From Ceraceosorus guamensis (taxonomy: Eukaryota; Basidiomycota; Exobasidiomycetes; Ceraceosorales; Ceraceosoraceae), in contig NW_020289996.1 of the NCBI RefSeq assembly GCF_003144195.1, forward strand, positions 373,419 through 437,418: a stretch of DNA of 64,000 nucleotides. The letters are read 5' to 3'. The notes beneath the pieces are model-generated. The model was not told the DNA's origin, ran no database searches, and saw only the letters and a list, made by a program, of their open reading frames with translations. How positions within the stretch are numbered: position 1 is the first letter of the stretch; every line of letters starts with the position of its first letter. Shown here piece by piece: positions 1-64,000 of the stretch. Both the position numbers and the translations under genes were made by a program.

Positions 1-1207
1 GGACCGACTGCATCCAGAATGGGAACGAAAAGCTGTAGAGGAAAGGCGCGGCCACATGATGAGCGAACAATCTGCGAACCCTGGACGTCAAAGGGACTTG
101 CTATGACTCACTTCCGCGTCCACGGTGCCCTTGCTGAAGAGAAGCTTCTTGCGGATAGCCTGCGATGCCGTGCCTCTGACCCAGCCAGGTGGCACCGCGC
201 TGAGGTTGGCTGGCAGCTCTTCAATACTAGGAATTTCGCCTTTGCGCTCAGAGATGGCCGAGACTAGCAGTGGCAGCCAGGCTCTACAAAGTAGAGCAAC
301 AAGAATGGTCAGTACCGAGCATGAAGGTCAGTACTCGCGAGCCTCACCTCGAGTGTCTCTTGAAAGTGCCAGAACGCTTCGCTACCGCCTTCCATCCATA
401 CACGACGGTAGCAGTGCCGTCGAAATAGCCATTGGTAGTATCCTTGAATGTAGCCGGTAAGGCCAAAGTCTGCGATTTCGCGCTGCCAGGCTTGGTCTCG
501 AAAGTGGTTGGCAAGATGCTGCTCACATCCCACGCGGTAATGTCAGAACGATCCACTTTGGCTTTGCCGGTTGTCAAGAGATGCTCTTCGACCGCGTCTG
601 TCTTTGCTCCTTCGCGCGCATAAAGGACGGCTCGCCGCACAAAGATGGTCTGTGACCCGAGCGGGTGAAGCGTCAGCTAAAGGCATCCAAAGGTTATGTA
701 CAGCTGAACTCGCCTCTGTATGCGGGTTGGTGTAGCGGTTGCCATACTGATCCCACGAGTAGCCTGGCAGGATGCGGAATGCGATGTCAGCAGGCGACGT
801 GGTCAGAGGGAACGAGCACCGACGTTGCACGCACCGTAGCTGTGTACTTCTCCTTTGAGCTCGACGGTTAGCTGCTCGAGGTCCGAGTCCGCAGCCAGCG
901 CCCTCTCATCGATTTCGACTTGCGCGGTGACCGCTTGTCCAGGAAAGTACACTCTGGCTATGTCTGCGTGGATTTTGGGCACAGGCTTCTTGTTGCCGGC
1001 ATCTTCGCTTTCTGATGCGTCTCTTCTTAGCATCGCTCTCCACTTGCCCTTGCCACTGCTGCCATTGGTCGATTCGCCCTCTCCGCGCTTTGACTCGTTT
1101 GGATCGTCCGTGCTCTTCCGCGAGTAGAGAGCCAATAGTCCGACATATTGGCCCACGGGATCTGGCAAGTGCTTCTTGCCTTTTGTCAAGCTGCGTTGAC
1201 CGCTCAT
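1..1207 (-). CDS. Arrestin-fold (arrestin N-like) protein, 5' part
   Basis: Five exons are readable: 1207-835, 763-714, 649-348, 283-112 and 32 to the window edge; the gene runs off the left end, so its C-terminus is missing. The first in-frame ATG (1207, MSGQRSLT) is taken as start. After a charged leader of about 75 residues comes an arrestin-like N-domain: a beta-sandwich pattern with VYFPGQAVTAQVEI, LTVELKGEVHSYG, and DGTATVVYGWKAVAKRSG near residues 75-245. Arrestin-related proteins are usually cargo adaptors that link membrane proteins to ubiquitin ligases; which branch this belongs to cannot be told, since the C-domain and any PPxY motifs lie outside. The second intron (650-713) must use a GC donor to keep frame; the others are GT-AG. 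Family assignment is by pattern only and is moderate. Confidence 0.6.
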
Positions 1208-2621
1208 CTCTGCCAGTCGTGAATGGTGAAGGGCGCTTCGTGCACGCGTCTCGTTCTGTTTGACTGAGGTCACTAATTAATTGCGACAGGTAGCTTGAGT
1301 CAAGAGTATCTGCAACAGGAAGGCGGAGATTGATTATTGTGGGCGCACGTGCGGGCCAAGCCACTCGCCTCTGGCTCCTATTTAAGGTTTTTGCGTTCCA
1401 GCTGCTGTCTAGATGCTGTCAGAGCTATCGTGCTATACAGAGCTTGAGGGGAGAAAGGAAGTGCGTGGACGCACAGGTTTCGATTCGTCGAGTGCTGCTG
1501 TGTGCTATAGCATGTCATATATGCACCTCTGTGAGCTATGACGCCATGCTGAGCATTCAACGAAGTGGGTTTGAGTCAAGAGTACAGATTTAATCGTGAA
1601 TATTTAAAAATATAGGAGCAACTCTACTCGCAGCTTTCTTGCTCTCATGCGCACGGCAACTATCATGTATCTCAGGCAAACATCAGCAGCAAACAACCTC
1701 TGCATCTCTGTTCCACTATAAACGACACGCTGCTGCACGCCGGCGCAGCGTCTCATGCACGTCACGCGGGGACGACATGGTAAAAATAAAACGGCGCAAT
1801 CGCGCGTGCTGATCATCATGCTGATGGTTGCTCAGCATGCAAGAGAGGATTCCATACAGAGGAAAGAGCCAAGAGTTGAGTCGTCGCGGGTTGTGCGAGT
1901 GCGGGACGAAGCTGTAGACGGAGTGTGCGCACGGCCACGCTGTATTCTATATTATTATTATTATTATGGCACATAGAATCGTGAATGTCTGGTCTCGATC
2001 GAGTTTAGCTCGAGTGGTCTGTGCGAGCAGAGCCTCGTGCACTCACACTCTGACTCAACTCGTGGTCCGGCTGCGACCAGCCCGCTCAATTTCCGCTGCA
2101 TGGCCGCATGCACCCATGCACAGCTAAATGCAGGCGCTGGGCGACTACTCGCATGCAGGCATCATTCGATCACTGCATCGTGACGAGACTCGTCGAGTGT
2201 GGCTGTGCTGAGTTGTCTGTGGATGCGCCAAGACCAGCGCAGGAACATCAGAGACGCTGCTGCTGGTGAGCGTTGTGCGCGATGAGTGAGCTTTGGGGGC
2301 GCGGGGTACGCTCGTCATATCAGCCGATTCTTTCGTCTTAGATGCATGGCATGGCGCTCAGCCTCGTCTTAACAGCTGACAACCAAAAGAATTGGATGAC
2401 GACGAGGTGATGCTCTCATTTGCGAAGCTTTTGCGAAAGTGTCATCGGGGACGAAAGCGACCATCCGCTTATCGCACCAGTCGCTCAACACCGTTACTCT
2501 CCACGCGCTTGCGGCCTGTGACTCCCTCGAGAGCTGCGCCATCGATTTGACAGCGTAGATAGACAACGCCGACAAGCGTCCATCCACCTCCAGCTGTGAC
2601 TTTTGCGAGCAGCGCGTCCAG
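1208..2621. other. Spacer between divergent genes, no gene seen
   Basis: This region separates the arrestin-like gene from the SIMPL gene. Open frames are short and look random. It carries two copies of GAGTCAAGAGT (1297-1307, 1573-1583), two of AATCGTGAAT (1592-1601, 1977-1986) and an ATT microsatellite at about 1951-1967. Promoters of both flanking genes should lie at its ends; I see no clear core element. Confidence 0.6.
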
Positions 2622-3494
2622 ATGCCGACGACCATTCGCGTCAGTGGTCAAGCTCAGACCACGCACAAGGCTGAATTGGCAACGCTGAAACTTCAGATCC
2701 GCTACGAGCACGTCAGCAAGGAGGAGGTGAGCCAAGGTCTGGCTTGCTCACATTGCGCCGCATGGCTTTACTGACTCGATCCAAGCTGCTGGTCTTGTCT
2801 CAGGCGAGCGCTCAAGTCAGAAGAACAGCTGCTCAGCTCTCCGGCATTCTCTCCGATCTGGCACCCAAGGATCCGAATGGCGCTATTGCTCTAACCGCGC
2901 CGGTCGCGGCGTGGAGTATGGAGAGCTTGACAGTCACCCTTCCTTGGTATGGCATCGATGACGATGAGGCAAAGCGCAAGAAGCGCAAGTCTGTAGCTCA
3001 GACTGCGGTGGAGGCCACCTTTCGGGACATTGCCAAGGTGAGAGCGCTCGCGCTTTTGTGAAAATTTACCATTCTGATGAGAGCACGCCGCGCAACGCTC
3101 ATCGCGTTGCTCGCTCCCTGACACTGGACAGCTTTCAGACATCATCACGACAGTCTCTGCCATTCCGCACGTCTCCTTGCAGAGGGTAGGATGGAAATTG
3201 ACTAAAGCTACGCGAGATTCCTCGCAGAGCGATCTGCGTCGACGAGCAGCGGGAAATGCGAGGGTGAAAGCCGAGGATTACGCCGCCGCGCTGGGCTGCA
3301 CTGCTTCGCTGAAATGCGTGGAGGTGAGCGACTTCAATGCTAGCCCCGGGTGGGGAGCGGCGCGCACGTATGGAGCGCCCATGATGGCAAGAGGAGCGGT
3401 TCCAGGCTCTCAGCCCCAGGCTCCAGATATTGAGCTCAAGCCGGAAGACATCGATGTCAGCATCGAAGTGCAGACTGTATGGGAAGCCGAATAG
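2622..3494 (+). CDS. SIMPL domain (DUF541) protein
   Basis: Exons 2622-2726, 2804-3037 and 3132-3494, all in phase 0, give 233 residues. The protein opens with MPTTIRVSGQAQTTHKAELA, matching the start of SIMPL (DUF541) domains, where a short 'I.V.G.A....K.D.A' strand is followed by repeated beta-alpha units. The C-terminal part has the family's 'A..KAE.YA.ALG' helix (ARVKAEDYAAALGCTASLKC) and ends with a 'DVSIEVQTVWEAE' strand like the usual final strand. SIMPL proteins are mostly known from bacteria, as secreted or periplasmic proteins; fungal copies are uncharacterised. No signal peptide is visible, so this one is probably cytosolic. Function unknown. Intron 1 is 77 and intron 2 is 94 bases, with normal GT-AG ends. 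Confidence 0.8.
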
Positions 3495-3723
3495 CTGAAG
3501 ACTGTTATCGCTCCCTCCAGAGCCCCGGCTCGCTTGGCCAGCGCAAAAGTCCAGTGGACAATCTTCGGGGCGTGCTGGAAGGCACGCTTTTGAAGAACCT
3601 GTGCCTCCCCGATCGCGTCGAAGCTAAGCTAATGCAGTCTGCCCTTCTGAGCTTGTCCTCTGCAATGCAATACGAATCATGGGTAGTGCACCTTAACGTT
3701 CAGGACTGACAGATTTGCTCTGC

Positions 3724-4704
3724 TCAACCTCGCTTCTTCTCCTGCTCGGTGAGCGCCTTCTCAAAATCGGTCCTAGGTCGAACTTTTCCATTCGCCATGC
3801 GCTTCAGCTGGGGAAGATTGAGCGGCCATCCAGGCTGAGGGTTCTTAATACGTCCAGAGATCTGACGAATCAGTTTCTCGTATGCTGGAGCGTTCGCAAC
3901 AGGGCTTGCCTCCTTTGCCTTTACAAAGGCAGGTGAAGGGCTGGCAGATTTCCACAATGGTGATCGTGGAGTCTCGGGATGATGGCGACCATCTGCCCAA
4001 GGTATGGTGCTGGCGTCGCTCTTGATGCTGCTTGCTCGCGAAACTGTTATTGGTTTCCTCAGCAAGTGCTCGGGCAGCGAGAACAGCGAAGAATCGCTCG
4101 ACTTACGCGTCTCTGGCGTGTCCGGGTTTGACTCGGTCTTCTAAGAGAGGGAAAAGCGAGGGCATCAAAATAAAGCTCAGAGGCCGGATACGAGCCGCGG
4201 ATCAAGGCCGCCCGAGGTTGCGCTCCGAGGTTGCGCTCGCTCACTCACTCCTCTTCTCGACTTTTCCGGAACGACTTCGGGGTAATGATGTGGATCTCCA
4301 TTCTTCGGACGCATCTCGGATGCGGCTGGACTCCACTGGCTGGGCGATCGGATAGGCGAAGGAGCGAATCCTGGTGCCCAGCGATCCGACATGCTGAAAG
4401 AGGAGCTTGATGAGCTGCTCCAGCTTGGGGTAGGTGAGGAGTGCGATGCGACAGAAGAGCTCTTCCTCTTGAGACGCAGCCCACTCTTCGTGCTCTTCCA
4501 AACCTTGCCCAGGGTGCTTAGGATTCCTCTCTGCACCAGCATCTCTCGCAATTTGACGCCGCTCTGCGAAGCCCGGGGCTCCAGAGCGCGACAAGGCGTT
4601 ACGATCCCATCACACGGCCCTGCATATCCAGGAGCAGCCAGGCAGGGCAAGAAGAGCACGTGCAGAAGGAAAAGGATAGAATTTAGATCGATGAATTGAC
4701 GCAT
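3724..4704 (-). CDS. Putative secreted protein, Ser-rich, unknown function
   Basis: Two exons, 4704-4249 and 4140-3724, give 290 residues. The ATG at 4704 is chosen because it starts a good signal peptide (MRQFIDLNSILFLLHVLFLP, then CLAAPG). An upstream non-ATG extension of the frame is ignored. The mature part has a basic segment (LGKVWKSTKSGLRLKRKSSS), a serine run near residue 115, and a C-terminal segment EKLIRQISGRIKNPQPGWPL followed by basic residues. No known domain recognised. The intron (4141-4248) has a GTGAGT donor. Inside exon 2, 4044-4106 looks like a perfect 63-base intron (GTAAGT..ACAG), but it is a multiple of three, so both forms read through. The next two genes downstream on this strand also encode small secreted proteins, which suggests an effector-type group. 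Confidence 0.6.
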
Positions 4705-5802
4705 GAGCGCTTCGAAGGGTCGAAAGTTGACCTGCAAGAGCCTGCTCTCGCTAGGCACGAATTAGCAGGATGGAAGGTTGTTGATCGAGGAATGTCTCAA
4801 GGGTCTTCGTCGAGCAGAGGCCAGCTCTGCCTAGACTTTAAGATCTACGACGATTGTGGAGTGAAATGCTGATGTGAGACAGAAGGTGAGTTGGTGTTGA
4901 GTCCCCGGCAACCTCACGCAATCAGCAGCGGCTCTTCGACGGACATTTGTAGGAATGAAAGCAAGGGTGCGAGCACGGCATGTAGACAACCTATCAGGCA
5001 CCAAAGTGGAGAAGTCGCACGGTCAAATTGATTCGATACACGCCGGCCAAGAACTCGGAGGCCACATGCATGACTCCTGTGCTGGCCGCCACGATACAGA
5101 CAGCGCTTCGAGCTGGCGTTGGTCTACTGTCAACGCCACTCGTGGCTTAGATGACGCCAAAATCGGCATCTTGTTTGGCGCAACGGTCCGGTACAAATCG
5201 ATCGACCCATTCGACGTGCAGGAAATGGCAAAGAAAGGCAAAGGCGGCCAGGCGCCACCTGTGCACGCGGGCCCGCAATAAGTCATACGTGCCTGGCAGC
5301 AATGTCTGTTGCGCTCTGACTCGATCAACTCTACCCGGGACCCTGGCTACCTGGCAATTGCTTGGGCGTATAGCCGCCGATGAGGGCGTACGCGGAACGC
5401 CGCAAGGTACTCCTCGTTCCCGAATCACGCTTCACATGCATGGTCGCACCTCCGCCATGCTTTCGCCACCGCTGCTAGCCTGCCTGCCACCTCTCACTCT
5501 CAATAGCTACCAGGTGGCACGGCGAGCTGAACGCTGAAACAATAAGTGTACCAGCACTTGTGAGCATTCGACATCACAATCCGCTCCGCTGCTCAGGCAG
5601 AAGATTGAGGCGAGCAGAAATCTCATGAGCGTATTGCATCTCTTGGTTTTTTCTCTTCGCTTTTGGCTTTCCAATCGCGTGCGCTGGACACAAGTCGCTA
5701 AGGATGAACTTGGATCGGTATGCACGAGAGCGAACCATATGGTGAGAAGGTCGCTACAGCACTTTTGCCCTGCAAGTCTAGAGCACACTTGTACGGATGA
5801 TT
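4705..5802. other. Spacer, no convincing gene
   Basis: Open frames reach about 130 codons on both strands but overlap one another, lack recognisable domains and lack signal peptides. The 5' end of the secreted-protein gene at 4704 must have its promoter here. Nothing else is supported. Confidence 0.5.
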
Positions 5803-6318
5803 TCACTTGCCATGCACGATGCGTGGCTCGTCAAAGTATGCTCCTTGCTTGTGCGAGAAGGGACCAAGCCCCCAGCGTCCGGCGCCGCCAAACTCTACCC
5901 TGGAGTTGCTCGTTGCCTCTTTCGACGCCTTCTCAGCTTTTTGGTGGTTCTCCCCATTGCCATGATGCTCCTTTTGTTGTGCGTGGCCTTGATGGCCATG
6001 GTGCTCAGGATTCTTGAGTCTACTCTCGGGCTGCCCAAGGCTATCAGCGTACTTCTGCAACCTCTTCTTCTCCATCTGGCCAGCGCGCGAGCCACCAGAC
6101 AACCCCGCAATCTTGGCTGTTTGCGGCAAGAGCAGCGAGTTTGTGAGACTCGGTGTGCCCCCTGGCCTCGCGTAGTTCGTCAAGGGCTCGTCCCATCGAG
6201 TGCCAAATGCATGCCTGTCCAGTCCGGGATTGCCGTCGATGGTTGGCGACGAGATGAGCGGCAGTGCGAATGCCGAGCCGATGCTGAAGCAGTACGCGAT
6301 CGAGATGGATGCTCTCAT
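5803..6318 (-). CDS. Small secreted protein, effector-like
   Basis: A single exon of 171 codons starts at an ATG with a clear signal peptide (MRASISIAYCFSIGSAFALP). The mature chain begins LISSPTIDGNPGLDRHAFGT and continues DEPLTNYARPGG, then a low-complexity basic, histidine-, glutamine- and glycine-rich stretch (HHGHQGHAQQKEHHGNGENH) around residues 108-127. No cysteine pairs or known domain. The motif NPGL followed about ten residues later by PLT is shared with the gene at 7559-7795 on the same strand, so the two are likely paralogues. Smut fungi commonly keep runs of such secreted proteins as virulence factors; whether this one acts on a host is inference. The coding call is supported by the signal peptide and the shared motif. 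Confidence 0.65.
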   Translation of the reverse strand: MRASISIAYCFSIGSAFALPLISSPTIDGNPGLDRHAFGTRWDEPLTNYARPGGTPSLTNSLLLPQTAKIAGLSGGSRAGQMEKKRLQKYADSLGQPESRLKNPEHHGHQGHAQQKEHHGNGENHQKAEKASKEATSNSRVEFGGAGRWGLGPFSHKQGAYFDEPRIVHGK

Positions 6319-7558
6319 CGTATTGCGTAAGGGTCTTGAAATCGCGGATCGGTGGTAGCAAGGGGGCTAGCTCGTCAGCAAGCGATGCAGCAGGAACTAT
6401 GCACAGGTCGCAGCAAGCGCACCTTGATTAAGAGAGGTGCCTTGCGGTCCAGCCGAAGATTCGCTTAGTGCTCTGGCAGAAATGTCAAAAGGTGTGGGAT
6501 GCCTGCCGCACCGAGACCTGCTCAGTACGTAGGTGGACAATTGTGATTGGTGTGAAGGTGAGTGATGTCCTGCATGTGGACCCAGAAAGATATTCAGAAG
6601 CGATGCAGCCTTTTACGACACTGCCGTTCGACTGAATCCTTCCAATGTCTAGCTTTTACAACGACTCCACGAGCGCCAAGGGAAGTGCTACCGGTACGCG
6701 GCGCAATCGTGGGCTGAAAGAGGCACGCTGGGATACTCGCGTATCGGTATATTTGGCCGAGCGTCCACCGCATCGATGCACGCATAGCCAGTGCAGTTCA
6801 CTGAGCTTACCAAATTGGATCAGTACCGTCTACCCTCTAAACGCCTTCAATCGCATTTTCAAGACGTGCTACGGCGGCTTGGCGTACCCCAGTGCTCGTC
6901 GCCGATAGGATCATATCGGACGGCATCGCAGCCTTCCTTTCTCAGTCGAGGCAGTCGCTGATATAAGGCATGGCTCGAGCTCGACTGTCATAGCCGAAGA
7001 GAAGCAAAGCACCCACGTGGTATCAGGCCCTAAGCACTCCGGTGACGTGCTCATTCACGATTGGGGCATTGTGGTCTTGCGCACCCAAAATTGTTCTCAA
7101 TTGTGACGGTGCGTCGCACCATTTGCGTAAGAGACCTTGGAGCAGAGCCCGGCCGGGATAAGTGCGAATCTCGCACGACTCCTACCGTAAATATCTCACG
7201 CAGCTGAAGGAACACGCTTTAAGCGCTGCGCAATCGGTGATCGATCTATCAATCAAGTGAATGGGGCTAGTGATTAATTATTACGGACAATCATGCCACC
7301 TTGTCCGATGCCAACCTTGGGTGAGGTGAAAGTGTGCACGAATGAGTGGATTTGGGTAGCCCTAGTCCAGAAGCAGTGACTAACGTGTGGGCGAAAGGGC
7401 CCAGATGTCCACCCAAGCACGGTGATACCACTTCGCTTCCACCGCGTGCCCCGTCGATCACCGTGGAATTGCAGCTTGTGTTCGTGATGGGGAACTACGA
7501 AGGGCACGCTTGTTTGTGAACCACCTGTTCTTGAACCTCAGCCGCGAGCGTGCACACC
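6319..7558. other. Spacer inside the secreted-protein group
   Basis: No gene recognised. A plus-strand frame of 87 codons at 6645-6908 (start MSSFYNDSTSAKG) and a minus-strand frame of 77 codons at 7274-7507 are open but show no domain or signal peptide. The promoter of the 6318 gene lies at its left edge. Confidence 0.5.
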
Positions 7559-7795
7559 TCAGCCGCGTGGAGGGGGCACATCGTCCGTCACTAGATGCAC
7601 CCATTTGGCATTCGGTTTGCTGACGAAAACCTTGCGAGGCTCTCGATGCTTCCCCTTCGTGAGAGGTACAAGGTCGGCAAGTGCGAACTTTTTGAGTCCC
7701 GGGTTCCTGCCGATGTCTATTTCTCGCATGTGCGGTGCAGCGACTGCGCATCCGATGGCAAAGCAGAGCGTGATCAGAGCGATACTGAGCTTCAT
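7559..7795 (-). CDS. Small secreted protein, paralogue of the 5803-6318 product
   Basis: A single exon of 78 codons. The ATG at 7795 is chosen over an upstream non-ATG extension because it starts a textbook signal peptide (MKLSIALITLCFAIGCAVAA, cleavage probably before PHMR). The mature chain of about 58 residues starts PHMREIDIGRNPGLKKFALA and goes on DLVPLTKGKHREP, then a basic C-terminus ending VPPPRG. The IDIGRNPGL..PLT pattern matches TIDGNPGL..PLT in the neighbouring secreted protein at 5803-6318. No cysteines in the mature part. Function unknown; a candidate effector by size, signal peptide and clustering. Confidence 0.6.
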   Translation of the reverse strand: MKLSIALITLCFAIGCAVAAPHMREIDIGRNPGLKKFALADLVPLTKGKHREPRKVFVSKPNAKWVHLVTDDVPPPRG

Positions 7796-9534
7796 GGTGA
7801 AGGTGCTCTTCCTCGGATCAAAAGTATGGAGCAACGCGTCAGCCAATCATGCGCGAACAAGCTTGCCTCCAAACAAGCTCTCATGCTCACGTGGGGTGCT
7901 AGACTTCGGGTTGTGTGCTTTAGAGTTTAGTGCGCTTTCTGCGTTGCTCTGAGCGTTTGCGTTTGTTTGCCTGCCAGCTGTCAGCTGATGAGATCGATTG
8001 AGAGATTTGAAGGCTTGACTGGACTGAATGAGAGAAGACGGTCGCGACTGATTTTGACGATGGGTGCCCTCTTATACCTTCGCTGCATGGGCATCTTGCC
8101 GTAAATCAGTGTACCCACGCAGGTATGTCCACATCCTGTGTCGGACTTCGCCGCGACATGGCTCTGATTACTTGGTAGAAGCGCCCAGCGTAGCAGTAGG
8201 ATCGGCGCTTTGCAACCAGCCAGCGCCTCAGGCAAGACTTACATCCAAGGCACTTGCAAAGAGCATCTGTGGCGCAAGTCTTGCGAGGGCGATGGAGGGC
8301 TGACTTGCACAACGGCCCGCTTGGTTATGAGCTGATCGTCTGTGACGCTATTCACGACGTGCATGGCGATCGACGACTGCTGTGAGAAGTCAGCAATGCA
8401 ACAAGGGGTCGAGCTCGACGTAGGTGGGAGGTTTGCAATGGTGCCAAGCAACTTGTGTGTAGAGAACGTGAAGAAGAGATTTCTGGACAGCAATTGCACA
8501 AAGACCATCGAGATGATCAAGCTGAGGTCTTTGACGTTCCTCAGCCCAAGTCAAATACGGGCGGCGGCCCGGAGTGACCTGATGGGTGAAGTCACGCAAG
8601 AACAGAGTAGCATGGATGGCAGTCCGAGTCGGCGTGAAGCTTACCTCGTGCCGTTGGCTCCTAATGATGAACGTGGACCCGCGTGAAGACAATCCAGGCC
8701 AATCAGCATCCCGTGTGCGTACTGTGACTCAACTATGCACGCTATAGCGAAGCAAGTCGGTCGAGTCAAGACGAATGACTCTGTTCCTGATTCAACAACA
8801 TTCTTGGCACTTTGACTGCACTTCCAGCCGCGGCGTTCAGTGTCAAGGCCCCGACACGTGAACATGAGGAAACAAGAGCACAAGGTAGCGGCGCCGCTTT
8901 GCCAACCCTGCTCCTGGATCGCAATGTATAGATGCTGATGAGTGGATCGACATGACGCATCGCCGAGCTAAGTGCTCAAGATGCACGCTCGGGTCCCCAT
9001 CCTCGATGAAAGACAGCTCCCTGCTCAAAGTTACCAGCTTCTGGCGTTACAATCAAACAGTGGATGAGCGACAAGCTCGACCAGCAGCGCGAGCATCTCA
9101 ACTTACCACAAGGGCAAAACGAAGCCAACGATGCGCCGGTGAGCGCCTCTGCAAGCACGCCGCCGCTTACTAGTGGGGAACAATTCAGCTTGCCAACACA
9201 AGACGGGCTCGCATCTGCGCAGCGCACGTTCCTCAGTGATCCTGCTTCTCGCCGCTGTGCTACGCATGGATGCATGCTTCTTCAACAGTCTGAGTGTGGA
9301 TGTGGGATTCCGTAGTAGGCTACGCCTTGCCAATTATTACCCTGCTCTCCCGGGTCTTGACTGGAAGAGCGATTGCTGATGGACTAGGCTAGTCTCATCA
9401 CCTCGTGCGGACGGATGAGCACCGCCAGCAGCCCCGCAAGCAGTCGGCGAACTCACCACTCGTGACTGACTACCGATACAAGCAGTCCCTCATGCCACAA
9501 AGGCAAGAGTATGAGCACTTGAATGTGCATTGCA
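7796..9534. other. Spacer, mostly empty, with two weak candidate frames
   Basis: Apart from the doubtful small gene at 9064-9315, I see only one frame worth noting, 8363-8686 on the plus strand (about 107 codons, starting MAIDDCCEKSAMQQGVELDV). It has no recognisable domain and no splice signals that extend it. Treat the region as intergenic until transcript data say otherwise. Confidence 0.45.
9064..9315 (+). CDS. Doubtful small open reading frame
   Basis: An ATG-started frame of 83 codons beginning MSDKLDQQREHLNLPQGQNE and then rich in Ala, Ser and Thr. The first 60 residues have a composition like a real, disordered protein N-terminus. The last 20, with a cluster of cysteines, look more random, so an intron there is possible. 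It lies convergent to ERG27. I do not recognise it, and it may be chance. Confidence 0.2.
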   Translation: MSDKLDQQREHLNLPQGQNEANDAPVSASASTPPLTSGEQFSLPTQDGLASAQRTFLSDPASRRCATHGCMLLQQSECGCGIP

Positions 9535-11299
9535 TCAGGTCTCTGCCAGCTCATCTGCCTGAGTCCTTCGTCGTACATCACCGCTTTGGAACTTTGACCG
9601 AATGTCAAATTGCTCTCCCGCGTGATCTGCTTTGCGGTCCCGATGAGTTCCATGCAGATTCTCCGGCACTCCCTTCATATTCTTCTTCCACACATCCCTC
9701 GTGATATCTTCTAGGGCCTCGATCAGTTGATCCGCCTTCTTTCGAACCACGTCTCCCTCCTTTCCCTCCTTTCCTTTCTTCACCAACCCGGAAGCCGAAC
9801 TTTCATCCGACCAGCCGTCGACCCTGCCAGATGAAACGTATTCTTGCCCCCAAAAGTTGGCGCACGAGCCGTACCGCAGGCTCGGGCTGAGCAAGTGTCG
9901 GGGTGCGAGAGCCACGTGAGAAGCTGCCACTGCTCCTTTATATGGCTGAATGGGGTGATTCGGCGAAAATGTCCATCGAGCCTGTTCGGGAATTGCAAAA
10001 GCCATCAGAAGAGCCCATGAGCAATTTGCTTTGCTAGCAGCACGCACGAAATAGAAGGCGGCGTGCATGCACCAAGCTAGCACCACGTTGAGGAATTCGG
10101 AAAAGATGCTGCTTGCCACTACGCCTGGATGGACTACAAAGCTCTCAGGCGAATGCCGCTTAACACCGTTAGTGTGGACTTGAAGGCCGTGGTGCTGGCG
10201 ATCGAACAGCGATGCATGAAGCCTCTGGCTGAGTCCGATTGACGCAAGCTCGCATTGGTATTTGCTTGACTCGTAAGGGCAGTGGCGCCTCTGACTGTCG
10301 AGACATTGAGGGTCACGCGCGTCATAGTGTCGCTCTAATGCCTCGATGGAACTTGTCCAGATGATGCGAGAGGGGGTGTCGAACGGACTGGCCCGCAGAG
10401 CGGGTAACAATGCTCTTGTCTGTCGCCACGTATAGGAGCAGTGCGCTTGAGTCACTGCTCAATCGCCGTGATGACAGGAAGCATGCTACTCACGACGACG
10501 TAGTGTGCACCCACATTCGCCTGCCAGACCCATCCGTATCCGTCTGAGCTGCGATCACCTGACCTTTGAAGTTTGTACTTCGGCAGTGTGACAGCAACGT
10601 GCAAGCTGGTAAGCACCTGCCAGACAGCCAGTGGCCAATCCAAGCCGATCCAAGCGGCACCTCCAGCATTGAGAACGAGATGCGTGATATAGCCATACCT
10701 TATTTAGACGACGGGGATGAGTCACTGATTTTGACCTCGGCAGCTGCGCAAGACACTCACCTCTGTGTGACCTCGCTGGCACAGCTCAGGGCGCTAGACA
10801 TGCTGTTCAAGTCAAGCTCGACAACCTCAATCTGCGTCCCTTCGCAGAAGCGTCGCCTGTATGCGGCAGCTGCTCTCGGCTCACGTTGATCCAATTCGAG
10901 CAAGTTTCCCTTCTCATCTCTGCTGTAATCCCCACGAGCCGACATGTCTCCACTGGCAAATTGGTGTTCGTCATGCTTGAAGCTCTGTCTAGGTACATCG
11001 CACAAAGACTCGGAGGTCTCTGGCAGGCGAGCGAGATTCCACAAGAGCGTTTGCAGCTCGGTTTTCGCCGCATGCGCTTTCTTCAGATTCCTACAAGCAA
11101 GGACCAAAGTGCACCCATTAGGAGCAGCGAAAGGTGACGGCGTAGCCTCGCTGTCAGAGGAATGAGAGCTAGATAGGCTCCAGTCTGGCCGAGTGTCCGG
11201 GGGCAATGCGTGCGACAGCTGGACTAGGAGACGCTGTGCTGTTCCGAATCCGAGCCCGGCGTTGGCGCCCGTGATCACAATGATTGGCCGAGCGGACAT
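9535..11299 (-). CDS. ERG27: 3-keto-steroid reductase (sterol C-4 demethylation)
   Basis: Exons 11299-10761, 10698-10494 and 10419-9535 give 542 residues. Erg27 reduces the 3-keto sterol made during C-4 demethylation in ergosterol synthesis, working at the ER with Erg25 and Erg26. It is a short-chain dehydrogenase: TGANAGLGFG near residue 11 is the NADP-binding glycine motif, LVLNAGG is the NAG strand, IIWTSSIEA holds the catalytic Ser, and YESSKYQ gives the catalytic Tyr297 and Lys301. Family-specific stretches are IGLDWPLAVWQVLT, GYGWVWQANVGAHYV and VVHPGVVASSIF. Exon 1 has a serine-rich insertion (residues about 37-60), and the C-terminus carries a charged tail after YVSSGRVDGW, making it longer than the yeast enzyme. 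Introns are 62 and 74 bases, GT-AG. Confidence 0.9.
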
Positions 11300-12478
11300 T
11301 GCTAGCGAGATGAGATGAATTCGTCAAAGACAAAGTGCTTGCACAATGTGAAGACCTAGCCGCATCAAATAGCTTGGCAATGCTCAAGGCGACATTTTGC
11401 TGAAGGGCCGTGGACTGAGGATCGGCAGATGTGTGCGACGAAGCTGCCGACGGGTGTTGGTCGAGCGTCCTTCGATATGACTTGACTCGCACTCCGCTGC
11501 AAGAGGACTAAAACAGAGCGCGAGGAAGGTCGAAGGCAATCGTCTCTCGAAGGAGTGATTTCAGTGCAGAGCTCAGACGTGACTGAGACCGAGCCTCACC
11601 CTAGACTTTGAATTGGCAGTCGTGAGTCAAGGATCAAATCTTGTCCAATGCTCGAAGCCGAAAGTCAACAGTCGTGAGTCGTGGGTCTTGAGTTGAGTCG
11701 AGAAGAAATCGCCAACAGGTGCAGCCTACCACGTGATGATGCCCTTTCAAAGTTGCTGCATGGACATCCGTTTCTGGACGGAGATCCATCACATGCCGCC
11801 TGCACGCGGTCCCCGCTCGTCCGCCAAAGTTGCGGCAGACTGATCAAGACTCACACACCGTGCGGATGCAAGCTTGGACCATGATTGAGGCGAATTTGCT
11901 TTCACCTTGCCTCCCATCTTTCCTCATCGACCAGCATTCTGCACAGCGCTCGTACCATCAGATTGGCGCACACAGGTACCAGCCGCGCCTCAAGACCTAT
12001 GCAAAGGCGATCCAGCAACCAATCCGTCAGGATCACGAGGATTCTGATTAGTCTGGGATGAAACAAAGTTTCGACACAGATTGACTTTGTTGGTTGATAC
12101 AGTGCCATCGAGCAGACAGCGTTGCTGCATACACGTGATTCGATCTCGCCTCAGCTGAGCTCAATCACGAATCAAGCGTTTCACAGCACCTCATCACGCA
12201 GACCACGGCTCCTTCGACGCTGCACAAGTGAGAGAGGCCCCCGACACATCGGGCCTGAGCGCATCTCACCTGCCACTACCAATAGTCAAAGCTTTCGTCG
12301 AGAGCCTGAGCCCAGTACACCACGCCTCCTTCCTGACTTGATCACTGCCCCAGCAAGCTAGTCACACCGATATCGCATTACATCCCTATCGAAGGCGAGC
12401 AAGTGCAGTACATCCACCCTGTCAGACGCTATCTAGACGTGCCCTTTGCACCAAGCTGCACCTTATCAATCATTCAAG
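11300..12478. other. Divergent promoter region of ERG27 and elongin C
   Basis: No gene seen. It contains GTGAGTC/GAGTC-rich text near 11620-11700 and one AATCACGAATCA at 12163-12174, a motif repeated in other spacers of the window. The promoters of both flanking genes should lie here. Confidence 0.55.
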
Positions 12479-13092
12479 ATGCCTGCGGTAAGTCTCGCGA
12501 TGGCCGAGGCAAATGGGCTAGTCACACTAACGTATCGGATGTCGTTACTCAATTCCCTGACAGACCGACGATGAAGGATCGCCTCCACCTCAAGTCGATC
12601 CTCAAAAGAGCCAGGAACGCGGAAGGCCCGAATTTGTGACGCTCGTCAGCTCGGTGCGTTACGATGTGGTCCTAAGCTCTGCCCCGCTGCAGCTGATAGC
12701 AAGCGGATTTCTGCGCAACAGGAGGACGACAAGTTCAAAGTGCGCTGGGAGGCGGCTCAAGCAAGCGAGACGATCCGCGCAGCTATGGAAGAGGAAGGCT
12801 TTGCCGAGTCGCGCAATGCCGAAATGAGGTTCGGAGAGATCAGTTCGCCCATTTTGGCAAAGGTGGTGGAGTACCTCAATTGGAGAGACAAATACAAGGA
12901 TGCAAAGGGCGAGCAGGAGGTCCCTGCATTCCACAAATCCATCGATCCCGAGTTCAGTCTTGAGCTGTAAGTACGCAGCACAGATGCGTCGTTTCAGCGA
13001 GCCCATTTCAGTCGCCTTTGTATCTGCTCACCTGTCCTGCCCCTTCCAATCTGCCTTGCAGCCTGATCGCAGCGGACTTTTTGGCAATCTGA
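12479..13092 (+). CDS. ELC1: Elongin C
   Basis: Four exons, 12479-12487, 12564-12653, 12722-12966 and 13062-13092, give 124 residues. Elongin C is a small Skp1/BTB-fold adaptor that links substrate receptors to cullin ubiquitin ligases and is part of elongin. The order of segments fits the family: PEFVTLVSSEDDKFKVRWEA (first strands), then AMEEEGFAESRNAEMRFGEI, SSPILAKVVEYLNWRDKYKD (the 'L.KV..Y..Y..RY' helix) and, across the last splice, FSLELLLIAADFLAI, equal to the usual ALELLMAANFL. The first exon encodes only Met-Pro-Ala, nine bases long, followed by a GTAAGT donor. The start is fixed by this exon, since no ATG precedes the domain in exon 2. Confidence 0.9.
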
Positions 13093-13359
13093 ACTGGAAG
13101 CCCAGCAGAGGAGATTCAGACTTGTCCACGCGCGCGCAGCTATCAAAGGACTCGTCAAACGACAAACGCAGGCAGGTGGTGAAGATGCGCCGCACTAAGC
13201 TGGTCAACAGCACTCACGACTTGTGTTGCCAGCTTTAGCCAGAGAGACGTAGAAAATGGTGATCATTTCGTGATGGGAATTACAATACAGATGACGTGAG
13301 AGTGCCGAGGAGATAGCATGACTTCAACAAGTGAGAATGCCGTGAATGTCGAGTGAGGC

Positions 13360-16300
13360 CTATGACGTCGTCAATTCGAGTCGGTGACACAGAGGTTTCG
13401 CAGTGCTCGTATCGAGGGCGTAGAGACTCAGAGTGGGCTCCCTGGGAGGTGACCACACCACGTCATATACCGGGGATTGGCTGATGCGCTCTTCAAAAAG
13501 AGGCTGTCCTGTCTTGCGCAGGTCGAAGACACGGACATGCCCCTCTTCAGTGCCTTGTGCAACGAGATTCCGCTGTTTAGCGTGAAAGGCAGGGCGACCC
13601 AGGTAGGCCGGAGTTCGAGTCGCTTGCCAACCGGCGACGATCACCGGCTTTGCGATCGTTCGCGGCGAACCGCCAGCATCGCAACGGACGTCGTAGAGTT
13701 TGAGCTGCTCATGATCAGTCCGCCGCACCGTGGCCATGAACAGATCCGCGTGAAGCGCGTGCGTAAGATGAGCGACAGGATCTTTGGTCGTCCACTTGAA
13801 TGCAACCGCGGGATGATCATAGCGATAACCGATTAGCTGGTCGGAGTGGGCACCGCCTTGCGACACCATAAGGTGGTGTCTTGGCAGATTCGTCAAGGAA
13901 ACAACGGGCCCATCGTGCATTCTGTGCATCCGCTCGACATCTGCTGTGCTCGTGCTGAGCCCGTGCCAGCGCCAGCGGTGGACAGTCCCATCCGAGCCCC
14001 CAGTCGCAAAGGATACCTCAGTTGAGCCATATATCCTGATCGGCGCCAAACTTGTAGCTCCAGCCATGTGTGGAGTTGGTTTCAGCCATTCAGAGTGGGC
14101 TCGCGGGCGACCCTCGCCGTTAGGCATCGCGTACGAAAGGCCTACCTGCCCCGGCAGCGGACCGAGACCGGTCGCGTCAGAGCTTGTAAAGCCCATGATG
14201 CTCGGAGCTAACCGCTTGACGTCAGAGACTTTTCTACGCGATGGCGACGATGTCGAAGTCCCGCCATTCAAGTTGGAAAGCGGCCCAAGCGCGTGTTGCG
14301 GAGTTGACATGACGATGCTGCCCAGGCGACTGACGAACGCGAGGGTATTGTACGCGTGTCGGCTCCTCAAGGCGTGCGCAGCCTGCATCGGTGTCCGCGC
14401 GATTTCATGAGAATCGAGGGGAATCATGAACATTTGACGCGTTGGAAGCCGGCACGATGATGTCGAGCTCAGTCGCATCGCGCTCGGCGAGGGTGTGCGT
14501 CCATGGTTTCTGGCCAAGCCGGTAGCCAGCGGTTCATCATCACTGGAGGTCGCTTCGACCGACGCTGCATTGTGATTGAGAGCAGCACCGTCGTCTCCGC
14601 ACATCGCAGCTGACATGCGCTCAACAGCCAGTTCGTCACAACCTCCGGCCACAGCAGGCAAGCTCTGCGGCGGTGGTAGGTACTCGCGAGATGTTGATAC
14701 ATCAATGTCTCCCTCTTGCTCCACCGCCATGGACTCCTCCGGCAAGAGCGGCGGGGGCTCACGCGATGAAGATCGGCAAAGTCTTTTACGAGGATGTGAG
14801 ATATCTTCGTGCCTTAGGTCGTGGGCGTCTTCTTGTCGTGCATGGACGTCAGGCGACACTGGCTCGATCGTAGCGCGTAGATCCCCCGCACGTCGAGCTG
14901 CAGCGACTTTTTGGGGCGACCCTCTAGCCCCTGGCAATGGAGACCCTCCAACCAATGGACCCTTGGCCGTAGCGGCGGCTTTCTGCTCAAAGCGTCTGCC
15001 GGCTTGAGCTTCAACCTCTTGACCAAGAGACTGCTGCTCTAAATGAACATCGGGAGGTGTTCGCGACAGGCGCGCACCATTGCTGGTCGTTGCAAACCTT
15101 ATTTCAGAGTCTTCGGAGGCTTTCGAGTCAACTGTCTCCATCTCCGAATCCTCAGAGCCGTGTGTAGACATTTCGTCTTGTGCCGACTGCTGCTCTGGAG
15201 GATCATCAGAAGGTGTTCGCGACAGGCGCGCAGCATTGCGGGTCTTAGCAATCCTATTTTCAGAGTCTTCGGAGGCTTTCGAGCCAATAATCTCCATCTG
15301 CGAATTCTCAGAGCCGTGTGCAGACATTTCGTCTTCTGCCGACTGCTGCTCTAGACAATCATCGGAAGGTGTTCGCGACAGGCGCGCAGCATTGCTGGTC
15401 TTTGCGATACTGTTTTCGGAATCTTCGTAGGCCTCCGAGCTGACTAGCTCCATGGCCGAAATCTCAGAGCCGTGTGGAGACATTTTGTCTTCTGCCGAGT
15501 CGGACAAAGCTGGTGAATGTGGACCTACACCTCGGCTGGCTGTCGAGTCAGTCCGTTCGGCCAGTGTTGAATCTGGACCTAGAGACGTGGAGTGGACTTG
15601 CGGAAGTGATGTGCTGTCCACGCGAGGAGCTCTCATTGAAGAGGATACAGAAGCATCGCGAGAGGCATCGAGAGGATCATTTAAGCTACCCCTACCTAAC
15701 GGTGCATCAGGGAGTAACGGCGGTGCCCTCCCATCGTGCTTCTTGGCTCTGCTCGACGCAGCCGCAGCAATGATTGGTGGTTGCGCTAAGTTGGAGGGGT
15801 GTGGCGGTGATGGTGCGAATTCCTTTGCGCCACCGGATCTCTGAAAGGCCTTCCACATACTTTGCTGAGTAGAACCTGCAATAGTGCGCCCAGTATCGAG
15901 TCTGATCGCCGGAGCCATTGGACTATTCTCGCTCCGTAACGGAATGAAGGTCTTTGATTCTCCCGGCACGTAGTCTTCAGCTCTCTTCGCTGGCGCACGT
16001 GGCGCAAGAATGGGCACTCTTGGCTTGGGAGGAGGTGGTGGTGGTCTTGAAGAAGCATGCGGAATGGTGTTGGGACGTCCCGGGATCTCGCCATCATTTG
16101 CTGACTCGCGTGTTCTCGAGGCGTCCAGGTTTTGCTGCACAGGGCCGGCCGCTTCGTGGATTGTCGCCCTGACGGCTTTCTAATTTGAGTACCGTGGAGC
16201 GGCCGACGGAGCTCATGGTCAGACCCACCCACAACAGCCCGCACCATTGCGTGACGATGGACCACTCACCGAAGTCTGATTGTAGCCTCCATGGCTGGCA

Positions 16301-16869
16301 GGCCACTTCATGTGGATTTGGGGTCGCGCCGGATTCGAAGAGCAGCCGGGACCATTCATTTGCGATCCCAAATGGTGGATGGCATTGGGCCTCGCGCCAA
16401 AAGACCCAGAGTCGGTCGGCTTGGGTCTAATCGAAGGAGTAGACCGACTTGGCGCAGGAGCTCGACTCGGAAAAGGAGGAGGCCTATATTTCATACGATG
16501 ATGCTTCGATCCTTGCGTCGCGCTGCGGCTGGCAGCACTCGCTCCAAAATGAGCATTCGGTGAACTCCGCGCATTTGCCGGTCGACCCAAAGGAGCATTA
16601 GTGGGAGATGTATGTGAAGCTGGCGTCCAATGCGCCTCGACAGGAGTGGTACTAGCGAAATGTGATTGTGTAGGGCCACAGGAACCCTCTCTGCCGCTGT
16701 GAGAAGCAGTCGATGTGGTCGCAGAAGGGGTGCGGCTCGGTGAGTTGGCACGATGAGCTCGTTTGTTGTTTTTCCCATGTATATAGGGAGGCTGACGAGA
16801 CGAGCTACTTGCACCCTGCGATGGAGGGATAGATCCCGCATATGGGTCGAATTGAGCGAGCCAGTTCAT
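13360..16869 (-). CDS. Large disordered protein with C-terminal WD40 repeats and 52-residue tandem repeats
   Basis: Two exons, 16869-16270 and 16179-13360, give 1139 residues. The start MNWLAQFDPYAGSIPPSQG is conserved-looking and is the first ATG; the intron is 90 bases. Residues 1-890 are Ser-, Pro- and charge-rich, with a polyproline patch (RPPPPPPKPRVP). Within them three full copies and a partial fourth copy of a 52-residue unit (ending ..DSENRIAKTRNAARLSRTPS) lie head to tail; the matching DNA has a 156-base period. The last 240 or so residues form WD40-like blades: FATGGSDGTVHRWRW, EQLKLYDVRCD, NLVAQGTEEGHVRVFDLRKT, SPVYDVVWSP. Probably a scaffold; no orthologue name recognised. It is divergent from the ataxin-3 gene. 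Confidence 0.8.
14990..15480 (-). repeat. 156-base in-frame tandem repeat in the WD40 gene
   Basis: The same sequence returns with a 156-base step; one landmark, GGTGTTCGCGACAGG on the plus strand, starts at 15056, 15212 and 15368. Each unit codes for 52 residues and no copy breaks the frame. Copies differ at scattered positions, so the array is not brand new. Confidence 0.85.
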
Positions 16870-17501
16870 GGTGAAGACGACCAGCAAGTTCGCTCAGAGT
16901 GTCTGGACAAGCACGTTATGCACCGATCTTTCGCCTCCGCGCCCGCGAACGACGACAAGAGCATGGTGCGCTTGGCGATGCTGGGATGAAATGACTGGAC
17001 GTGGAGCTCCTCTATAGTGATGGATACTGTGATATGCGTATGATGGTCGGAGAACAGAGGAGGGGTACAGGGTGGGGATGACTCGCATGTGTGCTGTTGG
17101 TGGGCTCTAACAAAGAACTCACGATTCAAAGATTCGCCCAGCTCTTTTGAAACACGTGACTCGTGAAATCAAGATCAAGAGGCGGTGCAACGAGCATGAA
17201 GCGACGCGCGTCAGGCGCTTCGATTCATGGTTTTTTGATCCGCTCACCAGCGTCTGTGATGCGGACCGGTGTCGAGCTCGACTACCAAGTTTCGCGACTC
17301 CCAGTTGTTCATGCTCACATGACACAGAAGCCCAATTCCTCACTTTCGACGACCTGCAACCGTGATCTGGCCGAGACGGGCTGGGACTTGCACGCCATTC
17401 GCAGTGTCCCTCGCCTCTTCTTCGACAACACCAATCGATTGGGACGACTGGGTCTGAACGCGGGCCAGCCACGAGACTCGACTTTTTGACAAGCACTGAG
17501 G
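16870..17501. promoter_or_regulatory. Shared upstream region of the WD40 and ataxin-3 genes
   Basis: A 632-base gap between two divergent start codons, so both promoters must lie within it. I see no gene and no convincing TATA box. Open frames here are short and overlap on both strands. Confidence 0.5.
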
Positions 17502-19945
17502 ATGGCGTCCAGTCAGGAAGCGCAGACGCTACTTAGCGTGATACACCATGGTCAGTGGAAGTTCCAGCTAGTTTGCCTGCTTCTGAACGACGCTGACCAG
17601 TGCTGCCCTGCCACGCATTCTAGAGCGACAAGAACCGGGATCTATGCTGTGCGCGCAGCACGCTCTCAATGCCCTACTTCAGGGCCCTTACTTTGATCCC
17701 TCTCAGCTGGCAGGTGTGTTCAGGTTTCGCGCGTTCTTGTGCGGTGACCGCGCTTTGCTGGCTGACTGTCTTGCCGTTCTACCCTGTCACAGAGATCGCC
17801 GCGCAGATGGATGATCTAGAACGGGCGCAGCTAGACTCTGAGGCGTGGTCGTCGCGGGGCGGAGATGAAGGCAGTCTCAACGTTGATGCTACGGGTCAGT
17901 ACCAGAAGGGGGACAAAAGATAGGTATCGCTAGCTGATTGCACCAGGTCAACTGCTCAAATCAACCTTCCACATCCTCACCCCTGTTGCAGGCTTCTTCA
18001 GCGCCACTGTATTGGAGAAGGCGCTGTCTGTATGGGGCTTACAGCTCGTGCGCTGGCGATCTCAGGCGATGAGCGCTTTCCAAAACGAGCCTGAGAAGCA
18101 GCTCGCTTTCATTCTCAATCTGGAACAGCATTGGTTTTGTCTACGTCGCTTCGGACAGGGCTGGTGGTAAGTCCTTGTTGAGAATGCCGCTCGCTAGCCG
18201 GCAGTGGCTGAAGCGGACACTCAACGTTGCGTCTATGTTAGGTTCAATCTCAACTCTTGCATAGATGCGCCAGCGTGGGTAGGCCCATCATATTTAGGGG
18301 CATTGCTCGACCAGGCGGAGTCTGAAGGTGAGCTTGTGTTGACGTGGGATAGGTAACCCTTCTCGATCACGTTGCTCACACGTACTTTCGCTTACATGTC
18401 TGCGCAGGCTACTCCGTCTTCGCCATCGTAGCTGCTGAGGATGCTATGGGCGTGCCATTGTCTACAAGTACAGCGGACGAAGTTGCGCAGGCACTTCCCA
18501 GCGCTGATGCAGTGCTCGCTTCAAACGCCAGTTCCGCTTCAGCCATCACCAAACAAGCGCAGGGTCTCCGGCCTAGCAGTGAAAGCGGTCCATCCGCAAG
18601 CTCAGCTTCACGCGATAATTTCGAAGAGGATGCTGAGCTTCAAGCAGCCCTGCGCGCAAGCATGCTTGACGCGAGCGAGGGAGATGGCGCGGTAAGTGTA
18701 CCAGTGGACACTGCATCTACCAGTCAATCTCCGGCAGCACCAAGGGGCACACGGCGCAATCGGAGTATTAACAGCGCGAGTGAAGAAGAAGGTGGCGTCT
18801 CGCAAGACGAGACGGACGAGCACGTCGACGAGATCGCGCCGTCGAGAAGGCGTTTCAGAGCGGACGACACTTTGCGGAGTTCGTCGAGCACTCTTCTTGC
18901 CCCAACGGACTCTGCTGCCCGGCCCAGCGCCGGCAATCGCCGACACTCTCGAGCCGATCAAAAGGACAAAGCGGCTCGCCAAGGCCAGAAGAGCCGTGCT
19001 GCGATCGATCACGACGAGCAAGAGCTTATGAGAGCTATGGAAGCAAGCTTGGGCGCGATGACAGGCGACCAGCAGACAGTCGCTCAGAACTCCACTTCAT
19101 CCTCCACAGGCACCTCTGCTTCGGCATCTCGACCCACGCGTGCAATCGACATCGGTGGTGCAGGTGTTCGCGGCAATGGTGGACGGCGACGAAGAGCGCG
19201 CGGAGGTGGCGGTAGAGAGGACCCTATAGCGATCGGCTCAGACGGAGAAGAGGATGAGGAAGAAGTGATCATTTCTCGATCTAATCCTAGATCTCCATTC
19301 TTGGATCCTCTGCTAGCAGCCGCATCTCGAGATGACGAGGATGTAGCTGACCTCGACGATGATGAGGACGAGGGAGATGATGATACAGGGCCGCTTTCTA
19401 ATCCGGAACGAAGGCAAATTGGGGTCGGTGAGGAGGAGGATGACGAGGATGCATTTCATAGTCTGTCGGAGGGAAGTGAAGGATTTGAAGAAGTATCAGC
19501 TTCCGCCTGGGCTCGTGCACGTCCTGCTGGACCCAGCACGAATAGAACCTACGATGACGAAGATGCGGATCTGCAACGAGCACTGGCCGCCTCGATGCGC
19601 GACGTCGAAGGTGGGGGTGACGATGTGGACTGGTCAGCTTTCGAATGGCAAGACGATGGAGGCGCCTCGACGAGGAGGCAAGACAGACCCAGCACGCCCG
19701 AAGATGTCGGACGCATCAGAAGGTTGCGCGAGGAGGCGAAGAAGAAGGCCGAAGAGGAGAGAGAGGATGAGGAGAGGAGACAAAGAGGCGAGGCGACTAG
19801 GGCTGAGCTGGCTGAGAGAGCTGCCAAAGAGGCGCTCGAGGGCGCCAAAGGTGGCAACGAAGATGATGATTCTGAGGAGGAGGAAGAGCAATTGAGCCCT
19901 CAGGAAATGAGGGCGAGAAGGATGGCTCGCTTCGGCGGGCCGTAG
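17502..19945 (+). CDS. ATXN3: Ataxin-3-type deubiquitinase (Josephin domain, three UIMs)
   Basis: Six exons, 17502-17550, 17624-17713, 17793-17894, 17992-18166, 18242-18327 and 18408-19945, give 679 residues. Ataxin-3 is a cysteine protease that trims ubiquitin chains and works with p97/Cdc48. The Josephin domain fills residues 1-185: Gln19 and Cys26 in HHERQEPGSMLCAQHALNAL, His127 in LEQHWFCLRR and Asn143 in WWFNLNSC form the catalytic set. Three ubiquitin-interacting motifs follow, at about 240 (DAELQAALRASMLD), 370 (EQELMRAMEASLGA) and 551 (DADLQRALAASMRD). Between them lie Ser-rich and strongly acidic linkers. The C-terminus is a charged helix ending MRARRMARFGGP. It is much longer than the human protein (about 360 residues). 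There is no polyglutamine run. Confidence 0.93.
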
Positions 19946-20211
19946 GGGCGTAAGCTCGCACACCAAGCGGCCTGCAACGCACGCCGTCGATTGAGACGAA
20001 CCCGTCAGACACGCATCTCACATATCCTAGCGAATGAGATTTCATACTTGCATCGTCGCGAATGCATGATTCGTGAAGGGTATGTACAGGTCTCGAATGA
20101 AGCTGCTGGCGCTGTTGTGGGACGCCTTCATGGTTGATCTGCGATCGCCTGCCAACTATCCGCACAACGCAGCCTGTCTGGACGTTCCTGAGTCGCACAT
20201 CACCTCAGCAC

Positions 20212-21005
20212 CTAAGCCTTGCTTGCTGGCTGGTAAGAGGGAGGGGGTGGTCCGGGTGGAGGGGCGAAAGATCCTCCATTGTCGCCCGGAGGCGGTCCTT
20301 CTGGGGCTTTGTAGCCACCTTCGGGTGGGCTAGTGGGTGGCTGGTAAGCGCCGCCAGCAGGTGGGTAGCCCGAGTTCTGATATCCGTATTGGTTCTGGTT
20401 TTCTTGACCGTAGCCTGCTCCATAAGCATTGTATCCTTGCCCTGCTCCCTGACCTTGAGGTGCGTAGTTGGAGTTGTAGCCGCCTGCTGCGTACGGATTG
20501 CCACCACCCTGTTGCTGATTGTAATTCAATGTGGGCTGCTGCTGCATGTTGTTCGAGGGTCGGATGAAATAGCCTTGTTGCCGCTTTCTCCTGCCGGCCA
20601 CGCTGCACAGAAGGATCAAGATGATGATGAAGACCGCGATTCCGATACCTGCGATTGCAAGAAAGGAGAGGGGAAGGATGGACTGCTCAATATGTAAAAC
20701 CTTCACGTAATTGCGCCTGAGCCTCTTGCCCTCGCCACCTCGCTTGTTAAACGTAAGAAGCGAAAAGTGTACGCACCGGTACCGATTCTAGCGCCTCGGG
20801 ACCACCTGGAGCATTCATACACCCTTCCTAAGGATGCGGCGAAACAAGGACTGGTCAGTCACGATGAACGACTGAAAAGCTAGGAGGCCAATGCTGGCCG
20901 ATACGTGAGCTCACCAAGTCTGTCTCTGCAATAATCTTGCCTGCGCTCCAAAGTATGGAGCTGTTCGGTGGCCAGAGAGGCCGCGCGCTGCACCAAGGAA
21001 GGCAT
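20212..21005 (-). CDS. Single-pass membrane protein with Gln/Gly/Tyr-rich PPxY tail
   Basis: Exons 21005-20915, 20823-20777 and 20682-20212 give 202 residues. A short N-terminal segment with cysteines (ERRQDYCRDRLGCMNAPGGP) is followed by one membrane helix (SFLAIAGIGIAVFIIILILL, residues about 53-72) and then the stop-transfer group GRRKRQQGYF. The cytosolic tail is low complexity, made of NQQQGGGNPYAAGGYNSNYA-like repeats, and ends in proline-rich PPPGPPPPSYQPASKA, which contains a PPSY motif able to bind WW domains of Rsp5-type ubiquitin ligases. The overall plan resembles fungal RCR-type (Congo red resistance) membrane proteins, but I do not assign it to that family. The second acceptor (AAG at 20824-20826) is the only one that keeps frame; a three-base-downstream start on exon 2 alone would give a shorter protein lacking the cysteines. 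Confidence 0.65.
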
Positions 21006-23541
21006 AGTGTCGATGACGGAGTGGTCACTACTCTCTGAGTATTGCCTTTTCGTCGTGGGGCTTGGGGAAAACGACGAGGTGTTTGGATGGCTGCGCTCAA
21101 AAACGAAAGTTGGAGATGGTAGTTGGTGATGATGACTTAGTAAGCTCCAGCAGCCAAAGAGGTTTTTGAGGTTGCGAGCATCAGCTGTTCGGACGCGGGT
21201 GCATATACGTGCAGGTAGGCGTGCCATCCAGGAGCAGAACCATAAGCGGTTTCGCTGCGCAAGACCTCCACGCAACCGGTTGACTCATCTCGGCACAGCC
21301 ACCGCACGCGGACGCGAAATCAATCGTTCGCGCCTGTTACAGCCAGGTACGCAGCAGCAGTCACGCAATTCAAGATTAAGTGACCAGTGAACAGGCAGGA
21401 CAACTCATACAGCCCCGCTGCAGTGGGCTGTACTGATGCATGCTAGCTGCATGCATATGGATGTATAGCGGGCTGCTGCTGCTGCGCCCGGAAGCGACGC
21501 CTTGGAAAGTCACGCGGTTTCTCGGGAGACGCGCGCGCGTTCCAAGACCTCGGCGCCAAGACATGCGAGAAGCCTGGGCTTCGCATGCCATGTCCTACCT
21601 ATTACAGCTGTAGCTCCGACCCTCTCATCGACTTCCAACGAAATCATTTGATTGGAAATTTTGATTCTGATTCAAAATTCACGAGTCCAAGTCTTCTTTG
21701 GGGTGCGAGGTTTGAACCGTGAGTAGTAGAGGCTTGCAGGTCGACGCTTTAGTCACAAAACCAAATACGAGCATGACACGGTGAGCACAGCAACAAAGAG
21801 CCAGCCAAGCGTGTGTGAGGCGGTGAGTCTGAGTCAAGAGTGAAGAGTGAGTGATCGCGTGGATATGCTGGGCACAAATTTAATCTATCACGTGACTGTT
21901 TGAATTAAGGTGAAAATCCCGATGAATCATACGCAATGAAGAATCTATAATGTGAATGAAATCTGTGTAACCTTTGAATTTACGGTTGATACAAAATCAA
22001 GCATGCAGCGATCGAGACGCATCGCTTGACGTCATCTTGAGTGTCGGCCATGCACGCACGGCTACATCCACAACCGTGCGTGAATCCTCAGCACAGACGT
22101 TACTCTTGACTCCACACGCGCCTGTTTTGTCGGTCCCGCATGCAAGGTAAATCAGGCTCCACCGATTAGGATGGCGCCGTGCAATTTTGATTAACCTCCA
22201 CGAATCGATGGTGAAGGTCAATTGAATCACGAATCAAGAATCATGAAACCAAATCACAAATGAATCACAATCACGTGGATCGCGAAGATGGATTTGGCGT
22301 GTCGATCACCACTCAAGACTTTTGACTGACTCATCAATCTTGGCTCTTAATTCCTGATATTCACACCTCGATCGTGATTTGAACCAAGTTCAAGTTTGTT
22401 CAAGTTCGTGATCGAGTCCGCAATTCGAGGCCCCATGAATAATCCGCGATTTCGAGGCTGCGTGGCACATTCAATTCGGATCCTTTCAAGGGCCGCGACT
22501 ACAAGCTTGATGGCGAATGAAAGAATTGGGTGTGAATTCCGATGTGAACCATCAACATGAACGTTTGCTCCCGTCAAAAGAAGGATCGATGCACGCGAGG
22601 ATCGAGGGACGTCGACGTCCTCGTGCACTTGATTCGCGAGTGTACGATGCGTGTACTCGAATTTGAATGCTTTGCATCGTCACAGAAAGGCTGCTCGTGG
22701 AGAGATCAGGGATCAGGGATCGGAAACGACCATCATGAATGAAGACTCACAAAAGTCCCAATGTCTGACTTCAGTCACGAGTCGCGAGTGGCTGTTGAGA
22801 AGAAGACAATAAAGCTGTGATGCTCGGAGCGCAGCCGTCAGCGATCGATGCGGCGGCCTGCAGAGGCGAGGCGAGGCGAGGCTAGCGTGACGTGCATGCA
22901 CGGCTTCAGAAGATCAAAGCGACTCACACTTGGGCGAGCGAGGCTGTTGTCATCCATCGGTCTGCAAGTTGTGCTCGCGTGATGACGGCTGATGCAGCTC
23001 GATCATTTTACAGGGGTGAGTGGTGAGTCATGGGTCGATCTTGAATCAGTCACGACGAGGGGCAAGGATGTCGCAGCTGACATCACCCGGCCTGCCCTAA
23101 GCAAGGACCCTGAATCAATCACGAATGCTGGTACCGTACAGGACACGCGCGTTGCATGGCTGACTTGATCGCAGCTGCTGCTATAGCTGCAAGCTGCACG
23201 AGCTTTGACTAAGCCTGCTGCTGCGTACGCTTCTCTCCACATTGCGCGTCGATCTGCTTTTTGGCCGAAAGCGCACCATTCACGATTCGCGTTGGTCCCA
23301 AGTGGGATGGTCATGCGATTGGACTGTACAGTGTGAGTCTGATGATGTGTCGTCTACGCGAGTATACGTGAGTGAGACTTGCAAACTCCATGAGCTTTTC
23401 TATAGGATCAAGGTTGAATGGTCACCTCCTATGCGGGGACGCTCTCTTCTGCCCACCACGCTCACCTCATAGCTGCTGCTGAAAATCGTCGTGCCGACCC
23501 GTCCATCTGAAACGCAAACCTTACAAGCTCTCCATCTCAAA
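21006..23541. other. 2.5 kb spacer rich in short dispersed motifs
   Basis: No gene seen. It holds GAGTCAAGAGT at 21831-21841 and its complement at 22102-22112, AATCACGAAT at 22225 and 23117, ATTCACGATT at 23278, a GAGGC pentamer repeated four times (22863-22882) and an 8-base inverted repeat AATTTTGA/TCAAAATT with a 7-base loop (21657-21679). The stretch 21620-22560 is visibly richer in A and T than the genes. The CRY-DASH promoter lies at the right edge. Confidence 0.6.
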
Positions 23542-25866
23542 ATGAGCGGCTCACGCAATGTGCTTCTAGCGGTGGTGAGTGTCGGATTCCCAAGAGCCGG
23601 TGCTTGAGCTCAGAAGAGCCGCTGATGCTTTTAGAAGCGTTGACTGAATGCGCTGCTTGGCCCTTCGTACCCTTAGCTGCGCAACGACCTGCGTCTCCAC
23701 GACCACCCCATCTTCTCGCTCTGCTCAGACCCTTCGCCAGCCAAAGCGCCTTTCAAGAAGGACATTACACATGTGCTGCCAATTTACGTCTTTGATCAGG
23801 GAAGGATCGAAGTGGGAGGGCTACCTGGGTTGAAGAAAGCGGGCAAGGGCGAAGAGGCTAGAACCAGAACGGGCCAGTTCTGGAGGTGTGGCGAGCATCG
23901 AACGAGGTGAGCGGCGCATGCATGCTCCTTTGCTTCGTTTTCCGTGCGCGCTTTCTGACTCTCACTCCACTCTGCGCTCTTCGCGAAAGGTACCTTACAA
24001 ACTCCGTCTTCGATGTGCGTGACTCGCTTCGGTCGAGAAACTCGGACCTGTCGATCTGGGCTGGTCTGCCCGAAGTGGTTGTGCCGCGTGTAGTGGAGGC
24101 ACTGCAGAAGCGTGGCGACTCGGTAGAAGGAGTGTGGATGTCTAAAGAGGTGAGTCTGCGCTGCATAAGAATCCTTGTGTCTTGGCTCCAGCCATAGCTT
24201 AGCCGCAACCATCATCTCATCCGCCCAGATCAATACTGAAGAGGTGACGACGGAGAAACGATTGGGCCAAGCATTGTCAAAGCTGGGTGTGCGACTGGTG
24301 CAGCCATGGGATAGGACTTTGGTCAACGTGGAAGATCTAGGCTTTCCCGTTTCGGAATTGCCGGATGTCTTCACCTCTTTCCGCAAGCGAGTGGAAGCGC
24401 CCGACATGTTCAGAGAGCCCTTGCCCGCTCCTTCAAAGCTCAAGCCCTACGCTGACGTGGAGTTGGAGGATGCAGCAGGGTCGTACAGCTTATCAGCCAA
24501 AGATGATCTCAAAGATCCCGAGCATGTCATCAACACACTTCTCAAACCGTTGCGAGACAACCCCGGGCCTCTAAAGGCACCCACGTCCAAAGACCGACCT
24601 CAAGCTCCTGCATTTGCCCAGAATGGCGGAGAGACGGAAGCTTTGACACGCGCTGCGTACTATCTAGGCAGAGGCAAACCAGGCGAGCAATACAAGCAGA
24701 CCCGAAATGGAATGTTGGGCCCTGACTACTCCACCAAGGTGAGTGTGGAGACGGACTTTCACGTTGCCCTGCCTGCGCCCGCCCGATGTACCTGACGACG
24801 ACGACTCCTCCGCACACTGCAGTTCTCTGCTGCTCTAGCGCACGGAACGATTTCACCTCGATTCTTGGCTGACGAAGCGACCAAGATGGACAAGCAAACA
24901 GGCGCGAGCAGGGGTGGGGGTGGGTATTGGATCGTCTTTGAGCTCTTGTGAGTACTTTGATCATGTCCTGATCTCAATGTCTTGAGCGGCTGATCCCTGA
25001 CTCTGGCATTCTCCTCTCAGGTGGCGAGACTACTTTCACTTCGTAGGAGCCAAATACGGCAGCAAGCTCTTCACCCTCCTCGGCATCGAGGAAGTGTTGA
25101 ATCCCAAAAACGCTGGCCAAACTGCTCAGCAATGGCTGTACCCTGACAGCATGGACAATGCGAAGGATGGCTTCGTGCGTTGGACGCAGGGAAAGACTGG
25201 CGTGCCGCTTGTCGACGCAAATATGCTCGAGCTAGCTCAGACTGGGTGGGTCTCGATACGGGCTCAGATGTTAGGTCTGATCTGATGACTGAGGCGACGC
25301 GTCCCTTGTTTGTGCCAGGTTCATGTCCAATCGTGGAAGGCAGAACGTCGCCAGCTTCTTGACGAAGGACCTCTACTATGATTGGAGACTAGGCGCAGAG
25401 TGGTTCGAGTCTGTGCTGGCCGACTACGATCCCAACTCCAACTGGGGCAACTGGCAATATGTTGCTGGTGTTGGTAACGATCCTCGAGCTGGTCGGTGAG
25501 TCATTGCACACAGGTCAGCTGGGTAATTGTCGGTCCCAGGGCTGACAGCAATGGCTTCTGCGATATAGGAAATTCAATGTGATTAAACAATCGAAGGATT
25601 ACGATGCGAATGGAGACTACGTCAAGACTTGGCTTCCGGTACTCGCTTCTTTACCTCCTGAACGCGTGCACCATCCTTGGACTGGGGGCGAGCCACCCGG
25701 AGATTATCCTCACCCAGTCGTGCAGGATGGAAGCTGGAAACCCCACCTGCAGGGATCTGGTGGTGGAGCACGGGGTGCGAGGGGTGGTAGAGGCCGCGGG
25801 CGTGGAAGGGGAGGGTTCAGAGGTAGAGGGGGCGGCGATGGAGGTGGCCGAGGCAGGGGACAGTGA
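23542..25866 (+). CDS. CRY-DASH photolyase/cryptochrome with RGG tail
   Basis: Eight exons, 23542-23574, 23677-23906, 23990-24149, 24229-24738, 24823-24947, 25021-25245, 25319-25495 and 25569-25866, give 585 residues. CRY-DASH proteins bind FAD and a folate antenna and repair cyclobutane dimers in single-stranded DNA using blue light. The photolyase domain opens with [15 protein letters not shown]. The FAD domain shows [67 protein letters not shown] and [19 protein letters not shown], all DASH hallmarks. After the DASH domain, residues about 550-585 form an Arg/Gly tail ([20 protein letters not shown]), a type able to bind RNA or DNA. The first exon codes for only 11 residues. Confidence 0.93.
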
Positions 25867-26261
25867 AAGAGCAGACCAGAGAGAAAAGAGACCGCCGCAT
25901 CCCCTACGTTGGTAGCTCACTACATGCAAGCAAACAGTCACATTCACTGTCGAAGGCAAGCGCCGACTTGCTCGAACGTGAAATAGAAAAGCTTGCATTG
26001 AGTACAGACCAGCTGCCAGTGAGGCCAAATGCGAAGGGATGGCTAGGAATGGGGAGCATCGAGTCTAGAGCAGGGCCGCGCCTGATCTCCGTGAACTGCT
26101 TATTCTCATCAGAAGTACTACTGGTGCAGGATACCAAGGCGTCAGCAAGCAGCTGGCAAGACGTGAGAATGGTGACGCCTTGCGATCCGCACTGACCGCT
26201 CGTTCTGATTGGTTGCTAGTACTAATGCCTGGATCTGTCTAGTTGCGAGGACACACCCGTC
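25867..26261. other. Convergent spacer
   Basis: 3' ends of the CRY-DASH and deacetylase genes face each other here. No further gene or terminator signal is recognisable. Confidence 0.5.
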
Positions 26262-27218
26262 TCAAACGTTGTTGGCGCAAGTCCACGTCTCGTCTCGCTC
26301 CTGTGGTCTGCCAATGATCTTGTAAGGCGGAACCTTGCCGCCCAAGCATTGCTGAATGGTCATGAGCTTGTAGCCTTGCTTTTGCAGGCTGGGAACAACA
26401 GCTGGGGCAACCGTCTCGACGCTGGATTGGTACGTCTCGTGAGAGAGCGGCATGTGGGGCTGGGGGTACTTGAGCGCGTTGAGCGTCGCGATGGATGCGG
26501 ATGGCGAAGCTCCGACGGAGTCTCCGCTGTCCACGTCCCAGGTGACGACGGTCAGACCGTGCTTCTTGTTCAAACGCTCGACGCAATTCTTGTCGCACTC
26601 TCCGTAAGGTGGTCGAAAGTAGGCAGGAACACGGCCAATGATCTTCCACAGAGCTTCTTCCAGCCTCTCGATCTCGAGATCCTGCTGTTCGGGACTTAGA
26701 GAGTTCAGATGTGCGTGTGACCAGGTGTGGCTGCCGATCTGATGGCCTGCAGCGACGGCCTTCCTGAGGGTCTGCACGTTGTTCTCGTCGTAGATGCACG
26801 ACCAATTCATGCCGTTGACGAAGGAGGTGTACTTCGCTTTCGCATTGTCGAACAGCATCTCCACCTCGCCGTGGTAGATTGATGGCCCGTCGTCAAAGCT
26901 GTAAGCTAGGTCGCGGTCGCAGTTGTTCAGCGCTCCGCTGAGTGGGGAGATGACTGAAACTTCGAAAGTCTCGTTCTTGCGCCCCGACAAGTTGGACAAG
27001 ACACCTGCGGCCAGAGGTGGCATGACTTGTTGCTCTTCCGGAAGGGGCGGGCGCGTTACCGATGGGACCGTCTCCAACCTTTGTGGCACGACCCAAGCAC
27101 CGTGTCGAGCAGTATTGACCCGATACACGTTTGGATGTTCGGTAATTGGCACGCAAAGTGCTATGGTAGCACAGCTGACTGCGCAGAGAACACATGCAAC
27201 ACGGCGTGAGATCCGCAT
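26262..27218 (-). CDS. Polysaccharide deacetylase (chitin deacetylase-like, NodB domain)
   Basis: A single exon of 318 codons. The ATG at 27218 begins a basic-plus-hydrophobic signal peptide (MRISRRVACVLCAVSCATIA); a non-ATG extension upstream is ignored. The NodB fold is complete: LAYSFDDGPSIYHGEVEMLF holds the catalytic base and first metal ligand (Asp-Asp), GHQIGSHTWSHAHLNSLS the two histidine ligands, RPPYGECDKNC motif 3, and TWDVDSGDS motif 4. Such enzymes remove acetyl groups from chitin to make chitosan in the wall, and pathogens use them to hide chitin from hosts. There is no C-terminal hydrophobic stretch for a GPI anchor, so it is probably released. Exact substrate (chitin or another acetylated sugar polymer) is inference. 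Confidence 0.88.
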   Translation of the reverse strand: MRISRRVACVLCAVSCATIALCVPITEHPNVYRVNTARHGAWVVPQRLETVPSVTRPPLPEEQQVMPPLAAGVLSNLSGRKNETFEVSVISPLSGALNNCDRDLAYSFDDGPSIYHGEVEMLFDNAKAKYTSFVNGMNWSCIYDENNVQTLRKAVAAGHQIGSHTWSHAHLNSLSPEQQDLEIERLEEALWKIIGRVPAYFRPPYGECDKNCVERLNKKHGLTVVTWDVDSGDSVGASPSASIATLNALKYPQPHMPLSHETYQSSVETVAPAVVPSLQKQGYKLMTIQQCLGGKVPPYKIIGRPQERDETWTCANNV

Positions 27219-30200
27219 GTTGTGTCTGTGACGTATGCTGAAGGTGGCTGGTCGGTAGAAAGCAGTGTCTGCACTCTGACTGAGGTCCAAAGGGTGGAAA
27301 TCCACCGATGTGAGATAAAGAGCGTGCGTGAAGAAAAACGAAATCGGTCGACCAGCCAGCCACCTGTGCTGACCTTGTACCGTGAGGTGAAGAGGAAGGA
27401 TTAGGAGTCAGGAAGAGGGGCGGGGAGAAGCAAAGAACAGTGAAGTCTAGAAATGAGGATGAAGAAGTGAGGATGAGTAGCCGGGTCGTCTGGAGTATGG
27501 AACGGAGCGAAGCACTCGAGTAGTGGCTTATCGGTACCACTAGTGACCCGGCGGGCGGAAGCACTTCCGAGTCAGCTGTGCGCCTGCTCAAGAGCTGCTG
27601 GCGACCAAAGGAAGCAAGGGTCCATCCAACGTCAAGTGCCGACCAGTCGGCATTGCGTGAAACACCCATGCGCCCGAGCGGCGATTTGTTTGCATTGCCA
27701 AGATGTATCGAGCGATAGCTGAGCGGTAAAGAAGTTGAGCGGTCGGAATGCGTGGTGGAGATTGTCGTTGAGCAATAAGCATGGTACGTGCTTCATTGCT
27801 TCTCGACTGTGAGATACATGTACCACTGCTTTATGAGACACACGCGTTGAGGTCACCTGCCCACTCCGACCGCCAAAGTTTGCCCAGGCTAGCGAAGACC
27901 CTCGGGTGTCGTGTCCCCAAAGAATCGTGTGCGCTGTGCAGCGGCGGCGCAACGCCTATGTACCTACCTGGTCGTGTGGACGACTGTCGTATCAACTGAC
28001 CGCTGCATGGAGCGCAGCCACCCAGCTTTGCTGCCGTTGGACACTTCGCCCTGCTGGCCGTTCCCGCGATCGCAATGCGCAATCGACAGAGTCTCCAGGG
28101 AGGAGGGACTCGCATCTAGCTCGCAGGAAGTGCTGCTTGTCTGTACCCGCTGCCAACTCCCCCTCCACATGCATCCAGCTGCTTGCCTCGATGGCGACCT
28201 TTCCGTCGCAGGAGAAAGTCCGCGCAAGCACAAGCACGTTTAAACGCAACGGCTTACCGAGCCCAACGGCATCTGGCGACTTGGCCCAATGCACAGCATA
28301 CGGAGCTGGGTAGAGCTCTCGTAGTCCGCCGCGGAGCCGGCGCAATCGCAACTCGCCGTGGCGGAGCTGTGTCTTTCCATCTCTTCTGCACGAATAGTCA
28401 CCATGAGTAGTGATGAGTGGGAGTCGGAATCACAATCACGCGAAGATCATCCCTGCACGCGTCCACGATGGTGGGCCACATATGCTCTAGCTGCGACTGC
28501 ACCACGCGCTTGCAGACTGGGAGTCCCGATACAATTCTGATTTAGGTTAATTTGAATTCGACTTGCACAATTCCCCAATGCATGGCTCCCGGGCTCTTCG
28601 CGGGCCCTCAGATTCTTCGTGCCTTGCCTTTGATGACTCCATTGGTGTGCCCATGTGCATTATAGCTGATGCCTAGGCTGCCTGCCTGGCTGCAGCTGTA
28701 GCCTCTGCGGTTCCTTGCTCTAATGCCGCCAATCAACAGAGCTAGTTCTTGCTCCTGCACGCGCGCATTCGGCTATATCTATCTGTTGCTATTATTATAT
28801 AGCGACTCGATCTCTAATTACGACTCTTGATTACCTAGCTACTACTCTTGACCGTCACACGACCGGTGGGCACGCTCAACGGTCAGCTCATGCAGAGGTA
28901 GCCGTAGTGTAACTAAACGAACACTTTAAGTGTACCAATTGGGGAATGTAGCGTGCCCAAACTCGTGACTCATCAGACCTTAATTCGATACATATACCGG
29001 TTGCTGAGATCGATCTTGACTTTCTGGGAAAGCCTTTGTGCAAAAGTAAAGCACGAATCACAGGCTTTGATGGACTTTTGATTCTTTGGTGCCTGCCTTA
29101 ATTGAGTGTCTGCCATCTTCGACTTGTGACACAATTAGCTACGGACGTTGCAAACGCGGACTACTTCCTTCGCCTTTCAACTGCTGCTATACTATTACTA
29201 CTACTGTCGCGGGAAGAGGGCCTCTCGAAGCGAGCAATCAAGAATGAGTTCGCCCGAATGGCCTAGCTGCTCTTCCAAACACAAAATCAGCCGATTTTTG
29301 GACCAGTCAGATGACGCGCGCTTGTTGCCAATGAAACCCTTGCAAGCGTTGCCAACGGCCAAACAAAACTTAAAGCGCAAGCCAACGGCCACGCAGACGA
29401 GACCGCGCATGAGTTCGTGCATATGTGAGATGGCGCCAGGGCAACGCCGATTTGGTACCAATGCGCACATGCCTGAATTTCCAGCGTGGCGGCTACGGTA
29501 TACACTGTGACTGTGACTGCATGTGCTCACGCTCTTGACCGTAGGAGCTGAAATCGTAAATTGCGATTGTTCCACAATCAAATGAAGCTTCCGAGAATAG
29601 TTCAAATAAGATACTGTAACATTCCCCTCTGCTGTAATCCTGGCAGTGATCATGAAGAGCGTGCACTATCTTGCGCGCTTCTGAACAACTCTATCCAACT
29701 TTTGAGGGACCTGCTCCACGCGCAAGCCATCATCCACCAATCGCTGATGAGTGAATGCCTCACGTTGGCAACCTTGAGTGTCCGTCACCCTGCATGCAGC
29801 GGTTTTGGTAGAATCACCAATAGCGGGTGCAACCAGACTTATGCAGGCGCTTTCGCCCGCAGACCCTAGCGGCGCCGCCAGCAACGACGGGTCGAGTTTG
29901 CGGAGATTAAAAATAGAGCTGAGTCGAGTTCGTCGCCCGATCTACACAGCTATGTTAAAGCCTTGTGGTCAAGAGCAAGTGCATCGCCACATTATGACCC
30001 GTTTGAAAGACGCTGAAGGTCCCAACAGCGTGGCATTTACGCTTTGATGCTCAAATACCCGAAGTCGCTGACGATTCTTGAAATGATTTGAAAGTCTGAA
30101 TGACCAGCAAGATGCATCCTGCGGTCTCAAGCACCACAACCGCCTCTGCCCTTCGCACATGCTGAACGAATTCTCTTTCGGCGTACAGACATGATCGCGC

Positions 30201-30826
30201 CGTGGCACACGCACGCTTTCATGAACCTGAATCCCCAACGCCTTCCCGTTGCGTCTTCCTTCAGGTAGCGGCGCTGCACACTGAGACCAACGTTGCAAAC
30301 ATTCCATTCGCTTCGCCCGCTTCGAGGTACCGGTACAATCGAGCACCGTTGACCTCTGCGTCATCTCCGATGCTTTCGACATGCCGTTCATGCAGATTCA
30401 TACCCCTGCAAGCTTGCAACATAATGCCGTGCTGGTTGACTCAACTTCACATGAGCCCACGCTCGGAGTCTACGTCGCTCCGAGGCATGTCTGTGGCTTG
30501 GCATCGTCTGGCTCTTCTTGCTCGGAGTGAAGGCAACAGCGCAGAGTGGCACAGAACGCCGGAGTGGTGCTGATCAGACTCGTCTCTCTTGCTACCTCTA
30601 TCTCTGCCGGAGACGCTGCCTGGCTACAGTCACTTCAGTGACTAGCCACCATACGTGCCACAGTCACAAGTGCATCGATACGTGACTGCGCTTGGAACAG
30701 CCATCACCTAATCACAGCCTCACACGCATCTCTGCTTCCTTCCCTACCCCACGCTGCTCGGACTTGCCTCTCCATCGTCTGCGGTGGGCTCCTTGATGGG
30801 AGTTGACCGGCTTCCACAAGAACGGC
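27219..30826. other. 3.6 kb spacer, no gene recognised
   Basis: The longest frame is 150 codons on the minus strand (29201-29653), with no domain and no start context that persuades me. An AT-rich patch lies at about 28780-28870 and a run of ACT triplets near 29190-29205. The promoters of the deacetylase gene (left edge) and of the large secreted-protein gene (right edge) must be here. A spliced gene of unknown family could still hide in it. Confidence 0.5.
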
Positions 30827-33800
30827 ATGCGAGTGCACACACTCGCCATCGTCGCACTACTGTGTTTCGTCACATTCAGGCACGACCTCAAGCCGTCGCG
30901 TCCAGATCCAGTTCCAGCGTCTGCACTTCAAGTGCTTCATTTCGAGGCCGGCGATGGTAAAGCAAGCGCCGTGGAGCTTTGGTTCTCGGAAGAGGGGCCG
31001 TCTGCCAACACCACAGACCCGTCAACAGAACCGCGAACATGGTCGCGAATCTTTCGACGTCTTGCACTCCTGCAGTCCAAAATTGCTAATCCATCTCAGA
31101 GAGCCAGGTCTCCTTTATCTCTCAGGCCGATCGGCAACTTCACTCGAGCCAACACAGCGCGAAGAGAGAAGGAGGAGAAAGACAATCCCATTCGATCAAG
31201 GATCAAAAGATCGTCGAAGCGCAGTTCTGATTCGAAAAAGGAGGAGAACAAAAAGCATGGCGACAAGCGAGGCAAAGGGAGACCAAAGTCGGACAAGTCC
31301 AACGATCGCAAGGGCAAGAAGCACGGCGAGGCCCGCGAAAAGGACCACAAGAAGGACTCAAAGTCGCATCGATCTTCAGACAAGGCCAAATCAAGCCATA
31401 ATGATCACAGCGCTTCCGCCTCTAATGGAGCGAAGCGAACGGACCTCCCAAAGAAAGGTCACAAGTCTTCCAAGGGCAAGGAGTCGGATCACCATAAGCC
31501 TCATGACCATTCTTCAAAGTCCTCAAAGACTCGCGAGACACGGTCTCATGGCGCAAAGAAGCCCAAAGCCACTCATTCTGGTGACCGCGGCACAAAGCAC
31601 GTCAAGAGCAGTCATGGTAAACACAAGCCAACGAGCTCGCATCACACAGCAAGCCGGAGACATGGCAAGCCTGGCCATCATGGTCACTCCACCCATCACG
31701 CTCCTAAACCGACCGCAAAGCCACATTCGAAGCACCATTCCTCGCATCAACACTCTTCGCACAAACACCCCACTCACCATCGATCGTCCAGTCATCACAC
31801 GACAGATCACCGAGAGCACCATCATCACACGGCTTCGCATCATCATCACACGATGCATCGCACCGATCAACCTCACAAGCCTGCGCATCACCACAGCTCG
31901 CACCACCACAGCTCGCACCACCACACGTCACATCATCATAGCTCGCACCACCACAAATCTTCTTCCCATCACCATCACAAGTCAAAACACCACACCTCGA
32001 AGAAGTCTCACGCGACGGGACGACCCTCTGGAAGTTCTAGCGAACCCATCGCTATTGAATCGTCAGGGTTCCCCCAGCCCACAATAGCACCTAGCAGGCC
32101 CACGAGTCGGCCTTTTTCTCCCTCTACACCTGCAAGCGCGTCAACCACCACGCCGGCCGCTGCACAACCCAGCTCGGGCTTGGCAACGTCGAGCTCTGCG
32201 GTCAGTGCCCCACCAACTTCGAGCGGAACGAGCCCTGCAGCAGGTGATCAGCCGCAAAGCTCGGACGGTGGAGCGACTTCAGGCTCCTCCTCTCCTGTTG
32301 GATCTGAGCCACAAGGCGCGGATTCAAGCGGCGACGGTGGGAGTGGTAGCTCAGCTGATTCTAGTGCAGGTGGTTCGACGTCGAGTTCCACGTCCGACGG
32401 TACAATCTCAGTCGGTCCCGGTGGGGAAGGTGACCAGTCCACACCAGCCTCGCCCGCCGGATCATCTTCAAGCAGCGGTGGCGAAGGAGCAGGGAAAGGA
32501 CCCAATGGTAGTGGCAGCTCAGCTGATTCTAGTGCAGGCGGTCCAATGTCGAGTCCCACGTCCGACGGTACAATGTCAGTCGGCCCAGGCGGGGAAGGTG
32601 ACCAGTCGACAGCATCCTCGCCTGCAGCCTCACCTTCAAGCAGCGATAGCGAAGGGGCGGGAAAAGGACCCGGTGGTAGCCAGGGAGGCGGCACGGGCGA
32701 TGCTGGCAATGCTGGCACATCTGGAACCTCAACTCCATCAGACGGATCGGTACCAAGCTCTGATCCGAGTGCCGTACCAATCGTCATTGGTGGCAACCCT
32801 GAGACCCAAGACGGGTCTCAGCCTGCAGCGGGAGAAGGCGGCACTAGTGGTGCGTCGCCTGGCTCACCAGACGGCAGTGGTGGGGCTGGGGCCGGCACGC
32901 CAGCTGTTACTGGCGAACCTTTAGAGTCCGGATCGACGACTCAGAGTGGGGACGACGGCGCATCGACAGCGATGCCCCCAGCTAGCTCCGGAGCATCTGG
33001 TGAGTCCTTTCGTGGGAAGCCGATTGTTTGGTTCGAGTCTGGTTGACACATCGAGGCGTAACGTTGGAGCAGGCGCCGAAGCGGGTGATACTCCTGTCGG
33101 TACGGTCGATGGCATGGGCGCCACTAATGATGGTCCGAGCGACACCGGCACATCTCCGGGGACCCCCGAATCGCCATCGGATCCAACTGCAAGCACAGAT
33201 CCAAGTGATACTCCTATCACCGTTGGCGACGATGCGCCAGACGAAGATCAGCCAGATGCAGTTGACGAGGGCGATGAAGCTGGCGGGGCGTCTGACGGTC
33301 TGATCCCAGTCGTTGTTGCACCTCAATCAGCTGATCTACCAAGCGCAGAAGACCCTGCTTCTGCTGAGGACGGAGCGGATGGCGAAGCAGATGAGGATTC
33401 GGGCATGATACCCGTTGTGGTAGGGGACGATGCAGACGCCGACGATGGTCAAGGAGGCGAATCGAGCTCAGACGCAGGCATGGTCCCCGTTGTCATCGGA
33501 GACGATGCAGATGCCGACGCCGGAGATGTCGACGATGAAGAGACGGCCAACTCGAGTCCAGACGCAGGCATGATTCCTGTTGTCGTCGGAGGGGATACCG
33601 GCCCCGACGCCGGCAATGCGGATGGCGAAGAAGTACCCGACTCGAGCTCAGGCGTAGGCATAGCTCCGGCGACCACCGGAGATGATGATGGTGTCGATGC
33701 CGACGGAGACGGAGATGGAAACGGAGACGGAGACGGAGACGACACCGAAGATGGAGGACCGACCGCTTCAAGCTCAGATGCAGGCATGATTCCTGTCGTT

Positions 33801-36276
33801 GTCGATGGTGATCCTGACGCTGATCCCGAAGACACCGAAAATGGAGAAACATCAGACTCAGGCATAGACGCAGGCATGACTCCCCTAGTTGTCGGCGATG
33901 CCGATGCCGGTACAACTGCTGATGCGGGTGATGCGGGTGACGCTGGTGCAGACGGGGCACCAAGCTCAAGCGCCGATCCAGGCATGATTCCTGTCGTCGT
34001 CGGTGATGCAGACGCCGCAGATGATAGCGCCGACGGGGCAGACGACTCAAGCCCCGAGGATGGCTCCTCCGACGCTGCAGGCTCGGGAGCTGACTCGGGC
34101 ATGGTTCCAGTAGTGGTTGATGATCCCACCGCCGATGCTGACGCAGCGGACGCAGCAGACTCAGATGCAGAAGAAGGCATGGTCCCTGTGGTCGTCGACG
34201 ATTCCGGCGAAGACGACGATGAAGCCGATGAAGCTGCTGCTGGCGCGGCTGCAGCACCAGGCATGGTCCCACTTGTGGTGGGCACGCCTTCTGACGGAAC
34301 AAGTCCGGCAGGCGGAGGTACTACATCCAATCCATCGACGACGACGACGCCCCCTCAACCTGTCTTTGATGCCGCTTACGTTGCCCAGAAGATTCGACAA
34401 GCAGCGCTCACGGCTGCGACTGACGCCATAGACCAGCTGAATGCAGAAGCTGCGGAGGACTATGCACAAGCGCTGGCAGACGCTACTGCCGACTTGGATG
34501 CCGATGGAGATGGTGCCATTGACCCGACAGCGCCGCCACCCGCCTTGCCGGACCCAAGCGACGCAGTGATGGTCACCGCTGCCGACGCAAACACTCTTGC
34601 GAATGCAGTCGCCTCCACTAGCGCGCGCCTCGTCCAGATGGCTATTTTCGGTGAGTCTGTGCCTGACTCAGTATGTCAGCCCGCAAAACGCCGCCGAAGC
34701 TGATTCAGCGTTCGGACATTGCCGTTGATATTCAGGGGGCGTCCCAGTCGGACAGCCAGGAGAAGTTGACCCAGGTGCGTCGCCGTTGGGCTCCGATTCG
34801 TCAAATACAGTGCCTACCGTTGGTGAGCCTGGCGGCGGCGCTGGGGTCGCAGGAGGCACTGGCAGTGCGCCTGCCAATCCTGGGTCTCCGATTGGCTCTC
34901 CAGGAACCGCCCTGGGAGCTGGTCAGGGCTCGATAGGATCAGGAACGAGCGCTTCAGGACCTGGCTTAGGGTCACCATCTCCTGGATCGACCAACGGTCC
35001 AGGCGTAGGCGGCAGCAATCCGGCGTCTCCCGGAAGTGGAAGCACGTCTGGAACGTCTAGCCCTCTGCCAGGATCCGGCGCACCCCAAGCCGGGGGAAAC
35101 GCACAAAGCCCGACTGGCGGCAGCGGTGTGGCGAGTGGTGGTAATGCCGGTACAGGATCAGGTCCAGGCGCAGCTGGTCCTCCTCCGAATGCAGGCGCTG
35201 GTGGTCCTTCCGGTGGAGCAGGCGGCCCAGCTGGCGCAGGTTCAGCCACTCTGCCGGGCGATCCTAGCATCGGTGGAGGGGCTGCTGGAAGCGATGCTGC
35301 CCCTGGCGATCCTGATGCCGGTGCTGATGCAGCTGACGGCGGTGCAGGAGCTGACGCTGATGCTGGTGCTGAGGCTGATGGCGACCTCGCTGGTACTAAC
35401 AGCGAAGGTCCGGACGCCAGCGATCCGAGCGATGGTGACAATCTCCCTGGTGGTGCCGACGCTGGTGCCGATGCTGGTGCTGGCGACGGCAATGCAGGAG
35501 ATGATGTTGACGCAGGACCCGATTCTGCTGGCCCTGATACCGATGGAGATGCTGGGCTCGATGGAGCGGTCAGTGCTGGGGCGGAAAATGGGCCCGATGC
35601 CGACGGAGAAGCCGACGGAGTCACTGGATCTGTTGACCCAGATGCCAGCGACGACGCGGAGGGAGGCGGCTATGCGGACCCTCATGCCGAAGGCGAAGGG
35701 GACGCTGAAGATCCTTCTGCAGCTGGCGCGGATCCAGACGTTCCGGACGCAAGCGAGCCTCTAGAGCCGGATGATGGCGACGATCCAGACGCTGACGCTG
35801 ACACGCTCGACGATCCGAATTCGACAGCTGATGGAGCGGACGCGGACGGAGACGCGCCAGACGGCGAAGCGGAAGATGCTGGTGCCGATGGACCCATTGC
35901 TTTGTCCGACTTGGACGAGGCCGACATCGATGACCTAGCCAGCTCGATCGGAGAGGCTGCGGCAGAGACTGTGGAGGACATGGTGCTCGCAGGAGATCCT
36001 GATGCTATGGACGAAGATATATCCGATCTAGCAGACGCCATCTCTGAGGCGGTCGAGGCATCTGTCAGCGATGCCTTGACCGAACTCGTTGACGCGCTAG
36101 CCGAAGCCGAAGCTGAAGCACCGGATGCAGATGATCCACCAGAGGACGATGAGCCGATCGAAGTTGCGCCACCCGACGACGAAGGCGATGACGCCGCAGA
36201 CGGGGACGACGAAGCCGAAGACGAAGACGGCGCGGATGATGGGGCGGGAGACGATGAAGGCGATGACGACGAGTAA
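30827..36276 (+). CDS. Giant low-complexity secreted protein: His/Lys-rich N-half, Asp/Ala-rich acidic C-half
   Basis: Three exons, 30827-32999, 33073-34650 and 34736-36276, all joined in phase 1, give 1763 residues. The ATG at 30827 begins a signal peptide (MRVHTLAIVALLCFVTF). Blocks in order: basic Lys/Arg/Ser/His region (about 110-300, with dibasic sites such as IKRSSKRSS); histidine block (about 304-395) of HHHSSHHHSS-type units; Ser/Gly/Thr/Pro region (400-725) with two copies of a 56-residue unit; a stretch (about 800-1135) with ten or more GM(I/V)PVVVGDD-like units between Asp/Ala spacers; Gly/Pro/Ser region (1251-1420); then Asp/Ala/Glu to the end, finishing in acidic helices (ADAISEAVEASVSDALTELV). 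Basic and acidic charge are separated along the chain. No enzyme domain. Possibly a wall, matrix or metal-binding protein; that is inference. No family recognised. Confidence 0.75.
31739..32020 (+). repeat. Histidine-rich low-complexity block in the giant protein gene
   Basis: The DNA is a degenerate run of CACCAC/CATCAT with TCG or AGC triplets, coding for HHHSSHHH-like units; one unit (AGCTCGCACCACCAC) is repeated almost exactly at about 31894-31940. Histidine makes up close to half of the residues. Confidence 0.85.
32342..32677 (+). repeat. Two direct copies of a 168-base in-frame unit
   Basis: The unit starts at 32342 and again at 32510 (AGTGG[TC]AGCTCAGCTGATTC), 168 bases apart, so 56 residues per copy. 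The copies are close to identical over the first 110 bases and more diverged after that. Confidence 0.85.
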
Positions 36277-36651
36277 GGTGGGACAGGCCTTTCCCGGATT
36301 CAAGAGACTTGAGCGCAAGAGGCAAAGCGCCCCAATGACCTCTGCTCGAGGAACAACACACACGCGGCCTGAGCCCTGTGTACGGCAGAGGGCATCTCTT
36401 CAGCCCCGCTCTGAGGATCCCGAGGCCTTTGCTACCATGCTCGGCTTACGCTCAAAAGCTCTTGGTCGTTGTCATCAACTCATGGAGCGAAAGTAGACTT
36501 GCTTTGCACAACCAATGCGTACTACCTCGCGCAAACTTTATGCATACTTATCTTTCCTTTAATTCCCCGATTCTACCACTAATGGGACAATGTTACTTTG
36601 CTAGGGTTTAATCTGTTAGTCACATTGCACATACATCTTTCGTCTGCACAT
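36277..36651. other. Convergent spacer
   Basis: Lies between the stop codons of the giant-protein gene and MED19. AT-rich around 36530-36620; probably the 3' UTRs of both genes. No gene seen. Confidence 0.5.
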
Positions 36652-37504
36652 CTAGAGACAAGACAATACACGCTCATTCTCGTTAACGCGCTTGTCGAAT
36701 TGAATGCCTGGCTTCTCTGCGAGGACTGTCTTGATCGCCACCTGGCTTGTGCTTTCGGATTGCGTGAAGCAATGCGGAGCTGATTCAGTGATTCGACAAA
36801 GCGCGTATCGCGCCGGGTCACTTTGCCTCACCTTTCGCTTCTTTGGCTTTCTTGCGCCCGGCTCATCGGCTTCTAGGAGACGCACATTGATCTGCAGGCC
36901 AGGCCAGCAGACGTGCGCGGGCATTCGGTTGGCATGCTCCCAAAGTAGCGTCAACAGCTCGCCAGAACCACTCACCTTCTCGGCAGGACCAGCATCTACC
37001 GCGAAGCTCGTTCTCAGAGTCTCCTCGTCGAACGGAACAATTCGCTGGAGCGTCGTTTCCGGCCTGAAAACAATGTCCCTCATCGTGGGCGGGGCGGGAG
37101 GCTGCTTGGCTTGGTACTTTGTTGGTCTCACGCGACCTGATACGGAATCGAAGGGCAACACATGAGCACATTTAGCCGTGCTTGATTGCCAATCGTTACG
37201 CACCTGGCAGATCCTCGACGTACTGCTCATAAGTAAATGGCAGCTTTTGAAACTTGCTTGGATCATCGTTGGGCCCTGTGCGTCTGTATGGCTTGACCGC
37301 CTTCAGATACAGCGGAAGCAGGCCAAACTTGGGAATCAGATTGGAAGCGCCATTGAGCATCTGAGATGGCAAAGCTGAAGGTGGTGGCACGTAGGCCGGG
37401 TAGAACAGGGGCGCTGGTGGTTCGCTGTGTATCGTGCTGGAGGACGCCATGAGGTCTGGACTGTCGCTAGCGTGATCGCCTCCATGGGGCGGTTCGCCTG
37501 CCAT
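36652..37504 (-). CDS. MED19: Mediator complex subunit 19 (Rox3/Med19)
   Basis: Exons 37504-37204 and 37136-36652 give 261 residues. Med19 sits in the head/middle of Mediator and helps relay activators to RNA polymerase II. The family signature is NLIPKFGLLPLYLKAVKPYR followed by FTYEQYVEDLPG across the splice, matching the fungal 'DLI.KF.LLP.Y...VRPY ... YV.DLPG' pattern; MRDIVFRPETTLQRIVPFDE follows, and a Lys/Arg patch (ARKPKKRKVR) resembles the nuclear basic segment of the family. The intron is 67 bases. A further stretch, 36742-36831 (90 bases, GTGAGG..CCAG), looks like an intron but keeps frame either way; if spliced the protein is 231 residues and ends in VAIKTVLAEKPG..NENERVLSCL. Confidence 0.75.
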
Positions 37505-38245
37505 GGTAGCCGCTCACAGTAGATTGGCGACTCAGTTTGATGCCGAGTAGAGTGAAAGCGACGACACCCTGCTGTCTGTGCGATCGCGGTCAGCGCATGG
37601 CTGGCTTCAATCCCAAGCCGCTTAGCTGGCTGTTGCGAGGAGTTTGGGTGCCAACTATGGCAGAGAGGATGTGCACACGCGAGCGGAGGAGCGGGGCTGC
37701 CGAACTCTTGGAGTGTCCGTCTGCAAAGAGGAGTCAAAAGGTCAAGGGTCTTCTGTTGCAGATGAGTCAAGGGCACAAGGGTATTCTGTGGTCCCGGTGG
37801 TGAGTGTGCTCGTTAAACTTGACAGCCATCATCAGCGTGTTCATGTATACATGCGGGCTAGCACCGCATCCTTCGATCGTCGGCTTTGACCATCGATCAA
37901 TGAGCTCACGTGACGCAAAACGGGTCACGTGAACGAACCCAGTGGTGCGATTCAAGGTTCAAATCACGATTCCACGGCTTCATCCAAATTCAAAAAATTC
38001 TAATGCCCGATTTCTTGGCGCTGCATGCAACCTGATGCCCTGCTGCACCATCAACCTCAGTCACGTCGTCCCAAGATGTCGCGGATCAGCTCGCAAAATG
38101 GCCAAGCTGCTCGCAAGCGCTGCTGATCTCAGCACGGTGAGCTGCTTCGCGATCACAGCCACCACCACGTCAGTCCAGCCCGGCAAGTTCCCCACGGAGC
38201 ATCGAAGAATTGCAAGGGGCCATTCGAGGCAGGCTAAGCCACAGG
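37505..38245. promoter_or_regulatory. Shared upstream region of MED19 and the permease
   Basis: A 741-base gap between divergent genes. No separate gene is convincing. An ATG at 38099 starts a short frame that could be an upstream leader, and the permease frame stays open leftward to about 38175 without an ATG, so a small first exon of the permease is possible. Confidence 0.45.
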
Positions 38246-40426
38246 ATGGCAAATTCACAAGACGACATTGCGGGACCGGTGGTGCCGGCTCGGGCTCGGA
38301 CGAGCGAGATCTCCAAAGCGTCCCCGTACACAAATGACCAGGAAACGGCAAAGGTGACGCAAGAGACACGCTCCCAAGAAGCATCTGATGCGAGCAGGGA
38401 CGCTTCAAGCAAGCAACAGCTCAAGAGGACCTTGAGCGCCAGGCATCTGGTGTTGATCTCGCTTGGTGGAGTTGTGAGTTGACAAAATGAGGAACGGGGG
38501 AGAAGCTGGTAGGCAAGTGGGGGCGTGTGGATGGTCCCGCCGGGCGGGGAGGAGAAAGAGAAGTTCAGTAGACGTAAATGCGATGCTGACCCTGCTGAGC
38601 TGTGACCTGCCTCTACAGATCGGCCCAGGCCTCCTCGTGGGATCAGGGACCGCTCTGTCAGAGGCTGGGCCAGTTGGCGCCATCCTGGCTTACCTGGTGG
38701 TGGGGAGTGTGACATGGGCGACGATGATGTCTGTCGGCGAGCTGGCCACAGCTTTTCCAGCTTCTCAATCTCATCTTGTCGACTTTGCCAGTCGATTTTT
38801 GGATCCGGCTGCCGGCTTCGTTCTCGGCTTTCTGTACTGGACTCTTTGGTGCTTGGTCTTGGTACGTCTTGTTCGCTCGCTGCTGCTTGTCGACATAAGT
38901 TCATTGTCCGAGCACTGACCAGCTCTGCCTCACAGGCAAACGAACTTGTGGCAGTCGGAATTCTGTTCGCCTTCTGGGAGGGAGCGAGGGTAGTGCCTCA
39001 AGGCGCATGGATAGCCATCTTCCTGGTATTTGTGAGCAACACATGCGGCGGCAAACCCGAGATCAGTGGTACTTCATCCATCTGACGCTCTTAATCGTGC
39101 CCTTCTTGAAGTTCCTTTGCATATCGCTCCTTGGAGTGGCGACGTGGGGCGAGCTCGAGTTCTGGCTCGCCAGTATCAAAAGTGGGTGGACCGACGGCGC
39201 TCACGAAGATGCGCCGTATCGTTCGACACGTCGCTCACCTCGCTGGAAATGTCGCAGTTCTCTTTCTGATAGTCTTCTTCATCATCTCGATCGTCATCAA
39301 CACCGGAGGTACTGGTCAGGGCTATATCGGCTTCCGCTACTTTCGCAACCCAGGGTCATTCACTGACTTCCCTGGGTTCGTAAGCGTCTTGACTCTCGTC
39401 GCTACCCAGTTCGCTGGCACGGAGATCACGGCCACCTGTGCTGCTGAAGCGCGCAGGCCCGAGCGTGCTGTACCTCGAGCAGTGACGAGCGTAATGTGGC
39501 GCATTCTCGTGTTCTACGTTGGCACTGCGTTCTTCATCGGACTCAATGTGCCCAGCAACGACGACCGGCTAGCGAACGCTTCGAGCAAGGCTGCAGCATC
39601 ACCGCTCACTATTGCGATGCAGAGAGGTGCGATCGAGGCAGCAGCTTCGGCCATCAATGCCATCATCATTGTTTCCATCGTCAGCGCGGGCAACTCGTCG
39701 CTGTACGTTGCGTCCCGCACCCTGGCTGCTATGGCCAGGGAGAGGCTACTACCAGCATTCCTGGGCTGGACAACGAAGAAGACGCAGGTCCCAGTACCGG
39801 CTCTGCTTGTCAGTGCCGCACTCTCCCTGATCAGTTTGCTCAGCGTAAGCTCAGGGTCCAGCACGACCTTCACAAGGATCTATTCGATTTCGGGCATCTC
39901 TATCTTGCTCGTCTGGGCTTTAATCGCTGCTTCGCACATTCGTATGCGCAGTGCGATGAAAGTTCAGGGGCGCAGCGTCTCGGAATTGCGCTTCAAAGCA
40001 CCCCTTTGGCCGGTCGGAGCGTGGTACGCGCTCATCATGAATTGCTTTCTCGCTTTGATTCAAGGCTATGGCGCTTTTGCTCCGACTTTCGACATCATCA
40101 ATTTTGTCGTATTTTACATCATGCTACCTGTCAGCATCGTCCTTTACATTGGCTTCAAGATCGTCTTCCAGACAAGGATCCCCAGAACCTCGGAAATTGA
40201 CCTGGACACCGGCTCGCAACTGACGCACGAGTTGGATGGCCACTCGGAGGATCACGCAACGGGTCTCGTCAGACAAGCTGACGGCTCCAGTTGCGATTCC
40301 CGCCCACCAGTAGACGCGAGGACCGATGGAAAGTCGCATTCAAACACCTCATTACCACGGGATAGCGAGCGCGCATCCTCGCCACTTCGACGATTTGTTA
40401 AGAGCATAAGTAAAGTATTGGCTTGA
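38246..40426 (+). CDS. Amino-acid permease (APC superfamily, fungal YAT type)
   Basis: Five exons, 38246-38473, 38619-38861, 38936-39031, 39112-39181 and 39258-40426, give 601 residues. These plasma-membrane proteins import amino acids with protons through 12 helices. The family start LKRTLSARHLVLISLGGVIG is followed by PGLLVGSGTALSEAGPVGAI, the discontinuous first helix that contacts substrate. WGELEFWLASIKILFLIVFF, FVSVLTLVATQFAGTEITAT (the conserved 'F.GTE....TAAEA.NP' region reads TCAAEARRPERAVPRA), AGNSSLYVASRTLAAMARE and a long soluble acidic C-tail follow. The ATG at 38246 leaves a 60-residue hydrophilic N-tail. Intron 3 ends in an AAG acceptor (39109-39111). Substrate range cannot be read from sequence. 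Confidence 0.88.
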
Positions 40427-41399
40427 GCTGTACGTCGAAACTTTTCAATATATTCCTGTGCCCCAACGTTCGCACTGCTGCGAGTGCTTCTGGCGCAACC
40501 TTCCAACAGGGTCTCGCCGATTCTGACGATAAGGCTTGCCTCACACTAAAGAGGCCGTCCGGGAGATGGCCCTTTCGCTCGGCTCGCTCAGCTTTTGTTC
40601 ATTGAGCCGACGCACTGATACTAGGGACGACGCATGAGGCGGAAGTCGGCTCGGCTCAGAGTCGGGATTGTGATCGCCCAGAGCAACTCGCTCGCGCGCG
40701 AGGAGGTCGAGCTCCGCGCGACGGGCGGGATGCATGACAAGAGCCCGTCGACGTTGGTGCATGGCTGCGATCGCGAGTACTTCCGGGCATGCTGGAGCTC
40801 AGAGCTCACCTTGCGAGCCTGGCCCTTTTCCCTTCTCCATTGTGCAGTGTCCGAATCGCCGTTCGGCGTCAGACTAGACAGTCGTATGTTTTTGCCATGT
40901 CAGGGTGGAGATCATCGGCGGCGGGTTTCAGGGTTGCTAGTCGTGAGGTTGTCAGGCCTAGCCATGCTTTCAAGACACCACGCCGTGGCAAGCAGCTTGC
41001 AATTTGCGCGAGTGCTGAGTCAAGGCGCCGTGGCGAACGCACCAAAGCTTGCGCTTCCTGCTGCTTCTCGATTCGAGCAGATTTCAATCCTGGCAAGACA
41101 ATCAAAAAATCGCGAATGCCCGCCGCATTACGTAGACAAGGACCCCCTGCGCCGGTCACAATCTAATGACGTTCGACATTCAGGCAAAACTTGACAGAAA
41201 TTCGCTTCCGCATGAATCGTTGCGCGTAGGAGCCGGTGCGCACATGCGCGGAGGCCCCTTGCTGTTGAGGTGATTCAAATGTCCTCGGAGACACGAAGTT
41301 ATCAACGTCGGCCCAAGCGTCGGATTTGAACACAGTTTGCTTCACCGAGTAGATCGCTTTGAGGGCTCATGAGACCGCGATGATATGTCGGGGGAGGGG

Positions 41400-41487
<88 letters not shown>

Positions 41488-44400
41488 CGTTTGATTCGAC
41501 TTTCGATACAAACTTGTCGAGACTTGACGTCGATGCCATGTCGCTCATCATGTATGCGCCAGGACTGGCTGACCCCCTGTGCGGGGCCGCGATCGCGAAA
41601 AGGGCCCCTGACTGGGTTTGCTCAGCTCCTGACAAGAGACGGTGAATGGAACACTCCTGTGGAATGTCGCGCTCCAGCACGTTCCTCTCCGATCGAAGCG
41701 TCACTTTGACTTGATCTTGTCATGGATCGCCGGCTGATGAGCATATTCTTGATTTGTATCCTTTGACTTAAGCACTAACACGTGTACTTCACTCGAGGTT
41801 GTTAATGACCATGGCTCAATCATGCAGGAAGGCAGACATCGCGGAGAAGCCTGGCTGAAGGCTCGTTGCTTCTGCTTGTTTGAAATTGCTGGCGAGAGTC
41901 ACGCATCAAATCTTGAATTTTGAATGTCCACGCGGCGCTTGCGTGCTTGGCCACGACGCATCGTCAAAGACTGTTGTGACTCTTGGACCATCCAAACTTG
42001 ACGCAAGCGGATGCAGGTACCCACAGGCTCGTGTCTCGCAATTCAAGGATTGCTCCAATTGCAGAGTGTGGGTGTACTTCGATGCTTTTCTGTGGCCTGA
42101 AGCATACGACGCGTCTGTTCGTATATATGTGCGTGGCTGAAATGCACCGATGGCCCTTTGTCGGCAGTAGCTAATCCATGAATCGTGAATGGAGAGGCGC
42201 GCGTGCACTCGTGACCCAAATTGCTATATAGAGATGTATGCCACGGCGGTCACGGCAACTTTACGATATCCACCAGCATCGGCGAGCGGGCCTGATATCG
42301 AGCCTGAGTCCCTTCCTCATGCGGCAAGCCAGGCGCCACTCCTGTGCGATGATGCACTCTCACTTACGACTGCGACTGTGCGCCAGATGCAAAACGTGCG
42401 ATAAAGAGGGTAGGGAGAAACGTGACTGCCTTCGTGCACGACGTGAGTATGTGAAAGAACGGAGGCTGGCATGCAGTCTAGGATAGTCTGGTGAGTGTAC
42501 GCATCAGTCACAGTGGTCGTAATTGTGTTCGTAATGGTGCGCGGGCACTCAGCACTTGACGGCCGATTCTTTCTACGCGGCACAGCCACCAGTACAAACA
42601 ATTAAGCTTTCTGCAGGCGCCGCGCACTTTGACTGCTACTTTGCTGTTCTGCGCCTCATATCCCTGCTTGTATTCATGCACGCGCGATTGGACGATAATC
42701 GCGAATTAGACTTGTGTTGCGTGTTGGTTTCAACGATGTGAATCTGACGTGTCGCATTCGTGAGGCCACGCGTCGCGTCGCGTCGCGTCCGTTCCATCAA
42801 CTAAGTCACCCTGCTATAGTGCTGCTGACGGAACTCGCGGCGAATTTAGCCGTACCGCCACTTCGCAGGCCAGTGTACCCGACAAAGCAGGCCCTTGGCA
42901 CTTGGCCAGTCACAAGTCGTGAGTGCGAGCCGACGCGTTCGCAGTTCCCACGCCCGAACCTTGCGATCCTTTGCAAGCGCGCTATGCATGGCGGATCGAT
43001 CTATGATGGTTCTATAGAGCGCGATCGCTCTTCTCAGCATGCCAGCTGGCTCTCGTGGAAATCGTGAGCTTTGCGTGGAACGACATTTCGAGAATACTTG
43101 GACATGTCGAGGAAGTGTTCAGGAGTCGCCGAGCAGAGCACATGGCGTCGCTGGAAATGCTTCCGGGCGACCAGCGAGCTCGGCACCCTCTCGACCCTCC
43201 CTCCTCGCTGCTCGTGCATAATTCCGCTCCAATCACGAATGCGGGTACATGCCAGGGGTAGGCGCGACCGGTGGTTCCCTCAAGCTCAACCGTTCGCTTC
43301 GATCCTCGTGGACAGGTTCTCGGGATCGTTTACCCTACATTCATGGACTCTTCTTCTTCACGACTGATTACCTCGAGAAGCATCGCGCGGTACGAGTGTC
43401 ATCAAGATGGCGTTCCCGTTTGCGAATCGATGACCAGCAATGTGCAAAGAAATGTCTGTAGAGCCGAGCATCATGCCATCATTTGGCTGGCATCTCGCGC
43501 CGACATCAATGGCGCGTCTCGCCTGAAGCAAAGGAACATTTGTTGATTGCTGATATGTGGAGCATTAAGGCGTTTGCTGACAAGGCGCACGGTGAGCCCG
43601 CCATGGAACGTGCTTGCTCGATCTCGCGTGGCGTTCTTTGCGAGTGGAAGAACGGCAACAAGAGGTTATTACCACTTTTGTGCTGGGCAGCGCAACACAC
43701 TTTCTGTCTGGTCACAGCGTCCGGCTAATGGTGGGCTAACGGGAAAGGCGATTGCAAGCACAAGTTTTGAGCAGGAGATGAGCGTAGAGGGGACAGCAAG
43801 AGGTCCCAACGCTCCTCGATCCTGGCAACCTCGCATGCGGCCGCTGAGGTCGGAGCGCAAGTCGCGCTGCCATATTCAGGCGGCAACACATGACACTACT
43901 ACTTGACACACGCAACCCCACTCGGCCTCGAGTCAACAAATGCTTGAGCCCGATCCCGAAGCATGAGACAGTGCGCGCGAACCGTGCGGGATCTTGATCT
44001 CACTCGAGCCAGTCCAGCAGCCGAGTGCAAGCGCAAGGTCATAGACCTGCTCGCCCGTGCGTTTGCAGGCTCGCTATATGCTTCGACTACAGTCAGAACA
44101 CAATCACGAATATAGCAATTAAGCGAAGCGCTCGGGAGCCTCGGGTTGTATCTGAATCCTTGATTGGGAATTGCGATCGCAATCATCCATCGCGCAAGGC
44201 CCGCCGGCGGGGGCCATCACCACAGGGCTCATCTGAAAATTGCAGACACTCAGCCTGCTTGCTCGGCTTTGACTGGGCATGAGCCCCTCTCTCCCTCCCT
44301 TTCCTGCACTCTGCTGTAGCATGACCGCCGAGACCGACATGCATGGCGGTTCGCACGCCTCCAGTCCGCCACACCGACGCTTGAATGCCCGGCTGCTTAC

Positions 44401-46424
44401 AGGTACTGTACCGGTATGCAGCCCCGTGCTGCGTGTTGCGCATGCTCACGAGCTATAGGGCTCAATCAGAAGCACCGCGGCCTGCTGTTGTGAGTGGTTG
44501 TGCGTCTGATGGCGATGGAACCCAACAGACACGCGAGAGAGGTCCGGAGCGCATCCCGCCTACAATCTCGACGGGGTCTCTTCGACCCGCTAGCTTGAAG
44601 TCTGATCGCCCATGTTTGATTCCGAGCCCAGGGAGGGTCTGTTGGCACCGGACTCTCGAGACTCTGGCAAACTCCGCTGAAGTAAGCGATGACGAGCCTT
44701 GCTTGCCGGTTGCCCCTCGTATGCACCAACGGCGATCGTTCGAGCATTGTTCGATCTGGCCCTCGATCGAGCTCGCGAGAACATGGCGCGGGGGGTCTGA
44801 TCGCGTCCCCTTCGCACTCTGTGGCTCGCAGGCTCATTCACAGTCAACTGACAGACAGTGTCGCGTCTCCCATGGAACCTCGAGGGCAAATGCGCGGATG
44901 CTGGTCGCATGATTGCACGTTGACGCTGTAATGTGCCCGCCCCCTTGCCATCAACATCACATTGCGGTGGCGCCTGGTGGTGCAGAAGGACCGTCCGGGT
45001 ATAGCAATCGCGAATGCGAATCTAGTACTCACGACTGTATGGAAGAAAGGTGGGAGGAAGCCCCGCGCCGGCTGACGATGTCGCATGTTGTAGGCATCGA
45101 ACTTCAGGTTGGGCGGGACGAGCGAGGTGCCAGGCGACGGAGTAGCTGGACGGTATGATTGATAGCGACGACCGGTCAGAGTGTCCATAGCAAGCGAACA
45201 TGGGTCGCTGCAGCCCGACCGAGCAGCGTAGGCAGGCACGATCGCAGCAGAATGCCGCACCTTGCATACATCCCCGACTCCGACTCCGCTTGGATCATGG
45301 CGACGCGACACATCCATGCAGCTGGAGCAGCAGATGCATCCAGCAAATGCGGGCAATTCGCCTGCTGAGAAGCCCAGCAGGGAGACCCATGAGCTGCGCG
45401 ATGTGGCTCGAAATGATCACTTCACGACTCCAACAGACACAGAAGAGACGGTTTGAAACCCAGACAAGACGCGCCCAAAGCTTGGGACTCGTACAAAATG
45501 CCATGACGATCCTGCCTACCACGCACACCCAAAAAAGCCCATTCTTTCATGGCGCCATATACTCGTGATTCGAGGGCCCTACTGAACTTCGCTCTCGTAT
45601 CCGAAAGTCTTGAGTCCAACATTCGCTTTGGACACTCCATCCAGCATACCACCATCTCCTCCTTCTCGCTGGCTTTCCCCGCGTCCGGCAGCTCTGCTCT
45701 TTCGCAAGCGTACTCATCCAACACTCACATCGTTGCAACACCATCTGCGCACCTACAATCGCCTGCACCAGGTTGGGCATCAATTCCTCACCTCGAGCCG
45801 CGCTTGTGAGTATGAGCGACGCACTTTTCTCCATCGCTTCCATTGCGCTGCTGGGACGCTTCGCTGTGCAGACACCATGAATTACAAGCATGGATCGATC
45901 GTGACTGCGAATCAAGGGCACCTGGGCGATGCATGCATGATGGCGTCAAAGAGAGCATGCAGTCAGAGTCAAGAGTGCACTCAGTCACAGCTGTAGGGAT
46001 CGACTGCGACAGACCGTTTTGGTGGTGTCGGTTGTGATTCTGTCGCACATGAGTCCGAGCGAAAGCGATAGATAGATCGACACGCGCACACCTGAGACAC
46101 ATGTGCGGATCGGAGTACAGCACTTGGACGTAGCTATACGCACATGATGTATACGTGGACGATGACGTTGCAATTAACCTTCCCTGCACTCGTGCCCACT
46201 TGTAGACCAACGCATCCAAGTCGCTGTACTCCACAACCGACAATAAGGGAACAGAGGCCAGTGTTGCATGACATCCCCCCTCTACCCCCTCCGTAGGCAA
46301 CGAGCGGCTTAAAGGGCGGAGTTCACGGCAATCGTGCTCACGGATCAGCATCCAGCTTCAACACAACTCGATCCTAGACGCGCCCTCCCGCTTGTGACGA
46401 GTGTGGCATCTGACTGGACTGATT
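40427..46424. other. 6 kb gene-poor stretch
   Basis: No gene recognised on either strand. The longest frames (186 codons at 40634-41194 plus; 175 at 44385-44912 plus; 170 at 44844-45356 minus) lack domains, signal peptides or useful splice context. Contents noted: an 84-base run of G (listed separately), CGTCG repeated four times at 42771-42790, AATCGTGAAT at 42181, AATCACGAAT at 43231 and 44102, and GAGTCAAGAGT at 45966-45976. No transposase, reverse transcriptase or terminal repeat found by eye. The kinase promoter lies at the right end. Confidence 0.55.
41390..41486 (+). repeat. Poly-G tract (84 uninterrupted G)
   Basis: From 41403 to 41486 every base is G; immediately before it are GGGGGA- and GGGGGGA-type units from 41391. 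Such a tract can form G-quadruplexes and is very hard to sequence, so the length may be wrong. Confidence 0.9.
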
Positions 46425-49100
46425 ATGGACGTCAGTTTTAGGCCTCCCGAGCGCTTCGACGAAACTTCAAGCAGGCACAAATCCATCAGCTCAGCTTCGT
46501 CCGCATCGACCGCTTCCATCATGTCCGTCGATAGCCGCCAAGTCGACGATGACGTCGACATGAGCATTCCAGAGCTTTCGCGCTCTTACGAATCGACGCG
46601 CAGCTTCGACCTGCGCACACCTATCAAACCCACCTATGCACCACTCGGTCCCCTCGCGAAGATGTCCAATGCAACGACGCGCCGTCAGGAGGGCTTCGAG
46701 GTCGCTGCAGGTCCATTCTCGAGCCAAGATCTGGAAATCGCTGAAGAGCATCTCAACGGTGGAGCCTACTCGAAGAGCGCTCAGGCAAGTGGACCACGCC
46801 GGACGTCAGAAGACTCGCAAGCCGTCCTCGCCGACAGGCGCTCGCAGCTTGGGCTGAGCCTTGGCTTGGAGCTTCGTGGCTTGCCCCCGCTTGAAGGCGC
46901 GAAATCCGAGCTCGTCGGCAGCCGCGAACCTCTCTGGAGCGAAAATTTGCTGGAACGACGCAACAACAAGTCAAGCGCAAAATCTGACGGACCGCACGTG
47001 GGAGCACACAAGTTGAAGATCAACTTGCCGTCTGCGGAGCCTTACGGATCCAACAGACTGCCTCTTGCTTCCGGCAACTCTCTCTACCCCCAGACACCTG
47101 GTGGATCTCTGTGCTCCACTGCTCGCGATGGAGCGGTCTCTGGTGGGCCTCCTATCAGCCCGTTCGAGCCACCCACTCCCCTACGAGCCGTGCAGGACGC
47201 GCGCACCACTTACTGGTCCCCAGCAACCAACGGTGCCGGGTCTGCCGCGGATGGTGGATGCCAAACTGCTGCGTTTCTCCGTTCACCCAGCACGCCCACA
47301 GCAAATATTGGCCGCATCGGTCTCCAAAGAGTAGGATCCAGCCCTTTGTCGCCCTTGTCTACAGAGTTTGCATCCTCCATGAGCATCAGACGACCCGAGC
47401 GGCGACCCTTTTCCCGCAGCGGAGGTAGCGGCGGCGCGAGCAGTACCAATAGCAGCGAAGCAGCTTCAACGTCCTGCTCATCAACAAGCACCGCTTTGAC
47501 GCCTCCTTTCTCGCCGATCGCCTTGGCGCGAAGCTTGCCGGGAGAGTCTGCAGACGGATTGAGCAAGATGCAGCGCACTGGCACTTCTGGATCAGCGAGC
47601 TCCACCAGCTCGTCGAAAAAGCGCCAGAGTGATGCTGGCCACGCTGTTGTTCGCTCTTTGAGCGCGACTAGAAGCAAATTTTCCAAGCCGGCCAAGGTCG
47701 CACCGTACCCTCAACGCGAAGACCTCAACCTGCCACCGTCGCCTCTGTCTCAGCCTTCGTCTCAGAGCACAGCTGACACCTCGCTTGGGGACAGCCCCTT
47801 GATGCTCCCAACTTCATTGAGCGTCAGCCAGAACCTCAAGTCTCCCGTCAGCGGGCTCAAAATCCCATCCTCGAGCCCAATGACAAAGTCGGCGTCGGCT
47901 CCAAGCCCCAAGCTCACCGTATCTGCCCGGCACTTGTCGAACCACCGTCTGCATGCCGACTTTGCTCGTCAATATGTACTGGGTGACGAGCTAGGTAGTG
48001 GTGGGTTCGGCTTCGTCGTCCGCGCCACCCGTGTTTGCGATGGGTTTCCTGTCGCCGTCAAGTTCATCTTCAAGGACAAGGTGCCCAACCACGGTTGGGT
48101 GCGCGACCCCAGTCTTGGCGTGATTCCCATGGAAGCGTTTGTTTTGAAGGTCGTCAAACACCCTGGCGTTGTCAGATTTGTCGACCTCTTCGACGATGAT
48201 GCCTACTTTTATCTGATCATGGAGCACCACGGAACACCCTGGCAAGCACCGGAACCGACATCCGCCAAGACACCCAAGAACGCCAACGAAACCACTGCTC
48301 AAGAGAAGACTCCTAAAGGAATGCCTACTTCCTCGCCCATGGCGACGTCCAAGTCTCAACCGTCAGCGGTAAAGGGGTCTCCCAGCTTTGCCATCTTCCC
48401 TCCCGAGAGCAAGATCGCTTCGCCGCTCAAGTTGGACACTGCGCTGGCAGCGGAGACCGAAATCGCGTGCTCGCCGATCTCACCCGCATCCGCAATCTCG
48501 CCCACAAGGGCCGAGAGTTTACGCCCTGCGCCCATGGAACGCCGCTCATCCTGCGATCTCTTCGAGTGCATCGAGCAACACTCGCGTTTGTCCGAGAACA
48601 AAGCTCGATGGGTCTTTGCCCAGATCGTCGAGGCTGTCTACCACCTTGACACCATGGGCATCACTCACCGAGACATCAAGGACGAGAATTGCGTCATCGA
48701 TGCTGACTTCAATGTCAAGCTCATCGACTTTGGCTCCGCCGTCATTGCCGATCCGCGCAAACCACCTCCATACTTCAATCGCTTCTTCGGAACGATGACC
48801 TTTGCGAGCAGCGAGATTCTGCAAGGACAGTCGTATCGTGCTCCTCAGGCCGAAGTTTGGAGTCTTGGCGTCCTGCTCAGCATTCTCCTGAGTGGAGAGG
48901 GTCCGTTCGCAGATCAAGATGCCGCTATGCGCGGTAAAATCACTCGTCCTAAAGGTGCATGGAGCCACGACGCTCTGAACCTCCTTCTAGGCTGCCTGGA
49001 AGTCAACCCTGATCGTCGCGCCACGATTGCGCAGGTGCGCGACCACCCGTGGGTCCGCTCCGCCTGGTCGCTTCGGGGACTTCGTCGCCCTTCATCGTAG
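46425..49100 (+). CDS. PAS-kinase-like Ser/Thr protein kinase (Psk1/Psk2 type catalytic domain)
   Basis: A single exon of 891 codons. The ATG at 46425 (MDVSFRPPERFD) is the first in frame; eight codons upstream start with GTG and are ignored. Residues 1-510 are Ser/Pro/Thr-rich and disordered; I see no PAS domain. The kinase domain starts at about 517: LGDELGSGGFGFVVRATRVC (ATP loop), VAVKFIFKDK (Lys), HRDIKDENCVIDADFNVKLI (catalytic loop, about 748), DFGSAV (metal site, about 767), FFGTMTFASSEIL, and VWSLGVLLSILLSGEGPF. The C-lobe resembles PAS kinases and Pim-like CAMK kinases, which tune carbohydrate flux in yeast. A disordered insert of about 100 residues splits the domain between the hinge (LIMEHHG, about 598) and SCDLFECIEQH (about 708). 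Target unknown. Confidence 0.82.
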   Translation: MDVSFRPPERFDETSSRHKSISSASSASTASIMSVDSRQVDDDVDMSIPELSRSYESTRSFDLRTPIKPTYAPLGPLAKMSNATTRRQEGFEVAAGPFSSQDLEIAEEHLNGGAYSKSAQASGPRRTSEDSQAVLADRRSQLGLSLGLELRGLPPLEGAKSELVGSREPLWSENLLERRNNKSSAKSDGPHVGAHKLKINLPSAEPYGSNRLPLASGNSLYPQTPGGSLCSTARDGAVSGGPPISPFEPPTPLRAVQDARTTYWSPATNGAGSAADGGCQTAAFLRSPSTPTANIGRIGLQRVGSSPLSPLSTEFASSMSIRRPERRPFSRSGGSGGASSTNSSEAASTSCSSTSTALTPPFSPIALARSLPGESADGLSKMQRTGTSGSASSTSSSKKRQSDAGHAVVRSLSATRSKFSKPAKVAPYPQREDLNLPPSPLSQPSSQSTADTSLGDSPLMLPTSLSVSQNLKSPVSGLKIPSSSPMTKSASAPSPKLTVSARHLSNHRLHADFARQYVLGDELGSGGFGFVVRATRVCDGFPVAVKFIFKDKVPNHGWVRDPSLGVIPMEAFVLKVVKHPGVVRFVDLFDDDAYFYLIMEHHGTPWQAPEPTSAKTPKNANETTAQEKTPKGMPTSSPMATSKSQPSAVKGSPSFAIFPPESKIASPLKLDTALAAETEIACSPISPASAISPTRAESLRPAPMERRSSCDLFECIEQHSRLSENKARWVFAQIVEAVYHLDTMGITHRDIKDENCVIDADFNVKLIDFGSAVIADPRKPPPYFNRFFGTMTFASSEILQGQSYRAPQAEVWSLGVLLSILLSGEGPFADQDAAMRGKITRPKGAWSHDALNLLLGCLEVNPDRRATIAQVRDHPWVRSAWSLRGLRRPSS

Positions 49101-49850
49101 GAATCAGCTCCAATCGTTGTCAGCCACCCTTGCATCACGTCCCGTCGTTTTCTCGCGTCACCTTCAAGCTACGTCTATCATTTTCGCGCAAAGCAAGACT
49201 CAATCGCGGCCTTTGCGCGCTCATCATCGAATTTTCCCGCGACTCAAATGCCACATCTCTCTGTATAGCTCCATTCACGAACTCCTCTTAATCGTCGATA
49301 TGACTCACGTCTAGCCTCCTCTATCCACTTTCAACCTTTGACAGTCCATACTGAGCGCAGCGCAACGCATTCAGCGCACTACCCGGCGATGGAACCCCCG
49401 CATTCCTAGACTGTCGAATGCTCATCTTTGTAGCCTTGTAGCCGAATCGCACTCCTCTGCCGCACCAGGCCAAGTCTCTCAAATCGACGGCGTCGCCTCT
49501 CAGGGAGCGCAATCGCATGCATATTAATCAGGTCATTCATGTGATTGTGTTCGATCAGGTCATTGTGGTGACTCGGCTTGATGTGAGGAGGAGGAACACT
49601 TCGTTCTTCGCGGCGACAATTCTACGGCGCAAAGGGATGGGAAAGTGGCCTTGCTGCTTCTACAAGCCGGACCGAGGAGACTTGCAGGTAGGCTGAAAAC
49701 ACTCTTCACATGCGGTCAGAGGATTGTGCGGCGACGCGTCGTGTCAGACCTTGCAAGCTGGACTCGAGCATCATTTGCTCGCGCAAGTCGTGCCAGTACG
49801 CATTGCATTATCTCTCGATCGGTGACGTCACATTCTCTACATGTCCGCGT
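49101..49850. other. Convergent spacer
   Basis: Between the kinase stop and the ARO1 stop, so two 3' UTRs. No gene, repeat or terminator recognised. Confidence 0.5.
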
Positions 49851-52800
49851 TCAAGCAGCATTCTGTTTGTGATAATGATCCCAAGCAGCGCGCTCGATCT
49901 CGGCCCGCGGTGCTTGTCTGCCAGTCCAGCGCGAAAATTGATGGCATCCTTGCTCCAAGACGATTGTGATGCCAGGTATGCCGGTCCACAATTTTCCTTG
50001 TCTGAGATTGTGTCGATCGGGCTCAGATACGGCGGCAGCATTCGTCTTGTCGACCAACTCCAACAATGGCGTGTAGACGGGCTTGTCTGAGGGCAGATCA
50101 AGCAGGGCAATGTCGCGTTCAGTGTCAACAGCTCCGTCATTGGACACACATGCAGGTAAGACTTACAAGCCATGTCGATGACAACACCTCCTTTTGGATG
50201 TGCAAGAATGGCAGGAGTGAGCACGACGCCGGCTCCGCTGGCCGGGTCGAGGCTGACGCCCTGGGCTGGCACATTGCAGACGATAGCGCTGGGCGCGATC
50301 GGCACAAGATTCAAGTCCGCAATCACGTTAACGTTCCAGCTCTTGGGCACTTCAGCGGCCAGCTTTTCCGCGTTGGCGATCGTTCGATTGAAAAGCCAAA
50401 TGATCCTAGCCCCTAGCTGGTGCATAGCAAATAACGCGGCCCGCGCCGATCCTCCCGCGCCAATGACGAGCGCGGTGAAGTCGGTGCTAGAAAGTTGAAG
50501 AGGCGATAGGTTGCGCCTGGAGCACTCAGTAATTGCAATCCAGTCTGTGTTATCTCCGACCAGGTGCGCCGGCTCTCCTGGCGCAGCGTTATGGGGCCGC
50601 TGTGGAATGATCGTGTTGATCGCGCCTATGACCTGCGCTTCGGCCGAGACGCTGTCTAGATGCTTCGCAATGGCCAACTTGAAAGGCATTGTGACGCTCG
50701 CACCACCGAAATCAGGTTGTCGAATCAAGTCGGTGATGCGTCCGTCCACCGCATCGGTCTCAAACAGGGCGTATCGATGCGGCAGCCCGAGATGCTCAAA
50801 CCCAGTGTTGTGCAAGACGGGGCTCAGCGAATGTGAAATGGGCGTACCGAGCAGGACAAACTTTTGAGGACTGAGAGCGCCTGTCAAGGCCCTTGCTTGG
50901 TTGACTTGCACCACAGAAAGCTGGCCAGGCGCAGCAGAGGTTGGCATCGCCGGGTGTGTAACGGGCAGCAGTGTATTGTTCAGAATCCGACTGAGCTGAC
51001 CTGCCACGCCCATGTTGATTGCTATCAGTGGCTTGGCATCCGGTCGAGCGGATACCTTGGCCCTGAACGCCTCTAAAGCAAAGTTGTCTGCCGGAGAAAA
51101 GGCCCTACCCACAATCTTGACAACGTCTCCAAAGCGCAAACCCAGCTCGTACTGCTTGAGGGTCTCAGGTGAGTCCCAGCGCATTTCGCCGTTCCAATTG
51201 TGATGGGAAGCAATGATATGCGAGTACCCTCGATGAGCACGAACTGCAGCCAGTCGGTCCTCGGCATGGCGCATTTCCACATCAACGTACTCGCAACCTT
51301 GACGGAAGCCAAGCTTGATGAGCTCAAAGTACTCCTCAATGGCATCGTCAGGGAACATGCCGCCTTGGCTTTTGGTGCGAACGGTGAAAATGACTGGCAA
51401 ATGTGTGCGTTGTCGGAGGGCTGCCAATTGAGTCGCGACGTAGAATGCATCGGGAATGCGCGGCGTTTGAGGCTGCACGCCTTCCTCGCTTAGAAGGTCT
51501 ACGCGAAGCTCGATCGCATCGACGCCGGCGGTCAGCGTCTCGACCAGAGAAAGAGCGGGGGTGACATCTGCGAATGTGAGACTGAGCATGAATGTCTGCC
51601 TGCCTGGGCTGCCTAGGTCCGCGATCTGATTGGTCTCAACACCAGCTATGAAGCGGAAGTACCTCGCGATCTCTTCGACGAGGCCTTGCGCGCGTCGTAT
51701 AGAGAGTGCGCGGCTCGGTGGTCCGGACAAACTACTATTGAGTGCGCCAGCTTGACCATTCGCGAGACCGCTTGATGCATTGTGGCCCGTCTCAGCGTCA
51801 AAAGTGTCGATGATGGCGGTATTGCCAGAGTAGCTAACGAGTTCGTAACTCGAGCATTGATAGAAGAAAGGGCGTCGTCGCTTGAAGACCTCGCGAACAG
51901 GCTCTCCGTAAGATGGACGGTCCGAGGTGGAGAGGAACTTCACAACCTCTTCAAAGTCCCGCATGACGTAGACGACGGGCCCGCGGGTACGTGCGTACTC
52001 CTGAAGCAGAAGTCGATTGTCTTCCGACTCGATCACACCTCCACCTAGTGAGATTAGGTGACCGGAAGCTTTGGTGGTCAAGAGCTCCTTGAGAATCTCC
52101 GTTTCTTTGGCGCGGAAGGCAGGCCAGCCGTGCTCAGCGACAAAGTTATTGAGGGTGTATCGCTCATTGAAGACTACGTCAGCATCGACAAAGGGTCGTT
52201 GCAGCGCAGCCGCACCGAAACCACCCAAATAAGTTTTGCCCGAGGCACGCATGCCAATGCATACGATGCTGGCATCCCTGGCGTACTGGACAGGTGTAAG
52301 ACTCTTACTGAGTGTGCTCAGGGTAGCGCTCGTGGAGGCGGCCGGCCGAGGCGTTTGGATGTCCACGCCTTCTAGCTGCAGGCCGAGCGTAGCGTTGATG
52401 TCGTCCCAGTAATTTGGCCACGTCTTGGCAGTGCACCGAGCTTCATCCATGACCACGCCCGTACCAGGCACTATGGCAGAAAGGATACTGAACGCCATAG
52501 CGACGCGATGATCGTCGTAGCAATGCACCTGAACACCCGATCTAAGCTTAGAGGGATGAACACCCCAAATTTCTAGACCATCTTCGTGTTCTTGAGTCTT
52601 GACGCCAAGTTTGGCGAGCTCGTCCATCATGGCCTTGATGCGGTTGCACTCTTTCACTCTTTGGTTTGCAATGCCGGTGATACGCGTTGATGAAGCGCCT
52701 CTCTCACCAGGCGCGGCAATGGCAAACAAGACTGAAGCCGTGAGGAAGGCGTCCGTCATAGGTTCCATGTCGATGGAGCCGACCTGACGAAGTTGACCGT

Positions 52801-55134
52801 TGGGTGGCCCCTGTACACTCGTGCTCGTCGGCGTCTGTTCCACCTTGCAGCCCATCGGTGCAAGAACATCTCGAGCGAAGCGTGCGTCACCTTGCAGGCT
52901 GCCTGACCCTATATTCGGTACAGTGACCTGAGTGCCTAGAGCGGCAGCGAACGCAAGGGGGTATGTGGCGCTGCTGGCGTCGCTCTCGACCTCGTAGATC
53001 GACGGGGCTTTGTAGACACCTTGAGGGATGCGATACGAGTCTGTCAGCTCGCCGGACTGTGGGTCCCTGAGACGTTCGGCTTGGATGCCGAAGTCGCGCA
53101 TCATAGCTATGGTCATGTCGATGTACGGTTGAGAAATGACTACACCCCCCACAAGCTCCAGCGTGACTTCTTGCGACGCGTATGGCGCAACCAAAAGAAG
53201 AGAAGAAACGTACTGGGAGCTGATGCTCGCGCTCAATTGAATGCGTCCACCTTTGATGCCGCCGGGCGCAATCGACAGGGGCAGACAGCCGATTCTACCT
53301 TTGTAATCAATCTCTGTTCCGTTGGAGCGGAGTGCGTCCACCAAAGGTCCGATGGGACGTTCCTTCATCCGTGCGTTCCCGGTGACAGTAATTGCAGAGT
53401 TGCCCACGGTCAGCAAGGAGCACACACCAGTCATGAATCGTGCAGCAGTACCTGCATTTTGCAAGTAGATGTCTTTGGAGCTCTCCGGTGCCTTTAATGC
53501 GCCACCTTTGCCGTGGACAATGACCGTCTCGCCTTCGTTTTCCCATTCGAAGGTAGCCGCTCCCAAGTCATGCAGTGCTGCCATCATGACCTGTGTGTCG
53601 TCCGAGTGAAGTAAATTCTTGATACGACAAGAGCCGCTGCCTAGCGCAGCCAGCACTAGCGCTCGATTGCTCACGCTCTTAGAGCCTGGTGGTTGGATCA
53701 CTGTCTGAGCCTTGACTGGCGCTCTGTCGACCGGCACGATGCGTATGCCAGCACTCAGAATGCGAGCAATGATGGCGTCCGGGACCGTGCTCGCCTTATC
53801 TTCAGCGGTCGCTCCTATGCGGGAGAGCAAGACAATTTTCTTCTCCGTGCCCGAATTCTTCTTGTCGACTCTCATGATGTCCAAAAGCCTCTCGACCGTG
53901 AGACCCTCTGACTTGGGCAAGCGGGCGATGCGCGAGTCGATGACCGACACTGGCAGGTTGTACTGCTGCAAGCATCTGGACAACCTTCCAACCGCCACTT
54001 GGGACAGTCCTACCATACCACGAGCGATTTCCGCTTCGAGGATCATGCCTACGCTGATGCACTCTCCGTGGAGCATGTCGGGTGTCAAGACGGCCTCTAT
54101 CGCGTGTCCAACAGAGTGACCAAAATTGACGAGATTTCTCAAACCAGTCTCCTTCTCATCAATGGTGACGATGTGCGCCTTGACTCCGACGCTACCTCGA
54201 ATGACATCCAGCAGGAGGGTCTGGGCCACACTGCGCGTCTCCAAGATCCTGCCAGCATCGATGGCCTGATCCTCGGGAAAGGGTCCCAAGACAGCAGACC
54301 TGATTGCGGGGGCGTGATTCTCAAGTTTGACGAAGTCAGCAGCGTCCCAGATCGCTGCCGTCTGCGGCAAGAGTGGAATCAACAGAATTAGAAGTCAGTC
54401 AAGAAAGAAGTTCAGACTGACTTTTCGCGGCGCACTGGCACACGGTGACTTCGACACGTGTGTTCACTCACCTTGACCACCTCAGCCATGCCGTTGCTGA
54501 ACTCGCGCTCGGGCAGAGTCTGTAAGAATGCGGCATCGATGAAGACGTACTGAGGTTGATGGAATGCGCCTACCAGATTCTTTCCGTTCGGCGTATCGAT
54601 TGCCGTCTTGCCGCCCACAGCGCTGTCTACCATGGCGAGGAGCGTGGTTGGGATCTGCACGTAGCGAACACCCCTCATGAAAGTGGCAGCTACGAATCCG
54701 ATCAGATCTCCCACCACACCTCCACCCAGCGCCAGTACTACGGCATCGCGGGTGACACCATGTGACAGCATCCAATCCTCCAGCTCCGCCTTGGTCGCCC
54801 GGCTTTTGCTTCCTTCGCCAGGAGGAATGGCTCGCGAAAGGACACGAGCTTTGGAGTCCTTTGCTTGCAGTGCCGATCTGAGCTCATTCAGGACTGCAGG
54901 AGCGTGCAAGCTGGCCAGAGTGGTGTCGGTGAAGAGAATGTATGTGCTAGCTGCAAGAGTGGAGGTGACAACCTGAGCAATATGCTTGGACAGGTGAAAG
55001 CCAAGGTGAATGTCCGTGGCAAGACATCTCAGAGTGTGTACGTCTGCGCCTGCTGCTGACCTAGCTGGAGGAGCATGGTAGGAGGCAACCTTGATGCCGG
55101 ACCCATGGGCCGGCACCGCTTCATGCGCTGCCAT
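49851..55134 (-). CDS. ARO1: Pentafunctional AROM polypeptide (shikimate pathway steps 2-6)
   Basis: Exons 55134-54472, 54361-50167 and 50086-49851 give 1697 residues. One chain carries five enzymes that turn DAHP into EPSP, on the way to chorismate and the aromatic amino acids. Order: 3-dehydroquinate synthase (about 1-430; [38 protein letters not shown]), EPSP synthase (from about 446; [33 protein letters not shown]), shikimate kinase (from about 927; P-loop [12 protein letters not shown]), 3-dehydroquinase type I (from about 1145; [10 protein letters not shown] histidine, KIVGRAFS lysine) and shikimate dehydrogenase (from about 1387; [20 protein letters not shown]). The last splice joins VIDMA to [11 protein letters not shown], as in other AROM proteins. 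Fungi use this fusion where plants and bacteria use separate enzymes. Confidence 0.97.
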
Positions 55135-55843
55135 GTTGATGACTTGCGGAACTTCGATCGCGGAGGAGACGCGAATTTCAATGCAAAGGCTTCAGAACCT
55201 TCGTCGGCTTCGGACCTTGCACGCCTCCTTGCCTCCTCGTGGTTCGTAGTCTTGCCGTCGTGTCTGTACGTGTGGTGCTATGGGAACTAAGAGGCAAAGA
55301 AACCGAGCAAGCTACGGAGGTTGAAAGAGGTGCGAGTCGAGTCTGTGAAAGACGTGCGCAGGAAGCTCTTGGCTTCCCTGACTCGATTTCCATGCAGCAT
55401 GCATGCAGTCACCAGTAGAGCGCGAAGATCCTACGGGGCGAGTCGAAACGGCAAAAAAGTCAGGCGGTTGGGGTCGTGCACGTGACTGATTTTCCGCGTG
55501 CGACCTGGGTTCGACATGCACGCGGGTGATGTGACTTGCGCTCGCTCGCACGGGCTGCCGAGTTGCACGGGCCTAATGCGTGCATGCAACCGCCTCTCCA
55601 TCCCTGCTGTGATCCTATTCAGTCCTCCTACTCGGACCATGGACACCGTCGTCAGCATCAGTCATCTTTGTGGTCAGTGTAGCAACACTCTTTTGGCGGA
55701 CTGCTACCGGCTTGCGAGATGATGCAACATCTTTTATCACCGTCAGCCCACACCACGACTGGTATCGACACGATTGCATCCGTAGAAAGCCCCTCGCGTC
55801 TTCTCGTTGAGCTCGCTTGGAAGGACAACGCCTCCACGTCAAC
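55135..55843. promoter_or_regulatory. Shared upstream region of ARO1 and the TBC1D20-like gene
   Basis: A 709-base gap between divergent start codons, so it must hold both promoters. No gene seen. I do not see a clear Gcn4-type TGACTCA site that would suggest general amino-acid control of ARO1; GTGACTGAT at about 55483 is only a near match. Confidence 0.5.
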
Positions 55844-58387
55844 ATGCCCTCCATTGCGGTTGTAGACGTTCCGAGTGGCTCCGAAGCTCAAACCAAGCTG
55901 CAAACAGATCCGCGCGGTACCTTGTCTGCACCATTCAAGACCTCAACAGAGCGCAAGGCTAGCGCCGTCAAGCTCGATTTAATGTAAGTGAGTTCAGGTC
56001 GCGGCGTCTTTAGCTTTAGCCTCGATTCATGGTGACTCAGGCCGTCTCTTCGCACAAAATGGCTTTGGCAGCGCCTTGAGAAGCAGAGCTATCAGTTCAG
56101 GTGGCTTTGGTGGGCACGCAACGCCTGATAGCGGATCATTTTCTAATGACAGCCCCACCGAGGGAAAAACAGGCCAAAGCCGCACACGCAATGGCGGACT
56201 CACTCAATTGGAGGGCATTGATTGCGGTCAAGCAAGTCGTAGAGTGGCCTGGTAAGTGTCGGTCTGCAGAAAACCTTGTGGTGTTGCTTGAGGACAGCAT
56301 TGCGGGCGAGAGGTGTTTGGCTGATAACGCTTCGCATCGCCCCGGGTGGTCCTCGCTAGGCTGATTCTGTTGGACTTGCAGCACCACATTCCATCATTGG
56401 TCGATATACCGAAGAAGGCAACGTCCACAATCAAAGATGAGACTTCGCTAGAAGAGCATTTTGCCAACCTGCTGCGCGAAGAATGGGAGCCGCGCGAACA
56501 TCGCCTGCATCCCACTTCCCACCACAAAAGCGCAGAATTGGCATCAGTCGACGAATCAGATTGGCAGACTGCTTTACCCCGACACAAGAAGAGGAAAGAG
56601 CGAGCTGCTAAGGCTAGTACAGCCGCTTCGAGTGACGCTGGGCTGGAGAGGGACGATGAGAGGAGCGCCGCTGCATCGATATCAAGCTTTGGTGCAGGGG
56701 CAAGCACCACCACAACAGGAAGGGTCAACCAGAATGAGGTTTTGGACGACACCAAAGAATCCGCTCGTCCGCGTCAAGAGGAGATCTTGAATCCATCAAA
56801 TAAGAAGCGAAGGCCAAGAGGGGTAAAAGGCCTCCGATGTGCCAAGGAGCATAAAGATGAGGCTCAAGTCGCACTCGACGTGAATAGAAGTTTTGTCGGT
56901 GATGCTTGGAGCTCGAGTGAGTTGTCGTGCGCCAGTGTCTCGAAAGCGTGACGTGCTGCAGATCCGCAATGTGGCGCTCATTGTGTTTGCGCTCTTTGTG
57001 TCCCAATGCAGAGGTCCCTTTAGTCGAAAGACCCCATCGTCGCAAGCAGCTGTCAGAAGTCGTGGCGCACGTGCTGCGGCGACATCCTGCGTTGTCCTAC
57101 TACCAAGTGAGGCTTTCCCTCTCTCAAATTTGGTCCGGCAGCGGAGTCTGACCAAATTTTCACGACAAAAAAAAGGGCTATCACGATGTAATATCTGTCC
57201 TTATCGTCACCCTTGCGCCAACAATTCCGGAGGTCGTATCCGAAGAGGAGGGTGCGAGCCTGTGGTGCACTGCGGCAGAAGGTCATTTGGTCAAGGACGC
57301 AGCAATCAGGCTCAGTCTTCACTGGCTAAGAGATTTCATGTCTCCTGGCCTAGAGCCTGCTCTAGGTGCATTGAAGTGAGTTGATGGCAGCAAATACCTA
57401 TCAAGCCAATAAGAGAGCTCACGTTCACCACGACGCTACCTTGACTTCTAATAGGGTACTTCGCAATCTATTGCGAGCTGCTGATGCGGAGCTGGCCAAG
57501 GCTGTAGAGGTGTGAGTTCGTCACAGCTCCTCCATCAGCGGCTATGATCGCTAAAATTGTTCATCGCCGATCCAACGCAGAGCATCTCCTTTGCCGTACT
57601 TTGCGCTTTCGTGGATCATTTCGATGCTTTGTCACGACCTTGGACCACGCGAAAGCGCTCGGGCACTCGACTACTTTCTCTGCGCTGGGCCGGCAGGCAC
57701 CATTTATTATACAGCCTCTGTGAGTTGTATGTGCTTCATAACCAAGCTTGCGGCGTTGTCGTCTGACCTCGGTGCCGCACTTCTACACTTCACAAATCAT
57801 CGCACGCATGACAGCTCTTGATAGCCAACAGAGACGCTTTGCTAGCCCTTGCAGAAGTCGATGCGGATCCCGCAGAGCTGCATCACCACTTGTCTCAGCT
57901 GGTCAACTCCATGCCTGAGTCTAGTCCTGCTACAGACTTCCTCGCCAAGATCCTCAGCTCGGCCAGCCTCCTACAAAACAAATACCCCTTGCGCTCGCCA
58001 CAAGCAGAGACAGACCGTGTTATGGGACCCAAATCGGTCCTTTGTTCCTTTGACCAGATGAAGAGGCAAGCGCATGCGGAACAGTGGAGGGCAAGAGATA
58101 AAGAGGCAGAACGCATCCTGAGCGGACCTCTAGATGGGATCGTCCTTGACTATTCGCCTAGCTCGCCAGAAGCCGACGTCGATATGGAGAAGGACAATGT
58201 GGATCGAATCGACGCCAAGTTGGACAAGAGACGGCCACCCAACGGAGGCCACGCTGCTCTACTTGTCGCTGGCGCGCTGGGAGCTGCTACCGCCGTCATT
58301 CTTTACGGAGCTTCGAGCGGGCAATTGCCTCCCCAGACCATGTCTCTGCTCAGATCGCTGGCTGGGCGGGGACGGGTCTGGGCGTAG
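55844..58387 (+). CDS. TBC1D20: Rab GTPase-activating protein, TBC1D20/Gyp8 type, with C-terminal membrane anchor
   Basis: Eight exons, 55844-55983, 56072-56251, 56360-56916, 57012-57106, 57176-57375, 57455-57511, 57581-57719 and 57815-58387, give 646 residues. TBC1D20 and yeast Gyp8 switch off Rab1/Ypt1 at the ER. Landmarks: LIALRSRAISSGGF and ASRRVAWLILL at the domain start; VALDVNRSF with the arginine finger (about 282, IxxDxxR pattern); LRRHPALSYYQ joined to GYHDVISVLIVTL across a splice, giving the glutamine finger Gln324; HWLRDFMSPGLEPALGALK; PLPYFALSWIISMLCHDLGP. A hydrophobic helix (ALLVAGALGAATAVILYGAS, about 605-625) near the end is the ER anchor. A charged insert of about 130 residues separates the first helices from the arginine finger. 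Intron 4 ends in an AAG acceptor. Confidence 0.88.
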
Positions 58388-58673
58388 GATGCCCAAAGAA
58401 TCACGTGTGTGTATGCGCTGCAATCATTATCAAATGGCTGACAAACGGAAATTGTGCGACTCCGGCAAATTTATCGAGCGCACAGAATCGTGGTTGCGGC
58501 AAAGTAGACAAAGGTATTGAGCTTGCAGGGAAACTGCTCTTTATTTGCGTCAAGCTGATATGAGTGGATACCTGACGGACCGCAGCTAGAAGCGACTCTC
58601 GAACGGGTCCTGGTGACTGATTGGCCCTCGCCGGCACATTCTGGCCTACTTTTTTGTCCAGCTTGAGGTACTG

Positions 58674-61267
58674 TCACAGTTCATCTTTCGGCTTGGCGTT
58701 CGCGTGTCTCTCTTCCAAAGGCAGACAGATTGCCGGTGTGGAGACCTAGAGTTGATGGAACCCAAGCGGTGAATTTGCTGTGAGCGGCGCTGAATACGTA
58801 CATCAAGCGCCTGTATCTCACCTTCATTTTGTAGATGCATTTCTGCCGATCGGAACGAGAATAAGCCAAGACTCGCATTCAGTCGCACAGACAGAGAGCT
58901 GAAATGAAAAAGGTTGTCACCCACCTCTGCCTCGAAAACGTCCAACAACTCGTTCTCGGTTCCACAGGTGAATTCAACCTGCGTCGACAAGGAGAAGGTA
59001 CAGTCAGACGTTTGTAATCTGAAGCTTTGAAGTAGAAACTCCAGGACTATCGACTGACGATGGATGATCTCTCCGGTCCGTTCCAACACCTCTGACCCTT
59101 GTCGTACATCTGACGATGGAAGAACGCGTCATCGCTGACTGTCAAGCTCGTGTTGACAGGCTCGAATCTGTTGAAGCGGCTACAGATGCAACGGTGTGGC
59201 CATCGACCGATTTCAGCAGTCTTCCCGGTTCGATGGATGCCTCGAGCACACCAAGCTGGACTCACCCCAGACCGACACTCATGCCACCCTTGTTGGGCAC
59301 CTGTTTCGTGTTTCCAAAGAAGCAGAATTCGTACGTGTACTCGCCCATATTCTTGCTGATGCACTTCTGATCCAAGGCTTTCCATTCCGACTCTCTGCCC
59401 CACTGTTCTGGGTTCAAGTTCAGCTCGCCTCTCTTAGTTGCCAGGGAGGACCGCTTGGACTCAAGGTCGGACGAGGCGGTGTTGTAAGCTGCACGAGCCG
59501 CTACGACGTCTAAAGACGGATCACAATATGGGTGGTAAGAAAGCCTTTCAGGTGCCAGCAGACGACGGGCCCTTCAAATTGCGCGCGTAGAGGGACTCAC
59601 TTTCTGGCTCCGCCTCGTCCCCAGACTTGCGTGTCCTCTTCACATCCGAGATGACATTTGCCTTCGTGAGCAAGTCCAGCAGCGTATCGACGCCTGCTTC
59701 GAAGTATGGCACCACTGGATCTGGCAGGTATTCGTGTATGCGGAACACTGTGCGATGCGTGACGCGGCCAGAGTCAGCATGGGACTGCCAGACAACCTTT
59801 GCATATGACATGTCGTCCCCGGCCAACGACTTACGTATTCCAGTCTCGGACTCTGAACTGCCCGCGTAAGCTCCATCATCCATCAGACCGAGGGTCTCGG
59901 CTTGTGCCAGATCTCTGACCACCGCCTGTGTCCAATCGCCCTCGTACAGCAGTTCGTAAAGTCGGACAGGCTCCGTGTCCTCCTTCACGTTCTGCTCTTC
60001 AGCAGCAGCATCGCCCTCGGCACCCTCTGTGGCAGCATCTCCGGACCCTCGCCTCCATTTCCGGTACTCCATCACCACGCCCTTGACGGCCATGTCTTGA
60101 TAATTTGGATTGTACCCACTCGAGAGGTCATCAAGCAGCGCCGTCAGCCTTTGTATTTCTGCTTTGAGCAACGCATCTCTGTCTTGCAGAGCTGCTAGGG
60201 CGTTCTGGTGCGTACGAAGCGTAGCGTACAGTGCTGCGCGTCGACGAGGGGTCGCGAAGTCAGTACACGAGTGCCTCAGCTCTACCATGTGGGGAGAGTA
60301 GCCAAGAGCGAGCGACTTACGCGAAGCCTTCTTTCTTTCGATGACCCCGGCATCCGCTTGTTCCGCTATTTCTAGAGCAGCTTTCAATCTCTGCTCTTTC
60401 TCCTCGGCCACTTGAACCTCCACCTCCAGCTTCGTCACCTCCAGGTCGGTCGCCTCTAGCGACTTCTTGACCTGAGCAATATAACCCGCCCTGATTTTGG
60501 CTCCCTGGCATGTGCAAGTGGAGCATTCAAGAGTGAGTGGGGCGAGGCTCGCGCAGTGGACGCGAATGCTGCAGACTTTGGCTCGACTCACCGCTCTCTG
60601 AATGTTTTGCTGCTCCGCCACCCTTTTCCTGTACTCTTTGCCGATCTTGGCGCATCTATCAGGGCAGGACACTTTTCCATCCGTCTCATCGCTTCCGTCG
60701 CAGCATTCGGGGTCGCAGATGCCGTCATTGACCCGACTTGACAGAAGGTATGCGGGCAAATGACCCTCGTTCTTGCAGTAAAAGCGAGAGGTGGGGCAAG
60801 CCGATGTGCCTGATGCAAGAAGACGCGAATCAGCGCACACATGATTCGGGCTCTCAAGAGTATACAGCCGGAGACACACCTGGCTCGTCGCTGCCATCCT
60901 TGCAATCGCAGTAATCATCGTTCACGGCGCTAAAGGGAATCGTTTCACCTGACTCCAGGCATTTCCATTCTGTTCCACCATCCGCCGGCGTGGCATAAAG
61001 ATGGTGGTCTGCATCGGAGGGGCGCAGAGGGAGACAAGTGAGTCGAGTTAGCCTTTTGAAGTTCTCAGTGCTTCGCATGAGAGTGCGGGCTGGATCTCAT
61101 GATCGGCTGAACTCACGCTCTGGCGCTACACCACGCAGAGGATCGTGTGATGTTTCTTTGGCTTGGGCTCGAGTGAGCTGAGAAGCGCACGTAGCTGCAA
61201 TGGCAACGAATGCGATGGGTAAGAAGCTCTTGCTGCCCCTCCCACACGAGCGTGCTCTTATCTTCAT
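58674..61267 (-). CDS. GTB1: Glucosidase II beta subunit (ER N-glycan processing)
   Basis: Ten exons, 61267-61117, 61008-60880, 60809-60592, 60504-60321, 60233-59601, 59509-59266, 59179-59059, 58978-58925, 58842-58822 and 58745-58674, give 608 residues. The beta subunit holds the catalytic alpha subunit in the ER lumen and presents N-glycans for removal of the inner glucoses. Signal peptide (FLPIAFVAIAATCASQ) near residue 15; then two LDL-receptor type A modules (NDDYCDCKDGSDEPG, NDGICDPECCDGSDE); a long coiled coil (about 145-300); an acidic linker; and a C-terminal MRH lectin domain (about 479-592) with YTYEFCFFGNTKQ, CWNGPERSSI, CGTENEL and KCIYKMK. The short last exons end in Lys-Asp-Glu-Leu, the ER-retrieval signal, which confirms those splices. 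The alpha subunit is not in this window. Confidence 0.93.
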
Positions 61268-62142
61268 GACTGAAGCGGCTCCTTTTGCGTATACGATCGG
61301 TCCAAGTTGGTAGCTTAAGTGAATGCTCAGTCTGCCAACGCGGTCGGTTGGAGTAGCTCTTGCTCTTTGCGTATCGAGGAACTTCGATCCTCTGCGTCGC
61401 GATTGCAAGCCGAGAGGGAAGTTGTGCCTGCCGCTGCGTTCGTGGTGAAGCACGATCGCGAATGACGAATCACGAATGATCTTGTATCCTTCGATCACCA
61501 GCGCACTCAAACTGCGTTCGTGCGTCTCGAGTCGTGATTCTTGATTTACCATTCACGATTGGCACCCAACACGTCTCACCCCGCGCGGGGAGCTGTGTAG
61601 CAGCGTGCAGTACGAAGACCTGGCGGATGATTGCGCTGTTGCTGTGCGGTCGACGCACCAAAGTATGTGAATGTAGACGCTAACCACGTGACTGCTTCCT
61701 CGCGTGGCTGCGCACGCATGCATGTTGAGCTTGTCTAACGCGAGCTTTAGGGTCTCAGATCAAGTTGGCCTACTCACGACTCACACCCCTCTTGATCGCC
61801 TTTCACTCATCCTCACCATCCATACATCTCCGCTTTAACTTTGATCACCCTCAAACTCTGACTGTGACTCACGACTTCTATCATACTCTGCCGGGCTTCG
61901 CATCCGGCGCTCTCGTTGGCACTTCGACACCCTGCTTGGCTTCAGCACACCACCACACAGCATTGTCGTGCATCCGCACTGCGTGTGACCTTACACCGAG
62001 ACAGTGGGCCACTTAGCGCCCACCCATCACATCCATAGCACTTCGACGCCCTGTGCGTGTGTAGTTCGGAGCTTCAGAAGGTGGAAAGACATAACCTTTG
62101 TTCGGTCATTCACGTCTGCACGGCAGCTCGGCTCTCGGCGCG
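61268..62142. promoter_or_regulatory. Shared upstream region of GTB1 and the DUF1748 gene
   Basis: An 875-base divergent gap without a recognisable gene. It contains AATCACGAAT (61468-61477) and ATTCACGATT (61551-61560). Short frames near 61765-62016 look random. Confidence 0.5.
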
Positions 62143-62488
62143 ATGTTCGGCTCTCTCATGCACCTCGCCTTTGACGCTGCTCTGCTCAGCATGGTTCTGT
62201 CGGGCGTCAGAAGAGGCAGCGGGATCGGTTTGGACTTGAACGTCTTTCCTGCCGACTTCAGGCACTTTATCAGGGCCTATCTAGAGGTCGGTGAATGGGT
62301 GAGTACATAGATGGCAGTGCCTGATCTGTATCTGCCCGCAAGATTAGCGCATGGACAGACCGCGTAGGAGCTCAATGAAAGGAGAGGGGAGCGCAATGCT
62401 TATGTCTCCTTGCTTTCACATGCAGTCGATGGATTTCTTGACTGTCGTACTAGGCCGCTCGAACTACTTCACTAGGTCCCTCAAGTAG
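62143..62488 (+). CDS. DUF1748 small membrane-associated fungal protein
   Basis: Two exons, 62143-62298 and 62426-62488, give 72 residues. The family is found across fungi as proteins of 70-80 residues with no settled function. Every signature element is present: MFGSLMHLAFDAALLSMVLS (one hydrophobic helix), GVRRGSGIG, AYLEVGEW, then SMDFLTVVLGRSNYFTRSLK to the stop. The second ATG upstream in the same frame (62098) would only add a leader; 62143 is preferred because family members start right at this point. The intron is 127 bases. Confidence 0.88.
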
Positions 62489-62957
62489 CTTTTGCCGAGG
62501 TGGCACAGAACCGGATGGACGCGCGATAAGGACGCGAATCAAGAATGCAGTGGTCCGCCAACCCGGCACCCTTTCCTAGGAGAGCAACGTTCTGACTACA
62601 CTTGTCAAATCGACGTCAGCATTTTGATGGGCGCTCTTTGACGCATCGATTCGCTGGTGCCCTCCCTCCATCGGCTCAATCGGGCTCGAGGCCTGCACAT
62701 ACGATTCTCGCTTCAGGCTCATCTCTCTTCCACTCCACAATCGCCCGGCACGATGACCAAAGACTCCGAATGTACCAACAGCCCAGTCCCTCTCTTTAAC
62801 GATACGTGAACCTCGATTCTCAGTCATTCAGTCTCGCATCAAAGGCACAACTGAGACGTGGGCAGAGCATACATGGTCCAAAAGCTGGACGAGATTAGGG
62901 CACTTGCTCCCTGCGTGTCGCGAAGGCGTATTCACCGGCGGCGGAGCAGTCTCATTC
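62489..62957. other. Convergent spacer
   Basis: 3' flanks of the DUF1748 and DUF7704 genes. No gene or repeat recognised. Confidence 0.5.
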
Positions 62958-63771
62958 TCACTTGTCTTTCTTGCCAGCTTTCTCCTGCTTGACCCCAATG
63001 CCGAGCTGAAAGGCGATCTTGAGCAAAAAGGGACCAATGGTAGAGATGATGGTGAAAGCGTCGTCCCACGTCCAAAAGGTGGGATTGGAGAACCTTTGCC
63101 AACCCAGATCCCAAATGATGACTGCTATGTAGACGATATCGGAGCAGATGCCAGCCCCGAGGATGCAGCGCCAGACGAGAATGTTGCGCGGAAAGATGCG
63201 CAAGGTGACGAAGTCGTTGAAGACCATGATGAGCCTTTTTGCGAAGATCGAGCGAGGGGAGAGGGAGCGCGCGCAAAAGGGGAGGGTTGGGCAGCGATGT
63301 GAGGTGGGTGTAGGCTGCTCGCAAAGGACCACAGCGTCCCTTTCTCTCACCATCCTCCTCCAATCTGAGCAAAGATTGGACGCTGAGTGTGCAGCAAAGT
63401 TTATGCGGCGCAAAAGCGTCAGATGGTGCATGGTCGAAGCGAGAAGCCAGTGAAGGTAACGGCGCAGTGTGGCACAAGCGATGCGCCAGAGCAAACTCAC
63501 CAGTCTCTCATCGTACGCTTTGAAAGCGTTCGGAGTGGCGGGAGCGAGCAATTTGGGCGCAAAGATGGCAGCCATGGCGCCCAAGAAAGCGGCGATGGGC
63601 TCGATCCAATTGAACGTGATGCTGCGAGTCGATGTATTTGCAGATGTGCCAGTGCAGTGGCTTCAGCTCCTTGATTGCGTGATGTGCTGCTTGGACTCGA
63701 AAGACTTACCGATAAATCTTGGCGATGGGATCGCCTTGATTCGAGCTGTGTGCAGATGCCAACGTCGACAT
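62958..63771 (-). CDS. DUF7704-type four-helix membrane protein
   Basis: Exons 63771-63710, 63621-63501, 63382-63351 and 63234-62958 give 163 residues. Helix 1 is RITFNWIEPIAAFLGAMAAI, the 'IEP....GA..A' start typical of this fungal membrane family; then IFAQIGGGWLIMVFNDFVTL, NILVWRCILGAGICSDIVYI and FTIISTIGPFLLKIAFQLGI form three more helices, and the protein ends in a lysine-rich tail. Function unknown in the family. Exon 3 is only 32 bases, and intron 3 ends in an AAAAG acceptor; without exon 3 the frame would not join, which supports the model. The 229 bases right of the start hold its promoter. Confidence 0.72.
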
Positions 63772-64000
63772 TTTGGCACGCTGTGCTAGGAGGGGAAAAG
63801 ATTGGGTGAATGTGAATGCGAGGTTCAAAAGTAGAATGGGAACAAGCTATAAGATCGCCTGTGCTTGTGTCGAGGCTGGATGGCAGATGAGCGGAATCGA
63901 GATGATGCCACGAATACGCTGTTGTCTCGGTGTGGAATGCTCGGTTCGCCAAGCTTTATATCGTCGTTCGCGAACAGCCGGCGCGACATAAGAAGTCATC

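Follow-up and report, generated by a model that had tools for sequence, protein, structure and literature searches.

A long, charge-segregated and probably secreted protein of Ceraceosorus guamensis, tentatively read as a surface coat

INTRODUCTION

Smut fungi secrete disordered, repeat-bearing proteins that are difficult to annotate. Among them is Rsp3 (repetitive secreted protein 3) of Ustilago maydis, which is acidic, disordered, and repeat bearing, attaches to hyphae by its N-terminal part, and shields them (PMC5923269). Rsp3 combines a cysteine-rich domain with a region rich in Gln and Pro and was shown to guard hyphae against plant antifungal proteins (PMC5923269). The Kex2-processed repeat proteins (KEPs) are defined by a signal peptide and by three or more motif repeats with KR, RR, or KK sites between them (PMC6339444). 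Outside fungi, histidine-rich squid beak proteins are reported to phase-separate (PMC6884462).

Here we describe a gene from a 64-kb stretch of Ceraceosorus guamensis DNA (the window); the genus has been linked to leaf disease and has also been met on the surface of healthy leaves. The gene adds a protein of Rsp3-like build whose plan is much more extreme. We regard this likeness as one of build, not descent, and claim no family membership.

RESULTS

The gene lies on the forward strand (+), as do all of its features below, and runs from ATG to TAA at positions 30827 to 36276, encoding 1,763 residues after two introns are spliced out. Exon 1 (30827 to 32999) supplies residues 1 to 724 and the first base of codon 725, and exons 2 and 3 span 33073 to 34650 and 34736 to 36276. 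Intron 1 (33000 to 33072; 73 bases) reads GTGAGT...GAGCAG, and intron 2 (34651 to 34735; 85 bases) reads GTGAGT...ATTCAG. Within 30827 to 36276, the sense strand has just two GTGAGT donors, at 33000 and 34651, which lie 46 and 52 bases ahead of the ends of the first and second open frames (33046 and 34703), respectively. With these introns the frame stays open, in agreement with the coordinates, length, and continuous three-exon frame of the original prediction. Its two introns stand as to the donors, which sit at the frame breaks, but not as to the exact acceptors, since alternatives also preserve the open chain. Over the stretches scanned, 1,428 GT/GC...AG combinations leave the chain open, and the choice of acceptor is therefore not exact; for intron 1, acceptors at 33069 and 33081 likewise keep the frame. 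Consensus donors are present in 21 of the 1,428, giving 1,747 to 1,764 residues. An out-of-frame ATG lies 31 bases upstream of the start.

The internal repeats were compared at synonymous and nonsynonymous sites. In the coding frame, a 168-base tandem duplication has a pS of 0.31 and a pN of 0.08, and eleven copies of a GM(I/V)PVVV motif have a pS of 0.61 and a pN of 0.18. The protein is kept while synonymous sites drift, demonstrating purifying selection within the repeats. One antisense frame in the duplication scores nearly equally (0.28/0.10), and synonymous codon choice is uninformative as a coding test, with two stop-ridden antisense frames scoring higher. Whole-codon scores prefer the sense strand in 4/4 spans of antisense open reading frames (ORFs). 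Because synonymous codon choice and the duplication strand score are weak, the orientation is drawn from the continuity of the sense chain, the two donors, and the whole-codon scores. Five pieces of the gene searched against its own genome matched only themselves (two at E values up to 1, one at 0.1, and two at 0.01). We take this to be a real gene with no detected paralogue; its structure, composition, repeats, and within-repeat selection on the protein are directly shown.

Residues 1 to 24 (30827 to 30898) form a probable signal peptide region, in which MRVHT is followed by the 12-residue hydrophobic core LAIVALLCFVTF. Mean hydropathy is 2.94 over 12 residues and 1.48 over 19, and a low-confidence model of residues 1 to 140 (mean pLDDT, 49.6) has a helix at residues 2 to 19. 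The signal peptide proposed earlier is good in its n- and h-regions but poor in its cleavage region: as read from the sequence, no good site lies beside the core, with an ASA site only at 31 to 33. The start suggests that the chain most likely enters the secretory pathway. Past residue 30, no 19-residue window exceeds a hydropathy of 1.6; this and the DDDE end rule out a GPI-anchored wall protein.

Behind this start lies a basic, His-rich block (residues 62 to 400; 31010 to 32026) of 339 residues with 78 K+R, 68 H, and 27 D+E. Its net charge is +51, or +119 with all histidines charged, and it holds all of the dibasic sites, namely, seven KR/RR (residues 77 to 278) and seven KK (137 to 393). 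A linker with a Ser/Gly/Pro/Ala/Thr composition follows (residues 401 to 724; 32027 to 32999), which is likely to be O-mannosylated and contains the two copies of the 168-base (56-residue) duplicated unit (32338 to 32673). The remaining 1,039 residues (725 to 1763) carry a net charge of −251. They begin with an acidic block that lacks K, R, and H (residues 725 to 1140; 33073 to 34319; net −114) and end, after a Gly/Ser/Pro linker (residues 1251 to 1430; 34736 to 35274), in a C-terminal block with 120 D+E and no K or R (residues 1431 to 1763; 35275 to 36273; net −120). The whole chain has a net charge of −227 (−155 with every histidine protonated) and contains 231 Asp, 3 Tyr, 2 Trp, and 10 Phe residues, as well as a single cysteine, residue 13, within the signal region.

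The largest net positive prefix is 49 (at residue 399), compared with at most 5 in 2,000 shuffles. Charge segregation as originally described is borne out, and a very long chain that is mostly disordered and probably exported is likewise supported. Its "halves" of opposite charge are not found, since the blocks are very unequal: 339 residues (+51) versus 1,039 residues (−251). As the acidic charge is about fivefold the basic charge at neutral pH, self-neutralization could offset no more than a minor share of the acidic residues. The exons were ranked in a set of 300 ORFs, read stop to stop and 150 residues or longer, from 264 kb of the same genome (the window together with 20 stretches of 10 kb each). 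By acidity, exon 3 ranks first (−47 per 100 residues) and exon 2 second (−34), and by histidine exon 1 ranks first (44 per 100 residues at its richest point). The basic block, at +22 per 100 residues, is tied for seventh and is not extreme by charge alone.

The eleven GM(I/V)PVVV copies lie at 33297 to 34280, with positions at residues 800, 835, 860, 890, 920 (degenerate), 962, 992, 1028, 1067, 1093, and 1121. Of the 57 bulky hydrophobic residues between 776 and 1140, 50 fall inside the copies. A strict DNA pattern of the motif has 7 matches genome-wide, all in this gene. A regular beta-solenoid built from the motif is unsupported, given the irregular spacing (25 to 42 residues) and the lack of strands in a low-confidence single-sequence model. 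Neither the motif copies nor the helix-loop-helix below featured in the earlier description.

Residues 1158 to 1249 (34371 to 34646) are predicted as a helix-loop-helix, with block pLDDT values of 73 to 77 for the first helix and 52 to 63 for the second. Between the helices is an EF-hand-like loop, DADGDGAIDPTA (residues 1200 to 1211; 34497 to 34532), without an acidic residue at loop position 12. This DxDxDG loop resembles EF-hand and dockerin-type calcium loops in its DxDxDGxID pattern and in standing behind a predicted helix; it differs from them in being single, in missing the position-12 acid, and in matching no profile. Three exon-spanning frames were each compared with Pfam, and none matched a family, EF-hand profiles included, at E values up to 1; a phmmer search of PDB sequences yielded nothing beyond insignificant calmodulin matches (E values of 1.7 and above). 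A structure model of residues 780 to 1250 has a mean pLDDT of 45.9, and its lone PDB match (E value, 8.5) is meaningless. The earlier statement that the protein has no globular domain is right for the greater part of the chain, the exception being the two helices predicted at 1158 to 1249.

Homologues were sought among proteins of about 970 to 3,085 residues sharing exact five-residue words. The N-terminal 135 residues had none at E values up to 1 among 277 candidates, and residues 780 to 1262 had none at E values up to 0.01 among 7,985 candidates scored. Together with those of Pfam and PDB sequences, these searches revealed no known family for the protein, in line with the original remark that its author knew of no fungal family built this way. 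Given the size and word filter, relatives that are distant or split into two or three shorter genes would escape, those in Ceraceosorus bombacis included. C. bombacis is the nearest relative found, its kinase being 97% identical to the kinase adjoining the gene; the smut lineage guessed originally is thus correct in a broad sense. In prokaryote genomes, 592 pattern matches for residues 780 to 1250 included no relative, as expected. Among the papers listed by literature searches, none was recognized as describing an equivalent secreted charge-block or His/Asp-rich fungal protein, which does not prove absence from print.

DISCUSSION

Our leading reading, held tentatively and at somewhat less than even chances, is that this gene without a detected paralogue encodes a very long disordered protein that coats the cell surface, lying on the wall or within it. 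From the sequence we infer its export, location, binding partners, and shielding. The Lys/Arg/His block at 62 to 400 would anchor the protein either to anionic polymers of the wall or to acidic blocks on other copies. Its hold would tighten in the leaf apoplast, which is mildly acidic, so that the histidines gain charge. The Ser/Gly linker would be an outward spacer, and the acidic block a hydrated negative shell with the GM(I/V)PVVV motifs as weak hydrophobic cross-links. Such a shell could take up Ca2+, chitosan, or cationic host defense peptides. By analogy, the overall working would resemble that of Rsp3, with N-terminal attachment and shielding.

The two proteins are both large, negatively charged, and mostly disordered, with degenerate repeats, no GPI anchor, a possibly processed stretch behind the signal peptide, and secretion, which we infer for ours (PMC5923269). 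The Lys/His-rich block and the GM(I/V)PVVV motif set apart the Ceraceosorus protein, whose one cysteine means that it has no cysteine-rich domain (PMC5923269); this difference counts against a surface coat of the Rsp3 kind. Like the fungal KEPs, our protein has internal repeats, and its start looks like a signal peptide apart from the weak cleavage site, but our repeats have no KR, RR, or KK between them and residues 725 to 1140 have no Lys or Arg (PMC6339444). A Kex2-processed repeat precursor is ruled out by this absence of dibasic sites.

The surface coat is favored by the unbroken three-exon frame with its only two GTGAGT donors at the breaks, the purifying selection in the repeats, and the basic n-region with its hydrophobic core. 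Also in its favor are the extreme acidity and histidine ranks and the concentration of hydrophobic residues in the motif copies. Against it are the absence of a good −3/−1 cleavage site near the core, the less than extreme rank of the basic block by charge, and the lack of support for conservation between species among the size-filtered candidates. The poor cleavage region also lends some weight to an intracellular protein, for example, a nucleolar or chromatin-associated one, whose start would be no working signal, whose Lys-rich block would be a nuclear localization signal, and whose acidic part would be a histone-chaperone-like tail. Nucleolar proteins typically carry KR-rich clusters and extended acidic tracts, but polyhistidine and a 324-residue Ser/Gly/Pro linker, both present here, are unusual in nucleolar and chromatin proteins. 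Together with the strongly hydrophobic core directly after a short basic start and the absence of Pfam domains, this makes an intracellular role decidedly unlikely. A gene-model artefact, meaning two or three separate genes or a composition-driven openness, possibly with the true gene on the opposite strand, is very unlikely. It could draw on the long opposite-strand frames (among them 189, 301, 275, 248, and 205 residues), the nearly equal antisense fit in the duplication, the little help from synonymous codon choice, and the upstream ATG. Synonymous reshuffles of four antisense frames also left the sense frame open in 300, 300, 300, and 179 of 300 trials, so that openness is symmetrical over those four spans. 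However, the sense frame is open throughout, whereas each antisense frame carries at least 21, 6, and 3 stops in exons 1, 2, and 3; both GTGAGT donors fall at sense frame breaks, whereas the only GTRAGT on the minus strand, at 31777, coincides with the end of none of the four antisense frames. The longest antisense frame (301 residues) is also short of the mean of 426 expected from the sense protein, and 300/300 reshuffles were at least as long.

Self-association, coacervation, and metal or mineral binding are all possible for the putatively disordered chain. A self-assembling extracellular material, in which one chain would supply both partners of a histidine-switched complex coacervate and condense into a glue or capsule as the external pH falls, is unlikely but has several features behind it: charge segregation far above that of shuffled chains, a block rich in histidine that precedes a long acidic one, hydrophobic motifs that recur inside an otherwise hydrophilic stretch, and the precedent of squid beak proteins. 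Tyr, Trp, and Phe, which usually serve as stickers in known histidine-rich coacervates, are nearly absent here, and the charges are far from balance even with histidine charged. Squid beak proteins and sandcastle-worm cement resemble our protein in being extracellular and made of His-rich or separately basic and acidic chains (PMC6884462, PMC11277488). Ours differs in being one chain with very few aromatics and a large acidic excess. Gly and Tyr are abundant in squid beak proteins, and the cement has its opposite charges on different proteins. A metal or calcium buffer of the secretory pathway or wall would bind Zn, Cu, or Ni through its polyhistidine and calcium through the EF-hand-like loop together with the Asp-rich blocks. 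The histidine density, the number of Asp residues, and the helix-flanked loop fit this reading, but the loop is alone and lacks its position-12 acid, and neither the insignificant calmodulin matches nor Pfam supports it, so we consider it clearly unlikely. It is quite improbable that this single polypeptide is a complete pH-switched extracellular material (His-rich cation, spacer, and sticker-studded polyanion) that condenses on the leaf or in the apoplast, is lineage born, and is unrelated to known proteins.

The motif-in-acid and histidine blocks lead to clear predictions that can be tested at little cost, and the chain, being natural, would offer a ready-made model of protein materials that respond to pH. 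The window also contains genes for a polysaccharide deacetylase and an RCR-type chitin regulator; these wall-related neighbors are consistent with a surface coat, and their placement may be due to chance.

A well-supported three-exon gene on the plus strand

Three extended reading frames are open on the plus strand of 30827-36276, at 30797-33046, 32925-34703, and 34729-36276, and introns at 33000-33072 and 34651-34735 join them into a single frame of 1763 residues, as in the coordinates, length, and frame of the original prediction. Since 1,428 splice combinations leave the chain open in the stretches scanned, 21 of them with consensus donors, frame openness is weak proof by itself. GTGAGT occurs 35 times on the plus strand of the whole window and twice inside the gene, at 33000 and 34651, where the donors precede the frame ends by 46 and 52 bases. 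Because the gene's only two GTGAGT sequences sit just before frame ends, the two-intron model is supported; the true acceptors may lie a few codons from those given. At 30796, 31 bases 5' of the start codon, there is an ATG in another frame. If transcribed, it could repress translation of the gene, so the position of the transcript start matters.

Stops interrupt each of the other five frames: 2 to 35 per frame within exon 1, 6 to 33 within exon 2, and 3 to 34 within exon 3. In the coding frame, a 168-base linker duplication had a pS of 0.31 and a pN of 0.08 (Fisher p 0.0007, with sites treated as independent), and the eleven copies of the hydrophobic motif GM(I/V)PVVV had values of 0.61 and 0.18, or 0.62 and 0.10 when the degenerate copy (residue 920) is left out. 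Counting against a sense-only reading, the duplication gave 0.28 and 0.10 in an antisense frame sharing third positions, antisense frames as long as 301 residues are present, and when the synonymous codons of four antisense open reading frames (ORFs) were reshuffled, the sense frame stayed open in 300, 300, 300, and 179 of 300 trials. In favor of sense, the longest antisense frame is shorter than the mean shadow of 426 expected from the sense protein (300 synonymous reshuffles). Whole-codon scores favored sense in all four antisense-ORF spans. Synonymous codon choice was uninformative: sense scored slightly above the antisense ORFs in three of four spans, and two stop-ridden antisense frames outscored sense. 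The single GTRAGT on the minus strand is at none of the antisense frame breaks. A real sense-strand gene is thus well supported, short of proof, and we consider it very unlikely that the gene model is an artifact.

The protein is an asymmetric block polyampholyte

A basic block at residues 62 to 400 (78 Lys plus Arg, 68 His, and 27 Asp plus Glu; net +51) is followed by a Ser/Gly/Pro/Ala/Thr linker at 401 to 724 (net -25) and an acidic block at 725 to 1140 (net -114) with no Lys, Arg, or His. All eleven GM(I/V)PVVV copies lie in this acidic block, spaced 25 to 42 residues apart, and they account for 50 of the 57 bulky hydrophobic residues (Val, Ile, Leu, Met, Phe, Trp, and Tyr) between 776 and 1140. 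An Ala-rich stretch (1141 to 1250), a Gly/Ser/Pro linker (1251 to 1430), and a second acidic block (1431 to 1763; net -120) complete the chain. The net charge of the whole protein is -227, or -155 if all histidines are charged. Given these block charges and this total, the chain is an asymmetric polyampholyte of unequal blocks, and the original picture of two halves of opposite charge needs correction. The motif family and a predicted helix-loop-helix were absent from the original prediction.

A Pfam search of the gene returned no matches at E values up to 1. AlphaFold2 without an alignment gave mean pLDDT values of 49.6 (low confidence) for residues 1 to 140 and 45.9 for residues 780 to 1250, with no strands predicted in the latter and helices predicted at 1158 to 1200 (block pLDDT 73 to 77) and 1219 to 1249 (52 to 63). 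Judged by composition and low model confidence, the remainder of the chain is best treated as disordered. A PDB sequence search with residues 1154 to 1251 gave 9 matches (best E, 0.16), and Foldseek with the predicted model gave a single match (E, 8.5).

The gene is an orphan within the reach of database searches

Among 5.77 billion proteins, neither the first 135 residues (277 candidates; E cut-off, 1) nor residues 780 to 1262 (7,985 scored; E cut-off, 0.01) found a relative. Homologue candidates were restricted to 0.55 to 1.75 times the query length, so an orthologue annotated as split genes would be hidden. As a control, the neighboring kinase at 46425-49097 matched an equal-length Ceraceosorus bombacis protein over its full length with 97% identity, which places the window in Ceraceosorus or a very close relative. 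The database therefore contains at least that protein and presumably the remaining C. bombacis proteome, from which nothing of similar length and similar start was recovered. As far as these searches reach, the gene is an orphan. Ceraceosorus is placed in the Exobasidiomycetes; PMC11687029 describes C. bombacis and C. africanus as pathogens on Bombax leaves and states that C. guamensis and C. americanus have to date been recorded only from leaves without symptoms.

Five pieces of the protein matched only themselves in the whole 23.8-Mb genome, and the strict GM(I/V)PVVV pattern had 7 matches there, all in the gene (reversed control, 1). We also sampled 264 kb (the window plus 20 stretches of 10 kb), in which 300 stop-to-stop ORFs reach 150 residues or more, a count that takes in shadow frames. 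The two strongest acidic charges over any 100 residues in this sample (-47 and -34) and the highest histidine count (44 His per 100 residues) fall within exons of the gene. The charge of the basic block is not extreme: its +22 per 100 residues shares seventh place, and 8 of the 300 ORFs reach +22 or more. The joined protein has windows of +22 and -47. The sole single ORF with both +15 and -15 windows (+17 and -15) encodes 417 residues at 3952-5202 (-) of L017, a locus of the sample, and is unrelated to the gene by any test made.

Proposed role and alternatives

A secreted surface-coat role is our tentative reading, held at somewhat less than even odds. The nearest functional model is Rsp3 (repetitive secreted protein 3) of Ustilago maydis, by likeness of build and not of descent: the basic, histidine-bearing block would act as an anchor and the acidic, motif-bearing block as a shield. 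Rsp3 has a cysteine-rich domain, whereas this protein has none; we therefore keep it out of the Rsp3 family, the resemblance being one of build alone. Kex2-type sites at 127 to 132 (IKR-SSKR) could free the first ~130 residues. The last KR/RR site ends at residue 278, so if only those are cut, the histidine-rich stretch would stay attached to the acidic part of the chain; the two could be separated at the KK at 392, which is a site of a weaker type. Identities as a Kex2-processed repeat protein and as a GPI protein were rejected.

Residues 1 to 24 resemble a signal peptide: MRVHT precedes LAIVALLCFVTF, a hydrophobic core (hydropathy 2.94 over 12 residues) shorter than expected of a membrane anchor. 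Beside this core there is no good cleavage site with small residues, the first clean one being ASA far downstream at 31 to 33; an intracellular protein is nevertheless quite improbable in our estimate. DxDxDGxID is the EF-hand loop pattern. The sequence between the predicted helices, DADGDGAIDPTA, fits it except that position 12 is not acidic, and we regard a metal or calcium buffer as similarly improbable. A self-assembling coacervate material, which would also draw on the charge blocks, is unlikely.

Neighboring genes

A Polysaccharide deacetylase (Pfam PF01522; E, 1.3e-26) is encoded at 26265-27407 (-), 3.4 kb upstream of the gene; we read its product as probably of the chitin deacetylase type with a secreted start. 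The small frame at 20215-20787 (-), with one hydrophobic span and a Gly/Tyr/Gln/Pro-rich tail, matched RCR (chitin synthesis regulation, resistance to Congo red; E, 3.1e-6; 28.4 bits versus a cut-off of 27.8). The frame at 18353-19942 (+) is likewise strongly acidic (-30 per 100 residues) and had a below-cut-off match to the ubiquitin-interaction motif. Adjacent frames at 5806-6366 (-) and 4180-4761 (-) have secreted-like starts and no Pfam matches, and the former carries a short His/Lys-rich stretch. An AROM-type multidomain gene of the shikimate pathway, with six Pfam families, occupies 49811-54394 (-), and the frame at 54415-55191 (-) reads like its absent N-terminal part.
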